64,000 bases of DNA from positions 342,325 to 406,324 of the forward strand of contig NZ_NCQY01000030.1 in assembly GCF_002894645.1 (NCBI RefSeq), written 5' to 3'. The translations under genes and the position numbers were made by a program. Positions 1-64,000 of this stretch are shown one piece after another (the first letter of the stretch is position 1; each line of letters opens with the position of its first letter). This DNA is from Salinibacter altiplanensis (GTDB taxonomy: Bacteria; Bacteroidota; Rhodothermia; Rhodothermales; Salinibacteraceae). The notes beneath the pieces were generated by a model. The model saw only the letters and a list, made by a program, of their open reading frames with translations, did no database searches and was not told the origin of the DNA.

Positions 1-246
1 ATGTGTCCGGGGTCCGGGCACTCTCTCTTCCCCAAAGTTTGCCGCTACGCCCCTCAGAACGACCGAGCCAGGCGCTCTGAAAGGCAGTGGTTTCGCCTGT
101 GCCGCACGAAAGGATGAAAAGGCCCCGTGTGCACGATCTCACAGCAAATTTGCCGGAAAAGTGCTGGCATTTGCTGTCCCCTACCCGCATCTTTGGTTTT
201 GCACAAGGTGTCCTCCCCTTTTTATCACTTGACTGCAAGCCGACCG
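1..246. other. Leading non-coding stretch
   Basis: No convincing gene is seen before purN. The frame of purN is open back to an ATG at 127, but the forty extra residues do not resemble the family. A clear promoter was not recognised. Confidence 0.5.
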
Positions 247-900
247 ATGCGTCTCGCTGTCTTTGCCTCCGGGGAAGGAACCAACTTTCAGGCCATCCTC
301 GACGCGGTCGGCGATGACCTTCTCCCGGCCCAGGTGACGTGTTGCATCAGCAACACCCAAGACGCCGGAGCGCTCCAGCGGGCGGAGCAGCACGACGTGC
401 CGACGGAGGTGATCCCACCTGCGTCCTTCGAGACCCCCACGGCCTTCGGTCAGTCCCTGCTTGACGCTTTGAAGGCACATGAGGTCACCTTCGTCGCCCT
501 CGCGGGGTATATGCAAAAGATTCCCCCGAATGTGGTCGACGCGTACCGGGGCTCCATGACGAACATTCATCCAGCCCTCCTTCCCGCCTTCGGCGGACAG
601 GGCATGTACGGAATGCACGTCCACCGCGCTGTGCTCAACTACGGCGTTCACTGGACCGGGGCCACCGTGCACCTCGTGGACGAAGAGTACGACCACGGGC
701 CCATTGTCCTCCAGGAACCAGTGCCGGTTTACACCGACGACACCCCCGATGTCCTCGCCGACCGGGTTCGCGAGGTGGAGCATCGCCTCTACCCGGAGGC
801 CCTGCGCCTCTTCGCCGAGGATCGGGTTCGCCACGACGGGCGCACCATTCGAATCGAAGATGCCACCGCTTCCCCCCGCTCCCCCTCAGACTCGGAATAA
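247..900 (+). CDS. purN: Phosphoribosylglycinamide formyltransferase
   Basis: Transfers a formyl group from 10-formyltetrahydrofolate to GAR, the third step of purine synthesis, in the cytoplasm. The 217-residue product opens with MRLAVFASGEGTNFQAI, the usual GAR-binding beginning. It then has the folate-binding NIHPALLPAFGG segment and HLVDEEYDHGPI, which carries the conserved Asp. The ATG at 247 is chosen because an ATG at 127 would add forty unrelated residues. It is followed 12 bases later by purH, so the two probably form one purine operon. Length fits the PurN family. Confidence 0.95.
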   Translation: MRLAVFASGEGTNFQAILDAVGDDLLPAQVTCCISNTQDAGALQRAEQHDVPTEVIPPASFETPTAFGQSLLDALKAHEVTFVALAGYMQKIPPNVVDAYRGSMTNIHPALLPAFGGQGMYGMHVHRAVLNYGVHWTGATVHLVDEEYDHGPIVLQEPVPVYTDDTPDVLADRVREVEHRLYPEALRLFAEDRVRHDGRTIRIEDATASPRSPSDSE

Positions 901-912
901 CCATTCCCCCGC

Positions 913-2499
913 ATGCCCACCGACGCCCCTACGCCTGTTCGCCGCGCCCTCCTCTCCGTCTACGACAAGACCGGCATCGCCGATTTCGCGCGGCGACTCC
1001 GTGCTCTCGACGTCGAGCTCATTTCCACCGGCGGCACCGCCGCGACGCTCCGGGATGCCGGCCTTGCGGTCACCGACGTGGCCGACGTGACGGGCGTGCC
1101 CGAGGTACTGGAGGGGCGCGTCAAGACCCTCCACCCGGCCATCCACGCCGGCATCCTCGCCCGCCGCTCGCGCACGGACGACCTGGCGGCGCTGGACGAA
1201 CACGACTATGCCCCCATCGACCTCGTCGTCGGCAACCTGTATCCCTTCTCCGAGGCAGTCCAGGACCCGGACGCCGACCCAGAGACGGTCATGGAATACG
1301 TCGACATCGGCGGCCCGACGATGCTGCGCGCCGCCGCCAAGAACCACTTCGACGTGGGCGTGGTCTCGGCGCCGGATCAGTACGCCGCCGTCGCCGACGA
1401 ACTGGAGCAAAACGACGCGCACCTGTCCGCCCCAACGCGCCAAACCCTCGCCGAAGCGGCCTTTGCCCACACGTCCGCCTACGATCAGACCATCGACGCG
1501 CACCTCTCTCGCCCCTCCGAGGCAGGCTCGGACACCGACTCCGGCCTTCAAGACACCTACAACGTCTCGCTTCCCCAAGCCCAGTCTCTTCGATACGGCG
1601 AGAACCCCCACCAGAACGGCGCTCTCTATGGGAACCCGTCCAAGTTCTACGAGAAGCTGCACGGCCGGGCGCTCTCCTACAACAACCTCCTCGATACGAG
1701 CAGTGCCCTCGCCCTCATCGACGAGTTTCGCGACGCGGGGCCGACCTGTGCCATTCTCAAACACACCAACCCTTGTGGCGTGGCTACCGCCAACACCCTT
1801 GAGGACGCGTGGCAGCAGGCCTTCGCCACCGACACCCAGTCTCCCTACGGGGGCATCGTCGTCGTGAACCGGCCCCTCGACCGGGCAACCGCAGAGGCGA
1901 TCGACGAGATCTTCACCGAGATCGTCATCGCACCGGCGTTCGAGTCCGGTGTGCTCGATTTTCTCACGGAGCAGGACCGGCGCCGCGTGGTTCGTGCCAA
2001 GCACCCCGCCCGCGACAGCGGCCGGCTGGACACGCGGTCCGTTCTGGGCGGCGCGCTGGTACAGACGCGTGATCCTGCCCTCCCATCGGCCGCCGATGCC
2101 CGGGAGGAATGGGACGTGCCCACTGCCCGCCCCCCCTCCGACGACGAACGCACCGACCTCGACTTCGCCTGGCGCGTGGCCAAGCACGTCAAGAGCAACG
2201 CCATCGTCTACGCCCGCGACCGGGCCACCCTCGGCATCGGCGCCGGACAGATGAGCCGCATTGATGCCTCCGAACTCGCGGTCTTTAAGGCCGGCAAGTC
2301 GGAACTTGACCTTACCGGTTCCGTGGTAGCGTCGGACGCGTTTTTTCCGTTCGCCGACGGCCTTGAAGCCGCCGCGAGCGAGGGGGCCTGCGCGGCCATC
2401 CAGCCGGGAGGGTCCATTCGCGACGACGAGGTGATTGAGGCCGCCGACGCCCACGACGTGGCCATGGTACTGACCGGACAGCGTCACTTCCGGCACTAG
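913..2499 (+). CDS. purH: Bifunctional AICAR transformylase / IMP cyclohydrolase
   Basis: Catalyses the last two steps to IMP. The N-terminal MGS-like cyclohydrolase domain shows SVYDKTGI near residue 15 and [12 protein letters not shown]. The C-terminal transformylase domain shows LRYGENPHQ, the catalytic KHTNPCGVA motif, [10 protein letters not shown], and [11 protein letters not shown] near the end. It ends in LTGQRHFRH, a typical PurH C-terminus. At 528 residues it matches the family (about 510-530). It lies directly behind purN and is likely co-transcribed with it. Confidence 0.97.
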
Positions 2500-2518
2500 G
2501 CCGGCCCCGATGACCAGC

Positions 2519-2540
2519 CCCGACAAACGGCCCTGTCGGG
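2519..2540 (+). terminator. Terminator-like hairpin after purH
   Basis: Seven-base perfect arms CCCGACA and TGTCGGG around an eight-base loop, 20 bases after the purH stop. There is no following T-run, so termination here is a weak inference. It could equally be a chance hairpin in GC-rich DNA. Confidence 0.3.
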
Positions 2541-2674
2541 CCGACCGTCAGCGAGCAGCATGGCTCGTCCATCGGCCCCGGCTTCCTCCTCCCCACCGTC
2601 CCCATTCCACCGGTTGGCCGGCCCGTAGCCTCTCTTCGGCGCCGCCGGTCCTCATCCTCCGCACAGAACGATTG

Positions 2675-3682
2675 ATGTTTTTCAACCTCTCTCAGGACGT
2701 CGCCATCGACCTCGGGACGGCAAATACCCTCGTCTACATCCGCGGCGAGGGCATTGTCCTCAACGAGCCGAGCATTGTCGTGGTCGACTCCGACACCGAC
2801 GAGGTACGGGAGATCGGTCACGAGGCCCTGCAGATGCACGAGCGCACCCACCAGGACATCGAGACCATCTGGCCGCTGCGGGACGGGGTCATCGCCGACT
2901 TCAAGGTCGCCGAGGAGATGATCCAGGGCCTCCTCCAAAAAGTGAAGGGCAACTGGCTCACCTCCATTCGGAGCATGGTCGTGTGCGTCCCAAGCGGCAT
3001 CACGGAGGTTGAGAAGCGCGCCGTGCGCGATTCCGCCGAGCACGCCGGGGCCCGAACGGTCAACCTCGTGTCCGAGCCCATGGCGGCGGCCATCGGCATC
3101 GGGCTCGACATTCAGGAGGCCGTGGGCAACATGGTCGTGGACATCGGGGGGGGAACGACTGAAATCGCCGTCATCGCCCTCTCCGGCATCGTCCTGGACG
3201 AGTCGCTCCGCGTCGGCGGGGCCGAGCTCGACAAGGCGATTGTGCAGTACTTCAAGCGCAACCACAATCTCCTCATCGGCTCCCGGACCGCCGAACGCAT
3301 CAAGTGTGAGGTCGGCAGCGCGATTGAGCTGGACACGGAGCTGGACCTGTCGGTGAAGGGGCGCGATCTCGTGAGCGGGATTCCCAAGGTGCGTACCATC
3401 TCGTCGGTCAACGTGCGCGAGGCTCTTCACGACAATCTTGAGCAGATCAGCGCGGCCGTCCTGCGTACGCTGGAGCGCACACCCCCGGAGCTCGGCGCGG
3501 ACGTGCTGGAGCGGGGCATCATGATGACCGGCGGGGGGGCCCTCCTGGAAGGCATTGATCAGATGCTCCGCGACCGCGTGGAGCTTCCCGTGTACGTGGC
3601 CGAAGACCCTTTGAAAGCGGTGGTCCGGGGCACCGGCGAGGTGCTGGAGAACCTGGAAAACTACGAGCGCGTGCTCACCTGA
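2675..3682 (+). CDS. mreB: Rod shape-determining actin homologue MreB
   Basis: Bacterial actin that polymerises under the membrane and guides the elongation machinery. The 335-residue product has phosphate-1 motif DLGTANTLVY at residues 11-20, the connecting region WPLRDGVIADF, phosphate-2 motif DIGGGTTEIAV and adenosine motif MTGGGALLEG. The frame is open back to 2510, but family alignment puts the start at MFFNLSQDVAIDLG. mreC follows 56 bases downstream. A mreD gene, the usual third member, is not found here. Confidence 0.96.
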   Translation: MFFNLSQDVAIDLGTANTLVYIRGEGIVLNEPSIVVVDSDTDEVREIGHEALQMHERTHQDIETIWPLRDGVIADFKVAEEMIQGLLQKVKGNWLTSIRSMVVCVPSGITEVEKRAVRDSAEHAGARTVNLVSEPMAAAIGIGLDIQEAVGNMVVDIGGGTTEIAVIALSGIVLDESLRVGGAELDKAIVQYFKRNHNLLIGSRTAERIKCEVGSAIELDTELDLSVKGRDLVSGIPKVRTISSVNVREALHDNLEQISAAVLRTLERTPPELGADVLERGIMMTGGGALLEGIDQMLRDRVELPVYVAEDPLKAVVRGTGEVLENLENYERVLT

Positions 3683-3738
3683 AGCGGCAGAACGCGTTCC
3701 GTTGGTCATTCCTTCGGACCTGATGCTGCCTGTCCCCC

Positions 3739-4560
3739 ATGGCGTCTCAGAATCGCCCCACCGACTGGCTTCTTCTGAGCGCCGTTCTTCTGGTGGCGGG
3801 GGCCCTCATGCTCACTCAAAACCAGCCGCTGGTCCGCACCCTGCGGGCACAGGCGATGGGATGGACCGCTCAGGTCGAGAGCACCTTCGCCTGGGTGGGC
3901 CGCTACCTCCGGGTCCTCGAACGGAACAACGAGCTGCGGCGCGAAAACATTCAGCTCTCTAGCCAGGTCGCCCGCACTCGCGACGTGCGCCAGCGCAACG
4001 ACGAACTGCGGCGCCTGCTCGACCTCACGGACACCACCGACGCTCCCCTCCGTCCCGCCCGCATCGTCACGAAGGACATCTTTCAGAAGGAAAACTTTCT
4101 CATCCTCGATGTCGGCACCGCCGACGGCGTCGCCGAGGGCATGCCGGTCGTCCACGAGCAGGGCATTGTGGGCACTGTCGTCCTGACGAACGAACACTAC
4201 GCCCGGGTCATGCCCTTCCTTAACACGGACTTCCGGGTGCCGGGCACGATCCTTCCGCTTCGGGCCGAGGGAATCGTCCGCTGGGGCGGCGAACGCCTCG
4301 ACCGCCTCCAGCTCGACCACGTCGTCAAGACCGAGCCCGTAGAGGCGGGCCAACGTGTCGTCACCAGCGGCCACAGCAGCACCTTCCCCCCTGGCCGCCG
4401 CATCGGAACCGTCGACTCCGTGGCCGCTCCCACCGGCCGAAGCGAACTCGACATTTCTCTCCGTCCCGCCGTGCCCCTCTACGAGATCAGCCACGCGGTC
4501 GTCATTCTGCGGGAATCGCCCCCCCAGCAACGGGCGCTCCAAGAGCCGTCTGCACGCTAA
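3739..4560 (+). CDS. mreC: Rod shape-determining protein MreC
   Basis: Periplasmic scaffold linking MreB to the peptidoglycan elongation complex. The 273-residue protein has one N-terminal membrane segment (about residues 10-27), a charged coiled-coil stretch (about 60-95, rich in ELRR and RQRNDELRR), then the paired beta-barrel MreC domain. In that domain DVGTADGVAEGMPV and RVVTSGHSSTFPPG are recognisable. It lies downstream of mreB on the same strand, as in most bacteria. The next gene is hslV rather than mreD. Confidence 0.93.
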   Translation: MASQNRPTDWLLLSAVLLVAGALMLTQNQPLVRTLRAQAMGWTAQVESTFAWVGRYLRVLERNNELRRENIQLSSQVARTRDVRQRNDELRRLLDLTDTTDAPLRPARIVTKDIFQKENFLILDVGTADGVAEGMPVVHEQGIVGTVVLTNEHYARVMPFLNTDFRVPGTILPLRAEGIVRWGGERLDRLQLDHVVKTEPVEAGQRVVTSGHSSTFPPGRRIGTVDSVAAPTGRSELDISLRPAVPLYEISHAVVILRESPPQQRALQEPSAR

Positions 4561-4613
4561 CACCGCCCTTCCCGGCGACGGACAGAAGAGTGTGCGTTCG
4601 TCGCCCCCCACCG

Positions 4614-4626
4614 GCTAAAGTTTAGC
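4614..4626. repeat. 13-bp palindrome upstream of hslV
   Basis: GCTAAA and TTTAGC separated by one base. It lies about 140 bases before the chosen hslV start and could be an operator, or a weak hairpin after mreC. It does not match CIRCE. Confidence 0.3.
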
Positions 4627-4765
4627 GAAAAACGTGGCTCATGGTGTTCAGGCCAGTCAGTCTCGAACCGCTTCCCGCGCAGGGCATATAGGTACGGTGC
4701 AGAAGTTTTCCTGCGTGTCACCTAGCAGAATGCGCCCGTTCTCCCTGATGTCCCCCTCCTCGTAC

Positions 4766-5329
4766 ATGACTGCCGACACCGACTCCCCCCACGCAACGAC
4801 CGTCCTTGGCGTCCGCCACAACGGACAAATTGCCCTCGGATCGGACGGCCAAGCCACCATGAACGAAACGGTCGTCAAGCACGAGGCCGAGAAGGTTCGC
4901 TCGCTGTACGACGGGGACATTCTGGCCGGGTTCGCCGGGTCCACCGCCGACGCGTTTACCTTGTTCGAGCGCTTCGAAGAAAAGCTTCAGGAATACGGCG
5001 GCAACGTGGCCCGGGCGGCCGTGGAGCTGGCGAAGGAGTGGCGCACCGACAAGTACCTCCGCCGCCTCGAAGCCCTGCTGGCCGTCGCCTCGCCGCGAGA
5101 GTTACTGCTAATCAGCGGCGCCGGCGACGTGATCGAGCCCGACGACGACATTCTTGCCATCGGCTCCGGCGGCTCGTTTGCCCTGGCCGCAAGCCGCGCC
5201 CTTCTTCAGAACGCAGAGGGGCTCTCTGCCCGCGAGGTCGTCGAGAACGGCCTCTCAATCGCCGCGGACATTTGTATCTACACGAATCATAACCGGACCA
5301 TCCGCGACATTCAGGCGGAATCGGAGTAG
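4766..5329 (+). CDS. hslV: ATP-dependent protease peptidase subunit HslV (ClpQ)
   Basis: Proteolytic subunit of the HslUV (ClpYQ) protease, a threonine N-terminal hydrolase. The core starts at [22 protein letters not shown], where the first Thr of TTVLGV aligns with catalytic Thr1, and continues with the glycine motif [14 protein letters not shown] and conserved [20 protein letters not shown]. With the ATG at 4766 the product has 187 residues and a ten-residue propeptide before Thr1. ATGs at 4748 and 4634 are alternatives that only lengthen this leader. Most HslV proteins carry just an initiator Met there. The partner hslU lies one gene downstream. Confidence 0.93.
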
Positions 5330-5435
5330 CTGCGAGCACTCCCCCATTTGATTCCTCGGGGCTCCACGGACAAATGCTTCCCCCGGACGGAGGATTTCAC
5401 GTTACATTGCCCTATATTCAGGACACACTCATTCT

Positions 5436-6494
5436 ATGTCCTACGATTCCCCAGCCGATGGCGAGCCGCCCCGACGGGCCGCCATGTACGTCGACTACGA
5501 CAACCTCTACACCATCCTGAGGTCTCAGAGCGAACGGGACCGGTCGACCAGTGCGTACGCGGAGGAGATCTTCGAAGAAGTCCGACGATACCTGGAGGAA
5601 GGAGACGACACCCCCACCATCCAGGGCCGTGCGTACGGCACCTTCGACACCCTGCCTGACGGCAACGACACACAGATTCCTTCGGCCCTGCACCGGAAGG
5701 GCATCACCCCGGTCCACGTCTCCGCAGGAATGCAGGACAACACCTCGGAGATTCGCCTTACCCTTGACGTGACCCAGGCCCTGACGCGCCGACCGAATGT
5801 CCAGACGGTGGTGATCGTCACGGGAAACCGCCCGTACCTCCCCCTCGTCCGCTGGATTCGGGAGCAGGGCTGTCGCCCGCTGGTGGCCGCCGTCAATCCG
5901 CCGCAGACGGCCGACACCCCCTCGTTCGTCGAAGACAGCCGGTATCTCGACGCCCGCAATCTTCTCAGCGAAGAGTCGCGGGAGGATCTGCTGGCGAACG
6001 CCCCCACCGGTGGGGCCACTTACACCCGCGCCCAGGCGCCCGACGCCCCGCCCCCCCAGCAGTTTCAGTCGCTCGATAACCCTGCAGCTCAGCGGGCCAT
6101 CAAGATTACGGAGAAGCACTTTGGACAGTACGACGAGGTGTACCTGACTCCCCTGCTCCGCAAGCTTTCCGACATCATGGGGCCGGACGAGGACCCCAAG
6201 TCCCTCGTGAGCGAACTGGAGGCGGCCGGGGCCGCACGCCTCGAAAAACGGAACGGCTACCCCTACAACTACACCGTTCTCATTGTGAACGACGAGCACC
6301 CCAGCGTCCAGGAGCTCCACGAGACGGTCGGCCGCTCCTCGACTTCGTCCCCTTCCCCATCCTCGGGCGGCGACGGGGACAAATCCGCCGACGCGTACGA
6401 CATGGACGAGGCCATCCAGTCCCCCACGGCCCCTGCCTCCGCCGTCGCGTCGGAGAACGAAGACGAGGCGTCCTCCCGCACGGACGAGGACTGA
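5436..6494 (+). CDS. NYN-domain protein with probable OST-HTH domain
   Basis: 352 residues. The N-terminal half resembles the NYN (PIN-like) RNase fold: [14 protein letters not shown] carries the first conserved Asp pair, and later [22 protein letters not shown] matches the LabA-type motif with a conserved strand and polar cluster. A second region (about 205-285, starting [12 protein letters not shown] and containing [13 protein letters not shown] and [15 protein letters not shown]) resembles an OST-HTH/LOTUS winged helix that may bind RNA. The C-terminal tail is acidic and low-complexity. It sits between hslV and hslU on the same strand, 106 and 59 bases away. RNA cleavage is inferred from family resemblance only. 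Confidence 0.75.
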
Positions 6495-6553
6495 GACGGT
6501 CTGTCTCCTGCCCCCCTTTGCACCCTTTCGATCACCGCCGATTCCGATTCTGT

Positions 6554-7999
6554 ATGTCCGACGTCACCCAGCACGTTGAAGACCTCACGCCCCGTCAGAT
6601 TGTCGACGAGCTCGACAAGTACATCATCGGGCAGGACGACGCCAAGAAGAACGTGGCGATTGCCCTCCGCAACCGTTGGCGCCGCCAGAACGCGCCGAAG
6701 GACATGCGGGACGAGATCGTCCCGAACAACATCATCATGATCGGGCCCACCGGCGTGGGAAAGACCGAGATCGCCCGCCGGCTGGCCCGCCTCGCCCGGG
6801 CCCCGTTTATCAAGGTGGAGGCCTCCAAGTTCACCGAGGTCGGCTACGTGGGGCGCGACGTGGACAGCATGATTCGCGACCTTACCGACATCGCGGTCAA
6901 CATGGTGGAGAAGGAGCACAAGGAAGCGGTGCAGGACCGGGCCCGGGAGCTGGCCGAGAAGCGCATCCTGGACATTCTCATTCCCCCCGACGACGACACA
7001 GCGGCCCAGGCCGACAACGGGACGTCCGACGGGCCGGACCTTGCGGTGCGCGAGCCGGACGACGCCGAGTCTGAAGACGACTCCACGAGCCTCCGGGAAC
7101 GCACCCGTGAAAAGTTTCGGGACAAGCTGGAGCGGGGCGACCTCGACGACCGGGAGATCGAGATTGAGGTAACGTCCGACTCGCAGTCGATGATGCAGAT
7201 GTTCGGCCCCATGGGCATGGAGGAAATGGGCGTCAACCTGGAGGAGCTCTTTGGCAACCTCGCAGGCGGCCAGAAGCGAAAGACGCGGCGCGTGACCGTG
7301 GAGGAGGCCCGCGAGATCCTCACGCAGGAGGAGGCCCAGAAGCTGATCGACATGGACCAGGTAAAGGAAGATGCCCTGGAGCGGGTACAGCAGGCCGGGA
7401 TCGTGTTCGTCGACGAGATCGACAAGGTGGCCTCCGGCACTCGAACCCGCGACGAGGGCGGCCAGGGCGCCGGCGTGTCGCGCCAGGGCGTACAGCGGGA
7501 CCTCCTTCCTATTGTGGAAGGCTCCACCGTAACCACAAAGCACGGCATGGTCGAGACCGACCACATTCTCTTCGTCGCCAGTGGGGCCTTCCACGCCTCC
7601 AAGCCCAGCGACCTCATCCCCGAACTGCAGGGCCGGTTCCCCATCCGCGTGGAACTCAACAACCTCGACGAGGACGACTTCTACGAGATCCTCACGAAAC
7701 CCAAGAACGCGCTCGTCAAGCAGTACCGGGCCCTCTTCCGCTCCGAGGACGTGACAATCGAATTCGAGAAGGAAGGGGTGAGCGAGCTTGCACGAATCGC
7801 CGCCGAAGTGAACGCCGACGTGGAAAACATCGGCGCGCGACGCCTCCACACGGTGCTGACGACGCTTCTGGAGGACCTTCTCTTCGACGTCCCCGAGGAA
7901 ATTCCGGCCGGCTCCAAGATCACCATCGACGCCGATAAGGTGCGCGACCGTCTGAGCTCGATCGCGTCGAGCCGGGACCTCAGTCAGTACATCCTTTGA
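6554..7999 (+). CDS. hslU: ATP-dependent protease ATPase subunit HslU (ClpY)
   Basis: AAA+ unfoldase that feeds substrates to HslV. The 481-residue product starts [21 protein letters not shown] and has [22 protein letters not shown], Walker [16 protein letters not shown], the pore motif region [14 protein letters not shown], an extended I-domain rich in Asp and Glu (about 140-260), and Walker [12 protein letters not shown]. It ends RDLSQYIL, the type of tail that docks into HslV. An ATG at 6518 would add twelve unrelated residues. The stop codon touches the edge of a decayed insertion element. Confidence 0.96.
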
Positions 8000-8002
8000 C
8001 TT

Positions 8003-8025
8003 CTCCCCCGGTTGAAGCCGGGAGA
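8003..8025 (-). repeat. Subterminal hairpin of the IS605-type end
   Basis: CCCGG (8007-8011) pairs with CCGGG (8018-8022) around TTGAAG. The stem extends to CTCC/GGAG if two bases bulge. It lies four bases after the hslU stop, so it may also serve as an hslU terminator. Confidence 0.55.
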
Positions 8026-8179
8026 TTCTTCACGGGCTTCTCTGCCCTCGTCCCACGACGGGTCTACGTCCCTGCCTCTGGGCCTGTCGGTCCTCAGAGG
8101 TCTTGTGCGAACCCGCCGGGTTATACCAGTTGCGAGGGATCACCATGCACCGGATGGCTCTGGGACGTCTCGGAAGGCC

Positions 8180-8203
8180 CGTCGCGAGGCGCGCCTCGCG
8201 ACG
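8180..8203. repeat. 24-bp perfect palindrome
   Basis: Every base from 8180 to 8203 pairs with its mirror partner. The centre is GGCGCGCC and each flank holds TCGCGA. It lies inside the presumed element relic. No protein-binding family was recognised for it. Confidence 0.8.
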
Positions 8204-8340
8204 TTCTCTTCCCGTATCATTCACACGAATGTGCACAATGACCGTCGGCATTTGGTATTACACCATTGCGGTCTGCACCACATGTGCGGTCGATGCCGCC
8301 CTCCGGTGGGCGAGGCCATCTCGCCAGCTACTCGGATCCC

Positions 8341-8374
8341 GAACCTGTCGCTTCTGTGAACCTGTCGCTTCTGT
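8341..8374. repeat. Tandem duplication of 17 bp
   Basis: GAACCTGTCGCTTCTGT occurs twice head to tail (8341-8357 and 8358-8374) without mismatch. Its first half reappears inverted at 8572-8580 (CGACAGGTT). Confidence 0.85.
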
Positions 8375-8611
8375 ACCTGAAGGCGTTGGTACGCCCACTC
8401 CTTCGAGCGAGCCTGCCCAGGCGAAAGCTCAGGGCACAGACGCTTAGAGCGCGGTCGAGAGGCACAGTCGAGAGGGGTTGCCTCCGCATTGCCGCTTGCC
8501 CCACAAAGCGCCAGGCACGCCCGCGAACAATGAAATCCTTTCGTTTCACTCAGCAAGAAGAGTCCCGCCACCGACAGGTTCATGTCTCGGCCAAAGCACG
8601 GGACGGGACCT

Positions 8612-9532
8612 TTACATCTCTTCTCGCGCTCTACTCAATACCGTAAGCACCGGGCAGTGCACGTGTCGAATCACCTTCTCGGCCACGCTGCCGAGCAGAA
8701 ATCGATCGAGCCCGGTACGGCCGTGGGTTGACATGGCCACAAGATCAATGGACTCAGCATCTACGAATTCCGCGATGGATGGAGCCGCATTTCCCACAAT
8801 CACGTGCGGTCGGGTCTCTTGCTCCGGCCCGCCGGTCTCGGCGAGGAAGGTGTCCAGATGGTCCATCATCTTCTGCTCGATCTCCGGCTCCATGTCGTAG
8901 ATGGACTGCACCCCGCTCGTGTAGAAGGCCGGCTGGACGCGCTCGGGCACAACGTGAAGGACATCGATTGTAGCGTCGTACAGGGCCGACCAGGCTTTTG
9001 CGGTGCGGAGGGCCTTGCGAGACGGGTCAGAAAAATCAACAGGAACGAGGATCCGGTCGACGGCCCACGTGGAAAACGCTGAGGGATCGTCGGCGTGGCC
9101 ACGGATGGTCAGCACCGGCTGCTCGGCCCGGCGCACCACCTCCTCGGCCACGCTGCCCATCAAGATGCGACTCGGTCCGCGGCGCCCATGCGTGCCGAGC
9201 AGGATGAGATCCATTCCGGCCTCCGCCGCGTAGTTTACAATTGCGGGGCCGGCAGACACGTCGCGGCGCACCACGTTTTTAACAGTCACCGCATTGAGGG
9301 CATCGGCCGAGAGGGGACCTTCCTGTTGCACCTCGTCGCGAAGCCGCGAGAGCTCCTCGTTCGGCAAGCGCCCCCTCTCCGCGTCCGGGTCGGGGGCTTC
9401 GTGCAGGACCTCGGCGTGGAAGACGTGAAGTGTCGCCCCCGTCCGGGCGGCCAGATCCAAGGCGTGGCGAATGGCGCGGGCGGACACCGGTGAATGATCG
9501 TGGGCGACAAGCAGGTCGTCAATGTCGAGCAT
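8612..9532 (-). CDS. Tandem universal stress protein (UspA family)
   Basis: 306 residues with two UspA domains in series. Each domain ends in the nucleotide-binding G-2x-G-9x-G(S/T) signature: GTHGRRGPSRILMGSVAEEV near the middle and STHGRTGLDRFLLGSVAEKV near the C-terminus. Both are followed by a typical PVLT strand, and the presence of the signature suggests ATP-binding members. The start at 9532 (MLDIDDLLVAHDHSPVS) is chosen because upstream residues in the open frame are not Usp-like. The gene stands alone, with the decayed element downstream and a 188-base gap to the methyltransferase upstream. Confidence 0.92.
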   Translation of the reverse strand: MLDIDDLLVAHDHSPVSARAIRHALDLAARTGATLHVFHAEVLHEAPDPDAERGRLPNEELSRLRDEVQQEGPLSADALNAVTVKNVVRRDVSAGPAIVNYAAEAGMDLILLGTHGRRGPSRILMGSVAEEVVRRAEQPVLTIRGHADDPSAFSTWAVDRILVPVDFSDPSRKALRTAKAWSALYDATIDVLHVVPERVQPAFYTSGVQSIYDMEPEIEQKMMDHLDTFLAETGGPEQETRPHVIVGNAAPSIAEFVDAESIDLVAMSTHGRTGLDRFLLGSVAEKVIRHVHCPVLTVLSRAREEM

Positions 9533-9720
9533 GGGATGGGGAGATGGGAGAAGTGGGGCAGAACAGTCAGGACGCGCGTCCGGGAGTCTCGCAGCGGGAA
9601 ACGTACCGTCTGCCATTGCTACTGTCTGCACGGGCGGCCCCGACCCACAGGCACGGCAATCCGGGAAAATGTTGTGGGGCTGTCCCCCACATCCGCGCAT
9701 CATTCAGGTCCGTGTGGCCT

Positions 9721-10416
9721 TCAAGGGGCCCCAACCTGTACGGTTGCTCGCACGACGGCGGCTTTTCCATTGAGATGCGAACCCTCGTGGAGGTGAACAT
9801 CGACAGGCTCTACACAGACGTGCGATTCACCCGCGAAGGCCCGACGCACTTCGTCGACCGGGACCATCCGGTCCATCCGGCTGGGGCCCAGGCGGTCATA
9901 GTCACCAGTCAGGTGGGCGGGCCGAAGCCACTCGGCAAACATCCAGCCGCCGGGCCGTACCAGGGTTTTTAACAGCCGATACAGTCGGGGGCGCTCGTCG
10001 GGAAGCAACTGCAGAAACGTAACGAGGGCCGCGTCCCACTGCCGACTGGGCTGCCAGGTACGCACATCTGCCTGTATGGTGTTGAGCGATAGGTCTTCAG
10101 CCATCGCCCACTCCTGTGCCGTTGCGAGGGCCGTCTCTGAAAAATCGACCGCCGTGGCGTGGTGGCCGTGTGCCCGGGCGAGCCAGGCCGGCGTGCGTCC
10201 CTCCCCTGCCCCCAGCTCCACGACCGCACTCTCTGGGGGCAGGCGATGGGCCTGTTCCTCCACGAAGGCATTTGGCTCCGCCCCAAAGAGCGGCTCGTCC
10301 CGCTCGTAGCGGACATTCCAGAATTCCGGGTGGCTGCTCGAGCGCGAGGAGTCGGACACGGAAGCGAAGGAAAAAGACCGGGTGGACGGCTCACGAAGAG
10401 GTACGCGGGGATCCAT
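9721..10416 (-). CDS. Class I SAM-dependent methyltransferase
   Basis: 231 residues. Motif I is VVELGAGEGRTPAWLA, followed by ATAVDFSETAL (acidic loop), QADVRTWQP and LLKTLVRPGGWMFAEWL. This resembles TehB/methyltransferase-25 type enzymes whose substrate cannot be told from sequence. The ATG at 10416 lies inside the end of the upstream pepF gene (26-base overlap in another frame), so the two are probably translated from one message. A later start near HPEFWNVRYERDEP is possible. Confidence 0.8.
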   Translation of the reverse strand: MDPRVPLREPSTRSFSFASVSDSSRSSSHPEFWNVRYERDEPLFGAEPNAFVEEQAHRLPPESAVVELGAGEGRTPAWLARAHGHHATAVDFSETALATAQEWAMAEDLSLNTIQADVRTWQPSRQWDAALVTFLQLLPDERPRLYRLLKTLVRPGGWMFAEWLRPAHLTGDYDRLGPSRMDRMVPVDEVRRAFAGESHVCVEPVDVHLHEGSHLNGKAAVVRATVQVGAP

Positions 10417-12214
10417 TCTCACGAGACGGATCGAGCGTGGTCTGGCCCGCGAGCGCCTCCGCCTCTTCGATGAGGGACTCGACGTGCGAGAGGCCCGTTT
10501 CCCAAAAATCTTCGTCTTCCAGGTCCACGCCCATCTGGCCGACCAGTGCGTGGGGCCAGTCGGCCCCGCCTGCCCGCAAGAGATCCAGGTAGCGGTCGGC
10601 GAAGCCCCCGTCGGCCGCTTCGTAGCGGGCGTGCAGGGCCAGCACCAGCAGCTCCCCGAACGCGTAGGCGTACACGTAACCGGGCGTGTGCAAGAAGTGA
10701 GGGACGTAGCTCCACCAGTGTTGATAGTGTTGGCCAAGGGTAACGCTTCCCTCGAACATCGCCCGCTGCGTCTCCATCCAGTGCTCCGCGAACTGGTCCG
10801 CCTGAAGCTCACCCTGGTTGCGACGGGCAGTGTGAATTCGGTGCTCGAACCGGTTCATGGCCACCTGCCGAAAGACCGTCGCGAGCGTGTCGTCAATCTT
10901 GGCAACCAGCAGGGCGAGGCGGTTCGCCGGGTCCTCCTCGTTGCGCATCAGGCGTTGGAAGACGAGCATCTCGCCAAAGACCGACGCCATCTCCGCGGTC
11001 GTGAGGGGCGTGCCGTGGTGAAAAATGGACTGCTCGCGTGCCAGAAACTGGTGCACTCCGTGGCCCAGCTCGTGGGCAAGGGTCTGCACATCGCGGGGCT
11101 TGCCGGTGTAATTGAGGAGCACGTACGGGTGCGCACTCGGCACCGTGCCGTGGCTGAACGCGCCGCTCCGCTTGCCCGGGACAAGGGCAGCGTCGATCCA
11201 GTCTTCCTCGAAAAACTGGCGGGCAACCCGGGCCATCTCGGGGTGAAAGTCTCCGTAGGCATCCAGAACAAGGGCCCGTGCCTCGTCCCACTCGTAGGTT
11301 GTATCCGCCTCGCGGATGGGGGCGTAGCGGTCGTAGTCGTGTAGCTCCTCAACGCCCAGAAGTTGTTTCTTCAGGCGATAGAAACGCGCCACGAGATCGT
11401 ACCGACCGGTCACGGCCTCAACAAGCGTGTCGACCGTCTCGTCGTCCACCTCGTTCGCGAGATTCCGCTGCTCGAGCCAGTGGTCGTGGCCGCGCAGCCG
11501 GTCGGTGGAAGCCTTGTCGGCGAGGAGCGTGTTGAAGACGAATGTGAGGGTGCGACGGTGGTCTTTCAGGCCGTCCGTAAAGGCGAGGGCCGCTTCTCGC
11601 CGAAGCGTGCGATCGGGGTCGTAGAGCTTCGACAGAATCTGTTGCTGCGTGAGCGCCTCCCCGTCGAGCTCGTACCGCGCCGCCCCGAGCGTCTCATCGA
11701 AGAAGCGAGTCCAGGCGTTTTTGCCAGTGATGCTCTTCTCAGAAAGCACCTTCTCTTCGTCCTCACTCAGGACGTGTTCTTTTCGCCGATATTCGGTCTC
11801 CAGGTAGTGTCGGTAGTCGTCAAGGGCCTCGTGGGCGAGGAGGTCGGCCACCCGGTCCGCGCCGAGAGCCACCCATTCGGTCTCAAAAAAGACGAGGCGC
11901 TGCCCGATGCGGTCGACCGTCTCCTGCACCGACTGGCGGAGTGCCCCTCGCTCAGCATCATTGGTGTCGGCCGTCCAGTACAGGTAGGCATACGCCTGCG
12001 CCCGGCCGAGGCGGTCCTGGAGGGAACCCAGCGCGTCGAGGGCCTCGGCCAGTGTCTCGGGCCCCAGCTCCGCGATCCGTCCTCGGTACCGCTCGGCAAA
12101 GGCCGTCGCATCGTCCTCCAGGGCCGCAAGGTCCTTCTTCAGGGCGTCAGGGTGGTCGTAGAGATCAGTGAGGGCCCACTGTACATCGTCGGCCGCGTTC
12201 TCTGGCGTCTCCAT
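10391..12214 (-). CDS. pepF: Oligoendopeptidase F (M3 family)
   Basis: Cytoplasmic zinc metallopeptidase degrading oligopeptides. The 607-residue product carries the HExxH motif in TLAHELGHGVHQF and the downstream acidic ligand region TTAEMASVFGEMLV, both typical of M3B peptidases. The N-terminal oligoendopeptidase domain (about 100-190) precedes the catalytic domain. The start METPENAADDVQW at 12214 is preferred over 12274, whose extra residues look non-coding. The 3' end overlaps the methyltransferase start. Confidence 0.93.
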   Translation of the reverse strand: METPENAADDVQWALTDLYDHPDALKKDLAALEDDATAFAERYRGRIAELGPETLAEALDALGSLQDRLGRAQAYAYLYWTADTNDAERGALRQSVQETVDRIGQRLVFFETEWVALGADRVADLLAHEALDDYRHYLETEYRRKEHVLSEDEEKVLSEKSITGKNAWTRFFDETLGAARYELDGEALTQQQILSKLYDPDRTLRREAALAFTDGLKDHRRTLTFVFNTLLADKASTDRLRGHDHWLEQRNLANEVDDETVDTLVEAVTGRYDLVARFYRLKKQLLGVEELHDYDRYAPIREADTTYEWDEARALVLDAYGDFHPEMARVARQFFEEDWIDAALVPGKRSGAFSHGTVPSAHPYVLLNYTGKPRDVQTLAHELGHGVHQFLAREQSIFHHGTPLTTAEMASVFGEMLVFQRLMRNEEDPANRLALLVAKIDDTLATVFRQVAMNRFEHRIHTARRNQGELQADQFAEHWMETQRAMFEGSVTLGQHYQHWWSYVPHFLHTPGYVYAYAFGELLVLALHARYEAADGGFADRYLDLLRAGGADWPHALVGQMGVDLEDEDFWETGLSHVESLIEEAEALAGQTTLDPSRENGSPRTSS

Positions 12215-12388
12215 AAGCGTGCGTGACTGAGTGAAGCAACAGAGGTTGGGGCCCGCCCGGGTCAGTCGGTCCATCTGGAGGCTCCCCAGGTGGTATTGAC
12301 CGATTGTTCACCCCCGTCCGTGTATCACGGCATCCGTCTTACGGTACGGATAACGCAAGCGATCTGTCCCATTGACGCACAAACTTCA

Positions 12389-12748
12389 GTGTCTGATTCT
12401 CCCTTTCGTCCCCTTTCTACCGATGCCAGCTGGGCGGAGGCGCAATCCGCCTCCAAGGACCGCCCGGTGCTCGTGTTCAAGCACAGCTCAGCCTGTCCGG
12501 TAAGCGCCAAGGCGGACAAACAACTGCACGCCCTCGCGGAGGACAGCGCTCTGCCCGTGTACAAGATCGTCGTGCAGGACAGTCGAGCCCTCTCCGACGA
12601 GATTGCAGAGGCCCTGGACGTGCGACACGAGACGCCACAGGCCATCGTGCTCGACGATGAGACGCCGGTGTTTGAAGCCTCTCATTTCGACGTGACCGCC
12701 GATGCCGTCCGGGAGGCCGTCCAGTCTGCGTCTTCTTCCACCAATTAG
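12389..12748 (+). CDS. ytxJ: YtxJ-like monothiol bacilliredoxin
   Basis: Thioredoxin-fold protein with a single active cysteine in FKHSSACPVSAKAD, the CPVS/CPIS arrangement of YtxJ/BrxC proteins that act on bacillithiolated proteins. A GTG at 12389 gives 119 residues starting MSDSPFRPLSTDASW, matching the usual size. An ATG at 12290 would add 33 unlikely residues. It is followed 8 bases later by a TlpA-like thioredoxin gene, suggesting a thiol-redox operon. That the host makes bacillithiol is inferred from this family and not seen in the window. Confidence 0.8.
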   Translation: MSDSPFRPLSTDASWAEAQSASKDRPVLVFKHSSACPVSAKADKQLHALAEDSALPVYKIVVQDSRALSDEIAEALDVRHETPQAIVLDDETPVFEASHFDVTADAVREAVQSASSSTN

Positions 12749-12756
12749 CTCATCCC

Positions 12757-13329
12757 ATGCGTCGCCTTTCGACCGTTGCCTGCATCGCCAGCCTACTCCT
12801 TCTGCTTGGCGCGTGTGGGGAAGACGACACGACCCAGCCGTCCGATCAGCCATCATCATCCGTATCCGAACCGGGCGGCCCCCTTCCCGGGAAGGTACGG
12901 GACGTAGGGCCCGAGCCGGTGCCCGGCCTCACGCTGAGGACGCTCGACGGGACCGAGATTGACCTCGCTGCTCAGGACGGGCAGGTGCTCCTCATCAACT
13001 TCTGGGCCACCTGGTGCGCCCCGTGCCGGGAAGAAATCCCGGATCTCAAGCGCCTGCACACAGACCTGGACGACCTCACCGTCATCGGGGTTGCCCTGGA
13101 TCGCAAGGGGCGGGAGGTGGTGGAGCCGTTCGCCCGGAAACTGGACATCAATTATCCGCTCGTCGTGGACAAATCGGGGGCCGCCGAGGCAGAGCTGGGT
13201 CCCATTCCCGGGCTCCCCACCACAGTTCTCGTGACCCCCGACGGCCAGGTCACGAAGCGCGTCGTTGGGATCTTTCCCACCGAGAAGATGCGTCCGACCC
13301 TCGAAGCGATGCTCTCTGACGAGGCATAG
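12757..13329 (+). CDS. TlpA/ResA-like thioredoxin lipoprotein
   Basis: 190 residues. A lipoprotein signal peptide ends in the lipobox LLGAC at about residues 16-20, followed by a low-complexity Ser/Gln/Asp linker. The thioredoxin-like domain carries the redox motif FWATWCAPCREEIPDL, and the cis-Pro region appears in GLPTTVLVTPDG. Such proteins reduce periplasmic disulfides, often in cytochrome c maturation, but the partner here is unknown. It is coupled to the ytxJ-like gene by an 8-base gap. Confidence 0.9.
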   Translation: MRRLSTVACIASLLLLLGACGEDDTTQPSDQPSSSVSEPGGPLPGKVRDVGPEPVPGLTLRTLDGTEIDLAAQDGQVLLINFWATWCAPCREEIPDLKRLHTDLDDLTVIGVALDRKGREVVEPFARKLDINYPLVVDKSGAAEAELGPIPGLPTTVLVTPDGQVTKRVVGIFPTEKMRPTLEAMLSDEA

Positions 13330-13337
13330 AGGCGGCT

Positions 13338-13766
13338 CTACTCGTCGTCTTCTCCTTCCTCCTCTACGCGTTCTCGCCGCATCAGATAGTCCTCAAGGCT
13401 CCCCACGACGACACGCGTCTCCTCGTCAACCTCGACGTCCTCGACGTCTCCGGCCCGGATTAGCTTTTTAATCTTCTTCCGATCAATCTGCTTGAGAATC
13501 CGCCGGGCCTCAGTCCGGCTCACGACATCCTCCCGGTAGTCGGCAGCGAAGTCCTCAAGAAAATCAAGGGTCTCGTCCGTGAGGTCAATCATCCGAATCT
13601 CCTCGTTGGCGTCGGAGAGGGACCAGTACAGGTCTGCATCGATCAGGTGGCGATCGGTCCAACGAACCAGGGTTTGCTTCGAGAGCTGAAGGTGCTCGGA
13701 AAGCTCGTCAAGCGGCATCGTCTTCGGCTGCCGGGACGTCGCGGGTCGGTCAGGCACAATATGCAT
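13338..13766 (-). CDS. Putative DNA-binding protein with helix-turn-helix motifs
   Basis: 142 residues, no clear family name. Two helix-turn-helix-like segments are visible: LDELSEHLQLSKQTLVRWTDRHLI near residues 19-42 and TEARRILKQIDRKKIKKLIRAGDVEDVEVD near 86-115, each resembling MerR/excisionase-type winged helices. The tail is acidic. Translation may start at MPLDELSEH (13718). It runs convergently to the TlpA-like gene with 8 bases between stops. A role in transcription is inferred from the motifs only. Confidence 0.65.
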   Translation of the reverse strand: MHIVPDRPATSRQPKTMPLDELSEHLQLSKQTLVRWTDRHLIDADLYWSLSDANEEIRMIDLTDETLDFLEDFAADYREDVVSRTEARRILKQIDRKKIKKLIRAGDVEDVEVDEETRVVVGSLEDYLMRRERVEEEGEDDE

Positions 13767-13793
13767 CCGATGGCATTTGGGGAAAGACTAGCA

Positions 13794-13801
13794 TATCTTT
13801 G
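13794..13801 (+). promoter_or_regulatory. Candidate Bacteroidota -7 element
   Basis: TATCTTTG fits the TAnnTTTG -7 consensus, 78 bases before the start at 13879. The nearest TTTG upstream (13776-13779) is only 14 bases away, shorter than the usual spacing, so support is partial. Confidence 0.4.
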
Positions 13802-13878
13802 ACACAGAACACCCTCTTTTGTTCCTGCGTGTTCGTCCGTACTGCCGCCTGACGGTTCCAGACCCCACGCTTCTCCCA

Positions 13879-14535
13879 ATGCCTCCCTCCCGCTCTCAGA
13901 AGGACTGGAACGCCCTGCTTGCCCCGGTCCTTTCTACCTCGGTAAAGGCCGCCAGCGAACGGCTCATGCAAACCGAAGAGATTCGGCAGTGGCTTCGGCA
14001 GGCCTCCGCCGAGGCGGCCGAGGGCATGCGTCAACGCCCCGACATGCGTGGCGAGATGCAGGGGTACGCGCAGCTGAAGGCGGCCTTCGACGAACGCTTC
14101 CCTGCGCTTCTCGACGCCGTTGCGGACCTGACCGAGGGATGCGGGACGATTGGCCTCGACTGGACGCCCATGAATCCCACCATGAGCCGCGTGGAGGTGG
14201 ATTTTCACCGGGAACTGGCCGTTGATCTGTTCACGCGGCTGGACGCGCCGACCCTCGAGGCCGCCCGGGCGGCCCTGTACACTGTGGAGGAGGCCCTGCC
14301 CGACGGAACGCCCTTTCCGAACCGGCCCAACACGGCTACCGGCCTGGTTGCCCACGACGGCTCTTGCGTGGGGGTCCGGGTGCGGGAGCACCTGGGCGAC
14401 GACCCGGGGAGCCGGCACCGCACCGTTACGCTTCTGCCGGAAGACCAGAACGCCCTCGAAAACTTGTCGGCGCAGGACGCTGTGCCGCGCCTCCTTCAAC
14501 TGCTGGCCCCTACAGATTCCTCGGCGGCCGCCTGA
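13879..14535 (+). CDS. Conserved-looking hypothetical protein
   Basis: 218 residues, family not recognised. The start MPPSRSQKDWNALL at 13879 is chosen. The first 90 residues look helical and charged (SVKAASERLMQTEEIRQWLRQ), and the rest is mixed alpha/beta with no catalytic signature I can name. There is no signal peptide or membrane segment. Its 3' end overlaps the convergent neighbour by 40 bases. Codon use resembles the surrounding genes, which supports it being real. Confidence 0.6.
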   Translation: MPPSRSQKDWNALLAPVLSTSVKAASERLMQTEEIRQWLRQASAEAAEGMRQRPDMRGEMQGYAQLKAAFDERFPALLDAVADLTEGCGTIGLDWTPMNPTMSRVEVDFHRELAVDLFTRLDAPTLEAARAALYTVEEALPDGTPFPNRPNTATGLVAHDGSCVGVRVREHLGDDPGSRHRTVTLLPEDQNALENLSAQDAVPRLLQLLAPTDSSAAA

Positions 14536-15002
14536 CCCGACGTGGCGTCGGTCCCGTCAGCCACACGGGCGATTTCCCCTGTGTCTTCGATTTTCCATCC
14601 TTGCTCTCCCTCTTCGCTCGCAAACCAGAGCTGTGCGCCCGGTTGTAAAAACTCGCTCAGGAACCGCACGAACGTCTCGGGGGCGACGTTGGCGGGCACC
14701 TCGTCACTGACCAGCGTCAGTTGGCCTTCACGGACCTGGAAGTAGCCAAGGGCAAACGGAAGCGGCCCGCTGGTTTTCGTGCTCAGTTCCTCCCGGTACA
14801 CTTCACTCTCCGCCCGCAAGGACTGGACAAGCTCGACCGTTAGCCAGTCTTTCTCTCGTCCCCCGATGAGGCCGTGGTGCCGCCGCTCGAACAGCTTGCG
14901 CACGAGCCCCTCCAGCACCTCCTTCTTTTCGGGGGAGACGACGGCCTCTTCGACGCGACAACGATAACGGTCGGGCATGGCGACCTCATAACGGATGTGC
15001 AA
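14496..15002 (-). CDS. Hypothetical protein
   Basis: 168 residues (160 if it begins at MPDRYRCRVEEAVV, 14978). Family not recognised. It has no signal peptide and no membrane segment. A central stretch with LPFALGYFQVREGQLTLVSDEVPANVAPETFVRFLSEFL read in parts suggests a soluble alpha/beta fold. The C-terminus is acidic and Ala/Ser-rich. It overlaps the convergent hypothetical gene, so one of the two stops may lie in a non-essential tail. Confidence 0.55.
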   Translation of the reverse strand: MHIRYEVAMPDRYRCRVEEAVVSPEKKEVLEGLVRKLFERRHHGLIGGREKDWLTVELVQSLRAESEVYREELSTKTSGPLPFALGYFQVREGQLTLVSDEVPANVAPETFVRFLSEFLQPGAQLWFASEEGEQGWKIEDTGEIARVADGTDATSGQAAAEESVGASS

Positions 15003-15096
15003 ACACTACGGCGAGCCCAAGTCAACGGCCCAGAGGCGCCGTACAGAAGGTCCTTTGTGACGTTCCTCTTTCACGCCGAACAACCATTGTGCCCCT

Positions 15097-16167
15097 ATGG
15101 ACTCAGTCACCCAGATCACCCTAGGCGCCGCGGTGGGCGAGGCCACGGCGGGTCGGGAGGCCGACCTGAAAGCACCGCTGTGGGGCGCAGCTTTTGGCCT
15201 CCTGCCCGACCTCGACGTGCTCGCCAATCCGTTTCTGACGGACATTCAGGCGCTTACGATGCACCGGAGCGTCACGCATTCGCTGATGTTTATCGCCTTG
15301 GTCGGGGTCTGTGCCGCGTACGGGCTCCGGCGGTTTCACCGCGACATCCCGGTGTCCGTGGGCCGGTGGGGCGCGCTGGTCGTTCTCACGCTCGGGACAC
15401 ACGTGGGGCTCGACTGCCTTACGACCTACGGGACCCAGGTCTTCTGGCCCTTCAGCAACTACCCTGTGCTCCACGGGTCCGTTTTCATTGTGGACCCCCT
15501 GTATACCGTCCCACTGGCAACGGGGCTGCTGGTGGCCCTCCGGGGGACCGCCATGGCGTCGGCACGGCGCTGGGCAAACTACGCCGGCCTTGCCCTGAGC
15601 TCCGCCTATCTTCTCTTCACGGTCGTCAACAAGGCACACGTAACGGGGATCTTCAACGAGGCCCTTTCGGACTCTCCTCCCGAGCGCGTCTTCACGACGC
15701 CCACGCCCTTCAACAACCTTCTCTGGCAGGGCATCGCGGAGACCGACAGTGGATATTACGTCGGGGCCTACTCGCTGCTCGACCCGGACGCCTCCGTGGA
15801 CTTTCGGTCCGTTCCCAAGCGACATGACCTCCTGGGCGACCAATGGGACAATCCCATCGTGAAGAGGGTGCGGCGGTTCTCACAGGGCTACTTCATTGTG
15901 CGCCGGGCCGCCGACGGGGCGCTGCACATCCATGACCTTCGATTCGGACGCAATGACGTCGGCCTCACCGACGATGGCGAGTACCTTTTCACGTATAAGC
16001 TACAGATGGAACCGGACGGAACCGTCGTCGGCATCACGCGCGGCGAGCCCCCGTTCGACGTTACCGCCGCGTTGCTCCGTCGATTTCTTGCGCGCATCCT
16101 GGGCCACCCCGGTGCCTCTTCTGCCCCGTCGGGGGCGGGTTCTGAAAACGGATCTCCGGCTTCCTGA
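15097..16167 (+). CDS. YdjM-like membrane-bound metal-dependent hydrolase
   Basis: 356 residues starting MDSVTQITLGAAVGEA, the signature start of the YdjM/DUF457 family. His and Asp residues that may bind metal are seen in GLLPDLDVL, HRSVTHSLMF and GTHVGLDCLTTYGTQ. About four membrane segments fill the first 180 residues, and the C-terminal part is soluble. The exact substrate is unknown. Some relatives are described as LexA-regulated inner membrane proteins. It precedes mscS by 88 bases. Confidence 0.85.
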   Translation: MDSVTQITLGAAVGEATAGREADLKAPLWGAAFGLLPDLDVLANPFLTDIQALTMHRSVTHSLMFIALVGVCAAYGLRRFHRDIPVSVGRWGALVVLTLGTHVGLDCLTTYGTQVFWPFSNYPVLHGSVFIVDPLYTVPLATGLLVALRGTAMASARRWANYAGLALSSAYLLFTVVNKAHVTGIFNEALSDSPPERVFTTPTPFNNLLWQGIAETDSGYYVGAYSLLDPDASVDFRSVPKRHDLLGDQWDNPIVKRVRRFSQGYFIVRRAADGALHIHDLRFGRNDVGLTDDGEYLFTYKLQMEPDGTVVGITRGEPPFDVTAALLRRFLARILGHPGASSAPSGAGSENGSPAS

Positions 16168-16168
16168 T

Positions 16169-16197
16169 AATTCCTCGTCGGAATTGGCACTTTTTTT
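16169..16197 (+). terminator. Weak intrinsic terminator
   Basis: AATTCC and GGAATT flank a five-base loop (16169-16185), and a run of seven T follows five bases later at 16191-16197. It probably ends the YdjM-like gene message but overlaps the presumed mscS promoter. Confidence 0.4.
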
Positions 16198-16215
16198 CGT
16201 TTCTCGATACGTTTG
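16184..16215 (+). promoter_or_regulatory. Bacteroidota-type promoter for the MscS gene
   Basis: TTG at 16184-16186 and TACGTTTG at 16208-16215, a perfect TAnnTTTG -7 element, 21 bases apart. A transcript would start near 16222, leaving a leader of about 34 bases before the ATG at 16256. Confidence 0.5.
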
Positions 16216-16255
16216 GGGTGCCTTTCCCTTCCGTCAGTCATCGCCCCCCTCCGCC

Positions 16256-17125
16256 ATGAACGAGCTTCTCTCCCAGTCCCAAGCGTATCTGAACGCCGAG
16301 ACGATTCAGGTGCTCGGCTCCTACGTGCTGCGCATCCTGGCCTTCGTCCTCATTCTCGCCGCGGGCCGGTACGTGGCACGGTGGGCCCGCACCCTGATCC
16401 GAGGGGGCCTCGACAGGCCGAAGGTCGATACGACCCTGACGAAGTTTGCCAGCAACTTTGCGTACTACGCCATCTTCCTGCTGGCCATCTTCGCCGGCCT
16501 AGAGACAGTCGGCATCGAAACCGCGAGCTTCGTCGCCGTCCTGGCCGCCGCTAGCTTCGCGGTGGGCCTGGCGCTGCAGGGAACCCTCGCCAACTTTGCC
16601 GCGGGCATCATGCTGCTGATCTTTCGGCCGTTCAAGGTGGACGACTACGTGGAGATTGCCGGCGAAACCGGCTTCGTGCGGGACATCTCTCTCTTCTTCA
16701 CCCGACTGACGACCCGAGACAACCGCCTCGTCATCGTCCCAAACGGCGACATCTTCGGCTCTACCATCCGCAACATTTTTGCCCACGATGTCGTCCGGGT
16801 GGACTGTGACGTGGGCACCGACTACCCGGCGGACCTCGACGCCACTCGCGACGTGCTGCTGGAGGCCGCCCGAAATGTGGAGGACCGCGTGACGGAGAAG
16901 GGGGAGCAGGCCGCCCTCACCGCGCTGGGCGGCTCGTCCATCAACTGGCAGGTGCGCATCTGGGCCACCCCCGATGACTACTTCCGTCTCAAACAAGAGC
17001 TGACCCGGCAGGTGAAGCACAAACTGGACGAGGCCGAGATCGGCATTCCGTATCCCCAGATGGACGTTCACCTCGACGAACTCAACGGCACTGGCGACCC
17101 CACGGAGACCGACTCAGTGGAGTAA
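16256..17125 (+). CDS. Small-conductance mechanosensitive channel (MscS family)
   Basis: Releases solutes on hypo-osmotic shock, relevant for a halophile. The 289-residue protein has three membrane segments (about 18-38, 60-82 and 88-115). The pore helix TM3 is Gly/Ala-rich (FAVGLALQGTLANFAAGIMLLIFRPF), followed by the beta domain KVDDYVEIAGETGFVRDI and VPNGDIFGSTIRN. The length matches E. coli MscS (286). The start is set at MNELLSQSQAYL, since the longer open frame upstream overlaps the preceding gene out of frame. Confidence 0.94.
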   Translation: MNELLSQSQAYLNAETIQVLGSYVLRILAFVLILAAGRYVARWARTLIRGGLDRPKVDTTLTKFASNFAYYAIFLLAIFAGLETVGIETASFVAVLAAASFAVGLALQGTLANFAAGIMLLIFRPFKVDDYVEIAGETGFVRDISLFFTRLTTRDNRLVIVPNGDIFGSTIRNIFAHDVVRVDCDVGTDYPADLDATRDVLLEAARNVEDRVTEKGEQAALTALGGSSINWQVRIWATPDDYFRLKQELTRQVKHKLDEAEIGIPYPQMDVHLDELNGTGDPTETDSVE

Positions 17126-17235
17126 CGCGAATGTGTTTTTTTGCAAACCGGGGCCCCGAGAGGAACGTACAGAGCAACGTTCGTTTGGACAGCCAGCGCT
17201 TGCATTCCCCCATCCACAAATTTTCACTTCCAACT

Positions 17236-17661
17236 ATGCCTACTCGTTCTGCGGACGCAACCTGGACTGGAGACCTCCCCGACGGCAGTGGCACCATGCA
17301 GCTTGGAAGCGGGGCCTACCAGGGGGCATACTCGTTCCACTCCCGGTTCGAAGACGGAGACGGCTCCAACCCCGAAGAACTGATTGCGGCCGCCCACGCA
17401 GGCTGCTACTCGATGGCCCTGTCTAACGTGCTGGCGGAGGCCGGGCACGAGCCCGAATCGGTCAACACCACCGCGGACGTGACGCTTCAGATGGTCGAGG
17501 AGGCCCCCACCATTACCGACATCCATCTGACGACCGAGGCGTCCGTGCCGAGCCTCGACGCAGACACGTTTGAGGAGCACGCCGCGGCGGCCAAGGAAGG
17601 CTGCCCGGTCTCGAAGGCCCTCGCGGGCACGGAGATCACCCTCGACGCGAGCCTGACGTAG
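17236..17661 (+). CDS. OsmC family peroxiredoxin
   Basis: 141 residues. Reduces organic hydroperoxides using two cysteines seen in AAAHAGCYSMALS and KEGCPVSKAL, the typical OsmC pair. The start MPTRSADATWTGDLPDG at 17236 matches family length (about 140), whereas the longer frame back to 17131 does not. OsmC and Ohr subfamilies are alike; the overall length and the start SADATWTGDL resemble OsmC more. It is convergent with the quinone reductase gene. Confidence 0.9.
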   Translation: MPTRSADATWTGDLPDGSGTMQLGSGAYQGAYSFHSRFEDGDGSNPEELIAAAHAGCYSMALSNVLAEAGHEPESVNTTADVTLQMVEEAPTITDIHLTTEASVPSLDADTFEEHAAAAKEGCPVSKALAGTEITLDASLT

Positions 17662-17691
17662 GCGACGACATGTCGGCCGGTTCTCCCGTTG

Positions 17692-17723
17692 CGCCCCGAA
17701 TTCTCAGTCGAGGATTCGGGGCG
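17692..17723. terminator. Hairpin between convergent genes
   Basis: Ten-base perfect arms CGCCCCGAAT and ATTCGGGGCG with a 12-base loop, placed between the stops at 17661 and 17737. There is no strong T-run on either side, but position and strength suggest a shared bidirectional terminator. Confidence 0.6.
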
Positions 17724-17736
17724 GTCGTACATTGGC

Positions 17737-18720
17737 CTACGAGATCACCTGCAGGACGATCTTGCCGGCGTTCTCATTGTTCTCCATGCGTCGGTGGGCA
17801 TCGGCGACCTCGGTCCAGTCGTAGGTCGAGTCGATCACCGGGCGGAGCGGTCCATCCACGAATTTCGGCACTGCCTCCGCCGCAAATTCACGAGTAAGCT
17901 GCACCTTGTAGTCGAGGCTCCGGTCGCGAAGCGTGGACGTCAAGAGCTGAACGCGTTTGGCCATCAGATCGCGCAGGCTCACGTCCTCGACTGTGCTGCC
18001 GCCCAGGGTTGCAAGCAGAACGATGCGGCCATCCATCGTCAGGGCCTCCACGTTTGGCAGGAAGTACGGGGCGCCGATGAAGTCAAGGATGATGTTCACC
18101 CCTTCTCCTCCCGTAAGCGCGTCGATCCGGGCGGCGAAGTCCTCTGACTCATAGTCAATGGTGGCTGCCGCCCCTAGATCGCGGCAGAGCTCGTGCTTCG
18201 GGGCCGAGGCGGTAATGAAGGGACGTGCACCGGCCGCTCGCGCAAGCTGAATGGCAGCGGTTCCTACCCCACTGGCGCCGGCATGAACGAGCACATCGTG
18301 GTCCTCCTGCAGTCCCCCCAGCCAGTGCAGGGCCTGATACGCCGTGAGAAAGACCTCCGGGAGGGCCGCCGCCTCTCGCATGGAGAGACCCGGCGGCACC
18401 GCCATCAGCAAGTCTTTGTGGACGACGACCTGCTCGGCGTATCCGCCCCCGGCCAGCAGGCCAAACACGCGATCTCCCTCCTGCCAGTCGACCACACCGG
18501 GCCCGGTCTCTTCAACCACCCCGGCCATCTCAAGGCCCAAAATGTTGGACGCCCCTTCCGGTGGATCGTAGTGGCCACGGCGCTGGAACGTATCGGCACG
18601 GTTGAGGGCCGTGGCGTGCACGCGGACCCGGACGTCGTCGGCCTCGGGAACGGGAGTCGGCACCTCGCCGATCATCATCGCGGACGGGTCGCCGGGCTCA
18701 GGGACACGAACAGCTTGCAT
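17737..18720 (-). CDS. NAD(P)H:quinone oxidoreductase (zeta-crystallin/PIG3 type)
   Basis: 327-residue medium-chain dehydrogenase/reductase without the structural zinc lobe. The GroES-like N-terminal domain includes ALNRADTFQRRGHYDPPEG, typical of PIG3-type quinone reductases. The Rossmann domain has VHAGASGVGTAAIQLARAAGA. The motif FDFIGAPY-like stretch ILDFIGAPYFLPN is also characteristic. The start at 18720 (MQAVRVPEPGD) is preferred over 18792. It lies 136 bases downstream of cinA on the same strand. Confidence 0.9.
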   Translation of the reverse strand: MQAVRVPEPGDPSAMMIGEVPTPVPEADDVRVRVHATALNRADTFQRRGHYDPPEGASNILGLEMAGVVEETGPGVVDWQEGDRVFGLLAGGGYAEQVVVHKDLLMAVPPGLSMREAAALPEVFLTAYQALHWLGGLQEDHDVLVHAGASGVGTAAIQLARAAGARPFITASAPKHELCRDLGAAATIDYESEDFAARIDALTGGEGVNIILDFIGAPYFLPNVEALTMDGRIVLLATLGGSTVEDVSLRDLMAKRVQLLTSTLRDRSLDYKVQLTREFAAEAVPKFVDGPLRPVIDSTYDWTEVADAHRRMENNENAGKIVLQVIS

Positions 18721-18856
18721 ACGCACAGAAAGGAATGGGCGAAAGAGTGTCTCGAATTGGGACTTCCTATAGCGGTACGCGTTGCTAGCCACACTCGGTC
18801 GAGGCGTTCCCGTCGGGCAGACCGGCAGGACCGATCGGCGGCCTGTCGTATTCCGC

Positions 18857-20095
18857 CTACGCCGACAGCTCCCGGCGCGCTTGCTCCAGGGCCGCGGACG
18901 CGAACAGCTCCTTGTTCAGCGTACGGTCTTCCACGAACTGGTGGCGCCGCGCCTGTCGTCCGGACGCGTCGGCATGCCCGACCCACACAGTCCCCACGGG
19001 CTTGTCCGGCGTGCCCCCCGTCGGCCCCGCAATCCCGGTCGTCGATATCCCCACCGTGGTGCCCAGGGCCTCCCGAACCCCCTCCGCCATCTGGAGCGCG
19101 ACCGCTTCGCTCACGGCGCCGTGCTCACGGATCGCCGCTTCCTCGACATCGAGGGTCGCCTGCTTCACGGAGTTGGCGTAGGCAACGACACTTCCCAGAT
19201 AATAGTCGGACGACCCAGATACGCCCGTCAGCCGGTGCCCAATGAGGCCGCCCGTGGCGCTCTCCGCACTGGCGATCGTGGCGTCGTGGGCCCGCAGGGT
19301 GTCGCCCAGTGCTTGTTCAAGCGTGACGTCACCGGTGCCGATGACACAGTCGCCCGCCCGGTCCCGGATTGTCGCCTCTATCTCGTCGAGACGAGACGTC
19401 GCCGTGGCCTTCTCGGCGCTGGCCGACAGGCGCACGCGCACGCCGCTCGTGGAGGGCAGGTAGGCCAGGGTCACGTCGTCTCCCAGCACGCCAGACAGGT
19501 CTCCCAGGTTCTCCTGCAGCGCCGTCTCCCCAATCCCCGCCGTCACGAGCGTCCGGTGACGGACCTCGCCCACGCCGGGCTCCTGCTCAAGGCGCGGTTG
19601 GACCGAGGCCTCAAAGATGGCGGTCATCTCTTCCGGGATTCCGGGCAGCAGCACGATCAGGCGCCCGTCCGGGGCCTCGTGCCACAGCCCCACGGCCGCC
19701 CCCACCGGATTGGCAAGGGCCTCGAACCCCTCCGGCCGTTCGGCGAGGGACGAGGCGGACGACGGCACGTCCCGGTTCCGCCGGTCGTAGTAGTCTCGCA
19801 CACGCGCAAGGAGATCCGGGTCGGTCTGGAGGGGGGCGCCGAAGTAATCGCCCACGACCGCCCGTGTGCGGTCGTCATGGGTGGGACCGAGCCCCCCGGT
19901 GCAAACGACGAGGCGGGCCGCCTCGTACGCCCGGTCCAGCTCCCGAAAGATGTCTTCGCGGTCATCCCCGACGGTGACCGTCCGGGTCATCCGGACGCCG
20001 AGCTGGCTGAGCTGCTCCCCCAGCCATGTGGCATTGGTATTGGGGGTCTGCCCAATCAACAGTTCGTCGCCAATGGTTAGGAGCTGTGCCTTCAT
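18857..20095 (-). CDS. cinA: CinA-like protein (MoaB-like domain plus NMN amidohydrolase domain)
   Basis: 412 residues. The N-terminal MoCF-like domain starts MKAQLLTIGDELLIGQTPNTNA and includes CTGGLGPTHDDRTR. The C-terminal CinA domain (about 255-410) shows SAESATGGLIGHRLTGVSGSSDYYLG and STTGIAGPTGGTPDKPVGTVWVG, typical of nicotinamide-nucleotide amidase. The enzyme recycles NMN and may be linked to competence in some bacteria. It follows pyrE by 97 bases and probably shares its message. Confidence 0.94.
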   Translation of the reverse strand: MKAQLLTIGDELLIGQTPNTNATWLGEQLSQLGVRMTRTVTVGDDREDIFRELDRAYEAARLVVCTGGLGPTHDDRTRAVVGDYFGAPLQTDPDLLARVRDYYDRRNRDVPSSASSLAERPEGFEALANPVGAAVGLWHEAPDGRLIVLLPGIPEEMTAIFEASVQPRLEQEPGVGEVRHRTLVTAGIGETALQENLGDLSGVLGDDVTLAYLPSTSGVRVRLSASAEKATATSRLDEIEATIRDRAGDCVIGTGDVTLEQALGDTLRAHDATIASAESATGGLIGHRLTGVSGSSDYYLGSVVAYANSVKQATLDVEEAAIREHGAVSEAVALQMAEGVREALGTTVGISTTGIAGPTGGTPDKPVGTVWVGHADASGRQARRHQFVEDRTLNKELFASAALEQARRELSA

Positions 20096-20192
20096 CGATA
20101 CAGGGAAGAAGAACCCAGAGGATATCGGAACGAAACGACGTCTGCGTCTTGGCGGGACCCGTTGTCAGCGTGCAGGGCCGTTGCGGGATGGT

Positions 20193-20873
20193 TCAGTCCC
20201 CGTGTTCGTCGGACCAGGCTTCGGGGTCGGCCTGCCAGTCGTTGAGAAGCGCCTGTGCGTCGTCCGAGAGCGAATGCTGACGGCGCGCCACGTCCAGAAG
20301 CATGGGAAACGTCGTCAGCACGTGGCAGGGCACGCCGGCCTCCCGAAACGCCGTGACGGCGGCGTCCAGCCCGTAGGAGAAGATCGCCAGCACGGCCGGA
20401 ACCGTGGCTCCGGTCTCGCGGACGGCCGCCACCGCGTCCAGCGCGGACCGGCCCGTCGAGATGAGATCTTCCACCACAACCACCGCATCGCCCGCCCCCA
20501 ACCGTGCCCCTTCAATGCGCTGCCCCTGCCCATGTCCCTTGGCCGAGGCGCGCACGTACGCCATCGGCGCGCCGAGCCGGTCGGCCAGCCACGCCGCATG
20601 GGGAATGCCGGCGGTGGCCGTTCCCCCAACGGTGAGCGGCGCCCAGTCGTGATCCGCGACCGTCTCCGCGAACCCATCCGCAATCGCGTGACGAACGGAC
20701 GGGTGCGCAAGGGTCCGCCGGTTGTCGCAGTAGATGGGGGCCACGAGGCCCGAGGACCACGTGAACGGATCGTGTGGGCGGAGCGAAACCGCGTCGATGC
20801 TCAGCAGGGCCTCCGCGAGCGAACGGGCCCGGTCGGCCGATGGCAACACAAAAGGGCTTTGGGAAGTCGGCAT
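20193..20873 (-). CDS. pyrE: Orotate phosphoribosyltransferase
   Basis: Converts orotate and PRPP to OMP in pyrimidine synthesis. The PRPP-binding motif VVVVEDLISTGRSAL is complete. RASAKGHGQGQRIEGA carries the conserved Lys-rich flexible loop region, and YCDNRRTLAHPSVR is typical near the N-terminus. 226 residues fits the family. It lies between pgsA and cinA on the minus strand, 38 and 97 bases apart, so the three probably form an operon. Confidence 0.94.
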   Translation of the reverse strand: MPTSQSPFVLPSADRARSLAEALLSIDAVSLRPHDPFTWSSGLVAPIYCDNRRTLAHPSVRHAIADGFAETVADHDWAPLTVGGTATAGIPHAAWLADRLGAPMAYVRASAKGHGQGQRIEGARLGAGDAVVVVEDLISTGRSALDAVAAVRETGATVPAVLAIFSYGLDAAVTAFREAGVPCHVLTTFPMLLDVARRQHSLSDDAQALLNDWQADPEAWSDEHGD

Positions 20874-20911
20874 AACGGACGACAGGAATCAGTCGAGCAC
20901 AGGAGGTGAGC

Positions 20912-21517
20912 CTACTCCAAGTCTACTTTTTCTTCCACCGGGGCCACCACGTAGAGCGCCCCCGTCGCTAGCGTGAAGCCCACAACGACCGTCAGGGCCA
21001 GTCCGGGCGCCCCGCTATCGTACAGCACCCACCGGGCCGCCTCCCGAAGCGGGGGCGCGAAGTGCGTGGCCGCCCGGAGCGTGAGCACACCGAACAGGAA
21101 GGCCGCCTGCAGCATCGTCTTCCCCTTCGCCACACGGTAGGTATGAAGCGTCTCGCCGGAGGCCTCGACCCACGACCGGACGCCCGTGACGACCAGGTCG
21201 CGGAGGGCGATGGCCACGACCGCCCACCACGGCACGAGATCAGGCGCCTCAAGTGCAAGAGCGATGAAGGTCCCGAGAATGAGCACCTTGTCCGCCAGGG
21301 GGTCGAGGTACTGCCCGAGCCGGGAGCGCACGCCAAGCCGGCGGGCCAGCACCCCGTCGTAGTAGTCCGTCAGGGAGGCCAGGACGAAGAGCACAACCGC
21401 ACTCATCTGGCCGGCCTTGCTCGGAATCGACAGGAACAGAAGCAGCAGCGGGGTCACCAAAATCCGGCCGACCGTCAGGAGGTTTGGAATGTAGCGGAGG
21501 GCTGTAGAGGTGTACAT
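20912..21517 (-). CDS. pgsA: CDP-diacylglycerol-glycerol-3-phosphate 3-phosphatidyltransferase
   Basis: Makes phosphatidylglycerol phosphate in the membrane. The CDP-alcohol phosphotransferase signature D-x2-DG-x2-AR-x8-G-x3-D-x3-D is seen in LTDYYDGVLARRLGVRSRLG and the following QYLDPLADKV. The start YIPNLLTVGRILVTPLLLL is typical, and the 201-residue protein has about five or six membrane segments. It is probably the first gene of the pgsA-pyrE-cinA run. Confidence 0.93.
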   Translation of the reverse strand: MYTSTALRYIPNLLTVGRILVTPLLLLFLSIPSKAGQMSAVVLFVLASLTDYYDGVLARRLGVRSRLGQYLDPLADKVLILGTFIALALEAPDLVPWWAVVAIALRDLVVTGVRSWVEASGETLHTYRVAKGKTMLQAAFLFGVLTLRAATHFAPPLREAARWVLYDSGAPGLALTVVVGFTLATGALYVVAPVEEKVDLE

Positions 21518-21881
21518 GATGGTCTCAGGGTAAGCACGAGTCGCTGGAATATCTCAGGCCCTCAGCGATATTGGCAAAAATTTGCACGGGCAAGTGGGGA
21601 CACGGTTGCAGTTCCAAAGACCATGCCCGCACGCCTGCAAACTTTTCAGTGTGTGGGGGGACGCAGTGCCAATGTTGACGCCCCGCCAGCGCGGATTGCC
21701 CCAGCCGGTCCTGCCGCCCTGTCATTCTGGCGGACCCACCCCGGCACTTTTCGGGACGGCATCGTTTTTGGAGCTGGACGCCTGTGGCGATGTAGAGTCA
21801 AGGAACGCCGAAGGATGGCTGCTCCCTGACGCCAACGCGCCTTCGACTTTCGAGCTGACCCGAACCAACACGCACGCACTC
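21518..21881. promoter_or_regulatory. pgsA/dnaK divergent intergenic region
   Basis: This 364-base region separates divergent pgsA and dnaK. No CIRCE element is seen. An inverted repeat AATATC (21549-21554) and GATATT (21567-21572) with a 12-base spacer is the only symmetric site noted. The dnaK frame is open back to 21582, but that part has no DnaK similarity and is treated as leader. Confidence 0.4.
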
Positions 21882-23882
21882 ATGGGCAAAGTCATTGGAA
21901 TCGACCTTGGCACGACGAACTCCGTCGTGGCAGTGATGGAAGGGGACGACCCGGACGTCATCGAGAACGCAGAAGGAGCGCGCACCACGCCGTCTGTTGT
22001 GGCCTACAAAGACGACGGCGAGCGCCTCGTGGGGGCTCCCGCGAAGCGCCAGGCCATCACGAACCCCGAAAACACCGTGTCCTCGATCAAGCGGTTTATG
22101 GGCCGCTTCTACAATGAGGTTGAGGACGAGATCGAAGAGGTGCCGTACGAGATCGTCCGCGGGGAAAACGACACCGCGCGCGTCCAGATCGACGACCGAA
22201 AGTACACCCCGCAGGAAATCTCGGCCGTGGTGCTGCAGAAGCTAAAGCAGACGGCCGAGGAGTACCTGGGCCAGGAGGTCACCGACGCAGTGATCACTGT
22301 GCCGGCGTACTTCAACGACGCACAGCGGAAGGCCACGCAGGAGGCCGGCGAAATTGCGGGCCTGAACGTGCAGCGCATCATCAACGAGCCGACCGCCGCC
22401 TCTCTCGCCTATGGCCTCGACGACGAGAGCGACCAGGTGGTCGCCGTGTATGACCTCGGCGGTGGGACCTTCGACGTCTCCATTCTGGAGCTCGGCGACG
22501 GGGTCTTCGAAGTGAACGCCACGTACGGGGACACGCACCTCGGGGGCGACAACTTCGACAAGCGCCTCATCGACCACATCGCCGACGAGTTCGAACAGGA
22601 CACGGGCATCGACCTTCGCGACGACCCGATGGCCCTGCAGCGCCTGAAGGAGGCCGCTGAGGAGGCCAAGATCGAGCTGTCGAGCGCCAAGACGACAACA
22701 ATCAACCTGCCGTTCATCACGGCCACGGACGAGGGGCCCCAGCACCTCAACATGGACCTCAACCGGGCCACCTTCGAGAACCTGATCGGGGACCTCGTCG
22801 AGAAGACGGTCCCGCAGATGGAGAAGGCCCTCGACGACGCGGGACACTCCAAGAGCGACGTTGACGAGGTCATCCTGGTCGGTGGATCCACGCGCGTCCC
22901 GCTCGTCCAGGAAACCGTCGAAGACTTCTTTGGCAAGAAGGCCAACAAGTCCGTGAACCCGGACGAGGTGGTGTCCCTCGGCGCGGCCGTGCAGGGCGGT
23001 GTGCTGAGTGGCGACGTGGACGACGTGCTGCTACTGGACGTGACCCCGCTCAACCTCGGCATCGAGACGCTCGGGGGCGTGATGACAACGCTGATCGAGG
23101 AGAACACCACGATTCCGACGAAGGAGGGCGAGGTCTTCTCCACCGCCGCCGACAACCAGACCTCCGTGGAGGTGCACGTCCTGCAGGGCGATCGCGAGAT
23201 GGCCAAGGACAACCGCACGCTCGGCCGCTTCCACCTGGACGGCATTCCACCGGCCCCGCGCGGCACGCCACAGATTGAGGTCACGTTCGACATCAACGCG
23301 GACGGCATCCTCAACGTGTCCGCCGAGGACAAGGACACCGGCAAGGAACAGTCCATCCGCGTGGAGGCGAACAGCGGCCTCTCCGACGAGGAGATTGAAA
23401 AGATGAAGGAGGAGGCCGAGCAGCACGCCGAGGAAGACGAGCGGCGCAAGGAGCGCGCCGACACGATCAACGAGGCGAATTCCATGGCCTACTCCGTGGA
23501 GCAGGGCCTCGAGGAGTACGGCGACAAGATCCCGGAGGACAAGCGGTCCTCCCTCCAGGACGCCCTCGATGCGCTCAACGAGGAGCTCGAGACGGCCAGC
23601 GCCGATGAAGACGTCACCGCGCTCGAGGACGCCCTTGACGAGCTCAACGCGGCATGGTCCGCCGCCGGCGAAGAGATTCGCGAGGCGCAACAGCAGCAGG
23701 CCCAGCAGGGCGCTGCGGCCGGTGCAGGTGCAGGCGCCGGTGCGGCCGGCCCCGGGGCTGAAGGCCCTGCCGGCGGCCCTGCGGGTGGACCGTCCCCCGA
23801 AAACGGTGCCACAGACACCGACGACGAGGAGGAGGTCCAAGACGCCGACTACGAGGTGGTCGACGAGGGCGACGACGAGTAG
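21882..23882 (+). CDS. dnaK: Chaperone DnaK (Hsp70)
   Basis: ATP-driven folding chaperone. The start [21 protein letters not shown] carries phosphate-1. Phosphate-2 appears in [19 protein letters not shown] and the adenosine motif in [14 protein letters not shown]. The linker [14 protein letters not shown] leads into the substrate domain. The lid is followed by a Gln- and then Gly/Ala-rich region (about 605-640) and an acidic tail ending EVVDEGDDE. 666 residues is slightly long because of the Gly/Ala and acidic tail. dnaJ and grpE are not adjacent. A strong terminator follows. Confidence 0.97.
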
Positions 23883-23979
23883 TCGCCAATCCCCTGGACG
23901 CACGGTGTAGAACTCACCTCCATCCGCGTTCCTCTACATCGCCCCGCGGGGTCACTCACGAACGGCCCGCGGCCTTCCA

Positions 23980-24017
23980 AACGCCCCGATCGGCTTGTTC
24001 CGGTCGGGGCGTTTTTT
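23980..24017. terminator. Intrinsic terminator between dnaK and tatD
   Basis: Fourteen-base arms (23980-23993 and 24000-24013) with one G-T pair and a six-base loop, followed by T at 24012-24017. A shorter A-run at 23979-23981 precedes it. It lies between convergent genes and may stop transcripts from both sides, most strongly dnaK. Confidence 0.9.
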
Positions 24018-24054
24018 GTGGCCCGAGTGGCCGCCCACGCTTACTCCCCAGCCG

Positions 24055-24843
24055 TCACCGCGTGCCGTCAAGCTCGTAAATGGCACGGGCATTCTGGGTC
24101 GTGATCTTGGCGACTGTCTCCAACGGAAGGCCCTTGATGTCTGCAAGCCGCTCCACGACATGGCGCACGTAGGCCGGCTCGTTCCGATCCCCCCGGTTGG
24201 GCTCCGGGGCCAGGTACGGACTGTCGGTCTCCACGACGATGTGATCGAGCGGAACGTCCTTCACATACTGGTCCACGTCACTGTTCGAAAACGTCATGAT
24301 GCCCCCCACCCCGAGGTAGAAGCCCAAGTTCCACGCCCGCTCGGCCACCCTGGGCGGGTCGACGTAGCAGTGAAGAATCCCGCGCATCTTCTCCGGCACG
24401 TCAGCCCGTACGTACTCCTCTTCGAGAATGGCGAGAATGTCCGCCGCGGCCTCGCGGTTATGAATGACGAGGGGCAGGTCGGCCTCAATGGCGAGGCGGA
24501 TGTGCTTCCGGAAGAAGCGCTTCTGGCGGTCGTCGAACGAACGGTCCCAGTAGTAGTCGAGCCCGCTCTCCCCCACCGCCACCACACTCGGATGTGCACA
24601 CCACTCCACGACCGCCTCAAAATCGTCCTCGGTGGCCGTTTCGGTCTCCGAGGGGTGTAGGCCCGCCATGGCATAGAGCCCGTCGTGACTCTCACACAGG
24701 TCTACGGCCTGCCGAATGGAGGGAACGTCGATGGCCGGCATTACGATCACGTCGACCTCGGCGCCCCAGGCGCGACGCAGGACCGCGTCCCGGTCGTCAT
24801 CGAACTGGTCGAGGTACAGGTGCGCGTGCGTATCGATAATCAT
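24055..24843 (-). CDS. tatD: TatD family metal-dependent DNase/hydrolase
   Basis: 262 residues starting MIIDTHAHLYLDQFDDDRD, with the DTHAH metal motif at the N-terminus. Conserved VAVGESGLDYYWD, PLVIHNREA, GILHCYVDPP and the C-terminal VVETDSPYLAPEPNRG define TatD/YcfH. The extra 35 codons upstream in frame (to 24948) do not fit the family. It is convergent with dnaK and shares its terminator. Confidence 0.95.
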   Translation of the reverse strand: MIIDTHAHLYLDQFDDDRDAVLRRAWGAEVDVIVMPAIDVPSIRQAVDLCESHDGLYAMAGLHPSETETATEDDFEAVVEWCAHPSVVAVGESGLDYYWDRSFDDRQKRFFRKHIRLAIEADLPLVIHNREAAADILAILEEEYVRADVPEKMRGILHCYVDPPRVAERAWNLGFYLGVGGIMTFSNSDVDQYVKDVPLDHIVVETDSPYLAPEPNRGDRNEPAYVRHVVERLADIKGLPLETVAKITTQNARAIYELDGTR

Positions 24844-24973
24844 GAGCTGAGGAGACAACCGCAGGCGAGAAGGAGACTGGACGAAATGACCCCGCCGATA
24901 CCCCGGGAACGAAGTCCCCATTTTGCACCGTAGGAGCATCGGCGACAATCAAGTTCACGGTGCGCGTTAGAAC

Positions 24974-26308
24974 ATGAACCGAAGGCCTCATACTGTAAAC
25001 GCGTTGGCGCAAATTTCCCAGATTCTCCGTCCAGGCGTCTGGGGCCTTCCTGAGCGGGTGCTCGCCGTGGTTCTGCTTGGAGCCGGGGCCCCGCTGTCGG
25101 CTTCCGCACAATCGCCCCCCGACAGTGCGGACTGGGTACAGGTGCGGCTCCACCACGGGACCGATGTCGAGTCTGCTCGCCTCACCCCAAAGCGGCACCC
25201 GCTCTCAGTACGCCTGTCCAGCGGCGATCCCCCAATCCTCCGCCTGTCTCCCGACGAAACCATGACGCTGGGGCGCCGCCAGGGAGACGTGCACGCCCGG
25301 CATGAAGAAGCCAACCTGTACGCCCGATCGCTGCGGCTCGCGCCGTCGAATGGGGGCATCTGGACGCTCACACTGCCCTCCGGGTCCACCCGTACGTACA
25401 CGGGCCGCCTCACCCTTCGCCCCGCCGACTCCGGCGCGGGCCTTCAATTGGTCAACCGGGTGCCCCTGCAGGACTACGTGGCGAGCGTCGTCGCCGCGGA
25501 GTATGGGCTCGGCGACCGGGCGGGCACCCGGGCCATGGCGGTCGTGGCCCGGACCTACGCGCTCTTCTCCAGCAAGCACTTCGACGAGGACTACGACCAC
25601 GTTGACGGCACAGCCTCGCAGGTATACCGGGGGGACGCGGTCATTACCGAACCTGCCCGCCGGGCAGCCCAGGAAACGCGGGGCCAAGTCTTGACCTACG
25701 ACGGAGCGCCGATTCAATCGGTCTATTTCTCGTCGAGTGGGGGCCACACCGCCGACAACGAGGACATCTGGACGGACAGTCCCTCCCTTCCGTACCTGCG
25801 GGGCAAAAAGGACCCGTACGACCAGGGCTCGCCCAAGCACCGCTGGACAACGCGTGTGAACCGACGGGCCCTTCTGCGGGCACTCTCGTTGCATCACGGC
25901 ACCTCCGTCGACGGATTCCTGCTCGGCGACCGCACCTCGAACGGCCGACGAGCGACCATCAGGGTTCTCTTCTCGAACGACAGCGAGGCGGCGATGGAGG
26001 CAGGCACCTTCCGGTCGGTCGTAAACGAGCGGGTGGATGGCGTCTCCCTGAAGAGCACATGGTTCGATGCTCGTCGGGATGGTCCGGAGTACGTGTTTTC
26101 TGGACGAGGCCACGGGCACGGCGTCGGCCTCAACCAGTGGGGCGCCCACGCGATGGCCGAGCAGGGCAAAAGCTACCGCGAGATTCTGTCGTTCTACTAC
26201 ACGGGCGTTGAGATCCGACAGCTGGACGAGATGTCGTCTCCTGCGGCCGTGGCCCAGGACCCCCTCAGCCCACCTGTTGACTCTACCGCGCCTCGGGTTG
26301 GGTGGTAG
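24974..26308 (+). CDS. SpoIID/LytB-domain protein (probable peptidoglycan lytic enzyme)
   Basis: 444 residues. An N-terminal hydrophobic signal (about 28-46, ending ASAQ) suggests export. The SpoIID domain shows LQDYVASVVAAEYG, AMAVVARTYALFSSKHFD, SVYFSSSGGHTADNEDIW and FSGRGHGHGVGLNQWGAHAMA, the core motifs of this lytic transglycosylase family. In non-sporulating bacteria these proteins are thought to cut denuded glycan strands, which is inferred here. It precedes the TonB-dependent receptor. Confidence 0.9.
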   Translation: MNRRPHTVNALAQISQILRPGVWGLPERVLAVVLLGAGAPLSASAQSPPDSADWVQVRLHHGTDVESARLTPKRHPLSVRLSSGDPPILRLSPDETMTLGRRQGDVHARHEEANLYARSLRLAPSNGGIWTLTLPSGSTRTYTGRLTLRPADSGAGLQLVNRVPLQDYVASVVAAEYGLGDRAGTRAMAVVARTYALFSSKHFDEDYDHVDGTASQVYRGDAVITEPARRAAQETRGQVLTYDGAPIQSVYFSSSGGHTADNEDIWTDSPSLPYLRGKKDPYDQGSPKHRWTTRVNRRALLRALSLHHGTSVDGFLLGDRTSNGRRATIRVLFSNDSEAAMEAGTFRSVVNERVDGVSLKSTWFDARRDGPEYVFSGRGHGHGVGLNQWGAHAMAEQGKSYREILSFYYTGVEIRQLDEMSSPAAVAQDPLSPPVDSTAPRVGW

Positions 26309-26439
26309 GCCGCAGTGCTCGGGTCCCTTGAGAGGGGCGTTCCCACTGCCAGACGTCTGAGTTGCCCCTTTTGGAGGCCTGCATTGTCACTGAGTATCCC
26401 CCTGTCCGTTTGCATTTCTCCGCCATTCGTTTGAGAATT

Positions 26440-28506
26440 ATGTCGTTTTCGTCGGTGCGCGTCGCTCTCCTGTATGGGATTGGGCTCGCGCTCCTCGTCG
26501 GATGCCTGCTGCACCACTCTCCCAGCCACGCTCAGGCGCCCCCGGACACGTCCGTCGCCATGCAGGTGGAGATGGCCCCGGTTGAGGTGACGGCCACTCC
26601 GTTCCGAATCGCGAACGAGGCCCCCTCCTTCTCCGCCGCCACACGGACCCGACCCGATCAAGCCCTCAACAGCACCCCCTCACTGTCGCTGGAGCAGGTG
26701 TCCGCGGGACTTCCGGGCCTCTCGGTCCAGAGCCGCACGCACTTCGCCTTGGGCGACCGCATCACGATTCGAGGACTCGGGTGGCGGGCCCAGTTCGGGG
26801 TGCGTGGGATTCAGATGCTCCTCGACGGCATTCCGCTCACGACGGCGGACGGCCAGTCGGTGGTGCACATCATCGACCCGTCCTTCGTCCGTTCGCTGGA
26901 GCTGGTACGGGGGCCGGCCTCCACCTTCTGGGGCAACGCGAGTGGGGGCGTCTTGTCCCTCTCCACCCGCCCTCCCCGAGCCTCCGCGCATACGGTGCGG
27001 CTCAAGGAAACCGTTGGCTCCTACGGGCTCTCGAAGACCGACGTGCAGGTGACTCCGGACCTCGGTGCCCATCAACTGAGCGTCTACTCGTCCTACCTTG
27101 CCCAGGACGGCTTTCGCCAACACAGCGAGACACGCCTCCTGCGGTCCGGGGGGACCGGAAACGTCTCACTGGGCGAGGACCGGGGCGTGCGCATAGTTGG
27201 GGCCTTGCAGCACATGCCGCAGGCCCAGTCGCCCGGCTCTCTGTCGAAGACGGCGGCCCAGTCGTCCCCCGGCCAGGCCCGCCCGGCCATTCTGGACTTT
27301 GATGTAGGAAAGGACGTGACGCAGGGCCAACTTGGGGCGACGTACTACGACGACACGGGCGCCGGCACGGTGAACGCCACCGTGTACGGGCTCTTGCGTG
27401 ACCTTCGCAATCCCATCCCCTTCAACGTCATCGACCTGCACCGCCGAGCGGGTGGGGTGCGGTTGACCCTCGAAGACGAAACCCCGTCTCTCCGGTGGGG
27501 CGTAGGCCTCTCGGGAAAGCTGCAGCACGACGACCGACGCGAATTCACGAGTGCCAACGGGGCCCCAGACCGTCTGTTGATTGATCAACTCGAGACGGTC
27601 GACAACGAGGCCCTCTTCGGCCGCCTTTCTGTTCCCCTGGGCCGCCTTCAGGTGGACGCAGGCCTGCGCTACGATCGTCTCCAGTTCGAGGCGGACGATC
27701 GGCTCGGAAGCGACGATGGCACACAGGCCTTCCGCACCCTCAGCCCTGCGCTGGGGCTCTCGTACGAAACAGGCCCCGCACGCCTGTTTGCGAACCTGAG
27801 TACCGGTCTGGAAGCCCCCACCACGACCGAACTGAGCAATCGCCCCGACGGAGAAGGCGGCTTTAACGACCTGGACGCCGAGTCTGTGGTGGGCATCGAG
27901 GGAGGCGCAACGGGCACCTGGCCCGCACAGCACCTCTCGTACGACCTGGCCCTCTTCTACCAGGACGTGGACGACGTGCTCGTCCCCTTCGAGCTGCCGG
28001 ACGAGACGACGGCCTACCGCAATCAAGGGGCTGCACGGCACCGGGGGGCCGAGATCTCGGTTCGCTGGCAGCCCCCCGGTCCCGTGTCCGTGCAGGCCAG
28101 CCACTCCTTCGTGGACGCCGAGTTTACGGAAGGCACTGTGGCGGCGGACAACTCTACGACACGCCTTGAGGGCAATCAGCTCCCTGGCGTGCCGTCGCAC
28201 CGGTTTGCCGGCACCCTTCGAGCCCGAACGGCCCTCGCCCACGCCTCCGCCTCCGTGCGAAGCGTGAGCGAACAGTACGGCGACACTCAAAATACGGCCA
28301 CGAACGACGGATACACCACCGTGGACATGCGCCTCAGTCACCCCGGAATCGGGATCGGGGGCGGGGCAACGCTTACGCCCTTCCTCGCCCTCAACAACGC
28401 GTTCGACGTGCGCTACAACGACGTCGTCGTGAATGCCTTCGGGGGGCGATTCTACGAGCCCGCCGCCGGTCGACACTGGCGCGCCGGGACCTCACTGCAG
28501 TTCTGA
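26440..28506 (+). CDS. TonB-dependent outer membrane receptor
   Basis: 688 residues. Signal peptide at about 1-33 (MSFSSVRVALLYGIGLALL, cleaved after SHAQ). The TonB box/plug region has VEMAPVEVTATPF and plug motifs GDRITIRGLGW and LVRGPASTFWGNASGGVL. The rest is a 22-strand-type barrel ending in aromatic WRAGTSLQF. The start at 26440 is chosen over 26362. The ligand is not evident. A cobalamin adenosyltransferase and a FecE/BtuD-like ATPase are encoded nearby on the other strand, so B12 or a siderophore is possible. No cobalamin riboswitch is seen upstream. Confidence 0.92.
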   Translation: MSFSSVRVALLYGIGLALLVGCLLHHSPSHAQAPPDTSVAMQVEMAPVEVTATPFRIANEAPSFSAATRTRPDQALNSTPSLSLEQVSAGLPGLSVQSRTHFALGDRITIRGLGWRAQFGVRGIQMLLDGIPLTTADGQSVVHIIDPSFVRSLELVRGPASTFWGNASGGVLSLSTRPPRASAHTVRLKETVGSYGLSKTDVQVTPDLGAHQLSVYSSYLAQDGFRQHSETRLLRSGGTGNVSLGEDRGVRIVGALQHMPQAQSPGSLSKTAAQSSPGQARPAILDFDVGKDVTQGQLGATYYDDTGAGTVNATVYGLLRDLRNPIPFNVIDLHRRAGGVRLTLEDETPSLRWGVGLSGKLQHDDRREFTSANGAPDRLLIDQLETVDNEALFGRLSVPLGRLQVDAGLRYDRLQFEADDRLGSDDGTQAFRTLSPALGLSYETGPARLFANLSTGLEAPTTTELSNRPDGEGGFNDLDAESVVGIEGGATGTWPAQHLSYDLALFYQDVDDVLVPFELPDETTAYRNQGAARHRGAEISVRWQPPGPVSVQASHSFVDAEFTEGTVAADNSTTRLEGNQLPGVPSHRFAGTLRARTALAHASASVRSVSEQYGDTQNTATNDGYTTVDMRLSHPGIGIGGGATLTPFLALNNAFDVRYNDVVVNAFGGRFYEPAAGRHWRAGTSLQF

Positions 28507-29508
28507 ACGGGGGGAATCCCGCTGGACGGAATGACGGGTAGTTCCTGCGTCCGTCCACTGCCCTCGTGCCATTCGGGGCGTCGTGAACGCAACCGCAGCG
28601 TCTTCGGGCGTGACCGCAATGCAGCCGCCCGTGGCCCCCGTTCCATCCGGAGAGGTGACGCACTCGTGCATGCGCGAGAGGGCCGTGCGCGCCGCCGTCT
28701 CCACGGTGTCGCCTCTCCGGACACGCTCCCGCACGCTTCGGGCCAGCCCCACGGCCGCGATGGCCTCCCCCCACCCTGTTGCACTGACCGCCACGTGGGC
28801 ATCGGCGTAAAAGCCGGCGCCCGGCAGCGGCGAGTCGCCCACACGCCCCGGGGGCTTGAAGGGCGTGCCCCCGGTAGACGTCGCGGCCGCGAGCGCGCCC
28901 GAGGCGTCCCGCATCACCGCCCCCACGGTATCACCACCTCGAAGGTCGGCGTCCCCCGAGCGAAACGACTGGCTCGGATGATTCGACCCCGCCTGCGTTC
29001 GAGTCCGTTCGTAGCGCTGCCGCTCACGCGGATGGACCAGCGCCTCGTTCGGGACGAGGTCTATCCCCATGGACTCCGCAAACCGCTCCGCGCCCTCCCC
29101 CGCCAACATTCGCACGCGCCCTTCTCCGTCCTCCAGCACCCGACAGGCCACGTCGACCGGGTGTTTCAGACGCCGCGTGGCCATGACAGCCCCGTAGTCC
29201 AGCGTCGTGCCCTTCATGATCCCGGCGTCCAGCTCCGCCTGTCCGTCTTGATTCAACATCGCTCCGTAGCCGGCATTAAAGGCACCGTGGGCCTCCAGGG
29301 CCCTCGTTGCCATCGCAACCCCTGCTAGGGCGTCCGTCTCGTTTTGGTGGAGAGGCCCCTCAGCACGAAGCACAGACTCCTCAAGCACAGACTGGAGCCC
29401 TTCACGATGTGCGTCTACCGCGCCGTCCGGGATGTCCCAGGCCCCGCCGTGCACGAGCAGCAGTGGCCCGTTCGTCTCAATGTGCCGGCTGTGGAGGGAA
29501 CGTGACAT
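28492..29508 (-). CDS. Isoaspartyl peptidase / L-asparaginase (Ntn hydrolase)
   Basis: 338 residues. Self-cleaving N-terminal nucleophile hydrolase of the plant-type asparaginase family. The N-terminal LLLVHGGAWDIPDG and GAFNAGYGAMLNQDG motifs are present. The nucleophile is Thr194 in GGDTVGAVMRDASG, preceded by the expected cleavage site. TSTGGTPFKPPGRVGDSPLPGAG follows in the beta subunit. The gene overlaps the convergent receptor by 15 bases. It likely releases Asp from isoaspartyl dipeptides. Confidence 0.92.
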   Translation of the reverse strand: MSRSLHSRHIETNGPLLLVHGGAWDIPDGAVDAHREGLQSVLEESVLRAEGPLHQNETDALAGVAMATRALEAHGAFNAGYGAMLNQDGQAELDAGIMKGTTLDYGAVMATRRLKHPVDVACRVLEDGEGRVRMLAGEGAERFAESMGIDLVPNEALVHPRERQRYERTRTQAGSNHPSQSFRSGDADLRGGDTVGAVMRDASGALAAATSTGGTPFKPPGRVGDSPLPGAGFYADAHVAVSATGWGEAIAAVGLARSVRERVRRGDTVETAARTALSRMHECVTSPDGTGATGGCIAVTPEDAAVAFTTPRMARGQWTDAGTTRHSVQRDSPRSELQ

Positions 29509-29532
29509 TCGGGAGGGGCTAATTCGTGGGGG

Positions 29533-30852
29533 CTACCGACTGGCCAGGGGGCCTCCTGACAGGTCCAGTGGGGCTCTCCGCTGCGAGCCAGACTCCGATG
29601 GCGCCCGGGCAAACACCGTCGTCCCGTCGAGGCGCGGCAGAAGGGCCCGCACGGTCTCCCGAAACGCCTCCCGATGCTGCAGCGGAACGGGCTGTGAGGG
29701 GGGCAGCTCCAGCGTAACCGGATTGACGGGCGTGCCGTGCTTCCAGAGCCGGTAGTCGAGATGGGGCCCTGTGGATCGGCCCGTGCTCCCCACAGAGCCG
29801 ATGGTCTCGCCCTGTTGCACACGGTCCCCGGACGTCACAGCGATCTGCGAGAGGTGGAGGTAGCCGGAGGTGTAGGTGCCGTTGTGGCGGATCTTGACGT
29901 AGTTCCCGTTCGGCCCCTTGTACCCGGCCCGTTGCACGACCCCGTCCCCCACCGACCGCACCGGCGTGCCGCGCGGGGCCGCGTAGTCGACGCCACGGTG
30001 GGGGCGGTATTCCTTCAGCACCGGGTGGTACCGGCGATTGGTATAGCCCGAGCTGATGCGAGAATACTGCAGCGGGGCCTTCAGGAGCTGACGCCGGAGG
30101 CTCTGTCCCGCGCGGTTGAAGTACTCGGCATCGCCCGTCCCCGCTTCGAACCGGAACGCGTAGTAGTTCTCGCCTCGGTGCCGCACACATGCCGCCACGA
30201 TGTCTCCGGGCTGCACCGCGTCCCCCTCCACCGAGCGGGCCTCGTAGACGAGGCGAAACGAGTCGCCCGCCCGCAGCCGGAAGAAGTCGATCTGCCAGGC
30301 AAACACCTCCGAAAGCCGCAGGGCGAGGAGGGGATGTCCCCCATTCTCCACGACACTCTCATACAGTGACCCCTCCACCGTCCCCGCGGCTGTGGCCCAC
30401 CGGCGACGAACCGACCGGGTGGACACATGGGTGCGGCCCGGATGCCGAAGGTCAAAGACAATGTACCGGAGCGCGTCGATCTGGTACGCCAGATACCGCG
30501 GCTGCTGGAGCCAGCGGTTTACGTAGACGCGATACGGGCGCCCGGCCCGGAGATCCGAGACGTCGAACTCAGGCCGGGCCGCCGCCGCGAGATTCAGGAT
30601 GGTCTGGTAGTCCACCCCATGTGCGTCCAACACGTCCGAGAAGGTCTCCGCCCGGCCCACGCGGTTGTGGTCTACCCGATAGCGGCCTGCGGGCAAGCCG
30701 TACCCGTCCGCGGAGGCCTCAAACGTTGCCGTTGACCCATTCGCCTCCTTTTCTGGGGGCGGAGCGGTCGCCCCTGTTTGGCAGGCAAGCGCCCCGCCCG
30801 CCACGACCAGGAGCACGGCCAGCAGTCGCAGGGGCCCAAGTGAGAAGGACAT
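29533..30852 (-). CDS. M23 peptidase (LytM) lipoprotein
   Basis: 439 residues. The lipoprotein signal ends in GGALAC (Cys near residue 24). A LysM-like or OapA-like central region is followed by the M23 domain, with HRGVDYAAPRGTP, GNYVKIRHNGTYTSGYLHLSQ and GPHLDYRLWKHGTPVNP. The usual HxH zinc pair is H-L-D here. Peptidoglycan endopeptidase activity is inferred, and the Asp substitution means it could be altered. The start MSFSLGPLRLLAVLL at 30852 gives a proper signal peptide, unlike 30939. Confidence 0.88.
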   Translation of the reverse strand: MSFSLGPLRLLAVLLVVAGGALACQTGATAPPPEKEANGSTATFEASADGYGLPAGRYRVDHNRVGRAETFSDVLDAHGVDYQTILNLAAAARPEFDVSDLRAGRPYRVYVNRWLQQPRYLAYQIDALRYIVFDLRHPGRTHVSTRSVRRRWATAAGTVEGSLYESVVENGGHPLLALRLSEVFAWQIDFFRLRAGDSFRLVYEARSVEGDAVQPGDIVAACVRHRGENYYAFRFEAGTGDAEYFNRAGQSLRRQLLKAPLQYSRISSGYTNRRYHPVLKEYRPHRGVDYAAPRGTPVRSVGDGVVQRAGYKGPNGNYVKIRHNGTYTSGYLHLSQIAVTSGDRVQQGETIGSVGSTGRSTGPHLDYRLWKHGTPVNPVTLELPPSQPVPLQHREAFRETVRALLPRLDGTTVFARAPSESGSQRRAPLDLSGGPLASR

Positions 30853-30889
30853 GATGTCCGCCGTGAGATGAGTGGAACGTATGGGGCAG

Positions 30890-31495
30890 TTACGAATCAG
30901 TGTCCGCCTCGGACGATGCGTCGTTGGCGTCGGGGCCATCGGGGCTCCACGTGTCTTCCTGGACCCCCGCCTCCCGGTTGGCCCACCGCGCCAGCACGAA
31001 GAGGAGGTCGGACAGCCGGTTGAGGTAAATGATCACCTGCTCGTTGATGGGCGTCGCGGTTTTGGCCTCTACGCTGCGGCGCTCCGCACGGCGGCACACG
31101 GTACGGGCGGAGTGGAGCGACGCCCCGGCCGGGGTTCCCCCGGGCAGGATAAAGCGCTTCAGGGCCGGCAGATCCGCCTCGAACCGGTCAATCCGATCCT
31201 CAAGGGCCTCGATGTGAGCCTCCTCAATGCGCTCCACGACGGGCTTGGCGTCCATGGGCGTCGCCAGATCCGCGCCCAACACAAACAGCTCTTCTTGAAT
31301 GTCCCCCAGCACCGGATCGAGCGTCTCCTGCCCCGGCTCGCCGTCCAGATGCCCCCGAGCGAGCCCGACGATGGAGTTGGCCTCGTCCACCGTGCCGTAG
31401 GCGTCGATGCGGGGATTGCCCTTGCCCACCCGTTCTCCCCCGAAGAGAGACGTGGTTCCGTCGTCGCCGGTCCGGGTGTAGATTCGTTTGCTCAT
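30890..31495 (-). CDS. Cob(I)alamin adenosyltransferase, PduO type
   Basis: 201 residues starting MSKRIYTRTGDDGTTSLFGG, the ATP-binding start of PduO/MMAB enzymes. It continues with RIDAYGTVDEANS, FILPGGTPAGASLHSARTVCRRAER and YLNRLSDLLFVLARWAN. It converts cob(I)alamin to adenosylcobalamin. The C-terminus is acidic. It lies 37 bases from the M23 gene and 113 from the ABC ATPase gene, on the same strand. Confidence 0.94.
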   Translation of the reverse strand: MSKRIYTRTGDDGTTSLFGGERVGKGNPRIDAYGTVDEANSIVGLARGHLDGEPGQETLDPVLGDIQEELFVLGADLATPMDAKPVVERIEEAHIEALEDRIDRFEADLPALKRFILPGGTPAGASLHSARTVCRRAERRSVEAKTATPINEQVIIYLNRLSDLLFVLARWANREAGVQEDTWSPDGPDANDASSEADTDS

Positions 31496-31608
31496 TGGGG
31501 GACTGTGGATCGGAAAAACAGGGCGCAACAATTGACCACGGCGTGGCACGGCTGACCTCCGCTTGCGTTTCCAAGGAGCCTCCGGGCAGCGGGAGCGTCC
31601 GGGGGAAG

Positions 31609-32427
31609 TTACCCGGGCCCCTCGCTTCCGTCGGCAGACGGCACAGGCCCCACGTAGTCGATCCGGAGCGTGCCGTCCGGATGGTGGTCCAGCGCAACCC
31701 GCATGCCGAACACCGAGGCGATGCGATCCGGCGTCAGCACCGACGCCGGCGGGCCCTGGGCCCGCAGCTTGCCGTCCGCAATCAGGAGCAGCCGATCGGC
31801 GTAGCGGGCCGCGAGCTCCAGGTCGTGCCCCACCGCGAGGACCGTCCGCCCGGCCTCCGCCTGGGCCCGCACCTGCTCCATGAACGAAAACTGATAGTGC
31901 ACGTCTAGGTGGGCGGTCGGCTCGTCCAGCAGCAGCAGGTCCGCCCCCTGTACCAGGGCCTGCGCCAGGAAGACACGCTGCATCTCTCCTCCGCTCAGCG
32001 AGAGCACCGACCGGCCCGCAAAGCCGCTCAGATCCACTCGGGCAAGGGCCTCTCGAACGCGCTCGCGGTCCGAGCTCCGGTAGGACTGCAGCCAGCCCCG
32101 GTGCGGGGCCCGCCCAAGGAGCACGAACTCTTCGACCGTGAAGTCGAAGGCGAGGGACCGTGCCTGGCGGACGAAGGCCTGCGCCCGGGCTCGCTGCTGG
32201 GCGCCCATCGCCTCGATGGGCGTGCCCGCGAGTCGGATCTCCCCCCCAAACGGAATGTGTCCGCCAATGGCCCGCAGAAGGGTCGTTTTGCCCGCGCCGT
32301 TGGGCCCGAGGACGCCGACCCACTGCCCGACCGCGACCTCGAAGCTCACGTCACGCAGGATCGTGTGCCCGTCGAGCGTAACGGAAAGTCGGTCGACCGA
32401 GAGCAGGGCCACGCTGTGTCCGGACAT
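31609..32427 (-). CDS. ABC transporter ATP-binding protein (FecE/BtuD family)
   Basis: 272 residues. Walker A is GPNGAGKTTLLRAIGG, the signature LSGGEMQRVFLAQAL, Walker B LLLLDEPTAHLD, and the switch His lies in VLAVGHDLE. The overall layout resembles ATPases importing siderophores, haem or cobalamin. The neighbouring PduO gene makes B12 uptake attractive, but permease and binding protein genes are not in the window. The start at 32427 is chosen (MSGHSVALLSVDRLSV). Confidence 0.88.
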   Translation of the reverse strand: MSGHSVALLSVDRLSVTLDGHTILRDVSFEVAVGQWVGVLGPNGAGKTTLLRAIGGHIPFGGEIRLAGTPIEAMGAQQRARAQAFVRQARSLAFDFTVEEFVLLGRAPHRGWLQSYRSSDRERVREALARVDLSGFAGRSVLSLSGGEMQRVFLAQALVQGADLLLLDEPTAHLDVHYQFSFMEQVRAQAEAGRTVLAVGHDLELAARYADRLLLIADGKLRAQGPPASVLTPDRIASVFGMRVALDHHPDGTLRIDYVGPVPSADGSEGPG

Positions 32428-32468
32428 CAGTGCAAGAAAACCATCCCCCACAGGGCTCGTGCGCTCGC

Positions 32469-33134
32469 CTACGCAGGCGTCGCGACCAGCACCTCCGAGG
32501 GCACGCCCCACCCCGTCACCGTGGCGTGGGTCTGCACGGCCCAGCGGGCCTCATCCAGAAGCGTCCGCTGCCGAAGGGGCCGACACCCGCCGACCCACTC
32601 CGGGCGACTCCGGTGAAGGGCATTCCACAACCTGCTCACGCACCAGGGCAACAGCGATCGCCCCCGCGTAAGCCCCGCGAGGCAGAGCCGACCGTCGTCC
32701 CGCAGGAGACGATGCGCCTCCCCGAGGAATGTTCGAGCATCATCTCGTGACAGGAGATCCAGCAGGTAGGTGGCCACCACGCGATCGTACCTCCCATCCG
32801 GGGCATCAAACGACAAGCGTCCGTCGGTCCGGCGAACCGTTGCGCGGGTCTCAAACGACGCGAGTCGGGTTCGGGCAATCCGCACCATTGTCTCGCTGAG
32901 GTCGTGTCCCACGTAGCGCGCCGCCGATGGACAATGGGTCGACAAGAGGCGTTCGGCAAACCTTCCGGTGCCGCATCCAACCTCCATCACCGACCGGGCG
33001 GTTTCGAAGTGCCCCCGGGACACGAGCAGATCGAAGGCCGGGGCCTCGTAGAACACCTGGGTGTCCTGCCATGCCCCGATCCGATCGTAAACGGCCTCCA
33101 CCTCCGAATACGAGAGCGTCCGACGGGCAGTCAT
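32469..33134 (-). CDS. Class I SAM-dependent methyltransferase
   Basis: 221 residues. Motif I is VMEVGCGTGRFAERLL, the acidic loop HDLSETMVRIA, motif II RYDRVVATYLLDLL and motif III RLLRDDGRLCLAG. It resembles UbiE/methyltransferase-11 enzymes. The substrate is unknown. It lies between the ABC ATPase and def, 41 and 60 bases away, all on the minus strand. Confidence 0.82.
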   Translation of the reverse strand: MTARRTLSYSEVEAVYDRIGAWQDTQVFYEAPAFDLLVSRGHFETARSVMEVGCGTGRFAERLLSTHCPSAARYVGHDLSETMVRIARTRLASFETRATVRRTDGRLSFDAPDGRYDRVVATYLLDLLSRDDARTFLGEAHRLLRDDGRLCLAGLTRGRSLLPWCVSRLWNALHRSRPEWVGGCRPLRQRTLLDEARWAVQTHATVTGWGVPSEVLVATPA

Positions 33135-33194
33135 GTCGCGTGTCTACGGCGGCAGGCTCAAACGGAGGCGCTTGCTCCTTCGGCGGAATCCACG

Positions 33195-33782
33195 CTACCG
33201 GGACGGAACGGTGTCGTCGTCCTTCGTGACGAGCGGATAGTCGGCCTCCACCTCCCCGTTTACCATTTCCCGAAGGGGGCGGCGGAGCAGCCGCTTGCGG
33301 AAGCTGCTGAGATAGTCGGTAAAGAGGACGCCGTCGAGATGGTCCCGCTCGTGTTGCAGGACTCGGGACAGCATGCCCCCAGCCTCCAGTTCCTGCTCCT
33401 CAAACGCACGGTTCCGGTAGCGCATCCGGATCCGTTCGGGGCGTGCCACGGCCTCTCGCACCTCCGGGATCGACAGGCAGCCCTCCTCCATCTCCGCGGT
33501 GTCGTCGCTCTCCTGCACAATCTCGGGATTGATGAAGGTCATTGGCTGGGGCGGAAGCGACTCTCCCGCCTCCGCAATGTCGTCGGCCATCGGGGTGAGG
33601 TCCACCACGAAGAGGCGCTCGGTGCGCCCCACCTGCGGTGCCGCCAGCCCGATGCCCGCGGCGTTGTGCATCGTCTCAATCATGTTGTCGATGAGCTCCT
33701 GGAGCGCCTCCGTGTGTTCTTCCACGGGGTCGGTCTCCTCCCGGAGGGCGTCGTGGCCGTACACGTATATCGGCAGTATCAT
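33195..33782 (-). CDS. def: Peptide deformylase
   Basis: Removes formyl groups from new N-terminal Met. All three motifs are present: GIGLAAPQVG, EGCLSIPE (metal Cys) and QHERDHLDGVLF (HExxH with both His). 195 residues from MILPIYVYGHDALR at 33782; an ATG at 33815 adds eleven residues. Length and start fit the family. Confidence 0.95.
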   Translation of the reverse strand: MILPIYVYGHDALREETDPVEEHTEALQELIDNMIETMHNAAGIGLAAPQVGRTERLFVVDLTPMADDIAEAGESLPPQPMTFINPEIVQESDDTAEMEEGCLSIPEVREAVARPERIRMRYRNRAFEEQELEAGGMLSRVLQHERDHLDGVLFTDYLSSFRKRLLRRPLREMVNGEVEADYPLVTKDDDTVPSR

Positions 33783-33920
33783 GGACGAAGGGGATTGCCA
33801 AAAGACTGTACTCACTGGGTCTAACAGAGCCGTACGTGCGGAAGTGCCGGCCCGACGGCTCCCGAAAGCAGAAATCCCACAAACTCTCCGTCCCCGGTGG
33901 GTGCTCTCATCCCTCCCGAC

Positions 33921-34265
33921 CTACTCTCGTCCGTAGTCGTCCTCCAGCCGGATGATGTCGTCTTCCACGCAGCGCCCCATCTGCGTCTCGATAAAGACCA
34001 GCGGCCCGTCGCCATCGTTCTCGATGCGGTGCACGTCCCCCTCGTCGATGAAACAGGTGTCGCCCTCGGCCACCGCAATGGTCTCGTCGTTGCGGGTAAA
34101 GACGCCCGACCCTCGAACGACGACCCAGTGCTCTTTTCGGAGTTCGTGCTTCTGCAGGGAGAGCCGCTGGCCCGGATGCACGATGATGCGTTTCACGCGG
34201 TATCCCGGCTCATTCAGGTATTCCTCCCATCGGCCCCAGGGACGGTCGTCGGCATCGAGAAACAT
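33921..34265 (-). CDS. Cupin domain protein, mannose-6-phosphate isomerase type II-like
   Basis: 114 residues forming a single cupin barrel. Metal-ligand pattern G-x5-H-x-H-like appears as GQRLSLQKHELRKEHWVVVRGSG, and the second motif as FIDEGDVHRIEND. It matches the C-terminal cupin of bifunctional ManC enzymes. Standing alone it may isomerise a phospho-sugar or be a regulatory cupin. It lies 139 bases upstream of def. Confidence 0.85.
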   Translation of the reverse strand: MFLDADDRPWGRWEEYLNEPGYRVKRIIVHPGQRLSLQKHELRKEHWVVVRGSGVFTRNDETIAVAEGDTCFIDEGDVHRIENDGDGPLVFIETQMGRCVEDDIIRLEDDYGRE

Positions 34266-34346
34266 GGCGTTGTGCGTTGATTGGTGAACAGAAAACAGAA
34301 GAGGTGCGTGTTGATCGGCATGGCGTGCGGCACGGCGGGTGTGCGC

Positions 34347-36293
34347 CTACGCCGGGGCTTCCACGGCGGGCTCGGCCGTGTCGACCGGCGTCCCCACTCC
34401 TTTCAAGAACCCGTACAGAAGCGCCATGCCGAGCAGAAGCCCGAGCCACCACGGCATCCCGAAGCCAACGGGCAGCGTGCCGAAGAGGATGGCCACGGCG
34501 CCGACGCTGAGCGCATACGGCAGCTGCGTGCGCACGTGCTCCACGTGATCACACCCACTGGCCATCGACGAAAGAATCGTCGTGTCCGAGATGGGCGAAC
34601 AGTGATCCCCCCACACCGACCCGGCCAGCACGCACGACACCGACGAATACAGGATGTGGTAGTGCGCTGAATTGTCCATCCCATTCTGGGCGAGCACTGC
34701 CCATACCAGGGGAACCACCAGCGGCATGAGGATGCCCATGGTGCCCCAGCTCGATCCCGTCGCGAAGGCCGTCGCGGCCGCGAGCACGAAGATGAGCGCC
34801 GGCACCCCCCCCGGCGGAAGCCACTCACCGAGGACCGACACGAGATAGTCGGCCGTGTGCAGCACTTCGGTGATGTTGGACAGGGCCCACGCAAGCACGA
34901 GAATAATCATTGCGAACAGCATGGACTTGAGCCCCTCGTACCAGGCCTCCACGGTCTGCTCCACGTTCAGGATGCCCTGCCCGATGGATAGCGCCGCCGC
35001 CACCAACACCCCGAGGATCGACCCCCACATCAGGGCCGTGTACGAGTTTGCCTCCCCAATAATGTCCCGCAAGGGGGCATCAACCCCAGCGGCCTGAACG
35101 CCCGTTGCGTACAGCCCGCCGAGCACGCCCCCCACCAGCACGAGGATCGGAAGGACCGCGTTGACGGCGCGAAACGGCGTTCCATCGGGGGGGCGCAACT
35201 CTTCCCCTTCCGAGGCCGCCTCGTCGACCTTTGCTTCCTTGCCCAGCACCTCCCCCGTCTCACGGGCCCGCTTCTCCGCCTGGTACATCGGCCCGAAGTC
35301 GAGCCCCGAGTAGGCCACCAGGAAGACGAAAAACAGCGCGAGGAACGGGTAAAAGTTGTAGGGCAGTGAGCTGAGGAATACCGAGTAGGCCCCCTGGGAA
35401 AACCCGTCAATGTTTTCGATGGCGGTGCCCAGCAGGCCCACCTGATACCCGATCCACGTGGTCACAAACGCAAGGGTCGCGATGGGGGCCGCGGTTGAGT
35501 CCACAAGGTAGGCCAACTTCTCACGCGAGATGCGCAGCCGGTCGGTGACCGGGCGCATGGTGTTGCCCACAATCAGGGTGTTGGCGTAGTCGTCGAAAAA
35601 AATGCTGATGCCCAGGACCCCCGTCACGATCTGTCCCCGCTTCGAGTCGCGCGCCCATCCCGTCAGGCGCTCCACGATGCCGAGGGTGCCCCCATTTTTG
35701 GAAATGATGCCCACCATCCCCCCAATCATGAGGGAGAACAGGATGATGGCCACGTGGCTGGAGCTGGCCATTGCGTTCAACACGTAGACCTGAAAGCCGT
35801 CCAGCAGGCCCTTGAACACGCCCCACGGCGTGAAGCCGATGGCGATGACCGCGCCCACCCAGATCCCAAAGAACAGCGCCGGCACCACACGCCGGTACAG
35901 CAGCGCCATCCCGATGGCCAAGAGGGGCGGCAAGATAGAGAGCCAGCCCGGAATGGTTCTCGTAGTGGTCGAGCGCAGCACCGCGTCGTTCGCCACGACC
36001 TCGACGGAGGCACTCCCGCCCGACGAGACCGAGACGCCGTCCGCGGTCCATGCCGCCTCGGCTGCGTCGTACGAAAGCGAGAACGTGGACCCCGCCACCC
36101 GCAGCGTCGGGGCCCCCCGTGCAGCCAACGAGGAGTCTCCAGGCACCGAGACCGAAAACTCAATTCCACTCAGGACCGGGTCTGGGACGTCGATCGCCCC
36201 GTCCTGGGCGGCGGCCGGCGTCGTGGTCCCCCAGAGACACAACAGACCCGCGAGCAGAAAAAGGGATCGGGGAAATGAAGCGAGATGGCCCAT
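34347..36293 (-). CDS. NhaC-type Na+/H+ antiporter with N-terminal exported domain
   Basis: 648 residues. The first about 30 residues form a signal peptide (LFLLAGLLCLWG, ending AAAQ). About 85 beta-rich residues (30-115) follow with SGIEFSVSVPGDSS and VSSGGSASVEVVAND. From about 117 the membrane domain of an NhaC/arginine-ornithine antiporter-like protein begins, with GISIFFDDYANTL, STAAPIATLAFVTTWIG, TGSSWGTMGILMPLVVPL and SVWGDHCSPISDTTILSS. About eleven membrane segments. Likely exports Na+ in a salt-rich habitat. The extra domain is uncommon for the family. Confidence 0.88.
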   Translation of the reverse strand: MGHLASFPRSLFLLAGLLCLWGTTTPAAAQDGAIDVPDPVLSGIEFSVSVPGDSSLAARGAPTLRVAGSTFSLSYDAAEAAWTADGVSVSSGGSASVEVVANDAVLRSTTTRTIPGWLSILPPLLAIGMALLYRRVVPALFFGIWVGAVIAIGFTPWGVFKGLLDGFQVYVLNAMASSSHVAIILFSLMIGGMVGIISKNGGTLGIVERLTGWARDSKRGQIVTGVLGISIFFDDYANTLIVGNTMRPVTDRLRISREKLAYLVDSTAAPIATLAFVTTWIGYQVGLLGTAIENIDGFSQGAYSVFLSSLPYNFYPFLALFFVFLVAYSGLDFGPMYQAEKRARETGEVLGKEAKVDEAASEGEELRPPDGTPFRAVNAVLPILVLVGGVLGGLYATGVQAAGVDAPLRDIIGEANSYTALMWGSILGVLVAAALSIGQGILNVEQTVEAWYEGLKSMLFAMIILVLAWALSNITEVLHTADYLVSVLGEWLPPGGVPALIFVLAAATAFATGSSWGTMGILMPLVVPLVWAVLAQNGMDNSAHYHILYSSVSCVLAGSVWGDHCSPISDTTILSSMASGCDHVEHVRTQLPYALSVGAVAILFGTLPVGFGMPWWLGLLLGMALLYGFLKGVGTPVDTAEPAVEAPA

Positions 36294-36310
36294 CGGTCAG
36301 CGTCCCTCGG

Positions 36311-36940
36311 TCACGATCGCGTTCCAAAGATTCGGTCCCCCGCGTCGCCCAAGCCGGGGCGAATAAAAGCATTGTCGTCCAACTCCCGGTCCAGCACCGC
36401 CGTCACCACCGGCACGTCCGGGTGCTCTTCGCGGAGCTTCCGCACCCCCTCGGGCGCCGCCACGAGACACGCAAAGGTGAACTCCTGTCCTCCCTCCTCC
36501 TTTAGGTGGTCGAGGGCAAAGGATGCACTGCCCCCCGTGGCCAGCATCGGGTCCACCACGAACACATGGGCGCGCTCAACGGTCGACGGGATGTTGCTGT
36601 AGTAGTCGACGGGCCGATAGGTCTCCTCGTCGCGCTGCATGCCGAGATGGCCCACCCGGGCCTCCGGCACGTACCGCACGAACCCATCCACCATCCCGAG
36701 CCCGGCCCGCATGATCGGCACGACCATCACCTCCTCGGCAATTTCGTAGCCGGTCGTTTGTTCGAGGGGCGTCTCGATGGTCGTCTCCTCCAGCTCGATG
36801 TCTCGCATCGCCTCGTAGGCGAGGATCGCCGCCGCGTCGGACACCGTCTTCCGAAACTGGCCGTGCGGCGTCTCCTCCCGGCGCAGGAGGGTCAGGTCGC
36901 GCTTTAGAAGCGGATGGTCGACAACCGTCAGGTTCTCCAT
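36311..36940 (-). CDS. upp: Uracil phosphoribosyltransferase
   Basis: 209 residues, salvages uracil to UMP. Features include PIMRAGLGMVDGF, the PRPP-binding VVDPMLATGGSASFALDHL, and the C-terminal GLGDAGDRIFGT typical of Upp. 17 bases upstream of the NhaC gene on the same strand, so the two are probably co-transcribed. Confidence 0.96.
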   Translation of the reverse strand: MENLTVVDHPLLKRDLTLLRREETPHGQFRKTVSDAAAILAYEAMRDIELEETTIETPLEQTTGYEIAEEVMVVPIMRAGLGMVDGFVRYVPEARVGHLGMQRDEETYRPVDYYSNIPSTVERAHVFVVDPMLATGGSASFALDHLKEEGGQEFTFACLVAAPEGVRKLREEHPDVPVVTAVLDRELDDNAFIRPGLGDAGDRIFGTRS

Positions 36941-37010
36941 GGGAGATCGGAAAGAATGCGCAGAACAGGATCGGTGCGGCCGCAGGGAGGCGCTTCCACC
37001 TCATTGCCCA

Positions 37011-38765
37011 CTACGCCTCAGGCTCGTCCAGCCACGGCTTCCGAGAGCCATAGTCATCGGTGATCTCTTTCACCTTGTCCGTAAGCAGGATCACGCCGAT
37101 CAGGTTCGGGACGATCACGATCCCGAGGGCAATGTCCCCGATGGTCCAGATGGTCGTGAGGGCGGTGACCGCACCGGTAAAGTTCATGAGCACGAAGACG
37201 ACCTTGTACGGGAAGATGGCCCGCTCGCCGAACAGGTAGTAGGCACAGCGGTCGCCGTAGTAGCTCCACGAAATGGAGGTGGAGACGGCGAAGAGCAGCA
37301 CGCTTAGGATGACGACGTACCCGCCCCAGTCGCCAAGCGGGGAGAGGCCGCGCTCGAAGGCGAGGCGGGTAAGGGGCGCGCCGCTGCGCACGCCTTCCCC
37401 GTACAGCACCTCGTACTCGGTCCCGTCGTCGGCCACGGCGACCTCTTTCGTCGGATAGAGCGTGCCCGTAAACGGCTCCTGAAGGTCCTCTGCGTCGTCG
37501 CAGTCGTTGGCACACGACGTGTAGAAGGAGCTTACCACGGCCTGCCGCCAGGCAAACTGCGCGTCCTCCTCGGGGTTGGGCACCTGCTGATCGCCGTTCT
37601 CAATCCGGATCTCTTCGGGCGTATTGGAACTGGGAAAGATGCCGCCCTCATTCTCCACCCGGTACTCCGCGTTGCCGGAATCAAGATTGAACTCCGTGGC
37701 CACCTCGGCCCCCCAGGCCCCACTCACAAGAATGGCCAGGCAGGTGAGCGTGACGACCGTAATCGTATCGATGAACGGCTCCAGAAGAGCCACCACGCCC
37801 TCGGACGCGGGCTCGTCGGTCTTGGCGGCCGAGTGCGCAATGGGCGCCGAGCCCATGCCGGCCTCATTGGAGAAGAGGCCGCGTTGCACCCCGTACGTGA
37901 ACGTCAGTAAGAACGCCCCGGCCCCCGTTCCCGCCACCCCCGCAGAGGGGTTGAAGGCGTTCGCAAAAACGCTTCCGAGCGTCGGAAGAATTTCTGTGTA
38001 GTTGAAGGCAAGGACGAGCAGTGCACCGATCACGTATGCCGCGGCCATGACGGGCACGAGGACCCCCGTGACGCGTCCAATCGCCGTCACGCCGCCGAGA
38101 ATGACGAGGGCGATGATGGTGGCAAGCACAAGTCCCGAGAGCCACACCGCGACGCCAAACTCCGCACTCATCACGTCGGCCACCGTGTTGGACTGCACCG
38201 CGTTCCCGGTGAGGAAGGACGTGATCATCAGCATGACGGCAAAGAAGACCGCCAGGGGCTTCCAGTTTTGGCCCAGTCCCTTTTCGATGTAGTACATGGG
38301 CCCCCCGGCCACAGTCCCCTTCCAGGTCTGCTTCCAGGTCCCCTTCTCCGCCTCGGTTGGTTCTTCCACGTTTCGGTAGAACTGCGCGATGGTGACCTCG
38401 CTGTACTTGGTGGCCATGCCGAGGATGCCGGTGACCCACATCCACAGCAAGGCCCCCGGGCCGCCCACGTGAATGGCAAGGGCCGCCCCCGCAATGTTTC
38501 CAATGCCGAGGGTGGCCGACAGGGCCGTCGTCAAGGCTTGGAAGTGAGACACGTCTCCAGGGTCGTCCGGATCGTCGTACATGCCGGACGTGACGGCAAT
38601 GCCGTGCGGAAACTGACGGATCTGAACGAAGGCCAGTCGAAGGGTGAAGTAGATGCCCGCCCCCAACAGCAACAGCACCACCCACGGTATGTATTGCCCC
38701 CCTCCGATGGGGACGCCGTAGGTCCAGACTGCATCGTAGAGGGTGTCAACGATCGTTTGCAACAT
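37011..38765 (-). CDS. AgcS family sodium:alanine symporter
   Basis: 584 residues. The family motifs GNIAGAALAIHVGGPGALLWMW, FQALTTALSATLGIGN and VQRGLFSNEAGMGSAPIAHSAA are clear. About ten membrane segments. Unusually, residues about 352-465 form an acidic hydrophilic insertion (two Cys at 418 and 422) not found in typical AgcS proteins of about 450-480 residues. Likely Na+-driven Ala or Gly uptake. It lies 70 bases upstream of upp. Confidence 0.92.
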   Translation of the reverse strand: MLQTIVDTLYDAVWTYGVPIGGGQYIPWVVLLLLGAGIYFTLRLAFVQIRQFPHGIAVTSGMYDDPDDPGDVSHFQALTTALSATLGIGNIAGAALAIHVGGPGALLWMWVTGILGMATKYSEVTIAQFYRNVEEPTEAEKGTWKQTWKGTVAGGPMYYIEKGLGQNWKPLAVFFAVMLMITSFLTGNAVQSNTVADVMSAEFGVAVWLSGLVLATIIALVILGGVTAIGRVTGVLVPVMAAAYVIGALLVLAFNYTEILPTLGSVFANAFNPSAGVAGTGAGAFLLTFTYGVQRGLFSNEAGMGSAPIAHSAAKTDEPASEGVVALLEPFIDTITVVTLTCLAILVSGAWGAEVATEFNLDSGNAEYRVENEGGIFPSSNTPEEIRIENGDQQVPNPEEDAQFAWRQAVVSSFYTSCANDCDDAEDLQEPFTGTLYPTKEVAVADDGTEYEVLYGEGVRSGAPLTRLAFERGLSPLGDWGGYVVILSVLLFAVSTSISWSYYGDRCAYYLFGERAIFPYKVVFVLMNFTGAVTALTTIWTIGDIALGIVIVPNLIGVILLTDKVKEITDDYGSRKPWLDEPEA

Positions 38766-39354
38766 GGAGTGAGTGCAGTGACACGGCAGTAAGTACGCGA
38801 AAATCGGTAGCTAGGAGCCGAAGGCCAATGAGAAGGGTCGATCCGGCACCAGCACGCAGAAGTCCCACGACCATTGCCGGGACCGACGCTCCTCTTTTTT
38901 GGAACGCCGTTGGAATATAGGAGGTGGGATGCACCTGCGCAAACGCGTTCACTTTTCCCGTTTCTTCACCCGGAGGACCGGAAGTCAACGGTCGAACGTT
39001 CCTGCTCCGAGGACCAGAGCATTCCATCCCATTGCCCCCCGCCCTCTATGCTGTGGATCGCCCGGGCGCCGTACGCCCCCTGCCTTCCCGCCGGCTGATT
39101 CTTCAGACACGTGGAGCCGAGTACGCCCCCACGGGTGAACACAGACTGCTCGGCACGCGCCTCCGTACACGACAGCCCCACGCCCCGGCTGCACCCATCA
39201 TGACGTGCCCTCGCTGCATCCGACAGACAATTGGACGAAGGGCTTTCGAAACCTCGACCTGGACCTTTGCGGGACGGCGGGCGGGTTTGTTTGTTTGGTC
39301 CCCGTCGCTGTTTCCGTTTGGAGCACACGTTCTCTTCCCCCGCCCGGTTCTTCT
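38766..39354. other. agcS/galT divergent intergenic region
   Basis: 589 bases between divergent genes. Several open frames exist but lack family motifs and look like GC-rich shadows. No promoter fitting TAnnTTTG, no tRNA and no clear repeat was recognised. Confidence 0.4.
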
Positions 39355-40371
39355 ATGCCCTCTTCGTACGCCCCAGAAACGCGCCAGGATCGAATCACCA
39401 ACCAGTGGGTCGCCTTCGCGCCCTCCCGGCACGACCGCCCCAGGCACACGACAGAGCAGTCGTCCTCTCCGCCGCCCACAGACAGCTCCCCCGAGGAGGG
39501 ATGCCCGTTCTGTCCGGGGCACGAAGAGATGCTGCCCTCGGTGATCTGGGAAAAGCCTCGGGCACACCCTCCCGGATGGACCACACGGGTGGTCCCCAAC
39601 AAGTACGCCGCCCTCACCCCAGACCAAGACCACGTCCCTCACACGGGCGACTTGTACCGCACCCGCGCGAGCCGAGGGCACCAGGAAGTAATTATCGATA
39701 CGCCCGACCATCACCACTCCCTGGCCCAGATGCCGGTCGCCCAGGTCGACGCCGTGCTTGAGACCTATCTCCAGCGCTACCACGCACTCCGCACGAGGGG
39801 CGACGGCCTGATCCCCACTCTTTTTCGAAACCACGGCGCACGTGCCGGGGCCTCCATCGCACACCCCCACAGCCAACTGATCGCCCCTGCCTTTCGCCCG
39901 TCCCAGATTGAACGGGAGGAGCAGGCAGCCCACGCCCGATACAAGGAACTGGGCGATTGCCCCTACTGCGTCATGATTGAAAATGAACTCGACGTGGCGG
40001 ACCGGCTCGTCTGGACGAGCGACTCCTTCGTCGTGTTCGTCCCGTTTGCGGCCCGGGTCCCGTACGAAATGTGGATTCTTCCTCGCCGGCACGACCCGGA
40101 ATTTGGGCGGCTCGAAGCGGAAGAACGCACTGCGCTGGCCCGAGCCCTCCGAACGGCCCTTCGTCGCCTCCACCAGTGCCGAGAAGACCCAGACTACAAC
40201 TTTTTCGTCCGGACGGCACTCGACTACAACGTCGACCACCCGCACCTGCACTGGAGCCTTCGGATTCGTCCCCGGACTACCATTCAGGCCGGCTATGAGG
40301 TGGGCACCGGACAACACATCAACCCTTCAATTCCCGAACGGGACGCGGCTGTGCTCCGTCCATCCAGTTGA
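39355..40371 (+). CDS. galT: Galactose-1-phosphate uridylyltransferase
   Basis: 338 residues of the HIT superfamily. Zinc cysteines appear in EEGCPFCPGHEEM. The active HPH motif lies in SIAHPHSQLIAPAF, and a second His cluster in VDHPHLHWSLRI. The start MPSSYAPETRQDRITNQWVAFAPSR at 39355 fits the family, while an upstream ATG at 39205 does not. The Leloir partners galK and galE are not adjacent. The HPHS form of the motif is a variant of HPHG/HPHQ. Confidence 0.87.
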   Translation: MPSSYAPETRQDRITNQWVAFAPSRHDRPRHTTEQSSSPPPTDSSPEEGCPFCPGHEEMLPSVIWEKPRAHPPGWTTRVVPNKYAALTPDQDHVPHTGDLYRTRASRGHQEVIIDTPDHHHSLAQMPVAQVDAVLETYLQRYHALRTRGDGLIPTLFRNHGARAGASIAHPHSQLIAPAFRPSQIEREEQAAHARYKELGDCPYCVMIENELDVADRLVWTSDSFVVFVPFAARVPYEMWILPRRHDPEFGRLEAEERTALARALRTALRRLHQCREDPDYNFFVRTALDYNVDHPHLHWSLRIRPRTTIQAGYEVGTGQHINPSIPERDAAVLRPSS

Positions 40372-40402
40372 GAAGCGGAAGATCTCCCGCGCACAAACAC
40401 AA

Positions 40403-40433
40403 AAGCCCCGGGGCACAGACGGCCCTGGGGCTT
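40403..40433 (-). terminator. Intrinsic terminator downstream of DoxX gene
   Basis: Eleven-base arms (40403-40413 and 40423-40433) with one G-T pair and a nine-base loop. On the minus strand the hairpin is followed by TTTTGTGTTTGTG. It lies 138 bases after the DoxX stop and 31 bases after galT, so it may serve both. Confidence 0.65.
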
Positions 40434-40571
40434 CTCCTGGTGGGGGAACAAGGTGCTGGTACATATGACTCCGACGCATAGGTTATGTTTCTTGCCTTCC
40501 GAACGTACCGATAAATTCTATTGTTGGAAGACCCTTAGCACGCAGAAGCGCCGCGCATGCGCGCAAGAGCT

Positions 40572-40961
40572 TCAGGATCCGGTGCTCGTCTCCGGACGCA
40601 GGCTATACGCGCCCGGTCCATGCACCGCCAGCAGGAGAAGCCCTCCCATGATCGAGAGGTTCTTCAGGAACATGACCACCTGGGTCTGCTGACTGAAATC
40701 GGTGTGGAAGATCAGCGTCGCGGGAATCAGGAAGAGCACGAGCACGACAGCCCCAACCCGTGCCCCGTATCCCAATAGGACCGACAGGCCGCCGACCACT
40801 TCGAGGACGATGGCGCCCACCAGCAAGAGCCCCGTCGCGGGCATTCCGTACTCCGCCATGTACTGCACTGTCCCCTCAAAGCCGGCAATCTTGTTCGCGC
40901 CGGAGACGACGAAGATGAGACCAAGGAGCACTCGTGCAGCGGGGTGGACGTATGCCTTCAT
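40572..40961 (-). CDS. DoxX family membrane protein
   Basis: 129 residues with four membrane segments. LLGLIFVVSGANKIAGFEGTVQYM is the DoxX start motif. The family is loosely linked to thiosulfate:quinone oxidation and redox stress, but no enzyme activity can be assigned. It lies about 100 bases downstream of a SnoaL-like gene and 600 bases from a MarR regulator on the same strand. Confidence 0.88.
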   Translation of the reverse strand: MKAYVHPAARVLLGLIFVVSGANKIAGFEGTVQYMAEYGMPATGLLLVGAIVLEVVGGLSVLLGYGARVGAVVLVLFLIPATLIFHTDFSQQTQVVMFLKNLSIMGGLLLLAVHGPGAYSLRPETSTGS

Positions 40962-41062
40962 CGAAATGTGGAAACCAGGGACGATTGATTGAGGGTGCAG
41001 GAAGCAGTGCCGCAGGGGGAGTAGGCCAGATCAGCCCCCTCTCCCCTGGCACGTGTTTCTAC

Positions 41063-41422
41063 CTATCCAATCTGGTAGAACTTCTCATTGGTAACCTGGC
41101 CATCATCGTTCCAGGTGCGCACCGCCACCTGCTTCTGCTCCACGCGGCCAACCCCTTCCAGGGTCATCTCGTTGTGCCACTCCGAAAAAGTGACGCGGTT
41201 CTCTTCGTCAATGGCCCGGGCCTTGATCTCCGCGGAGTGAAACTGCTCTAGCGAGCCGACGAACTGCTCCTCGTATTCTCGATTTTCCTCCTTGCCAACA
41301 CGACGACTGTCGCCCTCTTCCATGACAACGTCATCGGCGTAAAATTTGTCGAAGGCCTCCAAGATCTCGCCCTGGAGGATCATCTCGTTAAGCTCTTGAT
41401 CCAGTGCGCTGAAGTCACTCAT
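41063..41422 (-). CDS. SnoaL-like / NTF2-fold protein
   Basis: 119 residues, very acidic. The pattern LILEAFDKFYADDVVMEEG-like start (ILEAFDKFYADDVVMEEGD) and later VAVRTWNDDGQVTNEKFYQIG resembles nuclear-transport-factor-2/SnoaL domains of the polyketide cyclase or stress-linked kind. A conserved substrate cannot be named. It may be controlled with DoxX and the upstream MarR gene. Confidence 0.8.
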   Translation of the reverse strand: MSDFSALDQELNEMILQGEILEAFDKFYADDVVMEEGDSRRVGKEENREYEEQFVGSLEQFHSAEIKARAIDEENRVTFSEWHNEMTLEGVGRVEQKQVAVRTWNDDGQVTNEKFYQIG

Positions 41423-41556
41423 GTCAGGTATGAGGTTAGTTGTGGGTAGCGGTCGAACGTGTGCGTGACCGGGCCGCCTGCCTCCGGTCCGTCTAGTGTC
41501 CCAACATTATCCGTTGCAACATGTTTCAGGAAGAAAAAAAGGGGTCACGCATTCTC

Positions 41557-42051
41557 TCAGAACTCTGCGTAGATCCCTTCACAAATTCGGGAAAGGTGCT
41601 GGAGGTCGTGCTCGGACACCCGTCCACCAAACCATTGTTGAACCTCGCGAATTTCGGGATCCATCTGCCCGAGTAGGTCCAGTCCGTCGTCGGTGATGGT
41701 GTGGATGGTCATCCGGCGATCTTCTTCACTCGTGCTGCGTCGGACAAGTCCTCGGTCCACCAGTTTGTCGATGAGCCGCGTCACGTCCGGCGATGGATCC
41801 AACATCCGTTCGATGATCTCGCATCGCGGATGGCCCTCCGGGTGCACGCCTCGCAGGATGCGAAGCACGTTGTGGTGACTGAACTGCAGGTCGTGTTTTT
41901 CACACACCTGTTCTACCCGTCCCCGCACCTCCGCCGCGGCCACGAAGAGGTTCAGCATCGCCTCCTGCGTCCCGTCTTCGAACGAGGCGTTTTGTTTGAT
42001 GTGGTCGCGCAAGATTCGTCCCATACTGATGGATGCCAACTGGGCGGGCAT
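41557..42051 (-). CDS. MarR family transcriptional regulator
   Basis: 164 residues (or 155 from MGRILRDHIKQ at 42024). The winged-helix core contains LQFSHHNVLRILRGV, DPSPDVTRLIDKLVDRGLVRRSTSEEDRRM and the wing TIHTITDDGLDLLGQM, all typical of MarR. A cysteine in QVCEKHDLQ could be a redox sensor. The neighbouring DoxX and SnoaL-like genes on the same strand are natural candidate targets. Confidence 0.92.
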   Translation of the reverse strand: MPAQLASISMGRILRDHIKQNASFEDGTQEAMLNLFVAAAEVRGRVEQVCEKHDLQFSHHNVLRILRGVHPEGHPRCEIIERMLDPSPDVTRLIDKLVDRGLVRRSTSEEDRRMTIHTITDDGLDLLGQMDPEIREVQQWFGGRVSEHDLQHLSRICEGIYAEF

Positions 42052-42138
42052 TTCTTATGTTTCAACACACAAGTGAGCAGAGAGAGCCCGCACCAGGATT
42101 CGGTGAGTGGCCGTCGCTCTCAACCGCGGACCGAGGAT

Positions 42139-42426
42139 TTACTCGACCACCTGGGGAACGAGAAAGTGGTCGCCGTCGGCCTCCGGGGCCGGTTCCAGGG
42201 CCTGCCCCTGGTCGATCCGGTCGTCGACCTCGTCGTTCCGAACAACGTTGGTCACGTCGAGGACATGGGACATGGGCGGCACCCCGGACGTATCCAGCTC
42301 GTCGAGCTTCTCCACGTACCCGAGGATTTCACTCAGTTCATCGGCCATCCGAGCCTCTTCTTCCGCCGAAAAGTCGAGACGGGCAAGCTGTGCAACGTGT
42401 CGAACGTCGTCGCGGGTAACGGACAT
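42139..42426 (-). CDS. gatC: Aspartyl/glutamyl-tRNA amidotransferase subunit C
   Basis: 95 residues starting MSVTRDDVRHVAQLARLDFSAEEE, the standard GatC start, and containing GYVEKLDELDTSGVPPMSHVLD. It stabilises the GatA-GatB complex that amidates mischarged tRNAs. gatA and gatB are not in the window. Confidence 0.94.
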   Translation of the reverse strand: MSVTRDDVRHVAQLARLDFSAEEEARMADELSEILGYVEKLDELDTSGVPPMSHVLDVTNVVRNDEVDDRIDQGQALEPAPEADGDHFLVPQVVE

Positions 42427-42528
42427 GGGGAAAGGGGGCCTGGAGGACGAAAAAGACGGTGTACGAACGGTGCCGATCCAGAAACGAGAGTCCACTGACT
42501 CGAGTTTCTCCGGAAGCTCCGCGCGGCC

Positions 42529-43419
42529 TCACCCCGACGGAGCCGAGGCACGAACCTCTCGGATCATTCGGATGAGGGTGGTGGCGGATCGCAGGCCGTG
42601 TTTCGGACGGGGCTCTAAGAACATCTCCAGGCTGATCGGTCCCTGAAAGCCCTGGGCAGACAGCTGCTGCAGCTGTTCCGTCCATCCTACGTCTCCATCG
42701 CCCAACGGCGTGTCGGCCCATCGCCCCTCCTCCACACGCCCGTCACTGCACCGGACGAGCGTCACGAGTCCCGCGAGGGCCGCGAGCCCCGTGCTCGGGT
42801 CTTCTCCCGCCCGCAGTGCACCGACCGGGTTCCACGCCGCACGGACATTGGGGGCCTCCACGCCAGACAACAGCTCGGCGAGGGCCTGCCCGGTGGGGCA
42901 TGCAGTTTCGGGGCCGTTTCGCACCGCAACCAGGACGTCGTGCTCGGCGGCCTTCTCGCCCGCCTGCTGAAGCGCCTCCGCCATCGGCCCGAAGGATGCG
43001 CCCGGCTCCGCGGCGAATGGACTAATCGTGACCCGCGGGCACCCCACCCGGCGGCACAACTTCAGGGTGTCTTCGAACTGCAGCAGGTCATTCATCCACG
43101 CCGCCCGGTCGCTCACCGGCCCTTCGAACATGCTCGGCACCACGCTCGAGAGAAGCAGCTCGGTGCCCTCCAACTGCCCTCGGATCTGCTTCTCGTTGAC
43201 GAACGGGACCCGATCGTCCGCCCCCCCCACCGTTCGTAGCTCCATGCCGTGCAGGCCCCACAGCTGCGTATAATGAAGGGCCCGGTTCAGATCACTCGTG
43301 ACCGTGTCGGTTAGCCAAACAGGAACCACGGGAAGAGCAAAGGGATGAGCGAGAAGAGGTACGCCCACCGTATCAGCCGACGAAACGGGTGTTCCCTTTG
43401 TCCAAGGCCGTGTGCTCAC
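42529..43419 (-). CDS. Xylose isomerase-like TIM barrel protein
   Basis: 296 residues of the sugar phosphate isomerase/epimerase (AP endonuclease 2) superfamily. Repeated beta/alpha elements include LHGMELRTVGG, KLCRRVGCPRVTISPFAAEPG, NVRAAWNPVGALRAGEDP and GPISLEMFLEPRPKHG, the last carrying the usual Glu ligand. Substrate is unknown. It lies between gatC and the secretin gene and may be unrelated to pili. Confidence 0.82.
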   Translation of the reverse strand: MSTRPWTKGTPVSSADTVGVPLLAHPFALPVVPVWLTDTVTSDLNRALHYTQLWGLHGMELRTVGGADDRVPFVNEKQIRGQLEGTELLLSSVVPSMFEGPVSDRAAWMNDLLQFEDTLKLCRRVGCPRVTISPFAAEPGASFGPMAEALQQAGEKAAEHDVLVAVRNGPETACPTGQALAELLSGVEAPNVRAAWNPVGALRAGEDPSTGLAALAGLVTLVRCSDGRVEEGRWADTPLGDGDVGWTEQLQQLSAQGFQGPISLEMFLEPRPKHGLRSATTLIRMIREVRASAPSG

Positions 43420-43518
43420 CCCTGCGCGCTCGCTCGCAGGCGCCAGCCCGTCTCGCCAATCGGGGACGAGGGGACGAGCACACGCTCCCCTGTGACAATG
43501 GTTACCACCGGATCGCCG

Positions 43519-44922
43519 TTACCTCCGCTCGTCGTTGTTTTGCCCCACGGAGTCTCCGGGCGCTTCGTCGGGCTCCGGAAACTCGGCGTCTTCGGATGTA
43601 CCAATTCGATCCAGTGCTTCACGCGCTTGCCGACGTCGCTGATCCAAAAGATCGTCGTCCGTCTTCTGCTCCGCACGCGCCTGCAGGGGATCGACCACCT
43701 CCGCCCGCAAGACGATCATCAACTCCTGCTTCGTCACGTTCGTCTGCTCGGTCCCAAAAACGTAACGCAGCCCGAAGAACCAGCCCGGGAGATCTTTAAG
43801 AATGGGCACCCCGCTTCGGGAGGTCGTCTTTTGGGTCGAAATCAGCCCCCCAATGGCGGTCGCCTCGCCGTCGACCAGGAGAATCTGCGTGTTCGCCTGG
43901 TTCCGATTGATGATGGTTCCCGAGGGGCTCGGCTGGCTGTTTGAGTCCTCCACCTTTACGTCCATGTGCACAAAGTCCACGACGGGCGCCTCCGCCGTGT
44001 CCGCCACCGGCTGGCTAATGAGCGTTGGCGTCACGTCGACGATCACACCTGTCTCGAAAAACTCCGTGACCGTGTTGCCGGAGAAATCGGTGGTCTGGAT
44101 GGGAATGTCTTGACCAATCTGTATCTGCCCCTGCTCGCCGCTCTGAACCGTGATCTGAGGATTCGAAATGGTTCGGCCGATGTTGTCCTGTTCGAGGAGG
44201 TTGAGGAAGCGGCGAAACCGAGAAAGGGAAATCTGGTCCGGCGGCTGGAGAATGCCCTCGACGCTATCAAAGAGATCCCCGGTGTCGATTGTGAAGAGGC
44301 TCCCCCCTCCTTGCTGGCCCCCAGCCCCTCCTTGACCGCCCCCGCTTTGTCCTCCGCCCTGTCCTCCAGTTTGTCCCCCGCCTTGTCCTCCTTGATTAAT
44401 GGACCCGAGGAGATCATCCCAGCGCAGGCCGAGGTCGCGAACCTTCGTGAGGTTGAGATTGAAAAGGACCGCGTTGATTCGAATTTCGCGGGTCCCGATC
44501 TCGGCAGGAAGCGTCTCCGAAGGCTCCGTGGAGGCCGTCTCCGTGTTTTCGGACTCCTCCGCCGGCTGTACGAGAAAGGCCGTCTCGGTTTCTCGAAAGA
44601 CAAGGCCGTTCACCTCCAAGACGTTCTCGAACGCATCGAGGAAGTACGTTCCCGACACGGAAACGCCGATGGGCCCGGAGCGATTGCCCGGGTCAACGAC
44701 GGGCTTGTCCAGCTCCCGCTCAAAGATCGGACTAATGAGCTCAATGAACTGGTTGAAGGGGGTGTCCTGCTCAAACGACACCAGCAGCTCAGGAGAGATG
44801 TTGCGGCGCGTCTTCTGCCGCTCCGGCCGGTCTTGGGCCTCGGCGGGCAGACAGAAAAGGCTCCCCCAGGCGAGGATGAGAAGGACCGACACAAGACCTC
44901 GGAGGCGGGAAGGGCAGATCAT
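43519..44922 (-). CDS. pilQ: Type IV pilus secretin (PilQ/GspD-like)
   Basis: 467 residues, short for a secretin. Signal peptide about 1-29 (MICPSRLRGLVSVLLILAWG, ending AEAQ). A small N-domain with VSVSGTYFLDAFENVLEVNGL resembles the STN/N0 type. A Gly/Gln-rich insert (about 174-208) interrupts the start of the secretin domain. The domain itself has NPQITVQSGEQGQIQIG, VDVTPTLIS and RSGVPILKDLPGWFFGLRYVF, then TKQELMIVLRAEVV. The tail is acidic. Forms the outer membrane gate for pilus fibres. Confidence 0.9.
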   Translation of the reverse strand: MICPSRLRGLVSVLLILAWGSLFCLPAEAQDRPERQKTRRNISPELLVSFEQDTPFNQFIELISPIFERELDKPVVDPGNRSGPIGVSVSGTYFLDAFENVLEVNGLVFRETETAFLVQPAEESENTETASTEPSETLPAEIGTREIRINAVLFNLNLTKVRDLGLRWDDLLGSINQGGQGGGQTGGQGGGQSGGGQGGAGGQQGGGSLFTIDTGDLFDSVEGILQPPDQISLSRFRRFLNLLEQDNIGRTISNPQITVQSGEQGQIQIGQDIPIQTTDFSGNTVTEFFETGVIVDVTPTLISQPVADTAEAPVVDFVHMDVKVEDSNSQPSPSGTIINRNQANTQILLVDGEATAIGGLISTQKTTSRSGVPILKDLPGWFFGLRYVFGTEQTNVTKQELMIVLRAEVVDPLQARAEQKTDDDLLDQRRRQAREALDRIGTSEDAEFPEPDEAPGDSVGQNNDERR

Positions 44923-45037
44923 GAACGCAGGGCGTCGGCGGTGCGAAAGATCACAAGCGAGAAGCGAAGACGGGGGCGGGGGCCTCGGGGCCGGGATCGC
45001 GGGGCTTTGCTACCGTGGACTGGAGCAAGGACTATTC

Positions 45038-46030
45038 CTACGGATCCGTGGGCGCCCCGCCGCCTCCGTTCCGGAGCCGGAGGGGACTCTCTGAGCCCAG
45101 TGTGCGCTCGACGCGATCCACGATTCCTCCTCGGTTCAGGCGCGCCACGACTCGCCCCTCCGACGGGCGTACGTCCACGATGCGCCCCAGGTACACCCGG
45201 TCCCCCTCCCCCACTCGCTGAAGTTGGCCTTCGGCCTGGAAGACGGCTTTCCCGTTCACAATGGAGACCAACTGTGCAGACTCGACGTTCAGGCGGTCGT
45301 ACTGGTTGGGCGGCACCTCTTCGAAGACGAGAGGGTAGAATGGGTTGATCTCAGGCGCAGGCTTGGGGACCACCGAAGACGGGAGCGGAGGGCCAGTGGA
45401 GGCCTGCGCCACCGGCAGCCGTCCGGCCTCTTCCCCTTCGGAAGCGGAAGTCGGTGCGGGCAGACCCGTGGCGGCTCCGTAAATGGCCTCCACATCCATG
45501 TCAAACGAAACGAGGACCTTCATGGTGGTGCGCCCGCTCTCCTCGTCGGTCTCTCGTTCCTCAAGATAATTTAGGCTCAGGCCGCGGACGCGGTAGAACG
45601 GCCGGTTGTTTTCGATCGTCCAGACAAACTGGTAGAGGTTTGTAAAATAGGCCTTTCCCTCTGCATTGAACGTGTGCACGCTGTAGCCGTCCCGGTCCTC
45701 CGGGCCGGCCGACATCACGTCAAACTGCTGGAACCCCGTCTCAGTAAGTTCGGTGAGGTAGGACACGATGTCCGGAGACGAGATTGTCGCGGGCACCACC
45801 TTGTACTGAGTCCGCCACCGACGGCGAACGGTTTTCAGCCGTGACTCCGCGTTGGCACGATCGGCGCGGAGGGATCGAATTTCCTCCCGTCGTTGCTTCT
45901 GCTCCTCGATCTGTTGCTCTAGCGTGGCGATCGTGTCCTGCTGGCGAAAGTACGTGAGGTAGGTGCCCACGCCGGCCACCAGGACCAGACAGGCGGTGAG
46001 CAAAATTTGATTGGAGTCGAGCCGAAACAT
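45038..46030 (-). CDS. PilO-PilP fusion, pilus alignment protein
   Basis: 330 residues. The first part is PilO-like: one membrane segment (about 8-27), a coiled coil (about 30-70, EQQIEEQKQRREEIRSL), and a PilO ferredoxin-like domain (about 75-190). After a Pro/Ser-rich linker the C-terminus (about 235-330) resembles PilP: INPFYPLVFEEVP, QLVSIVNGKAVFQAEG, VGEGDRVYLGRIVDVRPSEG. In most bacteria PilO and PilP are separate. PilN is fused to the upstream gene. The call rests on pattern and position. Confidence 0.75.
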   Translation of the reverse strand: MFRLDSNQILLTACLVLVAGVGTYLTYFRQQDTIATLEQQIEEQKQRREEIRSLRADRANAESRLKTVRRRWRTQYKVVPATISSPDIVSYLTELTETGFQQFDVMSAGPEDRDGYSVHTFNAEGKAYFTNLYQFVWTIENNRPFYRVRGLSLNYLEERETDEESGRTTMKVLVSFDMDVEAIYGAATGLPAPTSASEGEEAGRLPVAQASTGPPLPSSVVPKPAPEINPFYPLVFEEVPPNQYDRLNVESAQLVSIVNGKAVFQAEGQLQRVGEGDRVYLGRIVDVRPSEGRVVARLNRGGIVDRVERTLGSESPLRLRNGGGGAPTDP

Positions 46031-46081
46031 GCGTCGTCCGCAAAAGGCGAGAAAGAGTGCGTGCCGTCGGAGATTCTCGTG

Positions 46082-48307
46082 TCAGGCCGAGCGTTCCGGG
46101 TCCGATTGATCGGGCGACGTAGACGGCGAGGCGGCCTCGGTGGGGGCTGTGTCGTCCTGCGCGTCCGTCGTCTCGAGCAGCCAGGCTCCCTTCGCGAGGG
46201 TGCCGTTCAGGTCTTGAAGAACCGAGAGTGCGTTCTGGACGGAGACGAACTGCCCGACCCCCACCCGGTACCGCCCATTTTCCGAGCTGTGCCAGATTTG
46301 GACCGGATGGGAATCATCCCCCAGGCGCTCTCGAAACCGCCGCACCGCCTCCTCGGCCGCTTCGCTTTCCAGCACCGAAGCCACAACGACCGTCCAGATT
46401 GAGGAGGCCTGATCGGTTGTGTCACGACGTGCTGCCGTATCTGCGCCTGATTGGTTTCCTCCACCATCGGCGGTTCTACTGGTATCAGGGCCGGCCGGAG
46501 CCGTCGCAGATTGCTCGTTTGGGGCTCCGGAGGAGTCTGAGGCGGGCGGCGGTGCAGTCGGCCCTGCCCCCACCGCCTCGTTCCCGCCGGCCAGCTGCTC
46601 GCCCCGCTGCTCTCGCCAGTACTCAATGGCCTCCGGCTCGGTGGTATCGAGTGGCACAGTCAGTTCAAAATCGAACAGCGACACGTCCCGCGTTTCTGTA
46701 AACGTGAGCTCCAGGATGCTGCCGTCCAGTCGCTGCGCCAGTTCAATCACCTTCGACCGGTCGGTGGACCGGCCGAGGACGGTGATGTCCGTTCCAGACT
46801 GCGGGCTCCACTGATCGAGGGTAAGGCCCCGGATGTCGTTCATCTGTCTCGTGATGGTGGCCAGCCCGCTGCTCCACTTGTTGCTTCCACGCAGGAGGGT
46901 GTGGATCGTCTCGTTTGCCTCGGTATACTCGGTCGTCGCGGCCTGCAGGCTGTCGATCCGCCGCTGGAGTGCCTCCCGGTCCACACGGCTCACCGTCTGC
47001 TGTAGGGGACGCAGCTCGGAGCGCTTCTCAGTAATGGTGCTCGCGTTCACGTAGTAGAGCCACACGAAGCCGAGGGTTACGACAGCGAGGAGCGTCAGGA
47101 GCGCGGGCACGGGCCACCCCACCGGGAGGCGCAGGCGACTCGCCTCGTACTTCTTCGCCAGCATGTTGACGGGCTGGAAGTACGACGCGAACTCGGCGTC
47201 GTCAAGCAGGCGAAGCGCCACGCCGGTGGCCCCCACATACGCCTCTCCCTCGGTGTCCTCTCCCCCGGGCAGGTGTGACCGCAGCACGTGGAGCTCGGCC
47301 GTGGAGAAGTACGACTTGAACGCACTGGCGAGCACCTTTTCGTCCTCCTCCGCGACGAGCATGAGGTGCTGCACCTGTCCCATCCCGTACTCGTCCTGCA
47401 GAAGGAGAACGCGACTGCAGATGGTCTCGGCGGAGTCCTCCGCCGTCAGCTCCGGAAGGTGCTCCGACTGGCGAAGCGTGCTGCCCTCGATGAAGAGGAC
47501 GAGCGTATCCTCGGTCCCGGAGCGCACGAAGATGGTCTTCTCGGGCGTGCCGGGCGGCAACTGAAGCACCGAGCGGGCGAGGCCCAGGTACAGGGACACC
47601 TCCGCGTCCAGCAGCCGCGTCTGCGGAGAGCGGGACAGGGTCTGGTCCTGCATCGCCTCGAGGGTGGACAGGACCGGGCCGCCGGGCCGCGCAATCAGGG
47701 CCAGCACCCGCTGGAACCCATCGCCCGTGCGGTGCATCGGCACGAAGCCCACCCGCTCCTCCTCCACCGTTCCTTCGTACTGGTCGTCCAGCATTTCCAG
47801 AAGCGTAGATCGGGACGCCGGGAGGGGAAGCCCGTGATCCGTCTCTTCGGCCTCCTCCTCATCGGTCTCGTCGGGCGGGAGACGGAGCTCTACGTCGTCG
47901 ATCTGGGACGTGGTGTTGCAGAAGGCGATCCTGGGGTCCTCGTATCCCCGCTCGGCACACTCGTCGAGCAGGGTGTCGAGTTCCACCTGAAAGCTCCAGA
48001 CCTCTTCGCCGTCGTTGGGGGCCCCGAGGGCCTCGTCCCCCTCACCGATGGTATCAAACTCCGATCCCATGAACATGTCATCGCCCCCACCCCCCTCGTC
48101 GCCAAACTGAATGGTGACGTCGTCAGGCTCCTCTTCGACGTCGGGCGCCATGTCGCCCGGCTCCTCGAACGGAAGGTTCTCCCCGTGAGGGTCCGACGGG
48201 CCGGACGACCACCGGAACTGGACGGTCGTCTCCTCCTCCGTACGGTCCAGCAGCACCGCGTGGAGGGTATCGGCCGATACCACTATGCCAAGGGCGTATG
48301 AGCTCAT
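46082..48307 (-). CDS. PilM-PilN-SPOR fusion protein
   Basis: 741 residues. The N-terminal about 390 residues look like the actin-like PilM fold: MSSYALGIVVSADTLHAVLLD and later FVRSGTEDTLVLFIEGSTLRQSE, with an acidic insertion at 45-105. One membrane segment at about 396-420 and a PilN-like coiled coil and domain follow (421-560, LQQTVSRVDREALQRRIDSL, LTLDQWSPQSGTDITVLGRS). An Ala/Pro/Gln linker leads to a SPOR domain (about 637-712, SIWTVVVASVLESEAAEEAV). SPOR domains bind denuded peptidoglycan. pilT lies 64 bases upstream. Confidence 0.75.
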   Translation of the reverse strand: MSSYALGIVVSADTLHAVLLDRTEEETTVQFRWSSGPSDPHGENLPFEEPGDMAPDVEEEPDDVTIQFGDEGGGGDDMFMGSEFDTIGEGDEALGAPNDGEEVWSFQVELDTLLDECAERGYEDPRIAFCNTTSQIDDVELRLPPDETDEEEAEETDHGLPLPASRSTLLEMLDDQYEGTVEEERVGFVPMHRTGDGFQRVLALIARPGGPVLSTLEAMQDQTLSRSPQTRLLDAEVSLYLGLARSVLQLPPGTPEKTIFVRSGTEDTLVLFIEGSTLRQSEHLPELTAEDSAETICSRVLLLQDEYGMGQVQHLMLVAEEDEKVLASAFKSYFSTAELHVLRSHLPGGEDTEGEAYVGATGVALRLLDDAEFASYFQPVNMLAKKYEASRLRLPVGWPVPALLTLLAVVTLGFVWLYYVNASTITEKRSELRPLQQTVSRVDREALQRRIDSLQAATTEYTEANETIHTLLRGSNKWSSGLATITRQMNDIRGLTLDQWSPQSGTDITVLGRSTDRSKVIELAQRLDGSILELTFTETRDVSLFDFELTVPLDTTEPEAIEYWREQRGEQLAGGNEAVGAGPTAPPPASDSSGAPNEQSATAPAGPDTSRTADGGGNQSGADTAARRDTTDQASSIWTVVVASVLESEAAEEAVRRFRERLGDDSHPVQIWHSSENGRYRVGVGQFVSVQNALSVLQDLNGTLAKGAWLLETTDAQDDTAPTEAASPSTSPDQSDPERSA

Positions 48308-48371
48308 CGACTCGAAACAGTCAGCGTCTCAGAGTGAGAAATGGCCGTACGGAAAGCAGAACGGGACAGTC

Positions 48372-49646
48372 CTAGAACAGGCGACGGAGGCGCTTCTTGT
48401 TGTTGGCGTAGTCCATCGCGTGCTCGGGCTTGATTTTTTTCTTTCGCACGAGGCGGTAGAGGTCCTGCTCGAGGGTGGTCTGTCCCTGCTTCCCCCCCTC
48501 CCACATCATCTGGTAGACCTCGCCCACGTTGTCATTCTTGATCGCCGCGCGGGCGGACGAGCCCACCCAGAGCACCTCTTTCGCCATCTGCCGCCCCCCG
48601 CCAACCTTGGGAAGCAGCTGCTGCGAGATCACGCACCGGAGCACGTCGGCGAGGCGGTGGCGCACGCGCTCCTGCTCCTCGGGCGGCACCTCCGCCACGA
48701 TGCGGTCGATGGTTTCCATCGCCGAGGAGGTGTGGAGCGTAGAAAAGACCTTGTGGCCCGAGTCGGTAATTTCGAGGGCCGCCTGGATCGTCTCCGGGTC
48801 GCGCATCTCCCCGATGACCACGATGTCAGGGTCTTGGCGCAGGGCCTGCGTGATGCCGGCCTTGAAGGTCTCTACGTCTTTGCCCACCTCGCGGTGGCGC
48901 ACGATGCACTTCTTCGGCTTGTGCATGTACTCCACCGGCTGGGCAATGACGACGACATGCCCAGGAAAATCTTCGTTGTTCGCGTCGATGATGGCATCGA
49001 GCGTGGTGCTTTTCCCCGACCCCGTAACGCCGGTGATGAGGGTGAGCCCGTCCCGCACGTGCCGGAACATCATGCCCTTCTGAATTTTCTCGTGGAAGCC
49101 CAAGTCCCCTAGGGCAAACACCTCGTCGGTGATGGCGCGCATGTTGAGGGCGGCGTGGTCGTAGTCCGAATACGCCGTGGCCCGGAAGCGGCGCGGTCGG
49201 CCGTCGTCTCCCGTCACGTCCGTCAGCCGGTACGAAAAGTCCGCCGCCCCCTCGTTCAGAAGCTGCTGGGTCTGCTTCTCGTTGAGGAGGTTGAGAACGA
49301 GGACGTCGGTCGCCAGCGGGTCGTATCTCCCGAACGCCTCCTCGCGTCGCTTTTCGCCGTCGACCCGGTACCAGATGTTGCCGTCACAGGCCCGCCCCCC
49401 GAGGTCCATGTCGCTGGCGTCGAGTGCCAGGGTCCGCTGGACGAACCGGTTTACGTGGTCTCGGAGGGCCGTCTCTTCGTTTGGCGGGAGCGAGGCGGTC
49501 TGCTCCGCCAGGTACCGGAGCCGCCGCTGGCCCCGGTACCCTTGGGGGATGGACTCAATGATGCGCGTGCAGGCCTCCGGCACGTCCTCATCGGCCGTGG
49601 CGCCGGGCTGCGCGGGGGCCGTCGCGGAAGAGGAAAAATTTTCCAT
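48372..49646 (-). CDS. pilT: Type IV pilus retraction ATPase PilT
   Basis: 424 residues. Walker A is LITGVTGSGKSTTLDAIID (about 204-222), Asp box HVVVIAQPVEYMHKPKKCIVRHRE, Walker B DPDIVVIGEMRDPET and His box HKVFSTLHTSSA. There is no tetracysteine zinc motif, as expected for PilT rather than PilB. The AIRNLIRE retraction motif reads AIKNDNVGE, a variant. The N-terminal 80 residues are longer than typical. The start MENFSSSATAPAQPG at 49646 is chosen. Powers retraction and twitching motility in the family. Confidence 0.88.
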   Translation of the reverse strand: MENFSSSATAPAQPGATADEDVPEACTRIIESIPQGYRGQRRLRYLAEQTASLPPNEETALRDHVNRFVQRTLALDASDMDLGGRACDGNIWYRVDGEKRREEAFGRYDPLATDVLVLNLLNEKQTQQLLNEGAADFSYRLTDVTGDDGRPRRFRATAYSDYDHAALNMRAITDEVFALGDLGFHEKIQKGMMFRHVRDGLTLITGVTGSGKSTTLDAIIDANNEDFPGHVVVIAQPVEYMHKPKKCIVRHREVGKDVETFKAGITQALRQDPDIVVIGEMRDPETIQAALEITDSGHKVFSTLHTSSAMETIDRIVAEVPPEEQERVRHRLADVLRCVISQQLLPKVGGGRQMAKEVLWVGSSARAAIKNDNVGEVYQMMWEGGKQGQTTLEQDLYRLVRKKKIKPEHAMDYANNKKRLRRLF

Positions 49647-49773
49647 GATCGGATGTCTCTCAGAACAAAGCACGCGGACCCATGACCGGTAGGCTCGCCG
49701 GGATTCGTCATACACCACAAGATTCGCGCCGACGATCTAGAACCAGGGGGCCGTGAGGGGTTTGCATGGGAAA

Positions 49774-49800
49774 AGGGCTCACAGGTCACCCGTGAGCCCT
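49774..49800 (-). terminator. Terminator closing the pilC-pilB-minor protein run
   Basis: AGGGCTCAC (49774-49782) pairs with GTGAGCCCT (49792-49800) around nine bases. On the minus strand a short TTTT run follows. It separates the gene at 49860 from pilT and suggests two transcripts in the pilus region. Confidence 0.65.
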
Positions 49801-49859
49801 CTCCCACCCTGTTTCTACCAGGGTCTGTGATTACGAAATGAATCCCATTCCCAACAGGA

Positions 49860-50864
49860 CTACGATGAATTTGAATTCGGATCCGTCAGCGCCACGTCGA
49901 ACACCTGGTCGCTGAAGTCCGGAACGCTCCCGTAGTCCTCCAGGTCGCGAAGGCCCTCGCCATTGGACTCCCATCCCTCGCCTCCGTACGTCTTCTGCCA
50001 CCGATCCCAGCCTCCGTCGTATCGCGGATAGCCATTCTCCTTGATGTCCCACAGCTGGGCCTCCGAAAAGACCCGCTGGTCTTCGAAGGACACCCGCCAG
50101 CCGTCGGACGATCCGATGGTCGTCTCCTCCACCATGCCGTACGGCGCTTCCCGCATGGTATTGAGCTTATCGACGTCCTGCTTGAAGGAAAACTGGGTGT
50201 GGTCGTAGTCGTCGGGAAAATTGGCAGACTCGCTGCCTTCGTGGCTGCAGTTCTTGTCCACGGCCAGAATGAAGTTCAGCCGCGTTCCCGACTCGATGGT
50301 CTTGTCGTAGCTCGCGGAGGTGCCGTTGCGGTTGTTGCCGGGCGGGAAAATCATTTCGGGGTCGGGCTGATCCTTCGGCTTCGTGCCCGGCTTCACCCGC
50401 TTCAGGTAAATGGCCGAACAGTAGCCGGCCATCGACTGCTCGAACGTCACGTTGAGCTGACTGGGGACCTCAACCGTCGGGGCGTCCATCTTGTTGTTCG
50501 CGTATCCCCCGAGACGGTACTCCACGGTCGAATCCGCCACCGAGAACCGACTGACCGACACGGCTGTGTAGGCCGAGGAGCTTATTTTCTTCAACCAGGC
50601 CTTGTACGTCCCTCCCTCGTACTCTCCCTGAACCGTATCGACCTCGGAGACGACTTCCCCAACCTCTTTGTCCGGTTCGTCGGTCTTGTGGGCCTCGGAC
50701 AACACCGAATTGTATCCGGTCCGGGCAATCTGACGGGCGATGACCTCCCCCTGACGGAGCGACTGGCGTTCTCTCGTGTCGAGGGACGTTTGGTTTCCCT
50801 GGAATGCAAGAACGGTCACGGCGCCGACGACCGATAAGCTGAGAAGCAGACTGAATTTGCCCAT
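49860..50864 (-). CDS. Minor-pilin-like membrane-anchored protein
   Basis: 334 residues. The start MGKFSLLLSLSVVGAVTVLAFQGNQT gives a single hydrophobic helix at residues 4-21, like a class III or very-short-leader pilin. A coiled, basic stretch follows (TRERQSLRQGEVIARQIARTG), then a soluble Ser/Thr-rich domain. It resembles the PilX/PilW-type minor pilins by position and layout only, no family motif being clear. It lies last in the run behind pilB. The upstream open frame (to 51041) has no similarity and is left out. Confidence 0.6.
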   Translation of the reverse strand: MGKFSLLLSLSVVGAVTVLAFQGNQTSLDTRERQSLRQGEVIARQIARTGYNSVLSEAHKTDEPDKEVGEVVSEVDTVQGEYEGGTYKAWLKKISSSAYTAVSVSRFSVADSTVEYRLGGYANNKMDAPTVEVPSQLNVTFEQSMAGYCSAIYLKRVKPGTKPKDQPDPEMIFPPGNNRNGTSASYDKTIESGTRLNFILAVDKNCSHEGSESANFPDDYDHTQFSFKQDVDKLNTMREAPYGMVEETTIGSSDGWRVSFEDQRVFSEAQLWDIKENGYPRYDGGWDRWQKTYGGEGWESNGEGLRDLEDYGSVPDFSDQVFDVALTDPNSNSS

Positions 50865-50946
50865 GGCAAGTGTGTATTGTTTGTGTAAAGGTTGTTTTGG
50901 CCTCCTGACAGCCGAGTTCGTCCCCCTCATCCGACGGGGGCATTTC

Positions 50947-51774
50947 TCAGGGCTTCCCCCTTGAGCGGCCCCCTTTTCCACCGGGGCATTTGTTGGAGCC
51001 TTTGCTTCCGCCCGATGCCGTGTACATGCACGCCGCCGCACACCCGAAGGGCGTGCCGGTCGGGTCCGTCATCTCTTTCCACCCCTTGGGCGTGCAACTT
51101 GCCGCGTTCTTCGGAACGTTGATTACACTGGCGTCCGATTGATCTCGGACGAGCAGGACCGATCCCACATGCGTGGCCTGTGGAAAGGTCTGCGCATTTT
51201 GGAAGGGCGATACGACGGAAAATCGGACCCGGACGCTATGAACCTGTTCTCCGTTGGCAGCCGGGTTGGCGACCGGATTGGCGTCTTTATCTAGCAGGGA
51301 AATCTTGAAGTAGCCGAGCGAAGAGGGACTCACCCCTTTGACATCAGACCAGGAGGACCAGCTCCCCGTCCCCATTTCCTTTCTCCGCTTCCTGCGAGTG
51401 AGTTCGTAAAGGGTCTTTTCCGTTCCATCGACCATGCGGGTCCCTTTCGGGCTCACTTTATACCGGGTGGCGATCCGGTATTCCTGATCGCTGCTACTGG
51501 CAGTGGTCGAGTCACGGTAGAACGTGAACTGAGTAGTGATGTCGGATCCCGTCGGGTTCTCAAACGGAGTCCGTTCGCTCTCTTCAAAGTTTTCCCCCAT
51601 CCGCTGGATGTCTTCCTCGAGCCACGAGGCGAAGGTCTGTGTGAGTTCCCCCATCCGATTCCGCGATACCTCCGCCACGCTGTTCTGCGTGGCCCGGGAC
51701 TGAATGGACAAAAGGATCAAGGTCGTCATCAATGCAACGACCGTGGCGGTTAAGTTATCGTAGAGAAACTGCAT
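50947..51774 (-). CDS. Minor-pilin-like membrane-anchored protein
   Basis: 275 residues from MQFLYDNLTATVVALMTTLILL at 51774 (an ATG at 51783 adds three). One N-terminal hydrophobic helix is followed by SIQSRATQNSVAEVSRNRMGELT and a beta-rich domain. The C-terminal quarter has four cysteines (CTPKGWKEMT and later) and a basic Gly/Lys-rich end. Resembles the PilW/PilV layout. No GFTLIE-type prepilin motif is present. Located between two similar genes behind pilB. Confidence 0.6.
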   Translation of the reverse strand: MQFLYDNLTATVVALMTTLILLSIQSRATQNSVAEVSRNRMGELTQTFASWLEEDIQRMGENFEESERTPFENPTGSDITTQFTFYRDSTTASSSDQEYRIATRYKVSPKGTRMVDGTEKTLYELTRRKRRKEMGTGSWSSWSDVKGVSPSSLGYFKISLLDKDANPVANPAANGEQVHSVRVRFSVVSPFQNAQTFPQATHVGSVLLVRDQSDASVINVPKNAASCTPKGWKEMTDPTGTPFGCAAACMYTASGGSKGSNKCPGGKGGRSRGKP

Positions 51775-51826
51775 GGCGGACAATGACTCTGTGAGGGGAG
51801 TCCGGCGTCGTACACCGCTGTCGCTT

Positions 51827-52339
51827 TTAGTAGTAGCTCAGGACCTCCGAAAATCGGATCGGATCGGTCAAGAAGGGGTCGTCCCCCGCGTCCTGGATAT
51901 AGATCACGACCTCTTTCCGAAACGTGGGCCCCGCGACCTCCTGCATGCTTGCATCCACGTAGTGGACCTCCACCTCGACGGTAAATTCCATGTCGAATTC
52001 CGGGGTCTCGAAGGTCTCAGTGCTGGGCTTCATGTCGTGAAAGTCCCCCACCGAGTCACAGGTTTGACTGCCTCCGAATGCCTGGCAGGCCATTCCTGTC
52101 TCGAACGAGTTCTTGAATTTCGAGGGGTCGGTAATCCGCTCTTTGGTCCCCCCCACGGTCGCCTCGTCGAACGCCCGCGCCCGGATCACCTCCATCGTCT
52201 GCATGCTCACCCCGAGGGCCATCTGCTCCATCTCCGACCGGACCACCTGCCGCTGCTTTTGCAGCTCCGTCTGCATCTGGTTGAAGTTGAAGAACGTGGC
52301 CATCATGAGCGCCAGAAGGGCCAAAAGCGTCTGTTGCAT
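51827..52339 (-). CDS. Minor-pilin-like membrane-anchored protein
   Basis: 170 residues. MQQTLLALLALMMATFFNFNQM forms the N-terminal helix, which continues into a charged heptad-like stretch (MQTELQKQRQVVRSEMEQ), as in pilin alpha-1. The remaining domain is beta-rich with two cysteines (MACQAFGGSQTCDS). No canonical leader or Glu5 is present. First of the three small genes after pilB, 106 bases behind it. Function is inferred from position. Confidence 0.6.
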   Translation of the reverse strand: MQQTLLALLALMMATFFNFNQMQTELQKQRQVVRSEMEQMALGVSMQTMEVIRARAFDEATVGGTKERITDPSKFKNSFETGMACQAFGGSQTCDSVGDFHDMKPSTETFETPEFDMEFTVEVEVHYVDASMQEVAGPTFRKEVVIYIQDAGDDPFLTDPIRFSEVLSYY

Positions 52340-52445
52340 GGCGACCAGTCTGCGTGTTGAACAGTGTGCCGAAGGGCTGTCGTCTTCCGCTCGCGGCGGC
52401 CTGTCGGCCGGGCCCCAGTGCGGGCAACCGGGGCCGGACGCGGGT

Positions 52446-54755
52446 CTACGTCGCCACCACCCGGACCATCTCCTCGACGGACGTCTCCCCGTTCAGAATG
52501 GACTCTCGGGCCGAGGCCTGGAGCGACCGCATACCGTCCTCCTGCTCCGCGTGCTTCCGGATGGCTCCCTCGTCGACAATGCCCTCCGCCTCAACGATCA
52601 TGTGGCGGATCGGCTCGGTGAGGTACAGGGCCTCCGCGATGGCCCGTCGTCCGTCGTAGCCGGTGCCGCCGCACTGACTGCACCCCCCCTTGTCGTCCGC
52701 CGCGTAGAACGTGCCGGTGGTGACCTCCTCCTCCGAGAAGCCCAGCTGCCGCAGCTTTACGGCGTCCGGGTTCCTAATCTCTTGCTTGCAGTTCGGGCAG
52801 AGCGTGCGGATCAGGCGCTGGGCCACCACCAGGTTGATGGCGTAGGCAATCAGGAAGGGCTCGATGTCCATCTTGTAGAGGCGGCTCACGGCACTCGGCG
52901 CGTCGTTGGTGTGAAGCGTCGAGAACGTGAGGTGCCCCGTGTTCGCGAGCTTGATGGCGAGCTCGGCCGTCTCCTTGTCCCGCATCTCCCCCACCATCAC
53001 CGTGTCCGGGTCGTGGCGCAGGATCGAGCGGAGGGCGTCTTTGAGCCGCAGCTTGTCGCTCAGCTTAATCTGCCGCGCCCCTTCGATGATGTACTCCACC
53101 GGGTCCTCAATCGTGAGGACGTTCTCGCCCGGCCCAATCACGCGGTGCAGCGCCGCCACGAGCGTCGTGCTCTTCCCGGAGCCCGTGGGCCCGGTCAGGA
53201 TGACCATGCCGTTGGGCTGGTTGATCGCGTGCTCGAACCGGTCGAGCGCCCGCGGCCCCAGCCCCAGCTTGGTGAGGTCCGTGATGACCTTGCGGTCGTC
53301 CAGCACGCGGATGACGACGCTCTCCGAGTCGATGTCCTGGTTGGAGCTGGCGATCGGCATGATGGAGACCCGGTACCGAATCCGAGTCCCGTCCACGTCG
53401 CGCTGAATGAAGCCGTCCTGGGCGGCGTCGCTCTCGAAGCGATCGACGCTCATCGCGTTGTCCTTGATCACCGACAGGAGGGCCTCCGGATGCACGCGAT
53501 CCTCCGTGTGCCAGTGGTTCAGGCGCCCATCGACCCGGAAGTGAATTTCGACCTCCTTGTTCGAGTTGGGATAGATGTGGATGTCGGACGCGCCCTCCCG
53601 CACCGCCTCCACGAGGGTGGCCTCGAACAGATTGATGAGCGTCGACCGGTTGATCTCCTCCTCCAACTTCTCCTCGTCGACCAGGTCTTCCTCCTCCTCA
53701 AAGTTCTGCCCGAGGTCGACGGTCGACTCGTCGTCGATGCGGTCCAGGTACTCGTTGTCTTTCGGGAAGGCCTCCGAAAGCAGCTCGTTGACGGCCGACT
53801 TGGGCGCGTACTGGAGCTCAAACGCACTCAGGTGGAGCGAGCGGGCCGCCCGATGCACCTCCGGGCGCATCGGGTCGTGGGTAATGAGGATTACCTTTTG
53901 TCGTCCCTCCGCGCGCTGGACGTGGTGGGGAACGAGCCCTAACTCAAAAAGCTGCTCCTGCTGGTCTTCGGTGAAGGTCTCAACCGTGGACCGGACGAAG
54001 TTCAGGTCGGGGCCTTGGGCTTCGAGGTCCGCCACCGAGAACGCGTAGATGCGGGCCGCCCGCTCGTAAACGACCTCCTCGTCTACCCTGTCCTGCTGAG
54101 CCAGTACCCGCCAGAGGGCAAGGTCCGCCTCTTCCGTGTCGCGCTCTGCCTGCGCGGCCTCCACCGCCCCCGCACTCACGACGCCCCGTCGAAGCAGCAT
54201 CTCCACGACCCGGTCATTGGTCCCGACCGAGGAGTTGGAGGCCATGCGGGAGGCGGCCTCGTCGATCATCTCGGTGTCAATCTCGGCCTCGAGCTCGTCG
54301 AGCGCCTCCTCCGGGCTCGGAAGACCAGGGCCCCCGTCGGTGGGGGCATCTACCTCCCGCGGATCGTCGAGGTCGGGGGCCGGAGCAGAAGGGTTTGGCG
54401 CCTCCTCCTCGGGGGCCGTGTCCAGGTCTCCGGGGGCTGGAGACCCGTCCCCGAGCGGCTCAGGGGACACGTCCGCCCCAAAATTCGTGTCTCCGGGGGA
54501 GTGGCCGTCCGACGTCGTTTCCTCGTCGTTGGGGGACACGGGCAAGCGGTTTCTCGCCGAGAACGGGGGCACGGCAAACCGAGGAGAATCCACCGGCCCC
54601 AGCGTCAGGGCCTCTGGACGAGGTCCTCCCCCCAAAGAACGGGACGGCTCTGTGGTCGAGCCCTCTTCTCCACGGTTCGGGGCAGAGGGAGAGGTCGTGT
54701 TCTCCTCCTCCGTCCGAAGAGAAAACGTATGGTCGGTGTCGGTCGAATTGCTCAC
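52446..54755 (-). CDS. pilB: Type IV pilus assembly ATPase PilB
   Basis: 769 residues, the extension motor. The first about 165 residues are an acidic, Pro/Ser/Thr-rich, probably disordered region. An MshEN-like domain (about 180-330) follows, then the core with Walker A LTGPTGSGKST (520-530), Asp box TIEDPVEYIIEGARQIK, Walker B DPDTVMVGEMRDKET and His box HLTFSTLHTND. The zinc cysteines occur in LCPNCKQEI (653-656) and CSQCGGTGYDG (692-695), diagnostic for PilB/GspE. pilC lies 56 bases upstream. Confidence 0.93.
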   Translation of the reverse strand: MSNSTDTDHTFSLRTEEENTTSPSAPNRGEEGSTTEPSRSLGGGPRPEALTLGPVDSPRFAVPPFSARNRLPVSPNDEETTSDGHSPGDTNFGADVSPEPLGDGSPAPGDLDTAPEEEAPNPSAPAPDLDDPREVDAPTDGGPGLPSPEEALDELEAEIDTEMIDEAASRMASNSSVGTNDRVVEMLLRRGVVSAGAVEAAQAERDTEEADLALWRVLAQQDRVDEEVVYERAARIYAFSVADLEAQGPDLNFVRSTVETFTEDQQEQLFELGLVPHHVQRAEGRQKVILITHDPMRPEVHRAARSLHLSAFELQYAPKSAVNELLSEAFPKDNEYLDRIDDESTVDLGQNFEEEEDLVDEEKLEEEINRSTLINLFEATLVEAVREGASDIHIYPNSNKEVEIHFRVDGRLNHWHTEDRVHPEALLSVIKDNAMSVDRFESDAAQDGFIQRDVDGTRIRYRVSIMPIASSNQDIDSESVVIRVLDDRKVITDLTKLGLGPRALDRFEHAINQPNGMVILTGPTGSGKSTTLVAALHRVIGPGENVLTIEDPVEYIIEGARQIKLSDKLRLKDALRSILRHDPDTVMVGEMRDKETAELAIKLANTGHLTFSTLHTNDAPSAVSRLYKMDIEPFLIAYAINLVVAQRLIRTLCPNCKQEIRNPDAVKLRQLGFSEEEVTTGTFYAADDKGGCSQCGGTGYDGRRAIAEALYLTEPIRHMIVEAEGIVDEGAIRKHAEQEDGMRSLQASARESILNGETSVEEMVRVVAT

Positions 54756-54811
54756 TACGACAACGCAAAATTAAGAACCCAGTCAGTTCAGATCGCCTCA
54801 CCTGTGCCTGC

Positions 54812-56167
54812 TTACATGCCCATCATGTCGGCCTGCGACGGCTGGATGAAGGCCATCTCCGCCGAAAGAATGGTGAGGAAAAGCACCCCGATGGCGATGA
54901 TGATGGACACCCCCGTCTGGATGCTCTCCACCGCCGCGTCGAGGCTCAGCTCCGTCTCCTGCTCGTAGTAGTCGGCCATCTGCCGGGCACTCTCGCGCAC
55001 GCTGCCCGTCTCGGCCCCGCTCTTAAAGCGCGTGATGGCCATCGAGGTGAACACCCCACTGGCCTTGAGCGCCTGCACGAGGCTCGCCCCCTGTGCCGTC
55101 ATCATGGGGATGGTCACGTTCCGGATGCGGTACTCCATGTACTTGTTGCCACAGGCCTCGGCCGCAATCCGAATGACCCGCAGGTTGTCCCCGGCCCCCG
55201 AGTAGAGAATCGCAAACACCCGGCAGAAAATTTCGATGTTGATCTTGTGGAGCAGCTTCCCGATGAGGGGGATCTTGATCATGTACTTGTGAAGGTAGAA
55301 TTTCCCCTGCTCCGTTCGGGCCCAGACGGCAAACGCCAGGAGGGGCCCCACCGTCCCGATCAGCACCCACACCCAGTACCGGTCCAGCCAGGCCGCCATG
55401 TCGAGCGAGAAGCTCGTAAGCGGCGGCATCGTCACGTCCATGCCCTCGAAGAGTCCTGCCGTGGCCGGCACGATGTACCAGATGTACCAGATCATCGCCC
55501 CAATCATGGCGACCGTGGTGACCGCCGGCATGATCATCGCGCTCCGGACCCGCGAGCTAAACTCGTCCTTCCGCTCCAAGAAGCGGGCCGTGGCCTCGTA
55601 GATCTCCGCCATGTTCCCGCTCTTGGAGGCAATGCCCAGCATGTAGGCCGTAAACTTGCCGAGCTTGTCCCGGTGCTTGTTGAACGCCTTCTCGGCGTTC
55701 ATCCCGCCCTTCAGGTCGGAGTTGAGGTCGCGAATGACCTGCTGGAGGCTCGTCGACGACACGTCGTTTACCAGCATCTCCAGCACCTCGTCGAACGGCA
55801 GATTCTCTCGGAGCAGGTTCGCCGCCAGCCGCACAAACATGATGAGGTCGTCCTGCGGCGGCGAGAACTCGAAGTCAAACCACTTCTTCCGCACCTTGAC
55901 CACCTCCAGGCCCATGTTTTCGAGGGCCTCCTCCACCTCCTGACCCGAGAAGGCCTTCTGCTCCCCCGTCTTCACGGTGCCATTCGGGTGGCGCACCTTG
56001 TAGGAGAAGGTCCGACGCTTCTTCAGGTCCGACGGCTTGAACCCGTGCTCGTCGGACAGGTCCTCCACCTTCTCGCGGGCCTTGCGCTTCGACGACGCCA
56101 TGATGGTGCCCTGCACCGACTGGCCGCCGGCCGCTACGCCCTGAAACCGGTATTCGCGAGTGGCCAT
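54812..56167 (-). CDS. pilC: Inner membrane platform protein PilC
   Basis: 451 residues from MATREYRFQGVAAGGQSVQGTI. The N-terminal cytoplasmic domain (KRKAREKVEDLSDEHG) leads to two T2SSF domains with three membrane segments (near 215-240, 265-290 and 425-447). Features include LAANLLRENLPFDEVLEML, AAEACGNKYMEYRIRNVTIPMM and GAETGSVRESARQMADYYEQE. It anchors the pilus motor. An ATG at 56326 would add 53 residues of intergenic sequence and is rejected. The first gene of the pilC-pilB run. Confidence 0.92.
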   Translation of the reverse strand: MATREYRFQGVAAGGQSVQGTIMASSKRKAREKVEDLSDEHGFKPSDLKKRRTFSYKVRHPNGTVKTGEQKAFSGQEVEEALENMGLEVVKVRKKWFDFEFSPPQDDLIMFVRLAANLLRENLPFDEVLEMLVNDVSSTSLQQVIRDLNSDLKGGMNAEKAFNKHRDKLGKFTAYMLGIASKSGNMAEIYEATARFLERKDEFSSRVRSAMIMPAVTTVAMIGAMIWYIWYIVPATAGLFEGMDVTMPPLTSFSLDMAAWLDRYWVWVLIGTVGPLLAFAVWARTEQGKFYLHKYMIKIPLIGKLLHKINIEIFCRVFAILYSGAGDNLRVIRIAAEACGNKYMEYRIRNVTIPMMTAQGASLVQALKASGVFTSMAITRFKSGAETGSVRESARQMADYYEQETELSLDAAVESIQTGVSIIIAIGVLFLTILSAEMAFIQPSQADMMGM

Positions 56168-56207
56168 GGCAAGGGAGGCTGGATTCGTCTGTTTTGATGT
56201 CTTTTGT

Positions 56208-56254
56208 GTAACTGTAGGAGTACCGAAAGTGTTTACTTTGCTCCTACAGATTAC
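56208..56254. promoter_or_regulatory. Inverted repeat upstream of pilC
   Basis: CTGTAGGAG (56212-56220) and CTCCTACAG (56241-56249) are perfect nine-base arms 20 bases apart. They extend to thirteen pairs if one base bulges (56208-56254). Located 41-87 bases upstream of the pilC start, it is a plausible operator or leader hairpin. The rest of this intergenic (56168-56512) shows no gene. Confidence 0.55.
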
Positions 56255-56512
56255 ACCCCACACACACTGTGCCGGATTTGGTCCCCGGCCTGTCGGCCTC
56301 TTCGTCCTGATTTGTTTGGGAGCCACCGTTTATTATCGACGCCATGAACGGAATCTTTACCTCCGCCTTCGATTGTCCTCTCCGCTAATCACTCAGAGGA
56401 TTCCATCCAGGAGGGCGTGCCACTTGTCACCAAAGCTGTACGGGTTGCCGAAGGGACCGCCCCAAGAATCGTCGGTCGCTCAATTCAGGGCGTCTCAGAA
56501 ATGCGCGGTGTC

Positions 56513-58075
56513 CTACCGGTCCCGTCGCGCTCGGTCGATCACCTCGGGATCCCGGACGTGAAGGAACCCCTGTCCCCAGTACCGAGGAGAGAACCGATTC
56601 CGATCCACTGCTTCTAACAGGGCGTCCCGCCGCTCGTCGACGGTCGTTAGATCTTTGAGACTGCTCCCCACCACTCCCATCGCCACGACCAGCAGCACGC
56701 ACAGCACCGCATGGGACATGCTTGAAGGGGCAGTCGTTGGCTCTTGCTGGAATTGGTAGCGGCCCCACGCCCACCCGCCGACCAATGCGAGAAAGACTTG
56801 GCTGATGGGCGTCACGAGCAGGCCACTGACCATGGCGTGGCTCGCTGCCGCCAACACCGAACCCACCAACGCCACCCGAATCCCATTGGCTTCTCCCGAC
56901 GCCCGTTTCGCCGCGCGGGCTTCCTGCCTCATCCAGCGCCAGCCGCCCCACACCGCGAGCCCCGTCATGACGACGGTCGACGGAAGTCCCCACTCGGCCA
57001 GCCACTGTAGAAGAGCGTTGTGGGGATGAGCACCAGTTGCGAAATGGAAAGGCGGCCAGGCAAAGTGCATCGGGCCCGCCCCAAACCAGGGATGCGCCCA
57101 GGCCAACTCCAAGCTCGTCGTCCACAATTGGAGACGTCCTGAATACGTCCCTCCCTCGGAAAACTTTTCGACCACTGGGGGGCTTTTGCCCGCCGAGAAG
57201 AGGAGATAGTACAACAGAAGTCCCGCGAGCAGACCTGCAGCCTGGATGAGAAGCCAGGGTTTCGCGCGGCGCCGAAACAACAATCCAACTCCCACGGCAG
57301 CTACACCCATCGCGACGATCGTCCCGCGCACATTGGATGCAAAAATCAACGCCCACCACAGCGCCATCAACCCAAATACCCCCCCTCGGGCTGTTTTCCA
57401 TGTCTTTGGGAGCACCACCACGATGCCCGCGAGGAGCGGTAGGGTCCAGGTTTGGTAGTGATTGAAGAAGCGGATATTGACGTAGTTCGTGCCACCCTCC
57501 GGCCAGAGTTTAATCTCCTCAGTCGTAAGGTGCATGCCGTAGCCTACCCCGAAAAACACGGCATAAAGCAGAGCACTGAGTGCTACTGCTCCGAGAATCC
57601 GGCGCTCCACATGCTTCGAGGTCCCCTGGACAGTAGATGCAACGATTCCTGCTGTGACGAAGAGCAACAGAAAGTGTCCGGCTTCCAGAAAACCGTAGAA
57701 AGACACTGGGGCCCACAGAGCAGACAGGAGCCCTCCTCCGAGCACCAAACCCAGCCCCCACTTCGCAACTGCTGGGAGCCATCGAAACGTCGCTAGCCAG
57801 CGTCGCCGAGTAGCCTGCGACATCAGCAGCACGCAGCCTACCAAATTTAAGAGGCCAATCTGAAGAACTCGCTTTTCGTTGTACAGACCTACCTCAGACA
57901 AGAACGAAAACGTGGGAACGAGGGAAACACATCCTAGGATAGACCAAAACAGGATTGAACTGATGGTGATCTTTTGGCCCAAGCATTGAGCAGTCTGGGT
58001 CGTATTTTGACCTTGGATGGCATTAATCATCAGCTTGGATCTCTTCAGTTCTAGCCTTTTTCTGCTTCTTTTCAC
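56513..58075 (-). CDS. O-antigen ligase family (Wzy_C) membrane protein
   Basis: 520 residues (505 from MINAIQGQNTT, 58030). About eleven to twelve membrane segments. The ligase loop holds WTTSLELAWAHPWFGAGPMHF and HPHNALLQWLAEWGLP, the HxHN-x-LQ-x3-E-x-G motif shared by WaaL, Wzy and PglL/PilO-type ligases. An extracytoplasmic glycosyl transfer is inferred. It lies between pilC and the pilin gene, as pilin glycosyltransferases often do, but a polysaccharide role is possible. Local AT content is slightly higher than in its neighbours. Confidence 0.85.
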   Translation of the reverse strand: MKRSRKRLELKRSKLMINAIQGQNTTQTAQCLGQKITISSILFWSILGCVSLVPTFSFLSEVGLYNEKRVLQIGLLNLVGCVLLMSQATRRRWLATFRWLPAVAKWGLGLVLGGGLLSALWAPVSFYGFLEAGHFLLLFVTAGIVASTVQGTSKHVERRILGAVALSALLYAVFFGVGYGMHLTTEEIKLWPEGGTNYVNIRFFNHYQTWTLPLLAGIVVVLPKTWKTARGGVFGLMALWWALIFASNVRGTIVAMGVAAVGVGLLFRRRAKPWLLIQAAGLLAGLLLYYLLFSAGKSPPVVEKFSEGGTYSGRLQLWTTSLELAWAHPWFGAGPMHFAWPPFHFATGAHPHNALLQWLAEWGLPSTVVMTGLAVWGGWRWMRQEARAAKRASGEANGIRVALVGSVLAAASHAMVSGLLVTPISQVFLALVGGWAWGRYQFQQEPTTAPSSMSHAVLCVLLVVAMGVVGSSLKDLTTVDERRDALLEAVDRNRFSPRYWGQGFLHVRDPEVIDRARRDR

Positions 58076-58099
58076 AGACTACTAGATTGGCAGAGAAAA

Positions 58100-58127
58100 A
58101 GGGCGGCCCCAAAACTGGGACCGCCCT
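58100..58127 (-). terminator. Intrinsic terminator of the pilin gene
   Basis: Arms 58100-58110 and 58117-58127 (eleven pairs with one mismatch) with a six-base loop. On the minus strand TTTTTCTC follows. It lies 36 bases after the pilin stop. Confidence 0.85.
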
Positions 58128-58162
58128 CTGACTTTCCTCAGATGGTGGGAGGCTGATTCATT

Positions 58163-58594
58163 TTAGCTGCTGAAGCTAGTAGAGACAGACTCATCGGCAC
58201 TCGGATTCACTGTAACTGTCACAGTTTGTGGGGCATCGCTGCTGGTACACTCAATGTCTGCACTACCACCTCCCACATTTTTGATTTCACACTTGCCGTT
58301 GCTACCTGCACCTTCAGCCGTAACCTTGGTGTCGGAGCTAGATGTGGTTTCATATCCCAGTTTGGTAACGATACCTGAGGCCGAAGCACCGCTACTAGTG
58401 AGATCAACTCCACCCATCTGCGACGGCTTTCCAGCAAGTCCCTGAATGTCCGAGGCAATCGATGTTCCCCGCTGCACGAGGGCATCCTGCGAGGCCTGGG
58501 CCTGGTTTTCGCTGAAGGCCTGGATGCCGGCCACGGTGGCCAGTCCGACGATGACGGTACTCAAAACGAGAAGTAAAAGCTGCTGCTGTCCCAT
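58163..58594 (-). CDS. Type IV pilin-like protein, probable major pilin
   Basis: 143 residues. It starts MGQQQLLLLVLSTVIVGLATV, so cleavage after Gly2 would leave a helix starting QQQLLL with no Glu at position 5. The following SENQAQASQDALVQRGTSIASDI continues alpha-1. The rest is a small Ser/Gly/Thr-rich beta domain with two Cys (CEIKN and IECTSS), which may form a disulfide. Short leader and GQQQLLL start recall pilin-like proteins I remember from Bacteroidota and Chlorobi relatives. It is single, with its own promoter and terminator, as expected for an abundant structural protein. Confidence 0.75.
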   Translation of the reverse strand: MGQQQLLLLVLSTVIVGLATVAGIQAFSENQAQASQDALVQRGTSIASDIQGLAGKPSQMGGVDLTSSGASASGIVTKLGYETTSSSDTKVTAEGAGSNGKCEIKNVGGGSADIECTSSDAPQTVTVTVNPSADESVSTSFSS

Positions 58595-58725
58595 GGTATT
58601 CGGTGATTGTGGTTAGAGGGTCGCGTGTCGCGGGACGCGCACCGCGGGGACCGTCTTCCGAGGCCCGAAAGCCCGTCCCCGCGGCCGCATGAGGCGTCGC
58701 CCGCATCTTCGTCCACTCTTACATC

Positions 58726-58741
58726 ACAGGAACTGTGCCAA
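58726..58741 (-). promoter_or_regulatory. Sigma-54-like promoter of the pilin gene
   Basis: On the minus strand TTGGCACAGTTCCTGT gives a -24 TTGGCAC and, with ten bases between GG and the next pair, a -12 that reads GT in place of GC. Transcription would start near 58715, about 120 bases before the ATG. Many pilin genes use sigma-54. One mismatch at -12 keeps this tentative. Confidence 0.45.
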
Positions 58742-58763
58742 TTGCTTACAAGACACACGTATT

Positions 58764-58782
58764 ATGTTCTTTAAGATAACAT
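58764..58782. promoter_or_regulatory. Inverted repeat upstream of the pilin promoter
   Basis: ATGTT and AACAT arms nine bases apart, about 50-67 bases upstream of the predicted start site. The position would suit an activator-binding site for a sigma-54 promoter. Confidence 0.35.
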
Positions 58783-59135
58783 TCCGGGGAGTCCTCTTCC
58801 CTGATGTCCTTGAGACGGGGTAAACGCGCGGCTCGGTCTGGGAGAGGGGCCACTTGTCCGCTCCTGCCCGCTCTGCCGTCCGGGTCAATCCGTAATCGGA
58901 CCGGTAGCATTCTCATCTTCTGGCCTCAGGTCGGGCGCCCTTGGGATACACGCTGTTGCGCCGTACCTATTTTGGCATTTTGTTTTGCAATAACGGATAC
59001 TGAGGAACCGGTCCGTCTCGGTCGGTTGTCAATGGAGCGCAGCGCCTCCCCCGCTCCTGCCACTGGCTTGCTCAACCTTCCGTTTAGAGTCCCGTTGGGG
59101 CAGTGCGCATTCTCTAAACGCTCCCGTTCTCTGCC

Positions 59136-60131
59136 ATGCCCACCGATTCGACCGTCTCGTCTCCCGCCGTCACGTACGCCGACGTGGCCGCCGCGGCCCG
59201 TCGCCTCGACGACGTGGTGCACCGGACGCCCGTGATGACCTCCCGCACCGTCGACGACCGCGTGGGCGCCGAGGTCTACCTGAAGTGCGAGAATTTCCAG
59301 CGCACCGGCGCCTTCAAGATTCGTGGGGGCTACAACGCGGTCTCGCAGCTGCCCTCAGCGGACCAGGAGCAGGGCGTGGTCACCTACTCCTCCGGCAACC
59401 ACGCCCAGGCCGTGGCGCTGGCGGGCCGGGCGCTCGGCGTGAACGCGACGATCATCATGCCGGAGACGGCCCCGCAGGTGAAGCTCGACGCGACCCGCGG
59501 GTACGGGGCGGAGGTCATCGAGTACGACCCCGACGAGACGGTCCGGGAAGAGCTAGGCCGGCGCCTCGCGGAGGAACGCGGGCTCACGCTCGTGCCCCCC
59601 TACGACCACCCGGACGTGGTGGCGGGACAGGGCACGGTCGGCGACGAGCTGTTTGATCAGGTCGGGACGCTAGACGTCCTCCTCGTGTGCTGCGGGGGCG
59701 GGGGGCTGCTCTCTGGCTGTGCCCTGGCCGCGGGGCACCACGCCCCGAACTGCACCGTCATCGGCGTGGAGCCGGCGGCCGGCGACGACGCGACGCGGTC
59801 GTTCCGCAGCGGCGAGCTGCAGACAGTCGAAAATCCGGACACGGTGGCCGACGGGGCCCGCACGCCCTACCTGGGCGACGTGACGTTCCCGCTCGTGCTG
59901 GAGCACGCCGACGACATGGTGACCGTCTCGGACGCCGCCCTCGTCCGGGCCATGCACCTGCTCTGGGAACGGATGAAAATGGTGGTGGAGCCGACCGGCG
60001 CGCTCGGCGCCGCGGCTCTGCTCGACGGAGTGGTGCCTGGCAACGACCGCCGGATCGGCGTCGTCGTGAGTGGCGGAAATGTCGACCTCTCCCGCGCACA
60101 GGCCCTGTTCGAGACGTATGACCTCGAGTAA
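59136..60131 (+). CDS. ilvA: Threonine dehydratase / serine racemase family PLP enzyme
   Basis: 331 residues of fold type II. The PLP Lys lies in FQRTGAFKIRGGYNAV, and the phosphate-binding glycine loop is CCGGGGLLSGCAL. SSGNHAQAVALAGRALG and IGVEPAAGDDA are also typical. It lacks the C-terminal ACT-like regulatory domains of biosynthetic IlvA, so it is the short form and could be catabolic threonine dehydratase, serine racemase or hydroxyaspartate ammonia-lyase. The symbol is therefore tentative. A terminator follows. Confidence 0.85.
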   Translation: MPTDSTVSSPAVTYADVAAAARRLDDVVHRTPVMTSRTVDDRVGAEVYLKCENFQRTGAFKIRGGYNAVSQLPSADQEQGVVTYSSGNHAQAVALAGRALGVNATIIMPETAPQVKLDATRGYGAEVIEYDPDETVREELGRRLAEERGLTLVPPYDHPDVVAGQGTVGDELFDQVGTLDVLLVCCGGGGLLSGCALAAGHHAPNCTVIGVEPAAGDDATRSFRSGELQTVENPDTVADGARTPYLGDVTFPLVLEHADDMVTVSDAALVRAMHLLWERMKMVVEPTGALGAAALLDGVVPGNDRRIGVVVSGGNVDLSRAQALFETYDLE

Positions 60132-60182
60132 CAGCCCCCCCGGCGACGGCCTCCCCTCCGCAGACCGGGGACCCAGTCAGAA

Positions 60183-60222
60183 GCCCGCACCGGTCGGTTG
60201 ACCGATGCGGGCCCTTGTTCTT
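60183..60222 (+). terminator. Intrinsic terminator after the dehydratase gene
   Basis: Thirteen-base arms (60183-60195 and 60200-60212) with one mismatch and a four-base loop, followed by TTGTTCTTTT. It lies 51 bases after the stop. Confidence 0.85.
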
Positions 60223-60332
60223 TTCCGAACGCCGGGACCGACCGCTGTACTCGTAGAGAGGAGAGGGCACCCCACCGCCAGTGTCTTGGGGGACTCTCTC
60301 GTCCCCTCACAGGAACCGGGACTCACGGTCGT

Positions 60333-62642
60333 CTACGCCGTGGCCCGCTCGCGGGCGTTCTCGGCGGCCTGCACCATGTTTTCGAGCGCGGGGCGCACCT
60401 CGACCCAGCGGCGCGTCTTGAGGCCGCAGTCGGGGTTGACCCACATCTGTGACGGCTCGAGCACGTCGAGCGCCGTCCGGATGAGCTCCTCCATCTCCTC
60501 CACCGACGGCACGCGGGGGGAGTGGATGTCGTAGACGCCGGGACCAATCTCGTTCGGGTAGTCGAACGCGTCGAACGAGTCGAGCAGCTCCATCTTCGAC
60601 CGGGACGCCTCTACGGAGATGACGTCGGCGTCCATGTCGGCGATCGCCTCGATGATGTCGTTGAACTCCGAGTAGCACATGTGGGTGTGGATCTGCGTCT
60701 CGTCGCGGACCCCACTGGAGGCAAGCCGGAAGCATTCGACGGCCCAGTCGAGGTAATCGTCCCACTGGTGTTCGCGGAGGGGCAGCCCCTCGCGGAAGGC
60801 CGGCTCGTCGATCTGGATGGCCTGGATGCCCACGTCCTCGAGGTCGAGCACCTCGTCGCGGATGGCGAGCGCAATCTGGCGACACGTCTCCGCGCGCGGC
60901 TGATCATCGCGCACGAACGACCACTGCAGCATTGTGACCGGGCCCGTGAGCATGCCCTTCACCGGCTGGTCGGTCTGGTCGTTGGCGTAGGAGAGCCAGC
61001 GGGTGGTCATCGGCTCCGGGCGGCTCACGTCGCCGGCGATAATGGGGGGACGCACGCAGCGCGTGCCGTAGCTCTGCACCCAGCCGTTCTCGGTGAAGAG
61101 GAAGCCGTCGAGCTGGCGGCCAAAGTGTTCGACCATGTCGCCCCGCTCGGCCTCCCCGTGGACGAGCACGTCGAGCCCGATCTCTTCCTGGGCGGCGATG
61201 GTGTCGGCAATCTGCTCCTCGATGAAGTCCTCGTACTCGGCCTCCGAAATCTCGTCCTTCTTGTACTGGGCGCGCATCCGGCGCACATCGTCGGTCTGCG
61301 GGAAGGACCCGATTGTGGTGGTCGGGAGGGTCGGCAGGTCGAGGGCCTCGCGCTGGAGGGGACTGCGGCTGGCGTGCGGGGAGTCGCGCTCCGTCATGGC
61401 GGCGTCGATCCCCGTGACACGGCCCTGCACGTCCGCGTCGTTGATCCAGTCGGACTCGGCGCGGGCCGCGTGCGCCCGGCGGCTCTTTTCGAAGAGGGCG
61501 GCCGTCGCCTCCTCGTGTCCGTCGGCCCGCTCGGCCAGGGCCACAATCTCTTCGATCTTCTGCGTGGCAAAGGCGAACCAGGTCTTCATCTCGTCGCTCA
61601 GGGCCGGCTCCGTGTCGAGGTCGACCGGCACGTGCAGCAGCGAGCAGGACGGCCCGACGAGCACGCGGTCGGGGCCGAGGGCATCGACGGCCGTCTCGAC
61701 GGTTTCCAGCAGGGCGTCGAGATCCGCCCGCCATACGTTGCGCCCGTCGATGACGCCGAGCGACAGCGCCAGGTCGTCGGGGACGCCGTGGTCAAGGGCG
61801 TCGGCCAGCTGTCCCTCCCCACGCGTGAGATCGAGGTGCAGCACGTCGATCGGCAGGTCCAGGGCCGTCGGCAGGTTGTCCTCCAGGCCCCCGAAGTAGG
61901 TGGCGACGTGCAGGTCAAGGTCGGCCGCGTCGGCGAGCGCCTCGTAGGCCGTCTCGACGGCGGCACGCTCCGCATCGCTCAGGTCGAGCACGAGATTCGG
62001 CTCGTCGAACTGCACGGCCTCGCAGCCCGCGTCGGCCAGCTCCTGCAGCACCTCGGCGTATACCGGAAGCAGGTCGTCGAGCAGGTCGAGCGCATCGAGG
62101 TCCTCCGCCTGGGTCTTGCCGAGCAACAAGAACGACACCGGCCCGATCACGACGGGGCGCGTCTCCACGCCCTGCGCTTTTGCCTCCTCGTATTCGTCAA
62201 TCGCCTTGGTCGACGACAGCGAGAAGCTCGTGTCCCGCGAAAACTCAGGGACGATGTAGTGGTAATTCGTGTCGAACCACTTCGTCATCTCCATCGCCTG
62301 CACGCCCGACTCTTCGCCCTCCAGGTCCTTCTCCTGCAGGCCGCGCGCCATGGCGAAGTACGTGTCGAGGTCGACCGTGTCGCCGTCCCACGGAAAGCGC
62401 TCGGGCACGGCGCCGACCATGGCGCAGGCATCGAGCACCTGGTCGTAGTACGAGAAGTCGTTGGAAGGCACGACGTCGAGCCCCAGCTCCTGCTGCGTGG
62501 CCCAGTGCGATTCGCGGAGGGCCCGGGCCGAGTCGCGGAGCTCGTCTTTCGTGAGATCGCCCTTCCAGTACCCTTCTACGGCCCGCTTCAGCTCGCGGTG
62601 GGCACCGATCCGGGGAAAGCCAAGGTTGGTTGCCGTCGCCAT
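60333..62642 (-). CDS. metE: Cobalamin-independent methionine synthase
   Basis: 769 residues. Methylates homocysteine from methyltetrahydrofolate without B12. The start MATATNLGFPRIGAHRELK is canonical. The C-terminal catalytic half has LPTTTIGSFPQTDDVRRMR. Zinc ligands appear in HTHMCYSEFND and WVNPDCGLKTRRW, and LVHGEAERGDMVEHFG is conserved. Length matches MetE. It stands alone, divergent from the aminotransferase. No SAM or cobalamin riboswitch was recognised upstream. Confidence 0.97.
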   Translation of the reverse strand: MATATNLGFPRIGAHRELKRAVEGYWKGDLTKDELRDSARALRESHWATQQELGLDVVPSNDFSYYDQVLDACAMVGAVPERFPWDGDTVDLDTYFAMARGLQEKDLEGEESGVQAMEMTKWFDTNYHYIVPEFSRDTSFSLSSTKAIDEYEEAKAQGVETRPVVIGPVSFLLLGKTQAEDLDALDLLDDLLPVYAEVLQELADAGCEAVQFDEPNLVLDLSDAERAAVETAYEALADAADLDLHVATYFGGLEDNLPTALDLPIDVLHLDLTRGEGQLADALDHGVPDDLALSLGVIDGRNVWRADLDALLETVETAVDALGPDRVLVGPSCSLLHVPVDLDTEPALSDEMKTWFAFATQKIEEIVALAERADGHEEATAALFEKSRRAHAARAESDWINDADVQGRVTGIDAAMTERDSPHASRSPLQREALDLPTLPTTTIGSFPQTDDVRRMRAQYKKDEISEAEYEDFIEEQIADTIAAQEEIGLDVLVHGEAERGDMVEHFGRQLDGFLFTENGWVQSYGTRCVRPPIIAGDVSRPEPMTTRWLSYANDQTDQPVKGMLTGPVTMLQWSFVRDDQPRAETCRQIALAIRDEVLDLEDVGIQAIQIDEPAFREGLPLREHQWDDYLDWAVECFRLASSGVRDETQIHTHMCYSEFNDIIEAIADMDADVISVEASRSKMELLDSFDAFDYPNEIGPGVYDIHSPRVPSVEEMEELIRTALDVLEPSQMWVNPDCGLKTRRWVEVRPALENMVQAAENARERATA

Positions 62643-62757
62643 GGACGTCGGGGAGGTCGGTTGTTGGGGAGATGAGAGCTACAAGATGTACGGGCGTCCT
62701 CACAATTGTTACCACAGTTCTCCTCATTTTCCAGAACCTCCACAATCGGTCCCGAAA

Positions 62758-62790
62758 GGGCGCTCACGCGAACGGGCGAAGAGAGCGCCC
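62758..62790. repeat. Hairpin in the metE/aminotransferase intergenic
   Basis: GGGCGCTC (62758-62765) and GAGCGCCC (62783-62790) are perfect eight-base arms around 17 bases, roughly midway between the divergent starts. It may be a leader structure or operator; no regulator is known for it. Confidence 0.45.
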
Positions 62791-62833
62791 GTACGGAGGA
62801 CATGTCATTGCCTTGCTCAGCATTCCTAGGGGT

Positions 62834-64000
62834 ATGGACCTCGACCGCCTCCGCGCCGAGACGCCCGGCACCGACCACGTTCTGCACTTCAACAACGCCG
62901 GGGCGGCCCTGCCCCCACAGCCTGTCCTCGACGCACAGGTCACGCACCTGGAACGGGAAGCGACCATCGGGGGGTACGAAACAGCGGCCGAGGCCGAGGG
63001 ACAGCTCCACCGTACGTACGACGCCATCGCCCGGATGCTGGGATGCGGGACCCACGAGGTGGCCCTTGTGGAAAACGCGACCCGCGCCTGGGACATGGCC
63101 TTCTACGGCCTCTCCTTCGGGCCCGGCGACCGCATTCTTACCTCCCCGTCCGCCTACGCGAGCAACCACATCGCCTGCCTCCAGGTGGCCGAGCAAACAG
63201 GCGCCACCGTAGAGGTGCTTCCCCACGACCAGGACGGACAGGTAGACGTGGAGGCGCTCCGGACACGGATGGGCGACGACGTCGCGTTGATCGCACTCAC
63301 GCACGTCCCCACCAACGGTGGACTCGTCAATCCGGCCCGGGCGGTCGGTGCGGTGGCGGACGACGCGGGCGTGCCCTTCCTGCTCGACGCGTGCCAGTCC
63401 GCCGGTCAGATGCCGCTGCCGGTCGACGAGATCGGCTGCACCATGCTCTCGGCCACGGGGCGCAAATACCTGCGGGGGCCGCGGGGCACCGGCTTCCTGT
63501 ACGTGCGGGACGACTGGATCGAGCGCATCGAGCCGCCCCTCTTGGACCTCCACGCCGCCACCTGGACCGCCCCCGACGACTACGAAATTCACGCGGACGC
63601 CCGCCGGTTCGAGACCTGGGAAGGCCACATCGCCGGGCAGGTGGCCCTCGGGGTGGCCGTCGACTACGCCCTCGACCGGGGACTGGAACCCATTTTCGAC
63701 CGCAACCAGCACCTCGCCCAGGCCCTGCGTGCCGGACTCTCCGATGTGCCCGGCGTCACGGTCCACGACCAGGGACGCGTCCGCTGCGGCATCGCTACGT
63801 TCAGCACGCGGCAGACGGACGCCTCGGCACTCCAGGCCGCACTCCGAACACAAGACATCAACACCTCGGTCTCTCCCCCCAGTTCCACCCGGCTCGACGC
63901 CGAGGCACGCGCCCTGCCCGACCTTGTCCGGGCGTCGGTCCACTACTACAATACCGAGGCCGAGATTGACCGCTTCGTGGCGGCCCTCCGTTCGGCTCTG
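62834..64000 (+). CDS. Class V aminotransferase, partial at window end
   Basis: 389 codons to the end of the window without a stop, so the gene continues beyond it by probably only a few residues. PLP fold type I. The Lys lies in SATGRKYLRGPRGTGFLYV, the Asp in PFLLDACQSAGQMP, and the N-terminal FNNAGAALPPQPVLDA is typical. It resembles SufS/IscS-like or isopenicillin-N epimerase-like enzymes. The substrate cannot be fixed. Divergent from metE with 191 bases between. Confidence 0.88.
   Translation, partial: MDLDRLRAETPGTDHVLHFNNAGAALPPQPVLDAQVTHLEREATIGGYETAAEAEGQLHRTYDAIARMLGCGTHEVALVENATRAWDMAFYGLSFGPGDRILTSPSAYASNHIACLQVAEQTGATVEVLPHDQDGQVDVEALRTRMGDDVALIALTHVPTNGGLVNPARAVGAVADDAGVPFLLDACQSAGQMPLPVDEIGCTMLSATGRKYLRGPRGTGFLYVRDDWIERIEPPLLDLHAATWTAPDDYEIHADARRFETWEGHIAGQVALGVAVDYALDRGLEPIFDRNQHLAQALRAGLSDVPGVTVHDQGRVRCGIATFSTRQTDASALQAALRTQDINTSVSPPSSTRLDAEARALPDLVRASVHYYNTEAEIDRFVAALRSAL

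Follow-up and report, generated by a model that had tools for sequence, protein, structure and literature searches.

Gene content and organization of the locus

The pilus locus covers positions 43519-58594 of the window, which is the whole 64,000-nucleotide stretch of Salinibacter altiplanensis DNA that was analyzed, and lies on the minus strand of a 3.59 Mb genome that is 99.75% complete. Read in the direction of transcription, its genes are pilA, a Wzy_C gene, pilC, pilB, the three minor pilin genes psG, psF and psE, pilT, a gene for a PilM-PilN-SPOR fusion, one for a putative PilO-PilP fusion, and pilQ (Table 1). PilB, PilC, PilT and a secretin had been recognized here in an earlier note made from the DNA letters, and Pfam and TIGR profiles recovered all four. 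Several of the more specific models gave matches below their cut-offs: pilB against TIGR02533 and TIGR02538 (E<=5e-112 for both), pilT against TIGR01420 (305 bits with a cut-off of 319, hence 14 bits under), and pilQ against TIGR02515 (E=1.9e-26). T2SS models scored about as well for PilB, PilC and PilQ. The homology of pilC begins in many relatives around residue 54-58, and its true start is likely near 56167.

Table 1. Features of the pilus locus, in order of transcription
Feature	Positions	Strand	Evidence
pilA, candidate leaderless major pilin, 143 aa, MGQQQLLLLVL...	58163..58594	-	Alignment (n=41); model; upstream TAA
Wzy_C / O-antigen-ligase family gene	56513..58075	-	PF04932, E=1.3e-18
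pilC, inner-membrane platform	54812..56326	-	PF00482 (T2SSF), E=1.5e-29
pilB, extension ATPase	52446..54755	-	PF00437 (T2SSE), E=5.4e-98
psG, leaderless minor pilin, MQQTLLALLAL...	51827..52339	-	Alignment, 23 rows
psF, leaderless minor pilin, MQFLYDNL...	50947..51774	-	Alignment, 28 rows
psE, leaderless minor pilin, MGKFSLLL...	49860..50864	-	Alignment, 30 rows
pilT, retraction ATPase	48372..49718	-	TIGR01420, E=6.3e-91
PilM-PilN-SPOR fusion, 741 aa	46082..48307	-	Fold and profile matches
Putative PilO-PilP fusion, 330 aa	45038..46030	-	hhalign, weak
pilQ, secretin	43519..44922	-	PF00263, E=2.8e-32

Across the genome, T2SSE matches were obtained for PilB and PilT of the locus and for one weak candidate below the cut-off, which points to a single machine of this kind. 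Synteny across the order, proposed earlier as a check, was kept: relatives within the order have an identical gene order, and related loci with the same arrangement but varying minor pilins occur in further families, both in the class and in the phylum. Nearly every locus examined contained pilT. The Wzy_C gene sits between pilA and pilC in relatives too, and its product is a possible pilin oligosaccharyltransferase.

PilM-PilN fusion and putative PilO-PilP fusion

The 741-aa protein consists of a PilM part (residues 1-370), a VNLLP-like motif around residue 380, a membrane helix at about 399-432, a PilN part at about 445-552, and a SPOR-like stretch at about 638-698. It was modeled with AlphaFold from 25 aligned sequences, giving a mean pLDDT of 71.9 with core parts above 90. 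For residues 1-370 of the model, the top Foldseek match was Pseudomonas aeruginosa PilM (5eox, E=7e-12), and the best VIA match was the Thermus thermophilus PilM-PilN structure 2ych (Z 21.6). The PilN part gave a profile match to Myxococcus xanthus PilN (3jc8_Na, E=1.2e-9), and the cytoplasmic stretch following PilM, with its PilN-type VNLLP-like motif, aligned with HofN (E=0.0027). The proposal that PilM and PilN form one protein was confirmed, by fold for PilM and by profile for PilN. Its extension to a SPOR domain held in part, as a SPOR-like stretch is present and PF05036 scored just under its 21-bit cut-off (20.3 bits, E=0.0007). Among the 12 other genomes of the genus, 7 gave matches that extended to residue 724 or further; in most of the order, where the SPOR-like tail is missing, matches stopped at about residue 567-617. 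The earlier note had named separate pilM, pilN, pilO and pilP genes elsewhere in the genome as a refutation; for pilM, the only other PilM-family match was FtsA, encoded between FtsQ- and FtsZ-like genes.

The 330-aa protein aligned weakly by hhalign with a PilO-like alignment over its N-terminal half (E=4.4e-4) and with a PilP-like alignment over its C-terminal part (E=2.9e-3), both better than three control pairs (E 0.06-0.65). It matched the GspM_XpsM model below cut-off (E=6e-4), gave no Pfam PilO or PilP match, and did not match the single Escherichia coli HofO and HofP sequences. The suggestion that PilO and PilP are one protein is therefore retained weakly, as a PilO-like followed by a PilP-like region.

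In GspL of the type II secretion system (T2SS), an actin-like cytoplasmic domain and a PilN-like periplasmic part are also found in one protein. Because GspL shares this layout, the PilM-PilN fusion is less strange than first thought, and we set it aside as the main novelty of the locus.

Pilins that start at the membrane helix

All four pilin families (PilA, psE, psF and psG) begin at a hydrophobic helix. An in-frame TAA lies 6 codons 5' of the pilA start in the window. Among 101 distinct PilA-like proteins, chosen by N-terminal pattern so that any PilA departing from it is uncounted, 98 begin with M/V/L-GQQQ and 96 use an ATG start codon. An in-frame stop was found at most four codons before the start in 73 of the 101 and at most eight codons before it in 87; no ATG, GTG or TTG lay between stop and start in 96, a number that falls to 65 if all seven table-11 starts are allowed. 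For the minor pilins, a stop was located within eight codons of the start in 15/30 psE, 18/28 psF and 13/23 psG sequences, with no ATG, GTG or TTG in between in 24/30, 27/28 and 20/23, respectively. The pilin alignments excluded some rows, namely near-duplicates, sequences with odd starts and ORFs of less than 130 aa. Minor pilins of other families in the phylum are similarly leaderless. Upstream stops and the scarcity of alternative starts in all four families agree with the claim that these pilins lack the usual leader.

The starts of psE (50864) and psF (51774) were placed by conservation across relatives, the listed ORF starts being too early. Two start codons that would provide a leader, GTG at 51041 for psE and TTG at 51783 for psF, were rejected, as the corresponding positions in relatives hold stops or lack a start codon. 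Shine-Dalgarno-like matches preceded the start Met in 25 of 40 PilA sequences (shuffled mean 2.6). They lent weak support for psE (8/30; shuffled mean 2.1) and psF (8/28; shuffled mean 2.9, shuffled maximum 8), and none for psG (1/23; shuffled mean 1.3). Gly2 is kept in 39/41 PilA and 28/30 psE sequences and absent from psF and psG. A Lys or Arg among residues 2-6 occurs in 24/30 psE and in almost no PilA, psF or psG sequences. Residue 6 of psF is acidic (D/E) in 27/28. If the mature protein begins at the encoded start and only the Met is removed, this residue would correspond to Glu5 of mature pilins.

Type IV pilins are described, in passages of PMC4471445 and PMC10191384, as having a leader that ends in Gly (or Ala) and is cut by a dedicated prepilin peptidase. 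According to the corresponding part of PMC4471445, the class III signal peptide defines type IV pilins and the peptidase is among the universally conserved components; one of the two sources describes this signal as a hydrophilic leader of 6-26 aa. Neither PilA nor any of the three minor pilins carries such a signal.

Identity of the putative pilins

The PilA model (AlphaFold, 41 sequences; pLDDT 90.5, pTM 0.78) has a single helix at residues 2-55 followed by a five-stranded head, and VIA comparison places it with the pilin fold of a long N-terminal helix on a beta-sheet head. No Foldseek match reached E<=0.001; the best one that made sense was PilA4 of T. thermophilus (E=0.92). VIA re-alignment ranked PilA4 (6xxd) first, with a Z of 9.0 over 113 residues and an rmsd of 3.8, superposing residues 2-143 of the model on residues 1-113 of the PilA4 chain. 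Fourteen of the top 15 VIA rows were type IV pilins, the exception being 2i52 at rank 7, and the next unrelated group, FBPase, had Z<=4.3. When the PilA profile was searched against the PDB, the best three matches were all pilins, although weak (E 0.13-0.67). In this model, PilA resembles processed pilins from residue 2 onward. Neither the PDB nor pilin Pfam families gave a significant match for the minor pilins, and NCBIfam likewise returned nothing useful for them. A search of the host genome for N_methyl pilins found none.

Prepilin peptidase and distribution of the system

The absence of a prepilin peptidase next to the locus, already pointed out in the earlier note, was confirmed and extended to the whole genome, where PF01478 gave no match at E<=10 and an A24 model tuned to the phylum gave no match. 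Absence was judged with these two models. The tuned one, for which 22 A24 sequences from this phylum were used, separated the class into 16 genomes at E<1e-40 and the rest at E>3e-4. PF01478 was found in 3 of 41 relatives, 37 of which had T2SSE (34 over cut-off), in 19/244 genomes of the class and in 51/394 genomes of the phylum; the last figure indicates that the model works within the phylum.

PilM-PilN was present in 141/244 class genomes (101/162 of high quality) and the same PilA in 128/394 phylum genomes, so that "lineage-specific," as the system had been called, is too narrow. Only 11 class genomes, one of them with a match below cut-off, had both PilM-PilN and PF01478; the peptidase model was silent in 130 of the 141 (92/101 of high quality). 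Fifteen PilA-bearing genomes also had PF01478 and 113/128 did not. Contig gaps were considered as the cause of the missing peptidase and rejected, as 16 of the 17 PilA-bearing genomes with at most three contigs still lacked PF01478. Over the 394 genomes, PilA and A24 showed no association (Fisher p=0.75), since most genomes have neither. We therefore claim no overall exclusion; our claim applies only to genomes that have the system.

Genomes that do encode A24 provided a natural control. In those bearing PilA or PilMN, a canonical G|F-type (G|xxxxE) pilin was found near 18 of the 19 A24 loci (the exception being locus L181), and A24 and the canonical pilins occupy a locus separate from that of the leaderless-pilin system. 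Another four A24 stretches came from genomes lacking the system, and a pattern search of these found neither motif. All 16 class genomes with a strong A24 match also had N_methyl motifs. Twelve class genomes had N_methyl motifs without A24, nine of them under 90% complete; genomes G046, G073 and G238, at least 98% complete, have N_methyl motifs and no detectable A24.

A proposed pilus built from mature pilins

Taken together, gene content, pilin starts and structural models favor a type IV pilus machine in which translation yields mature pilins directly, a reading to which we assign a probability of about 0.75. In these salt-loving bacteria and numerous relatives, the subunits of a retractable fiber seem to be produced in usable form, with neither the leader nor the leader-cutting enzyme on which every textbook type IV pilus depends. 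The earlier description of a coherent, divergent type IV pilus-type machine with rearranged PilMNOP is upheld. That note knew only of the local absence of a peptidase, and we consider the leaderless pilins and the genome-wide lack of the enzyme to be the unusual part.

In the simplest mechanism, each pilin would begin with the membrane helix of the fiber core, enter the membrane with its N-terminus on the cytoplasmic side, and lose at most its initiator Met, which in PilA would expose the Gly at position 2. If the unprocessed pilin is assembly-competent, no prepilin peptidase is needed. PilB and PilC would extend the fiber and PilT would retract it, the GspL-like PilM-PilN and the PilO-PilP proteins could connect the motor to the PilQ secretin, and the SPOR-like tail, where present, may anchor the fusion to peptidoglycan.

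One could argue instead that this is an ordinary divergent T4aP, served by a prepilin peptidase too divergent to be detected or of another family, in which MG constitutes a two-residue leader. The Gly2 kept in PilA and psE does lie near the canonical -1 Gly, G046, G073 and G238 are nearly complete genomes with N_methyl motifs and no A24, and the enzyme was sought with PF01478 and the phylum-tuned A24 model alone. However, psF and psG have no Gly, the space before the pilin start is often 0-5 codons, published leaders measure 6-26 aa (as given in PMC4471445), and even the tuned model found nothing in the host genome, which makes a hidden peptidase unlikely in our view. It is very improbable that the small proteins are uncleaved, membrane-anchored accessory proteins with the true pilins encoded elsewhere. 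Their sequence matches to known pilins are weak, but the confidence of the PilA model and the pilins that fill its VIA ranking, well above FBPase, speak against this, as do the failure to find an N_methyl pilin in the genome and the constant position of the genes, by pilC and between pilB and pilT.

The locus could also encode a T2SS or a short pseudopilus and not a retractable pilus. The top-scoring models for PilB and PilC are GspE and GspF, the PilM-PilN fusion resembles GspL, and a Bacteroidetes T2SS in Cytophaga has an effect on cellulose use but none on motility, as reported in a section of PMC5553014. We nevertheless hold this to be quite unlikely, given the PilT retraction ATPase in nearly all loci examined and the clustering of Bacteroidetes T2SS with T4aP in the account of Denise et al. 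(PMC6668835, relevant part). A T2SS would alter the function and leave the leader question as it is.

With pilins made mature as the preferred reading, it is reasonably likely that a phylum-wide branch (Bacteroidota in the GTDB sense) abolished the prepilin step for a retractable filament, and that insertion, extraction and polymerization can proceed without leader, peptidase or N-methylation. If true, the roles of the leader in targeting, topology and holding subunits back are separable from the needs of assembly, and these bacteria would provide a natural setting in which to ask what pilin processing and N-methylation are for. Surveys that seek a leader motif or PilD will miss such pili; the pilA copies on a plasmid of Salinibacter ruber DSM 13855 (NC_007678.1), for example, are annotated as "hypothetical protein." The papers listed by our searches of the open-licence PMC literature, with bioRxiv outside their scope, included none on type IV pilins without a leader. 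The 2019 survey (PMC6668835) may include these systems as "generic," and Nanoarchaeota is the only phylum that the pertinent passage of PMC4471445 names as having no detectable prepilin peptidase.

Comparison with known systems

The system has the extension ATPase and polytopic platform expected of a T4F (PilB and PilC), as well as the PilT, PilM and PilN expected of a T4aP. It shares with T4aP the core motors, platform, secretin, PilM and PilN folds, a pilin-like PilA and three minor pilins. It differs in that PilM-PilN and, more tentatively, PilO-PilP are fused, the pilins are all leaderless with a PilA that has no Glu5, and most genomes have no detected prepilin peptidase. Judged from sequences and models, it would work like a T4aP and fail two features that define the family as written. 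Its PilM part matches cyto-EpsL in VIA (Z about 14), a resemblance to GspL, whereas the best VIA match is PilM, and the locus contains the PilT that a T2SS is expected to lack. The chu_3191-3201 cluster of Cytophaga hutchinsonii, as presented in a section of PMC5553014, similarly has E, F, D, pseudopilins and PilM/N/O/P-like proteins, but a Peptidase_A24 gene (CHU_3197) and a classical T2S-G also belong to it. MSHA loci, in the part of PMC6668835 devoted to them, resemble the present one in having no prepilin peptidase of their own; their genomes, however, carry a peptidase elsewhere, from another system, while most genomes with the system described here carry none.

Additional Pilin Genes and Second Pilus Loci

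Many loci carry two to four tandem pilA paralogues ahead of pilC (locus stretches L040, L049, L104, L109, L158 and L162), one paralogue often being more divergent within a set. The Salinibacter ruber plasmids NC_007678.1, NC_014030.1 and NC_014157.1 bear additional pilA genes, likewise leaderless, whose products are labelled "hypothetical protein"; plasmids may therefore serve as vehicles by which pilin variants are exchanged. Between pilA and pilC lies a Wzy_C (O-antigen ligase family) gene, placed in the same way in many relatives, whose product may glycosylate the pilin.

Some genomes of the order Rhodothermales have two pilus loci of this type (L041, L043, L048, L052 and L053), the PilM-PilN of these loci being only ~30% identical to that of the window. 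One copy of the second system, in L048, has the PilM and PilN parts on separate open frames and is a predicted split or degraded PilM-PilN fusion. Genomes of one family (f16) harbor a gene pair bearing canonical N_methyl motifs, with similar examples beyond those tabulated; no prepilin peptidase was detectable in G046 and G073, which both have the pair.

Some relatives encode a long form of the minor pilin psE (541-606 aa), and certain members of the psE family match FG-GAP or DUF7305, which points to a possible tip adhesin.

Coordinates of the additional features
Feature	Source	Position
Plasmid-borne pilA	L164 (G003:C2)	9991-10446
Plasmid-borne pilA	L164 (G003:C2)	10560-11015
Wzy_C gene	Window	56513-58075
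Long psE	L051	14379-16001
Long psE	L073	3086-4903
N_methyl gene pair	G046:C4	443400-443818
N_methyl gene pair	G073:C50	3444-3847
N_methyl gene pair	G043:C1	3264132-3264553
Separate PilM and PilN frames	L048	7499-10286

Follow-up and report, generated by a model that had tools for sequence, protein, structure and literature searches.

Within the 64,000-nucleotide stretch of Salinibacter altiplanensis DNA that was analysed (the window; contig NZ_NCQY01000030.1, from a 3.59-Mb genome that is 99.75% complete), a pilus operon contains a gene in which a PilM-like domain, a PilN-like domain and a SPOR domain follow one another in one chain. The locus raises the question of why a subunit at the inner-membrane base of a pilus machine should end in a SPOR domain, and whether that domain anchors the machine, places it, or does neither. 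Pilus retraction generates large forces. Anchoring of the inner-membrane base and the finding of the pole are understood mainly for AMIN-containing secretins and LysM partners, and a wall-binding domain on the PilM-PilN subunit would solve these problems in another way, from the inner-membrane side. The gene lies in a co-directional run of pilC, pilB, three pilin-like genes, pilT, the PilM-PilN-SPOR gene, a PilO-PilP fusion and a secretin gene, the coordinates of which are given in Table 1.

Table 1. Features of the PilM-PilN-SPOR gene and its operon (window coordinates), and PKD-SPOR genes of related operons (locus coordinates)
Feature	Coordinates	Strand	Basis
PilM-PilN-SPOR protein, whole gene, 741 aa	46082..48307	-	open frame and orthologues
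PilM-like actin-fold cytoplasmic domain (predicted), residues 1-370	47198..48307	-	AF2 model, PDB structure matches
Acidic disordered insert in actin fold, residues 38-102	48002..48196	-	pLDDT about 31-35
VNMLAKK, residues 380-386, counterpart of PilN INLLP	47150..47170	-	family-profile alignment
Single transmembrane helix, about residues 399-421	47045..47113	-	sequence; helix 399-435 in model
PilN coiled coil (444-491) and ferredoxin-like domain (495-552)	46652..46978	-	profile, Pfam, model
Disordered Ala/Pro/Ser/Thr-rich linker, residues 575-634	46406..46585	-	pLDDT about 30
SPOR domain, residues 635-713	46169..46405	-	Pfam, model, dN/dS
PilC/GspF platform protein	54812..56326	-	T2SSF E 1.5e-29
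PilB/GspE extension ATPase	52446..54755	-	T2SSE E 5.4e-98
Three pilin-like genes	49860..52339	-	position, N-terminal hydrophobic helices, synteny in relatives
PilT-family retraction ATPase	48372..49718	-	TIGR01420 E 6.3e-91
PilO-PilP fusion, 330 aa, directly downstream	45038..46030	-	structure-model matches; order-wide conservation
Secretin, 467 aa, without AMIN domain	43519..44922	-	Pfam Secretin E 2.8e-32
PKD-SPOR genes	L066:2220-3080, L063:15225-16487, L064:14941-16761, L131:7370-8134, L144:4080-5876		downstream in second pilus-like operon

Domains joined in the chain

In the AlphaFold model of the protein, built from a 21-sequence alignment (mean pLDDT 69.8), an actin-like domain leads into a membrane-crossing helix and a coiled coil, after which come a ferredoxin-like domain and a C-terminal beta-alpha-beta-beta-alpha-beta domain. 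The pLDDT of the actin-like domain was mostly 80-92 outside its insert, and values below 50 fell mainly in the acidic insert, the linker and the tail; an acidic stretch occupies the position of the insert in relatives too. When the model was compared with the PDB by Foldseek, the first nine matches were all PilM (best 5eoy, E 1.8e-11), and VIA-align matches, which cover residues 1-382, gave PilM 2ych a Z of 20.8 (rmsd 4.3, 276 residues), PilM 5eou a Z of 19.2, FtsA a Z of 17.8 and EpsL a Z of 13.7. In the predicted structure the domain is a PilM-type actin fold, and no PDB structure matched the model better than PilM. Sequence profiles did not detect PilM: Pfam PilM_2 (PF11104) matched neither the protein nor its relatives, the PF11104 matches in the genus fall on different genes with an actin fold, whose frame lengths make FtsA/MreB probable, and phmmer of the whole protein against the PDB returned nothing meaningful. 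When the PilM phosphate loops were read by eye, GIVVSA was found where GIDIGS is expected and VRSGTEDT where VDIGASST is expected; the acidic residues of both loops of the PilM ATP site (47198-48307) appear to be lost family-wide.

The topology predicted from the sequence has a positive-inside N terminus, with basic residues on the N-terminal side of one membrane helix, and a periplasmic C terminus. In the family profile the VNMLAKK motif aligns with INLLPVR of M. xanthus PilN; it sits inside the chain, unlike the N-terminal INLLP motif of PilN that PilM binds. The family profile also matched, at E 2.9e-8, the solved M. xanthus PilN (3jc8_Na, part of the 3jc8 model of the pilus machine), and Pfam PilN was detected in 13 of the 21 family members (best E 7.3e-6). 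A membrane helix, a coiled coil, a ferredoxin-like domain and a sequence relation to PilN are thus all present in this part of the chain.

On the full 741-residue protein SPOR was the only domain that Pfam detected (residues 635-701, E 6.9e-4), and its 20.3 bits are to be set beside the curated cut-off of 21 bits for PF05036. The SPOR region scored 25.5 bits (E 1.7e-5) when searched by itself, and a score of 24.6 bits came from the whole-genome scan; both exceed the cut-off, and ten out of ten aligned SPOR domains matched PF05036 (best E 6e-11). The model places in succession a strand (637-645), a helix (648-662), two strands (669-674 and 679-687), a helix (690-699) and a strand (709-713), which is the RNP-like order of a SPOR domain. 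The first-pass annotation had proposed that a PilM domain, one membrane helix, a PilN periplasmic domain and a C-terminal SPOR domain are joined in one chain; the joining (PilM fold at 1-370, helix, PilN at 444-552, SPOR at 635-713, in a frame of 741 residues), the helix with its PilN domain, and the SPOR domain are all borne out, and the PilM domain is recovered by structure but not by the Pfam profile.

Conservation, distribution and possible role of the SPOR tail

The SPOR tail was found in eight genomes of one clade of the genus (L001-L008). It is missing from the nine first-operon orthologues examined (G009, G010, G019-G022 and G024-G026), and the second-operon paralogues of PilM-PilN have none either. 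In other families of the order, the C-termini of 19 homologues were read, and none of them ends in SPOR. The tail is real and clade-restricted, and it is the novelty of this protein, the PilM-PilN fusion being the known GspL/PulL plan and order-wide. Every other lineage that has this operon is without SPOR, so the machine does not require it. The tree fits one origin of the tail, with weak clade support (52/34). Where the sister clade has SPOR, L009 (G009) carries an unrelated tail of about 100 residues; three frames of it were searched for a decayed SPOR domain, and no signal was obtained.

Constraint on the tail was estimated from pairwise dN/dS of the Nei-Gojobori type in nine pairs. SPOR gave 0.14-0.27 in most pairs and the PilN fold 0.11-0.18 in six of the nine; the linker evolves fast (0.28-0.66), and values of up to 1.0 were reached in the last 28 residues. 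Judged by these ratios, SPOR looks constrained, under purifying selection comparable to that on PilN in most pairs, while the linker and the extreme C terminus drift. In the most distant pair (L001-L008) the ratio was 0.59 for SPOR and 0.46 for PilN. Glutamine is the most conserved residue of SPOR domains and hydrogen-bonds glycan (RlpA Q270, FtsN Q251; PMC6895207); the position is Val in all eight SPOR-bearing orthologues and also in related SPOR domains of the same family, and the Phe four residues after it is replaced by Val or Leu. R681 of the YRV motif, the equivalent of FtsN R285, is conserved in all orthologues, the Ser of the first SPOR strand is kept, and SPOR domains contact glycan mostly through their backbone (PMC6895207). 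By sequence, the SPOR domains closest to the tail are those of HU-CCDC81-SPOR and OMP-PKD-SPOR proteins of the genus and family, which have the same Gln-less VAS motif but lie outside the pilus operon. They are the likely source of the tail on sequence grounds; a tree of 81 columns singled out no donor.

The protein is best explained as an inner-membrane subunit of the alignment complex of a type IV pilus machine whose SPOR domain anchors the pilus base to peptidoglycan and perhaps biases its siting, and we hold this reading to be moderately probable. The established roles are docking of the motor ATPases for PilM, pairing with PilO for PilN, and contact with the secretin for PilP (PMC4471445, PMC10191384). 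The cytoplasmic PilM-like domain would most likely dock the PilB/PilT ATPases, PilN in the same chain would have the PilO half of the adjacent PilO-PilP fusion as its periplasmic partner, and the PilP part of that fusion would reach the secretin. The linker and SPOR would have been added after PilN in one Salinibacter-like clade, and SPOR most likely binds wall glycan and would so anchor the inner-membrane base to peptidoglycan against the force of retraction; it may also bias the site at which the machine is built, the septum or a new pole. The N terminus is predicted to lie inside and the disordered linker is 60 residues long, which would let SPOR extend from the inner membrane to the wall. 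We infer that the protein belongs to a working pilus, that it binds the wall and that it anchors the base; a wall tether at the inner-membrane base is favoured, and septal or polar placement would be a possible consequence of it, speculative and drawn by analogy. The tethering of the pilus base by SPOR, as first proposed, is therefore compatible with the topology and a linker of about 60 residues, but the conserved Gln is replaced by Val, and this substitution is the main doubt. Relaxed constraint on SPOR in the L001-L008 pair, shared by PilN (0.46), and a stop codon ahead of SPOR in one genome (see below) also speak against a tether.

Whether SPOR acts mainly as a locator instead of an anchor, guiding the pilus base to glycan processed by amidases at the septum and thereby building machines into the new poles, was considered next to this, and we regard it as a doubtful but serious alternative. 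In other systems SPOR domains recognise the denuded glycan of septa (PMC6895207), and in P. aeruginosa and M. xanthus the AMIN domains of PilQ bind the wall and so recruit pilus machines to septa and poles (PMC5285504, PMC10653833). AMIN was found in none of the 15 family secretins scanned, in which the Secretin domain is present and STN often so, and nowhere in the source genome; LysM proteins are present in that genome, none of them in the pilus operon. However, the glycan-contact Gln is lost, and relatives that have neither SPOR nor AMIN keep the operon, so either another placement mechanism operates or placement is unneeded. The first-pass annotation had suggested that SPOR replaces other wall-binding factors; the lack of AMIN in the secretin and the genome agrees with this, but a one-for-one exchange of AMIN for SPOR is not borne out, because the secretins of SPOR-less relatives are equally without it. 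PilQ AMIN, FimV and the LysM protein TsaP are likewise wall-binding modules that site or anchor a pilus machine (PMC5285504, PMC10653833, PMC9239104), but in each of these the domain and the subunit are different, and the Salinibacter module sits at the inner membrane and not on the secretin. The Legionella type II secretin LspD, with a predicted N-terminal SPOR domain, also has SPOR in a machine of the type IV filament type (PMC6617341, PMC9239104), on the secretin as opposed to the PilM-PilN subunit; in the open-access literature, no PilN or GspL carrying SPOR was found.

A second, related pilus operon with a separate PKD-SPOR gene downstream was found in six genomes (G002, G003, G015, G016, G058 and G061) that span three families of the order (f1, f9 and f10). 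SPOR is thus tied to the pilus machines of this order twice and independently, as the tail of PilM-PilN and as a separate PKD-SPOR gene. It is tempting, if tentative, to suppose that SPOR was recruited twice to AMIN-less machines, giving a wall anchor or a septal locator based at the inner membrane instead of at the secretin, possibly with a Gln-independent recognition of glycan.

The tail could also be a recently captured passenger from the SPOR proteins of the genome, of which six SPOR domains were counted, with little or no role in wall binding. This is consistent with its restriction to one clade, with the loss of the glycan-contact Gln, with the weak constraint on SPOR in the L001-L008 pair, and with an in-frame TAG in G003 (L007:3180-3190, reading CGC TAG CAG) that separates PilM-PilN from SPOR and so cuts SPOR off; its near-twin G002 has a sense codon at that position. 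Selection on SPOR similar to that on PilN in most pairs, the preserved YRV arginine and first-strand Ser, and the retention of SPOR in eight genomes of different species argue against it, and we consider a passenger unlikely. The wall tether remains the favoured reading, and these close genomes, with SPOR, without SPOR and with a stop before SPOR, form a natural experiment that makes it testable by deletion of a single domain.

The pilus operon and its relation to type II secretion

An extension ATPase, a platform protein, PilMNOP, a secretin and PilT occur together in this locus, which is the gene content of a type IVa pilus machine, and the operon order (pilC, pilB, three pilins, pilT, the PilM-PilN gene, PilOP, secretin) is syntenic across the family. 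The model of the PilO-PilP protein matched both PilO (3jc8_Oa at E 5.2e-4, 5uvr and 2rjz) and PilP (2y4y, probability 1.00, rmsd 2.1). Because PilM-PilN and PilO-PilP are both fused, the four-protein alignment complex is cut to two chains in this lineage. The Salinibacter protein shares its folds and membrane topology with PilM and PilN from the type IVa pili of T. thermophilus, P. aeruginosa and M. xanthus, and its internal VNMLA is the counterpart of INLLP in PilN; however, those are two proteins where Salinibacter has one, SPOR has been added, and the acidic residues of the phosphate loops are apparently lost.

Across the order, 71 of 114 genomes (35 of 49 genera) carry the fusion of PilM and PilN, and in the order loci examined the PilM-PilN gene is followed by a PilO-PilP gene and a secretin. 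Both fused and separate forms occur, because the second operon of G061, on a single contig (L116:3508-6433), has PilM and PilN as separate genes. No PilM-PilN gene was found in three members of the genus (G006, G007 and G012), and the pilus operon was lost or never gained in these species.

A PilM-like cytoplasmic domain, a membrane helix and a PilN-like periplasmic domain in one chain are also the plan of GspL/PulL (PMC10191384, PMC4471445), and GspL/PulL/EpsL of type II secretion systems share it with Salinibacter PilM-PilN. This plan, together with a weak GspM match of the PilO-PilP partner, would fit a type II secretion locus with the protein as its GspL. However, the operon contains PilT, which type II systems are without, directly upstream of the PilM-PilN gene, the actin domain is far nearer to PilM (Z 20.8) than to EpsL (Z 13.7), the partner matches PilO and PilP, and the known GspL/PulL/EpsL proteins have no SPOR. 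The presence of PilT and the better fit to PilM rule out GspL as the main reading, and we judge a type II secretion system improbable.

The pilin-like genes had no Pfam pilin match, and their N-termini are without a canonical prepilin leader (GFTLIE-type site). Prepilin peptidase (PF01478) was detected in none of 13 genomes of the genus, with positive controls in 12 of 14, and exceeded the cut-off in only 8 of the 114 genomes of the order, compared with 71 for the PilM-PilN gene; a pilus-like machine without a standard prepilin peptidase would be surprising. A scan for promoters and terminators gave matches at chance level only.

Integrity of the reading frame

The gene (46082-48307, minus strand) is a single open frame with an ATG start, a TGA stop and no internal stop over 741 residues. 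The same domain order was found in one frame, covering residues 71-740 or more, in six of the seven other SPOR-bearing genomes, and the full-length frame recurs in independent assemblies at 54-79% identity. No missed frameshift, which the first-pass annotation had named as a concern, was present in the 741-residue frame, and the single-frame homologues in those six genomes show that the fusion does not stem from a frameshift in the source assembly. That the long frame is an assembly artefact fusing separate genes, as the stop at the junction in G003 and a change of frame near the N terminus in G001 might suggest, is hardly credible and is ruled out by the independent full-length frames, to which the order-wide PilM-PilN fusion is added. 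A search of named genome contigs returned one relative only, the metagenome-assembled genome Bacteroidetes bacterium QS_3_64_15. In G001 (L004/L067), the N-terminal 70-90 residues of the gene lie in a different frame from the remainder.
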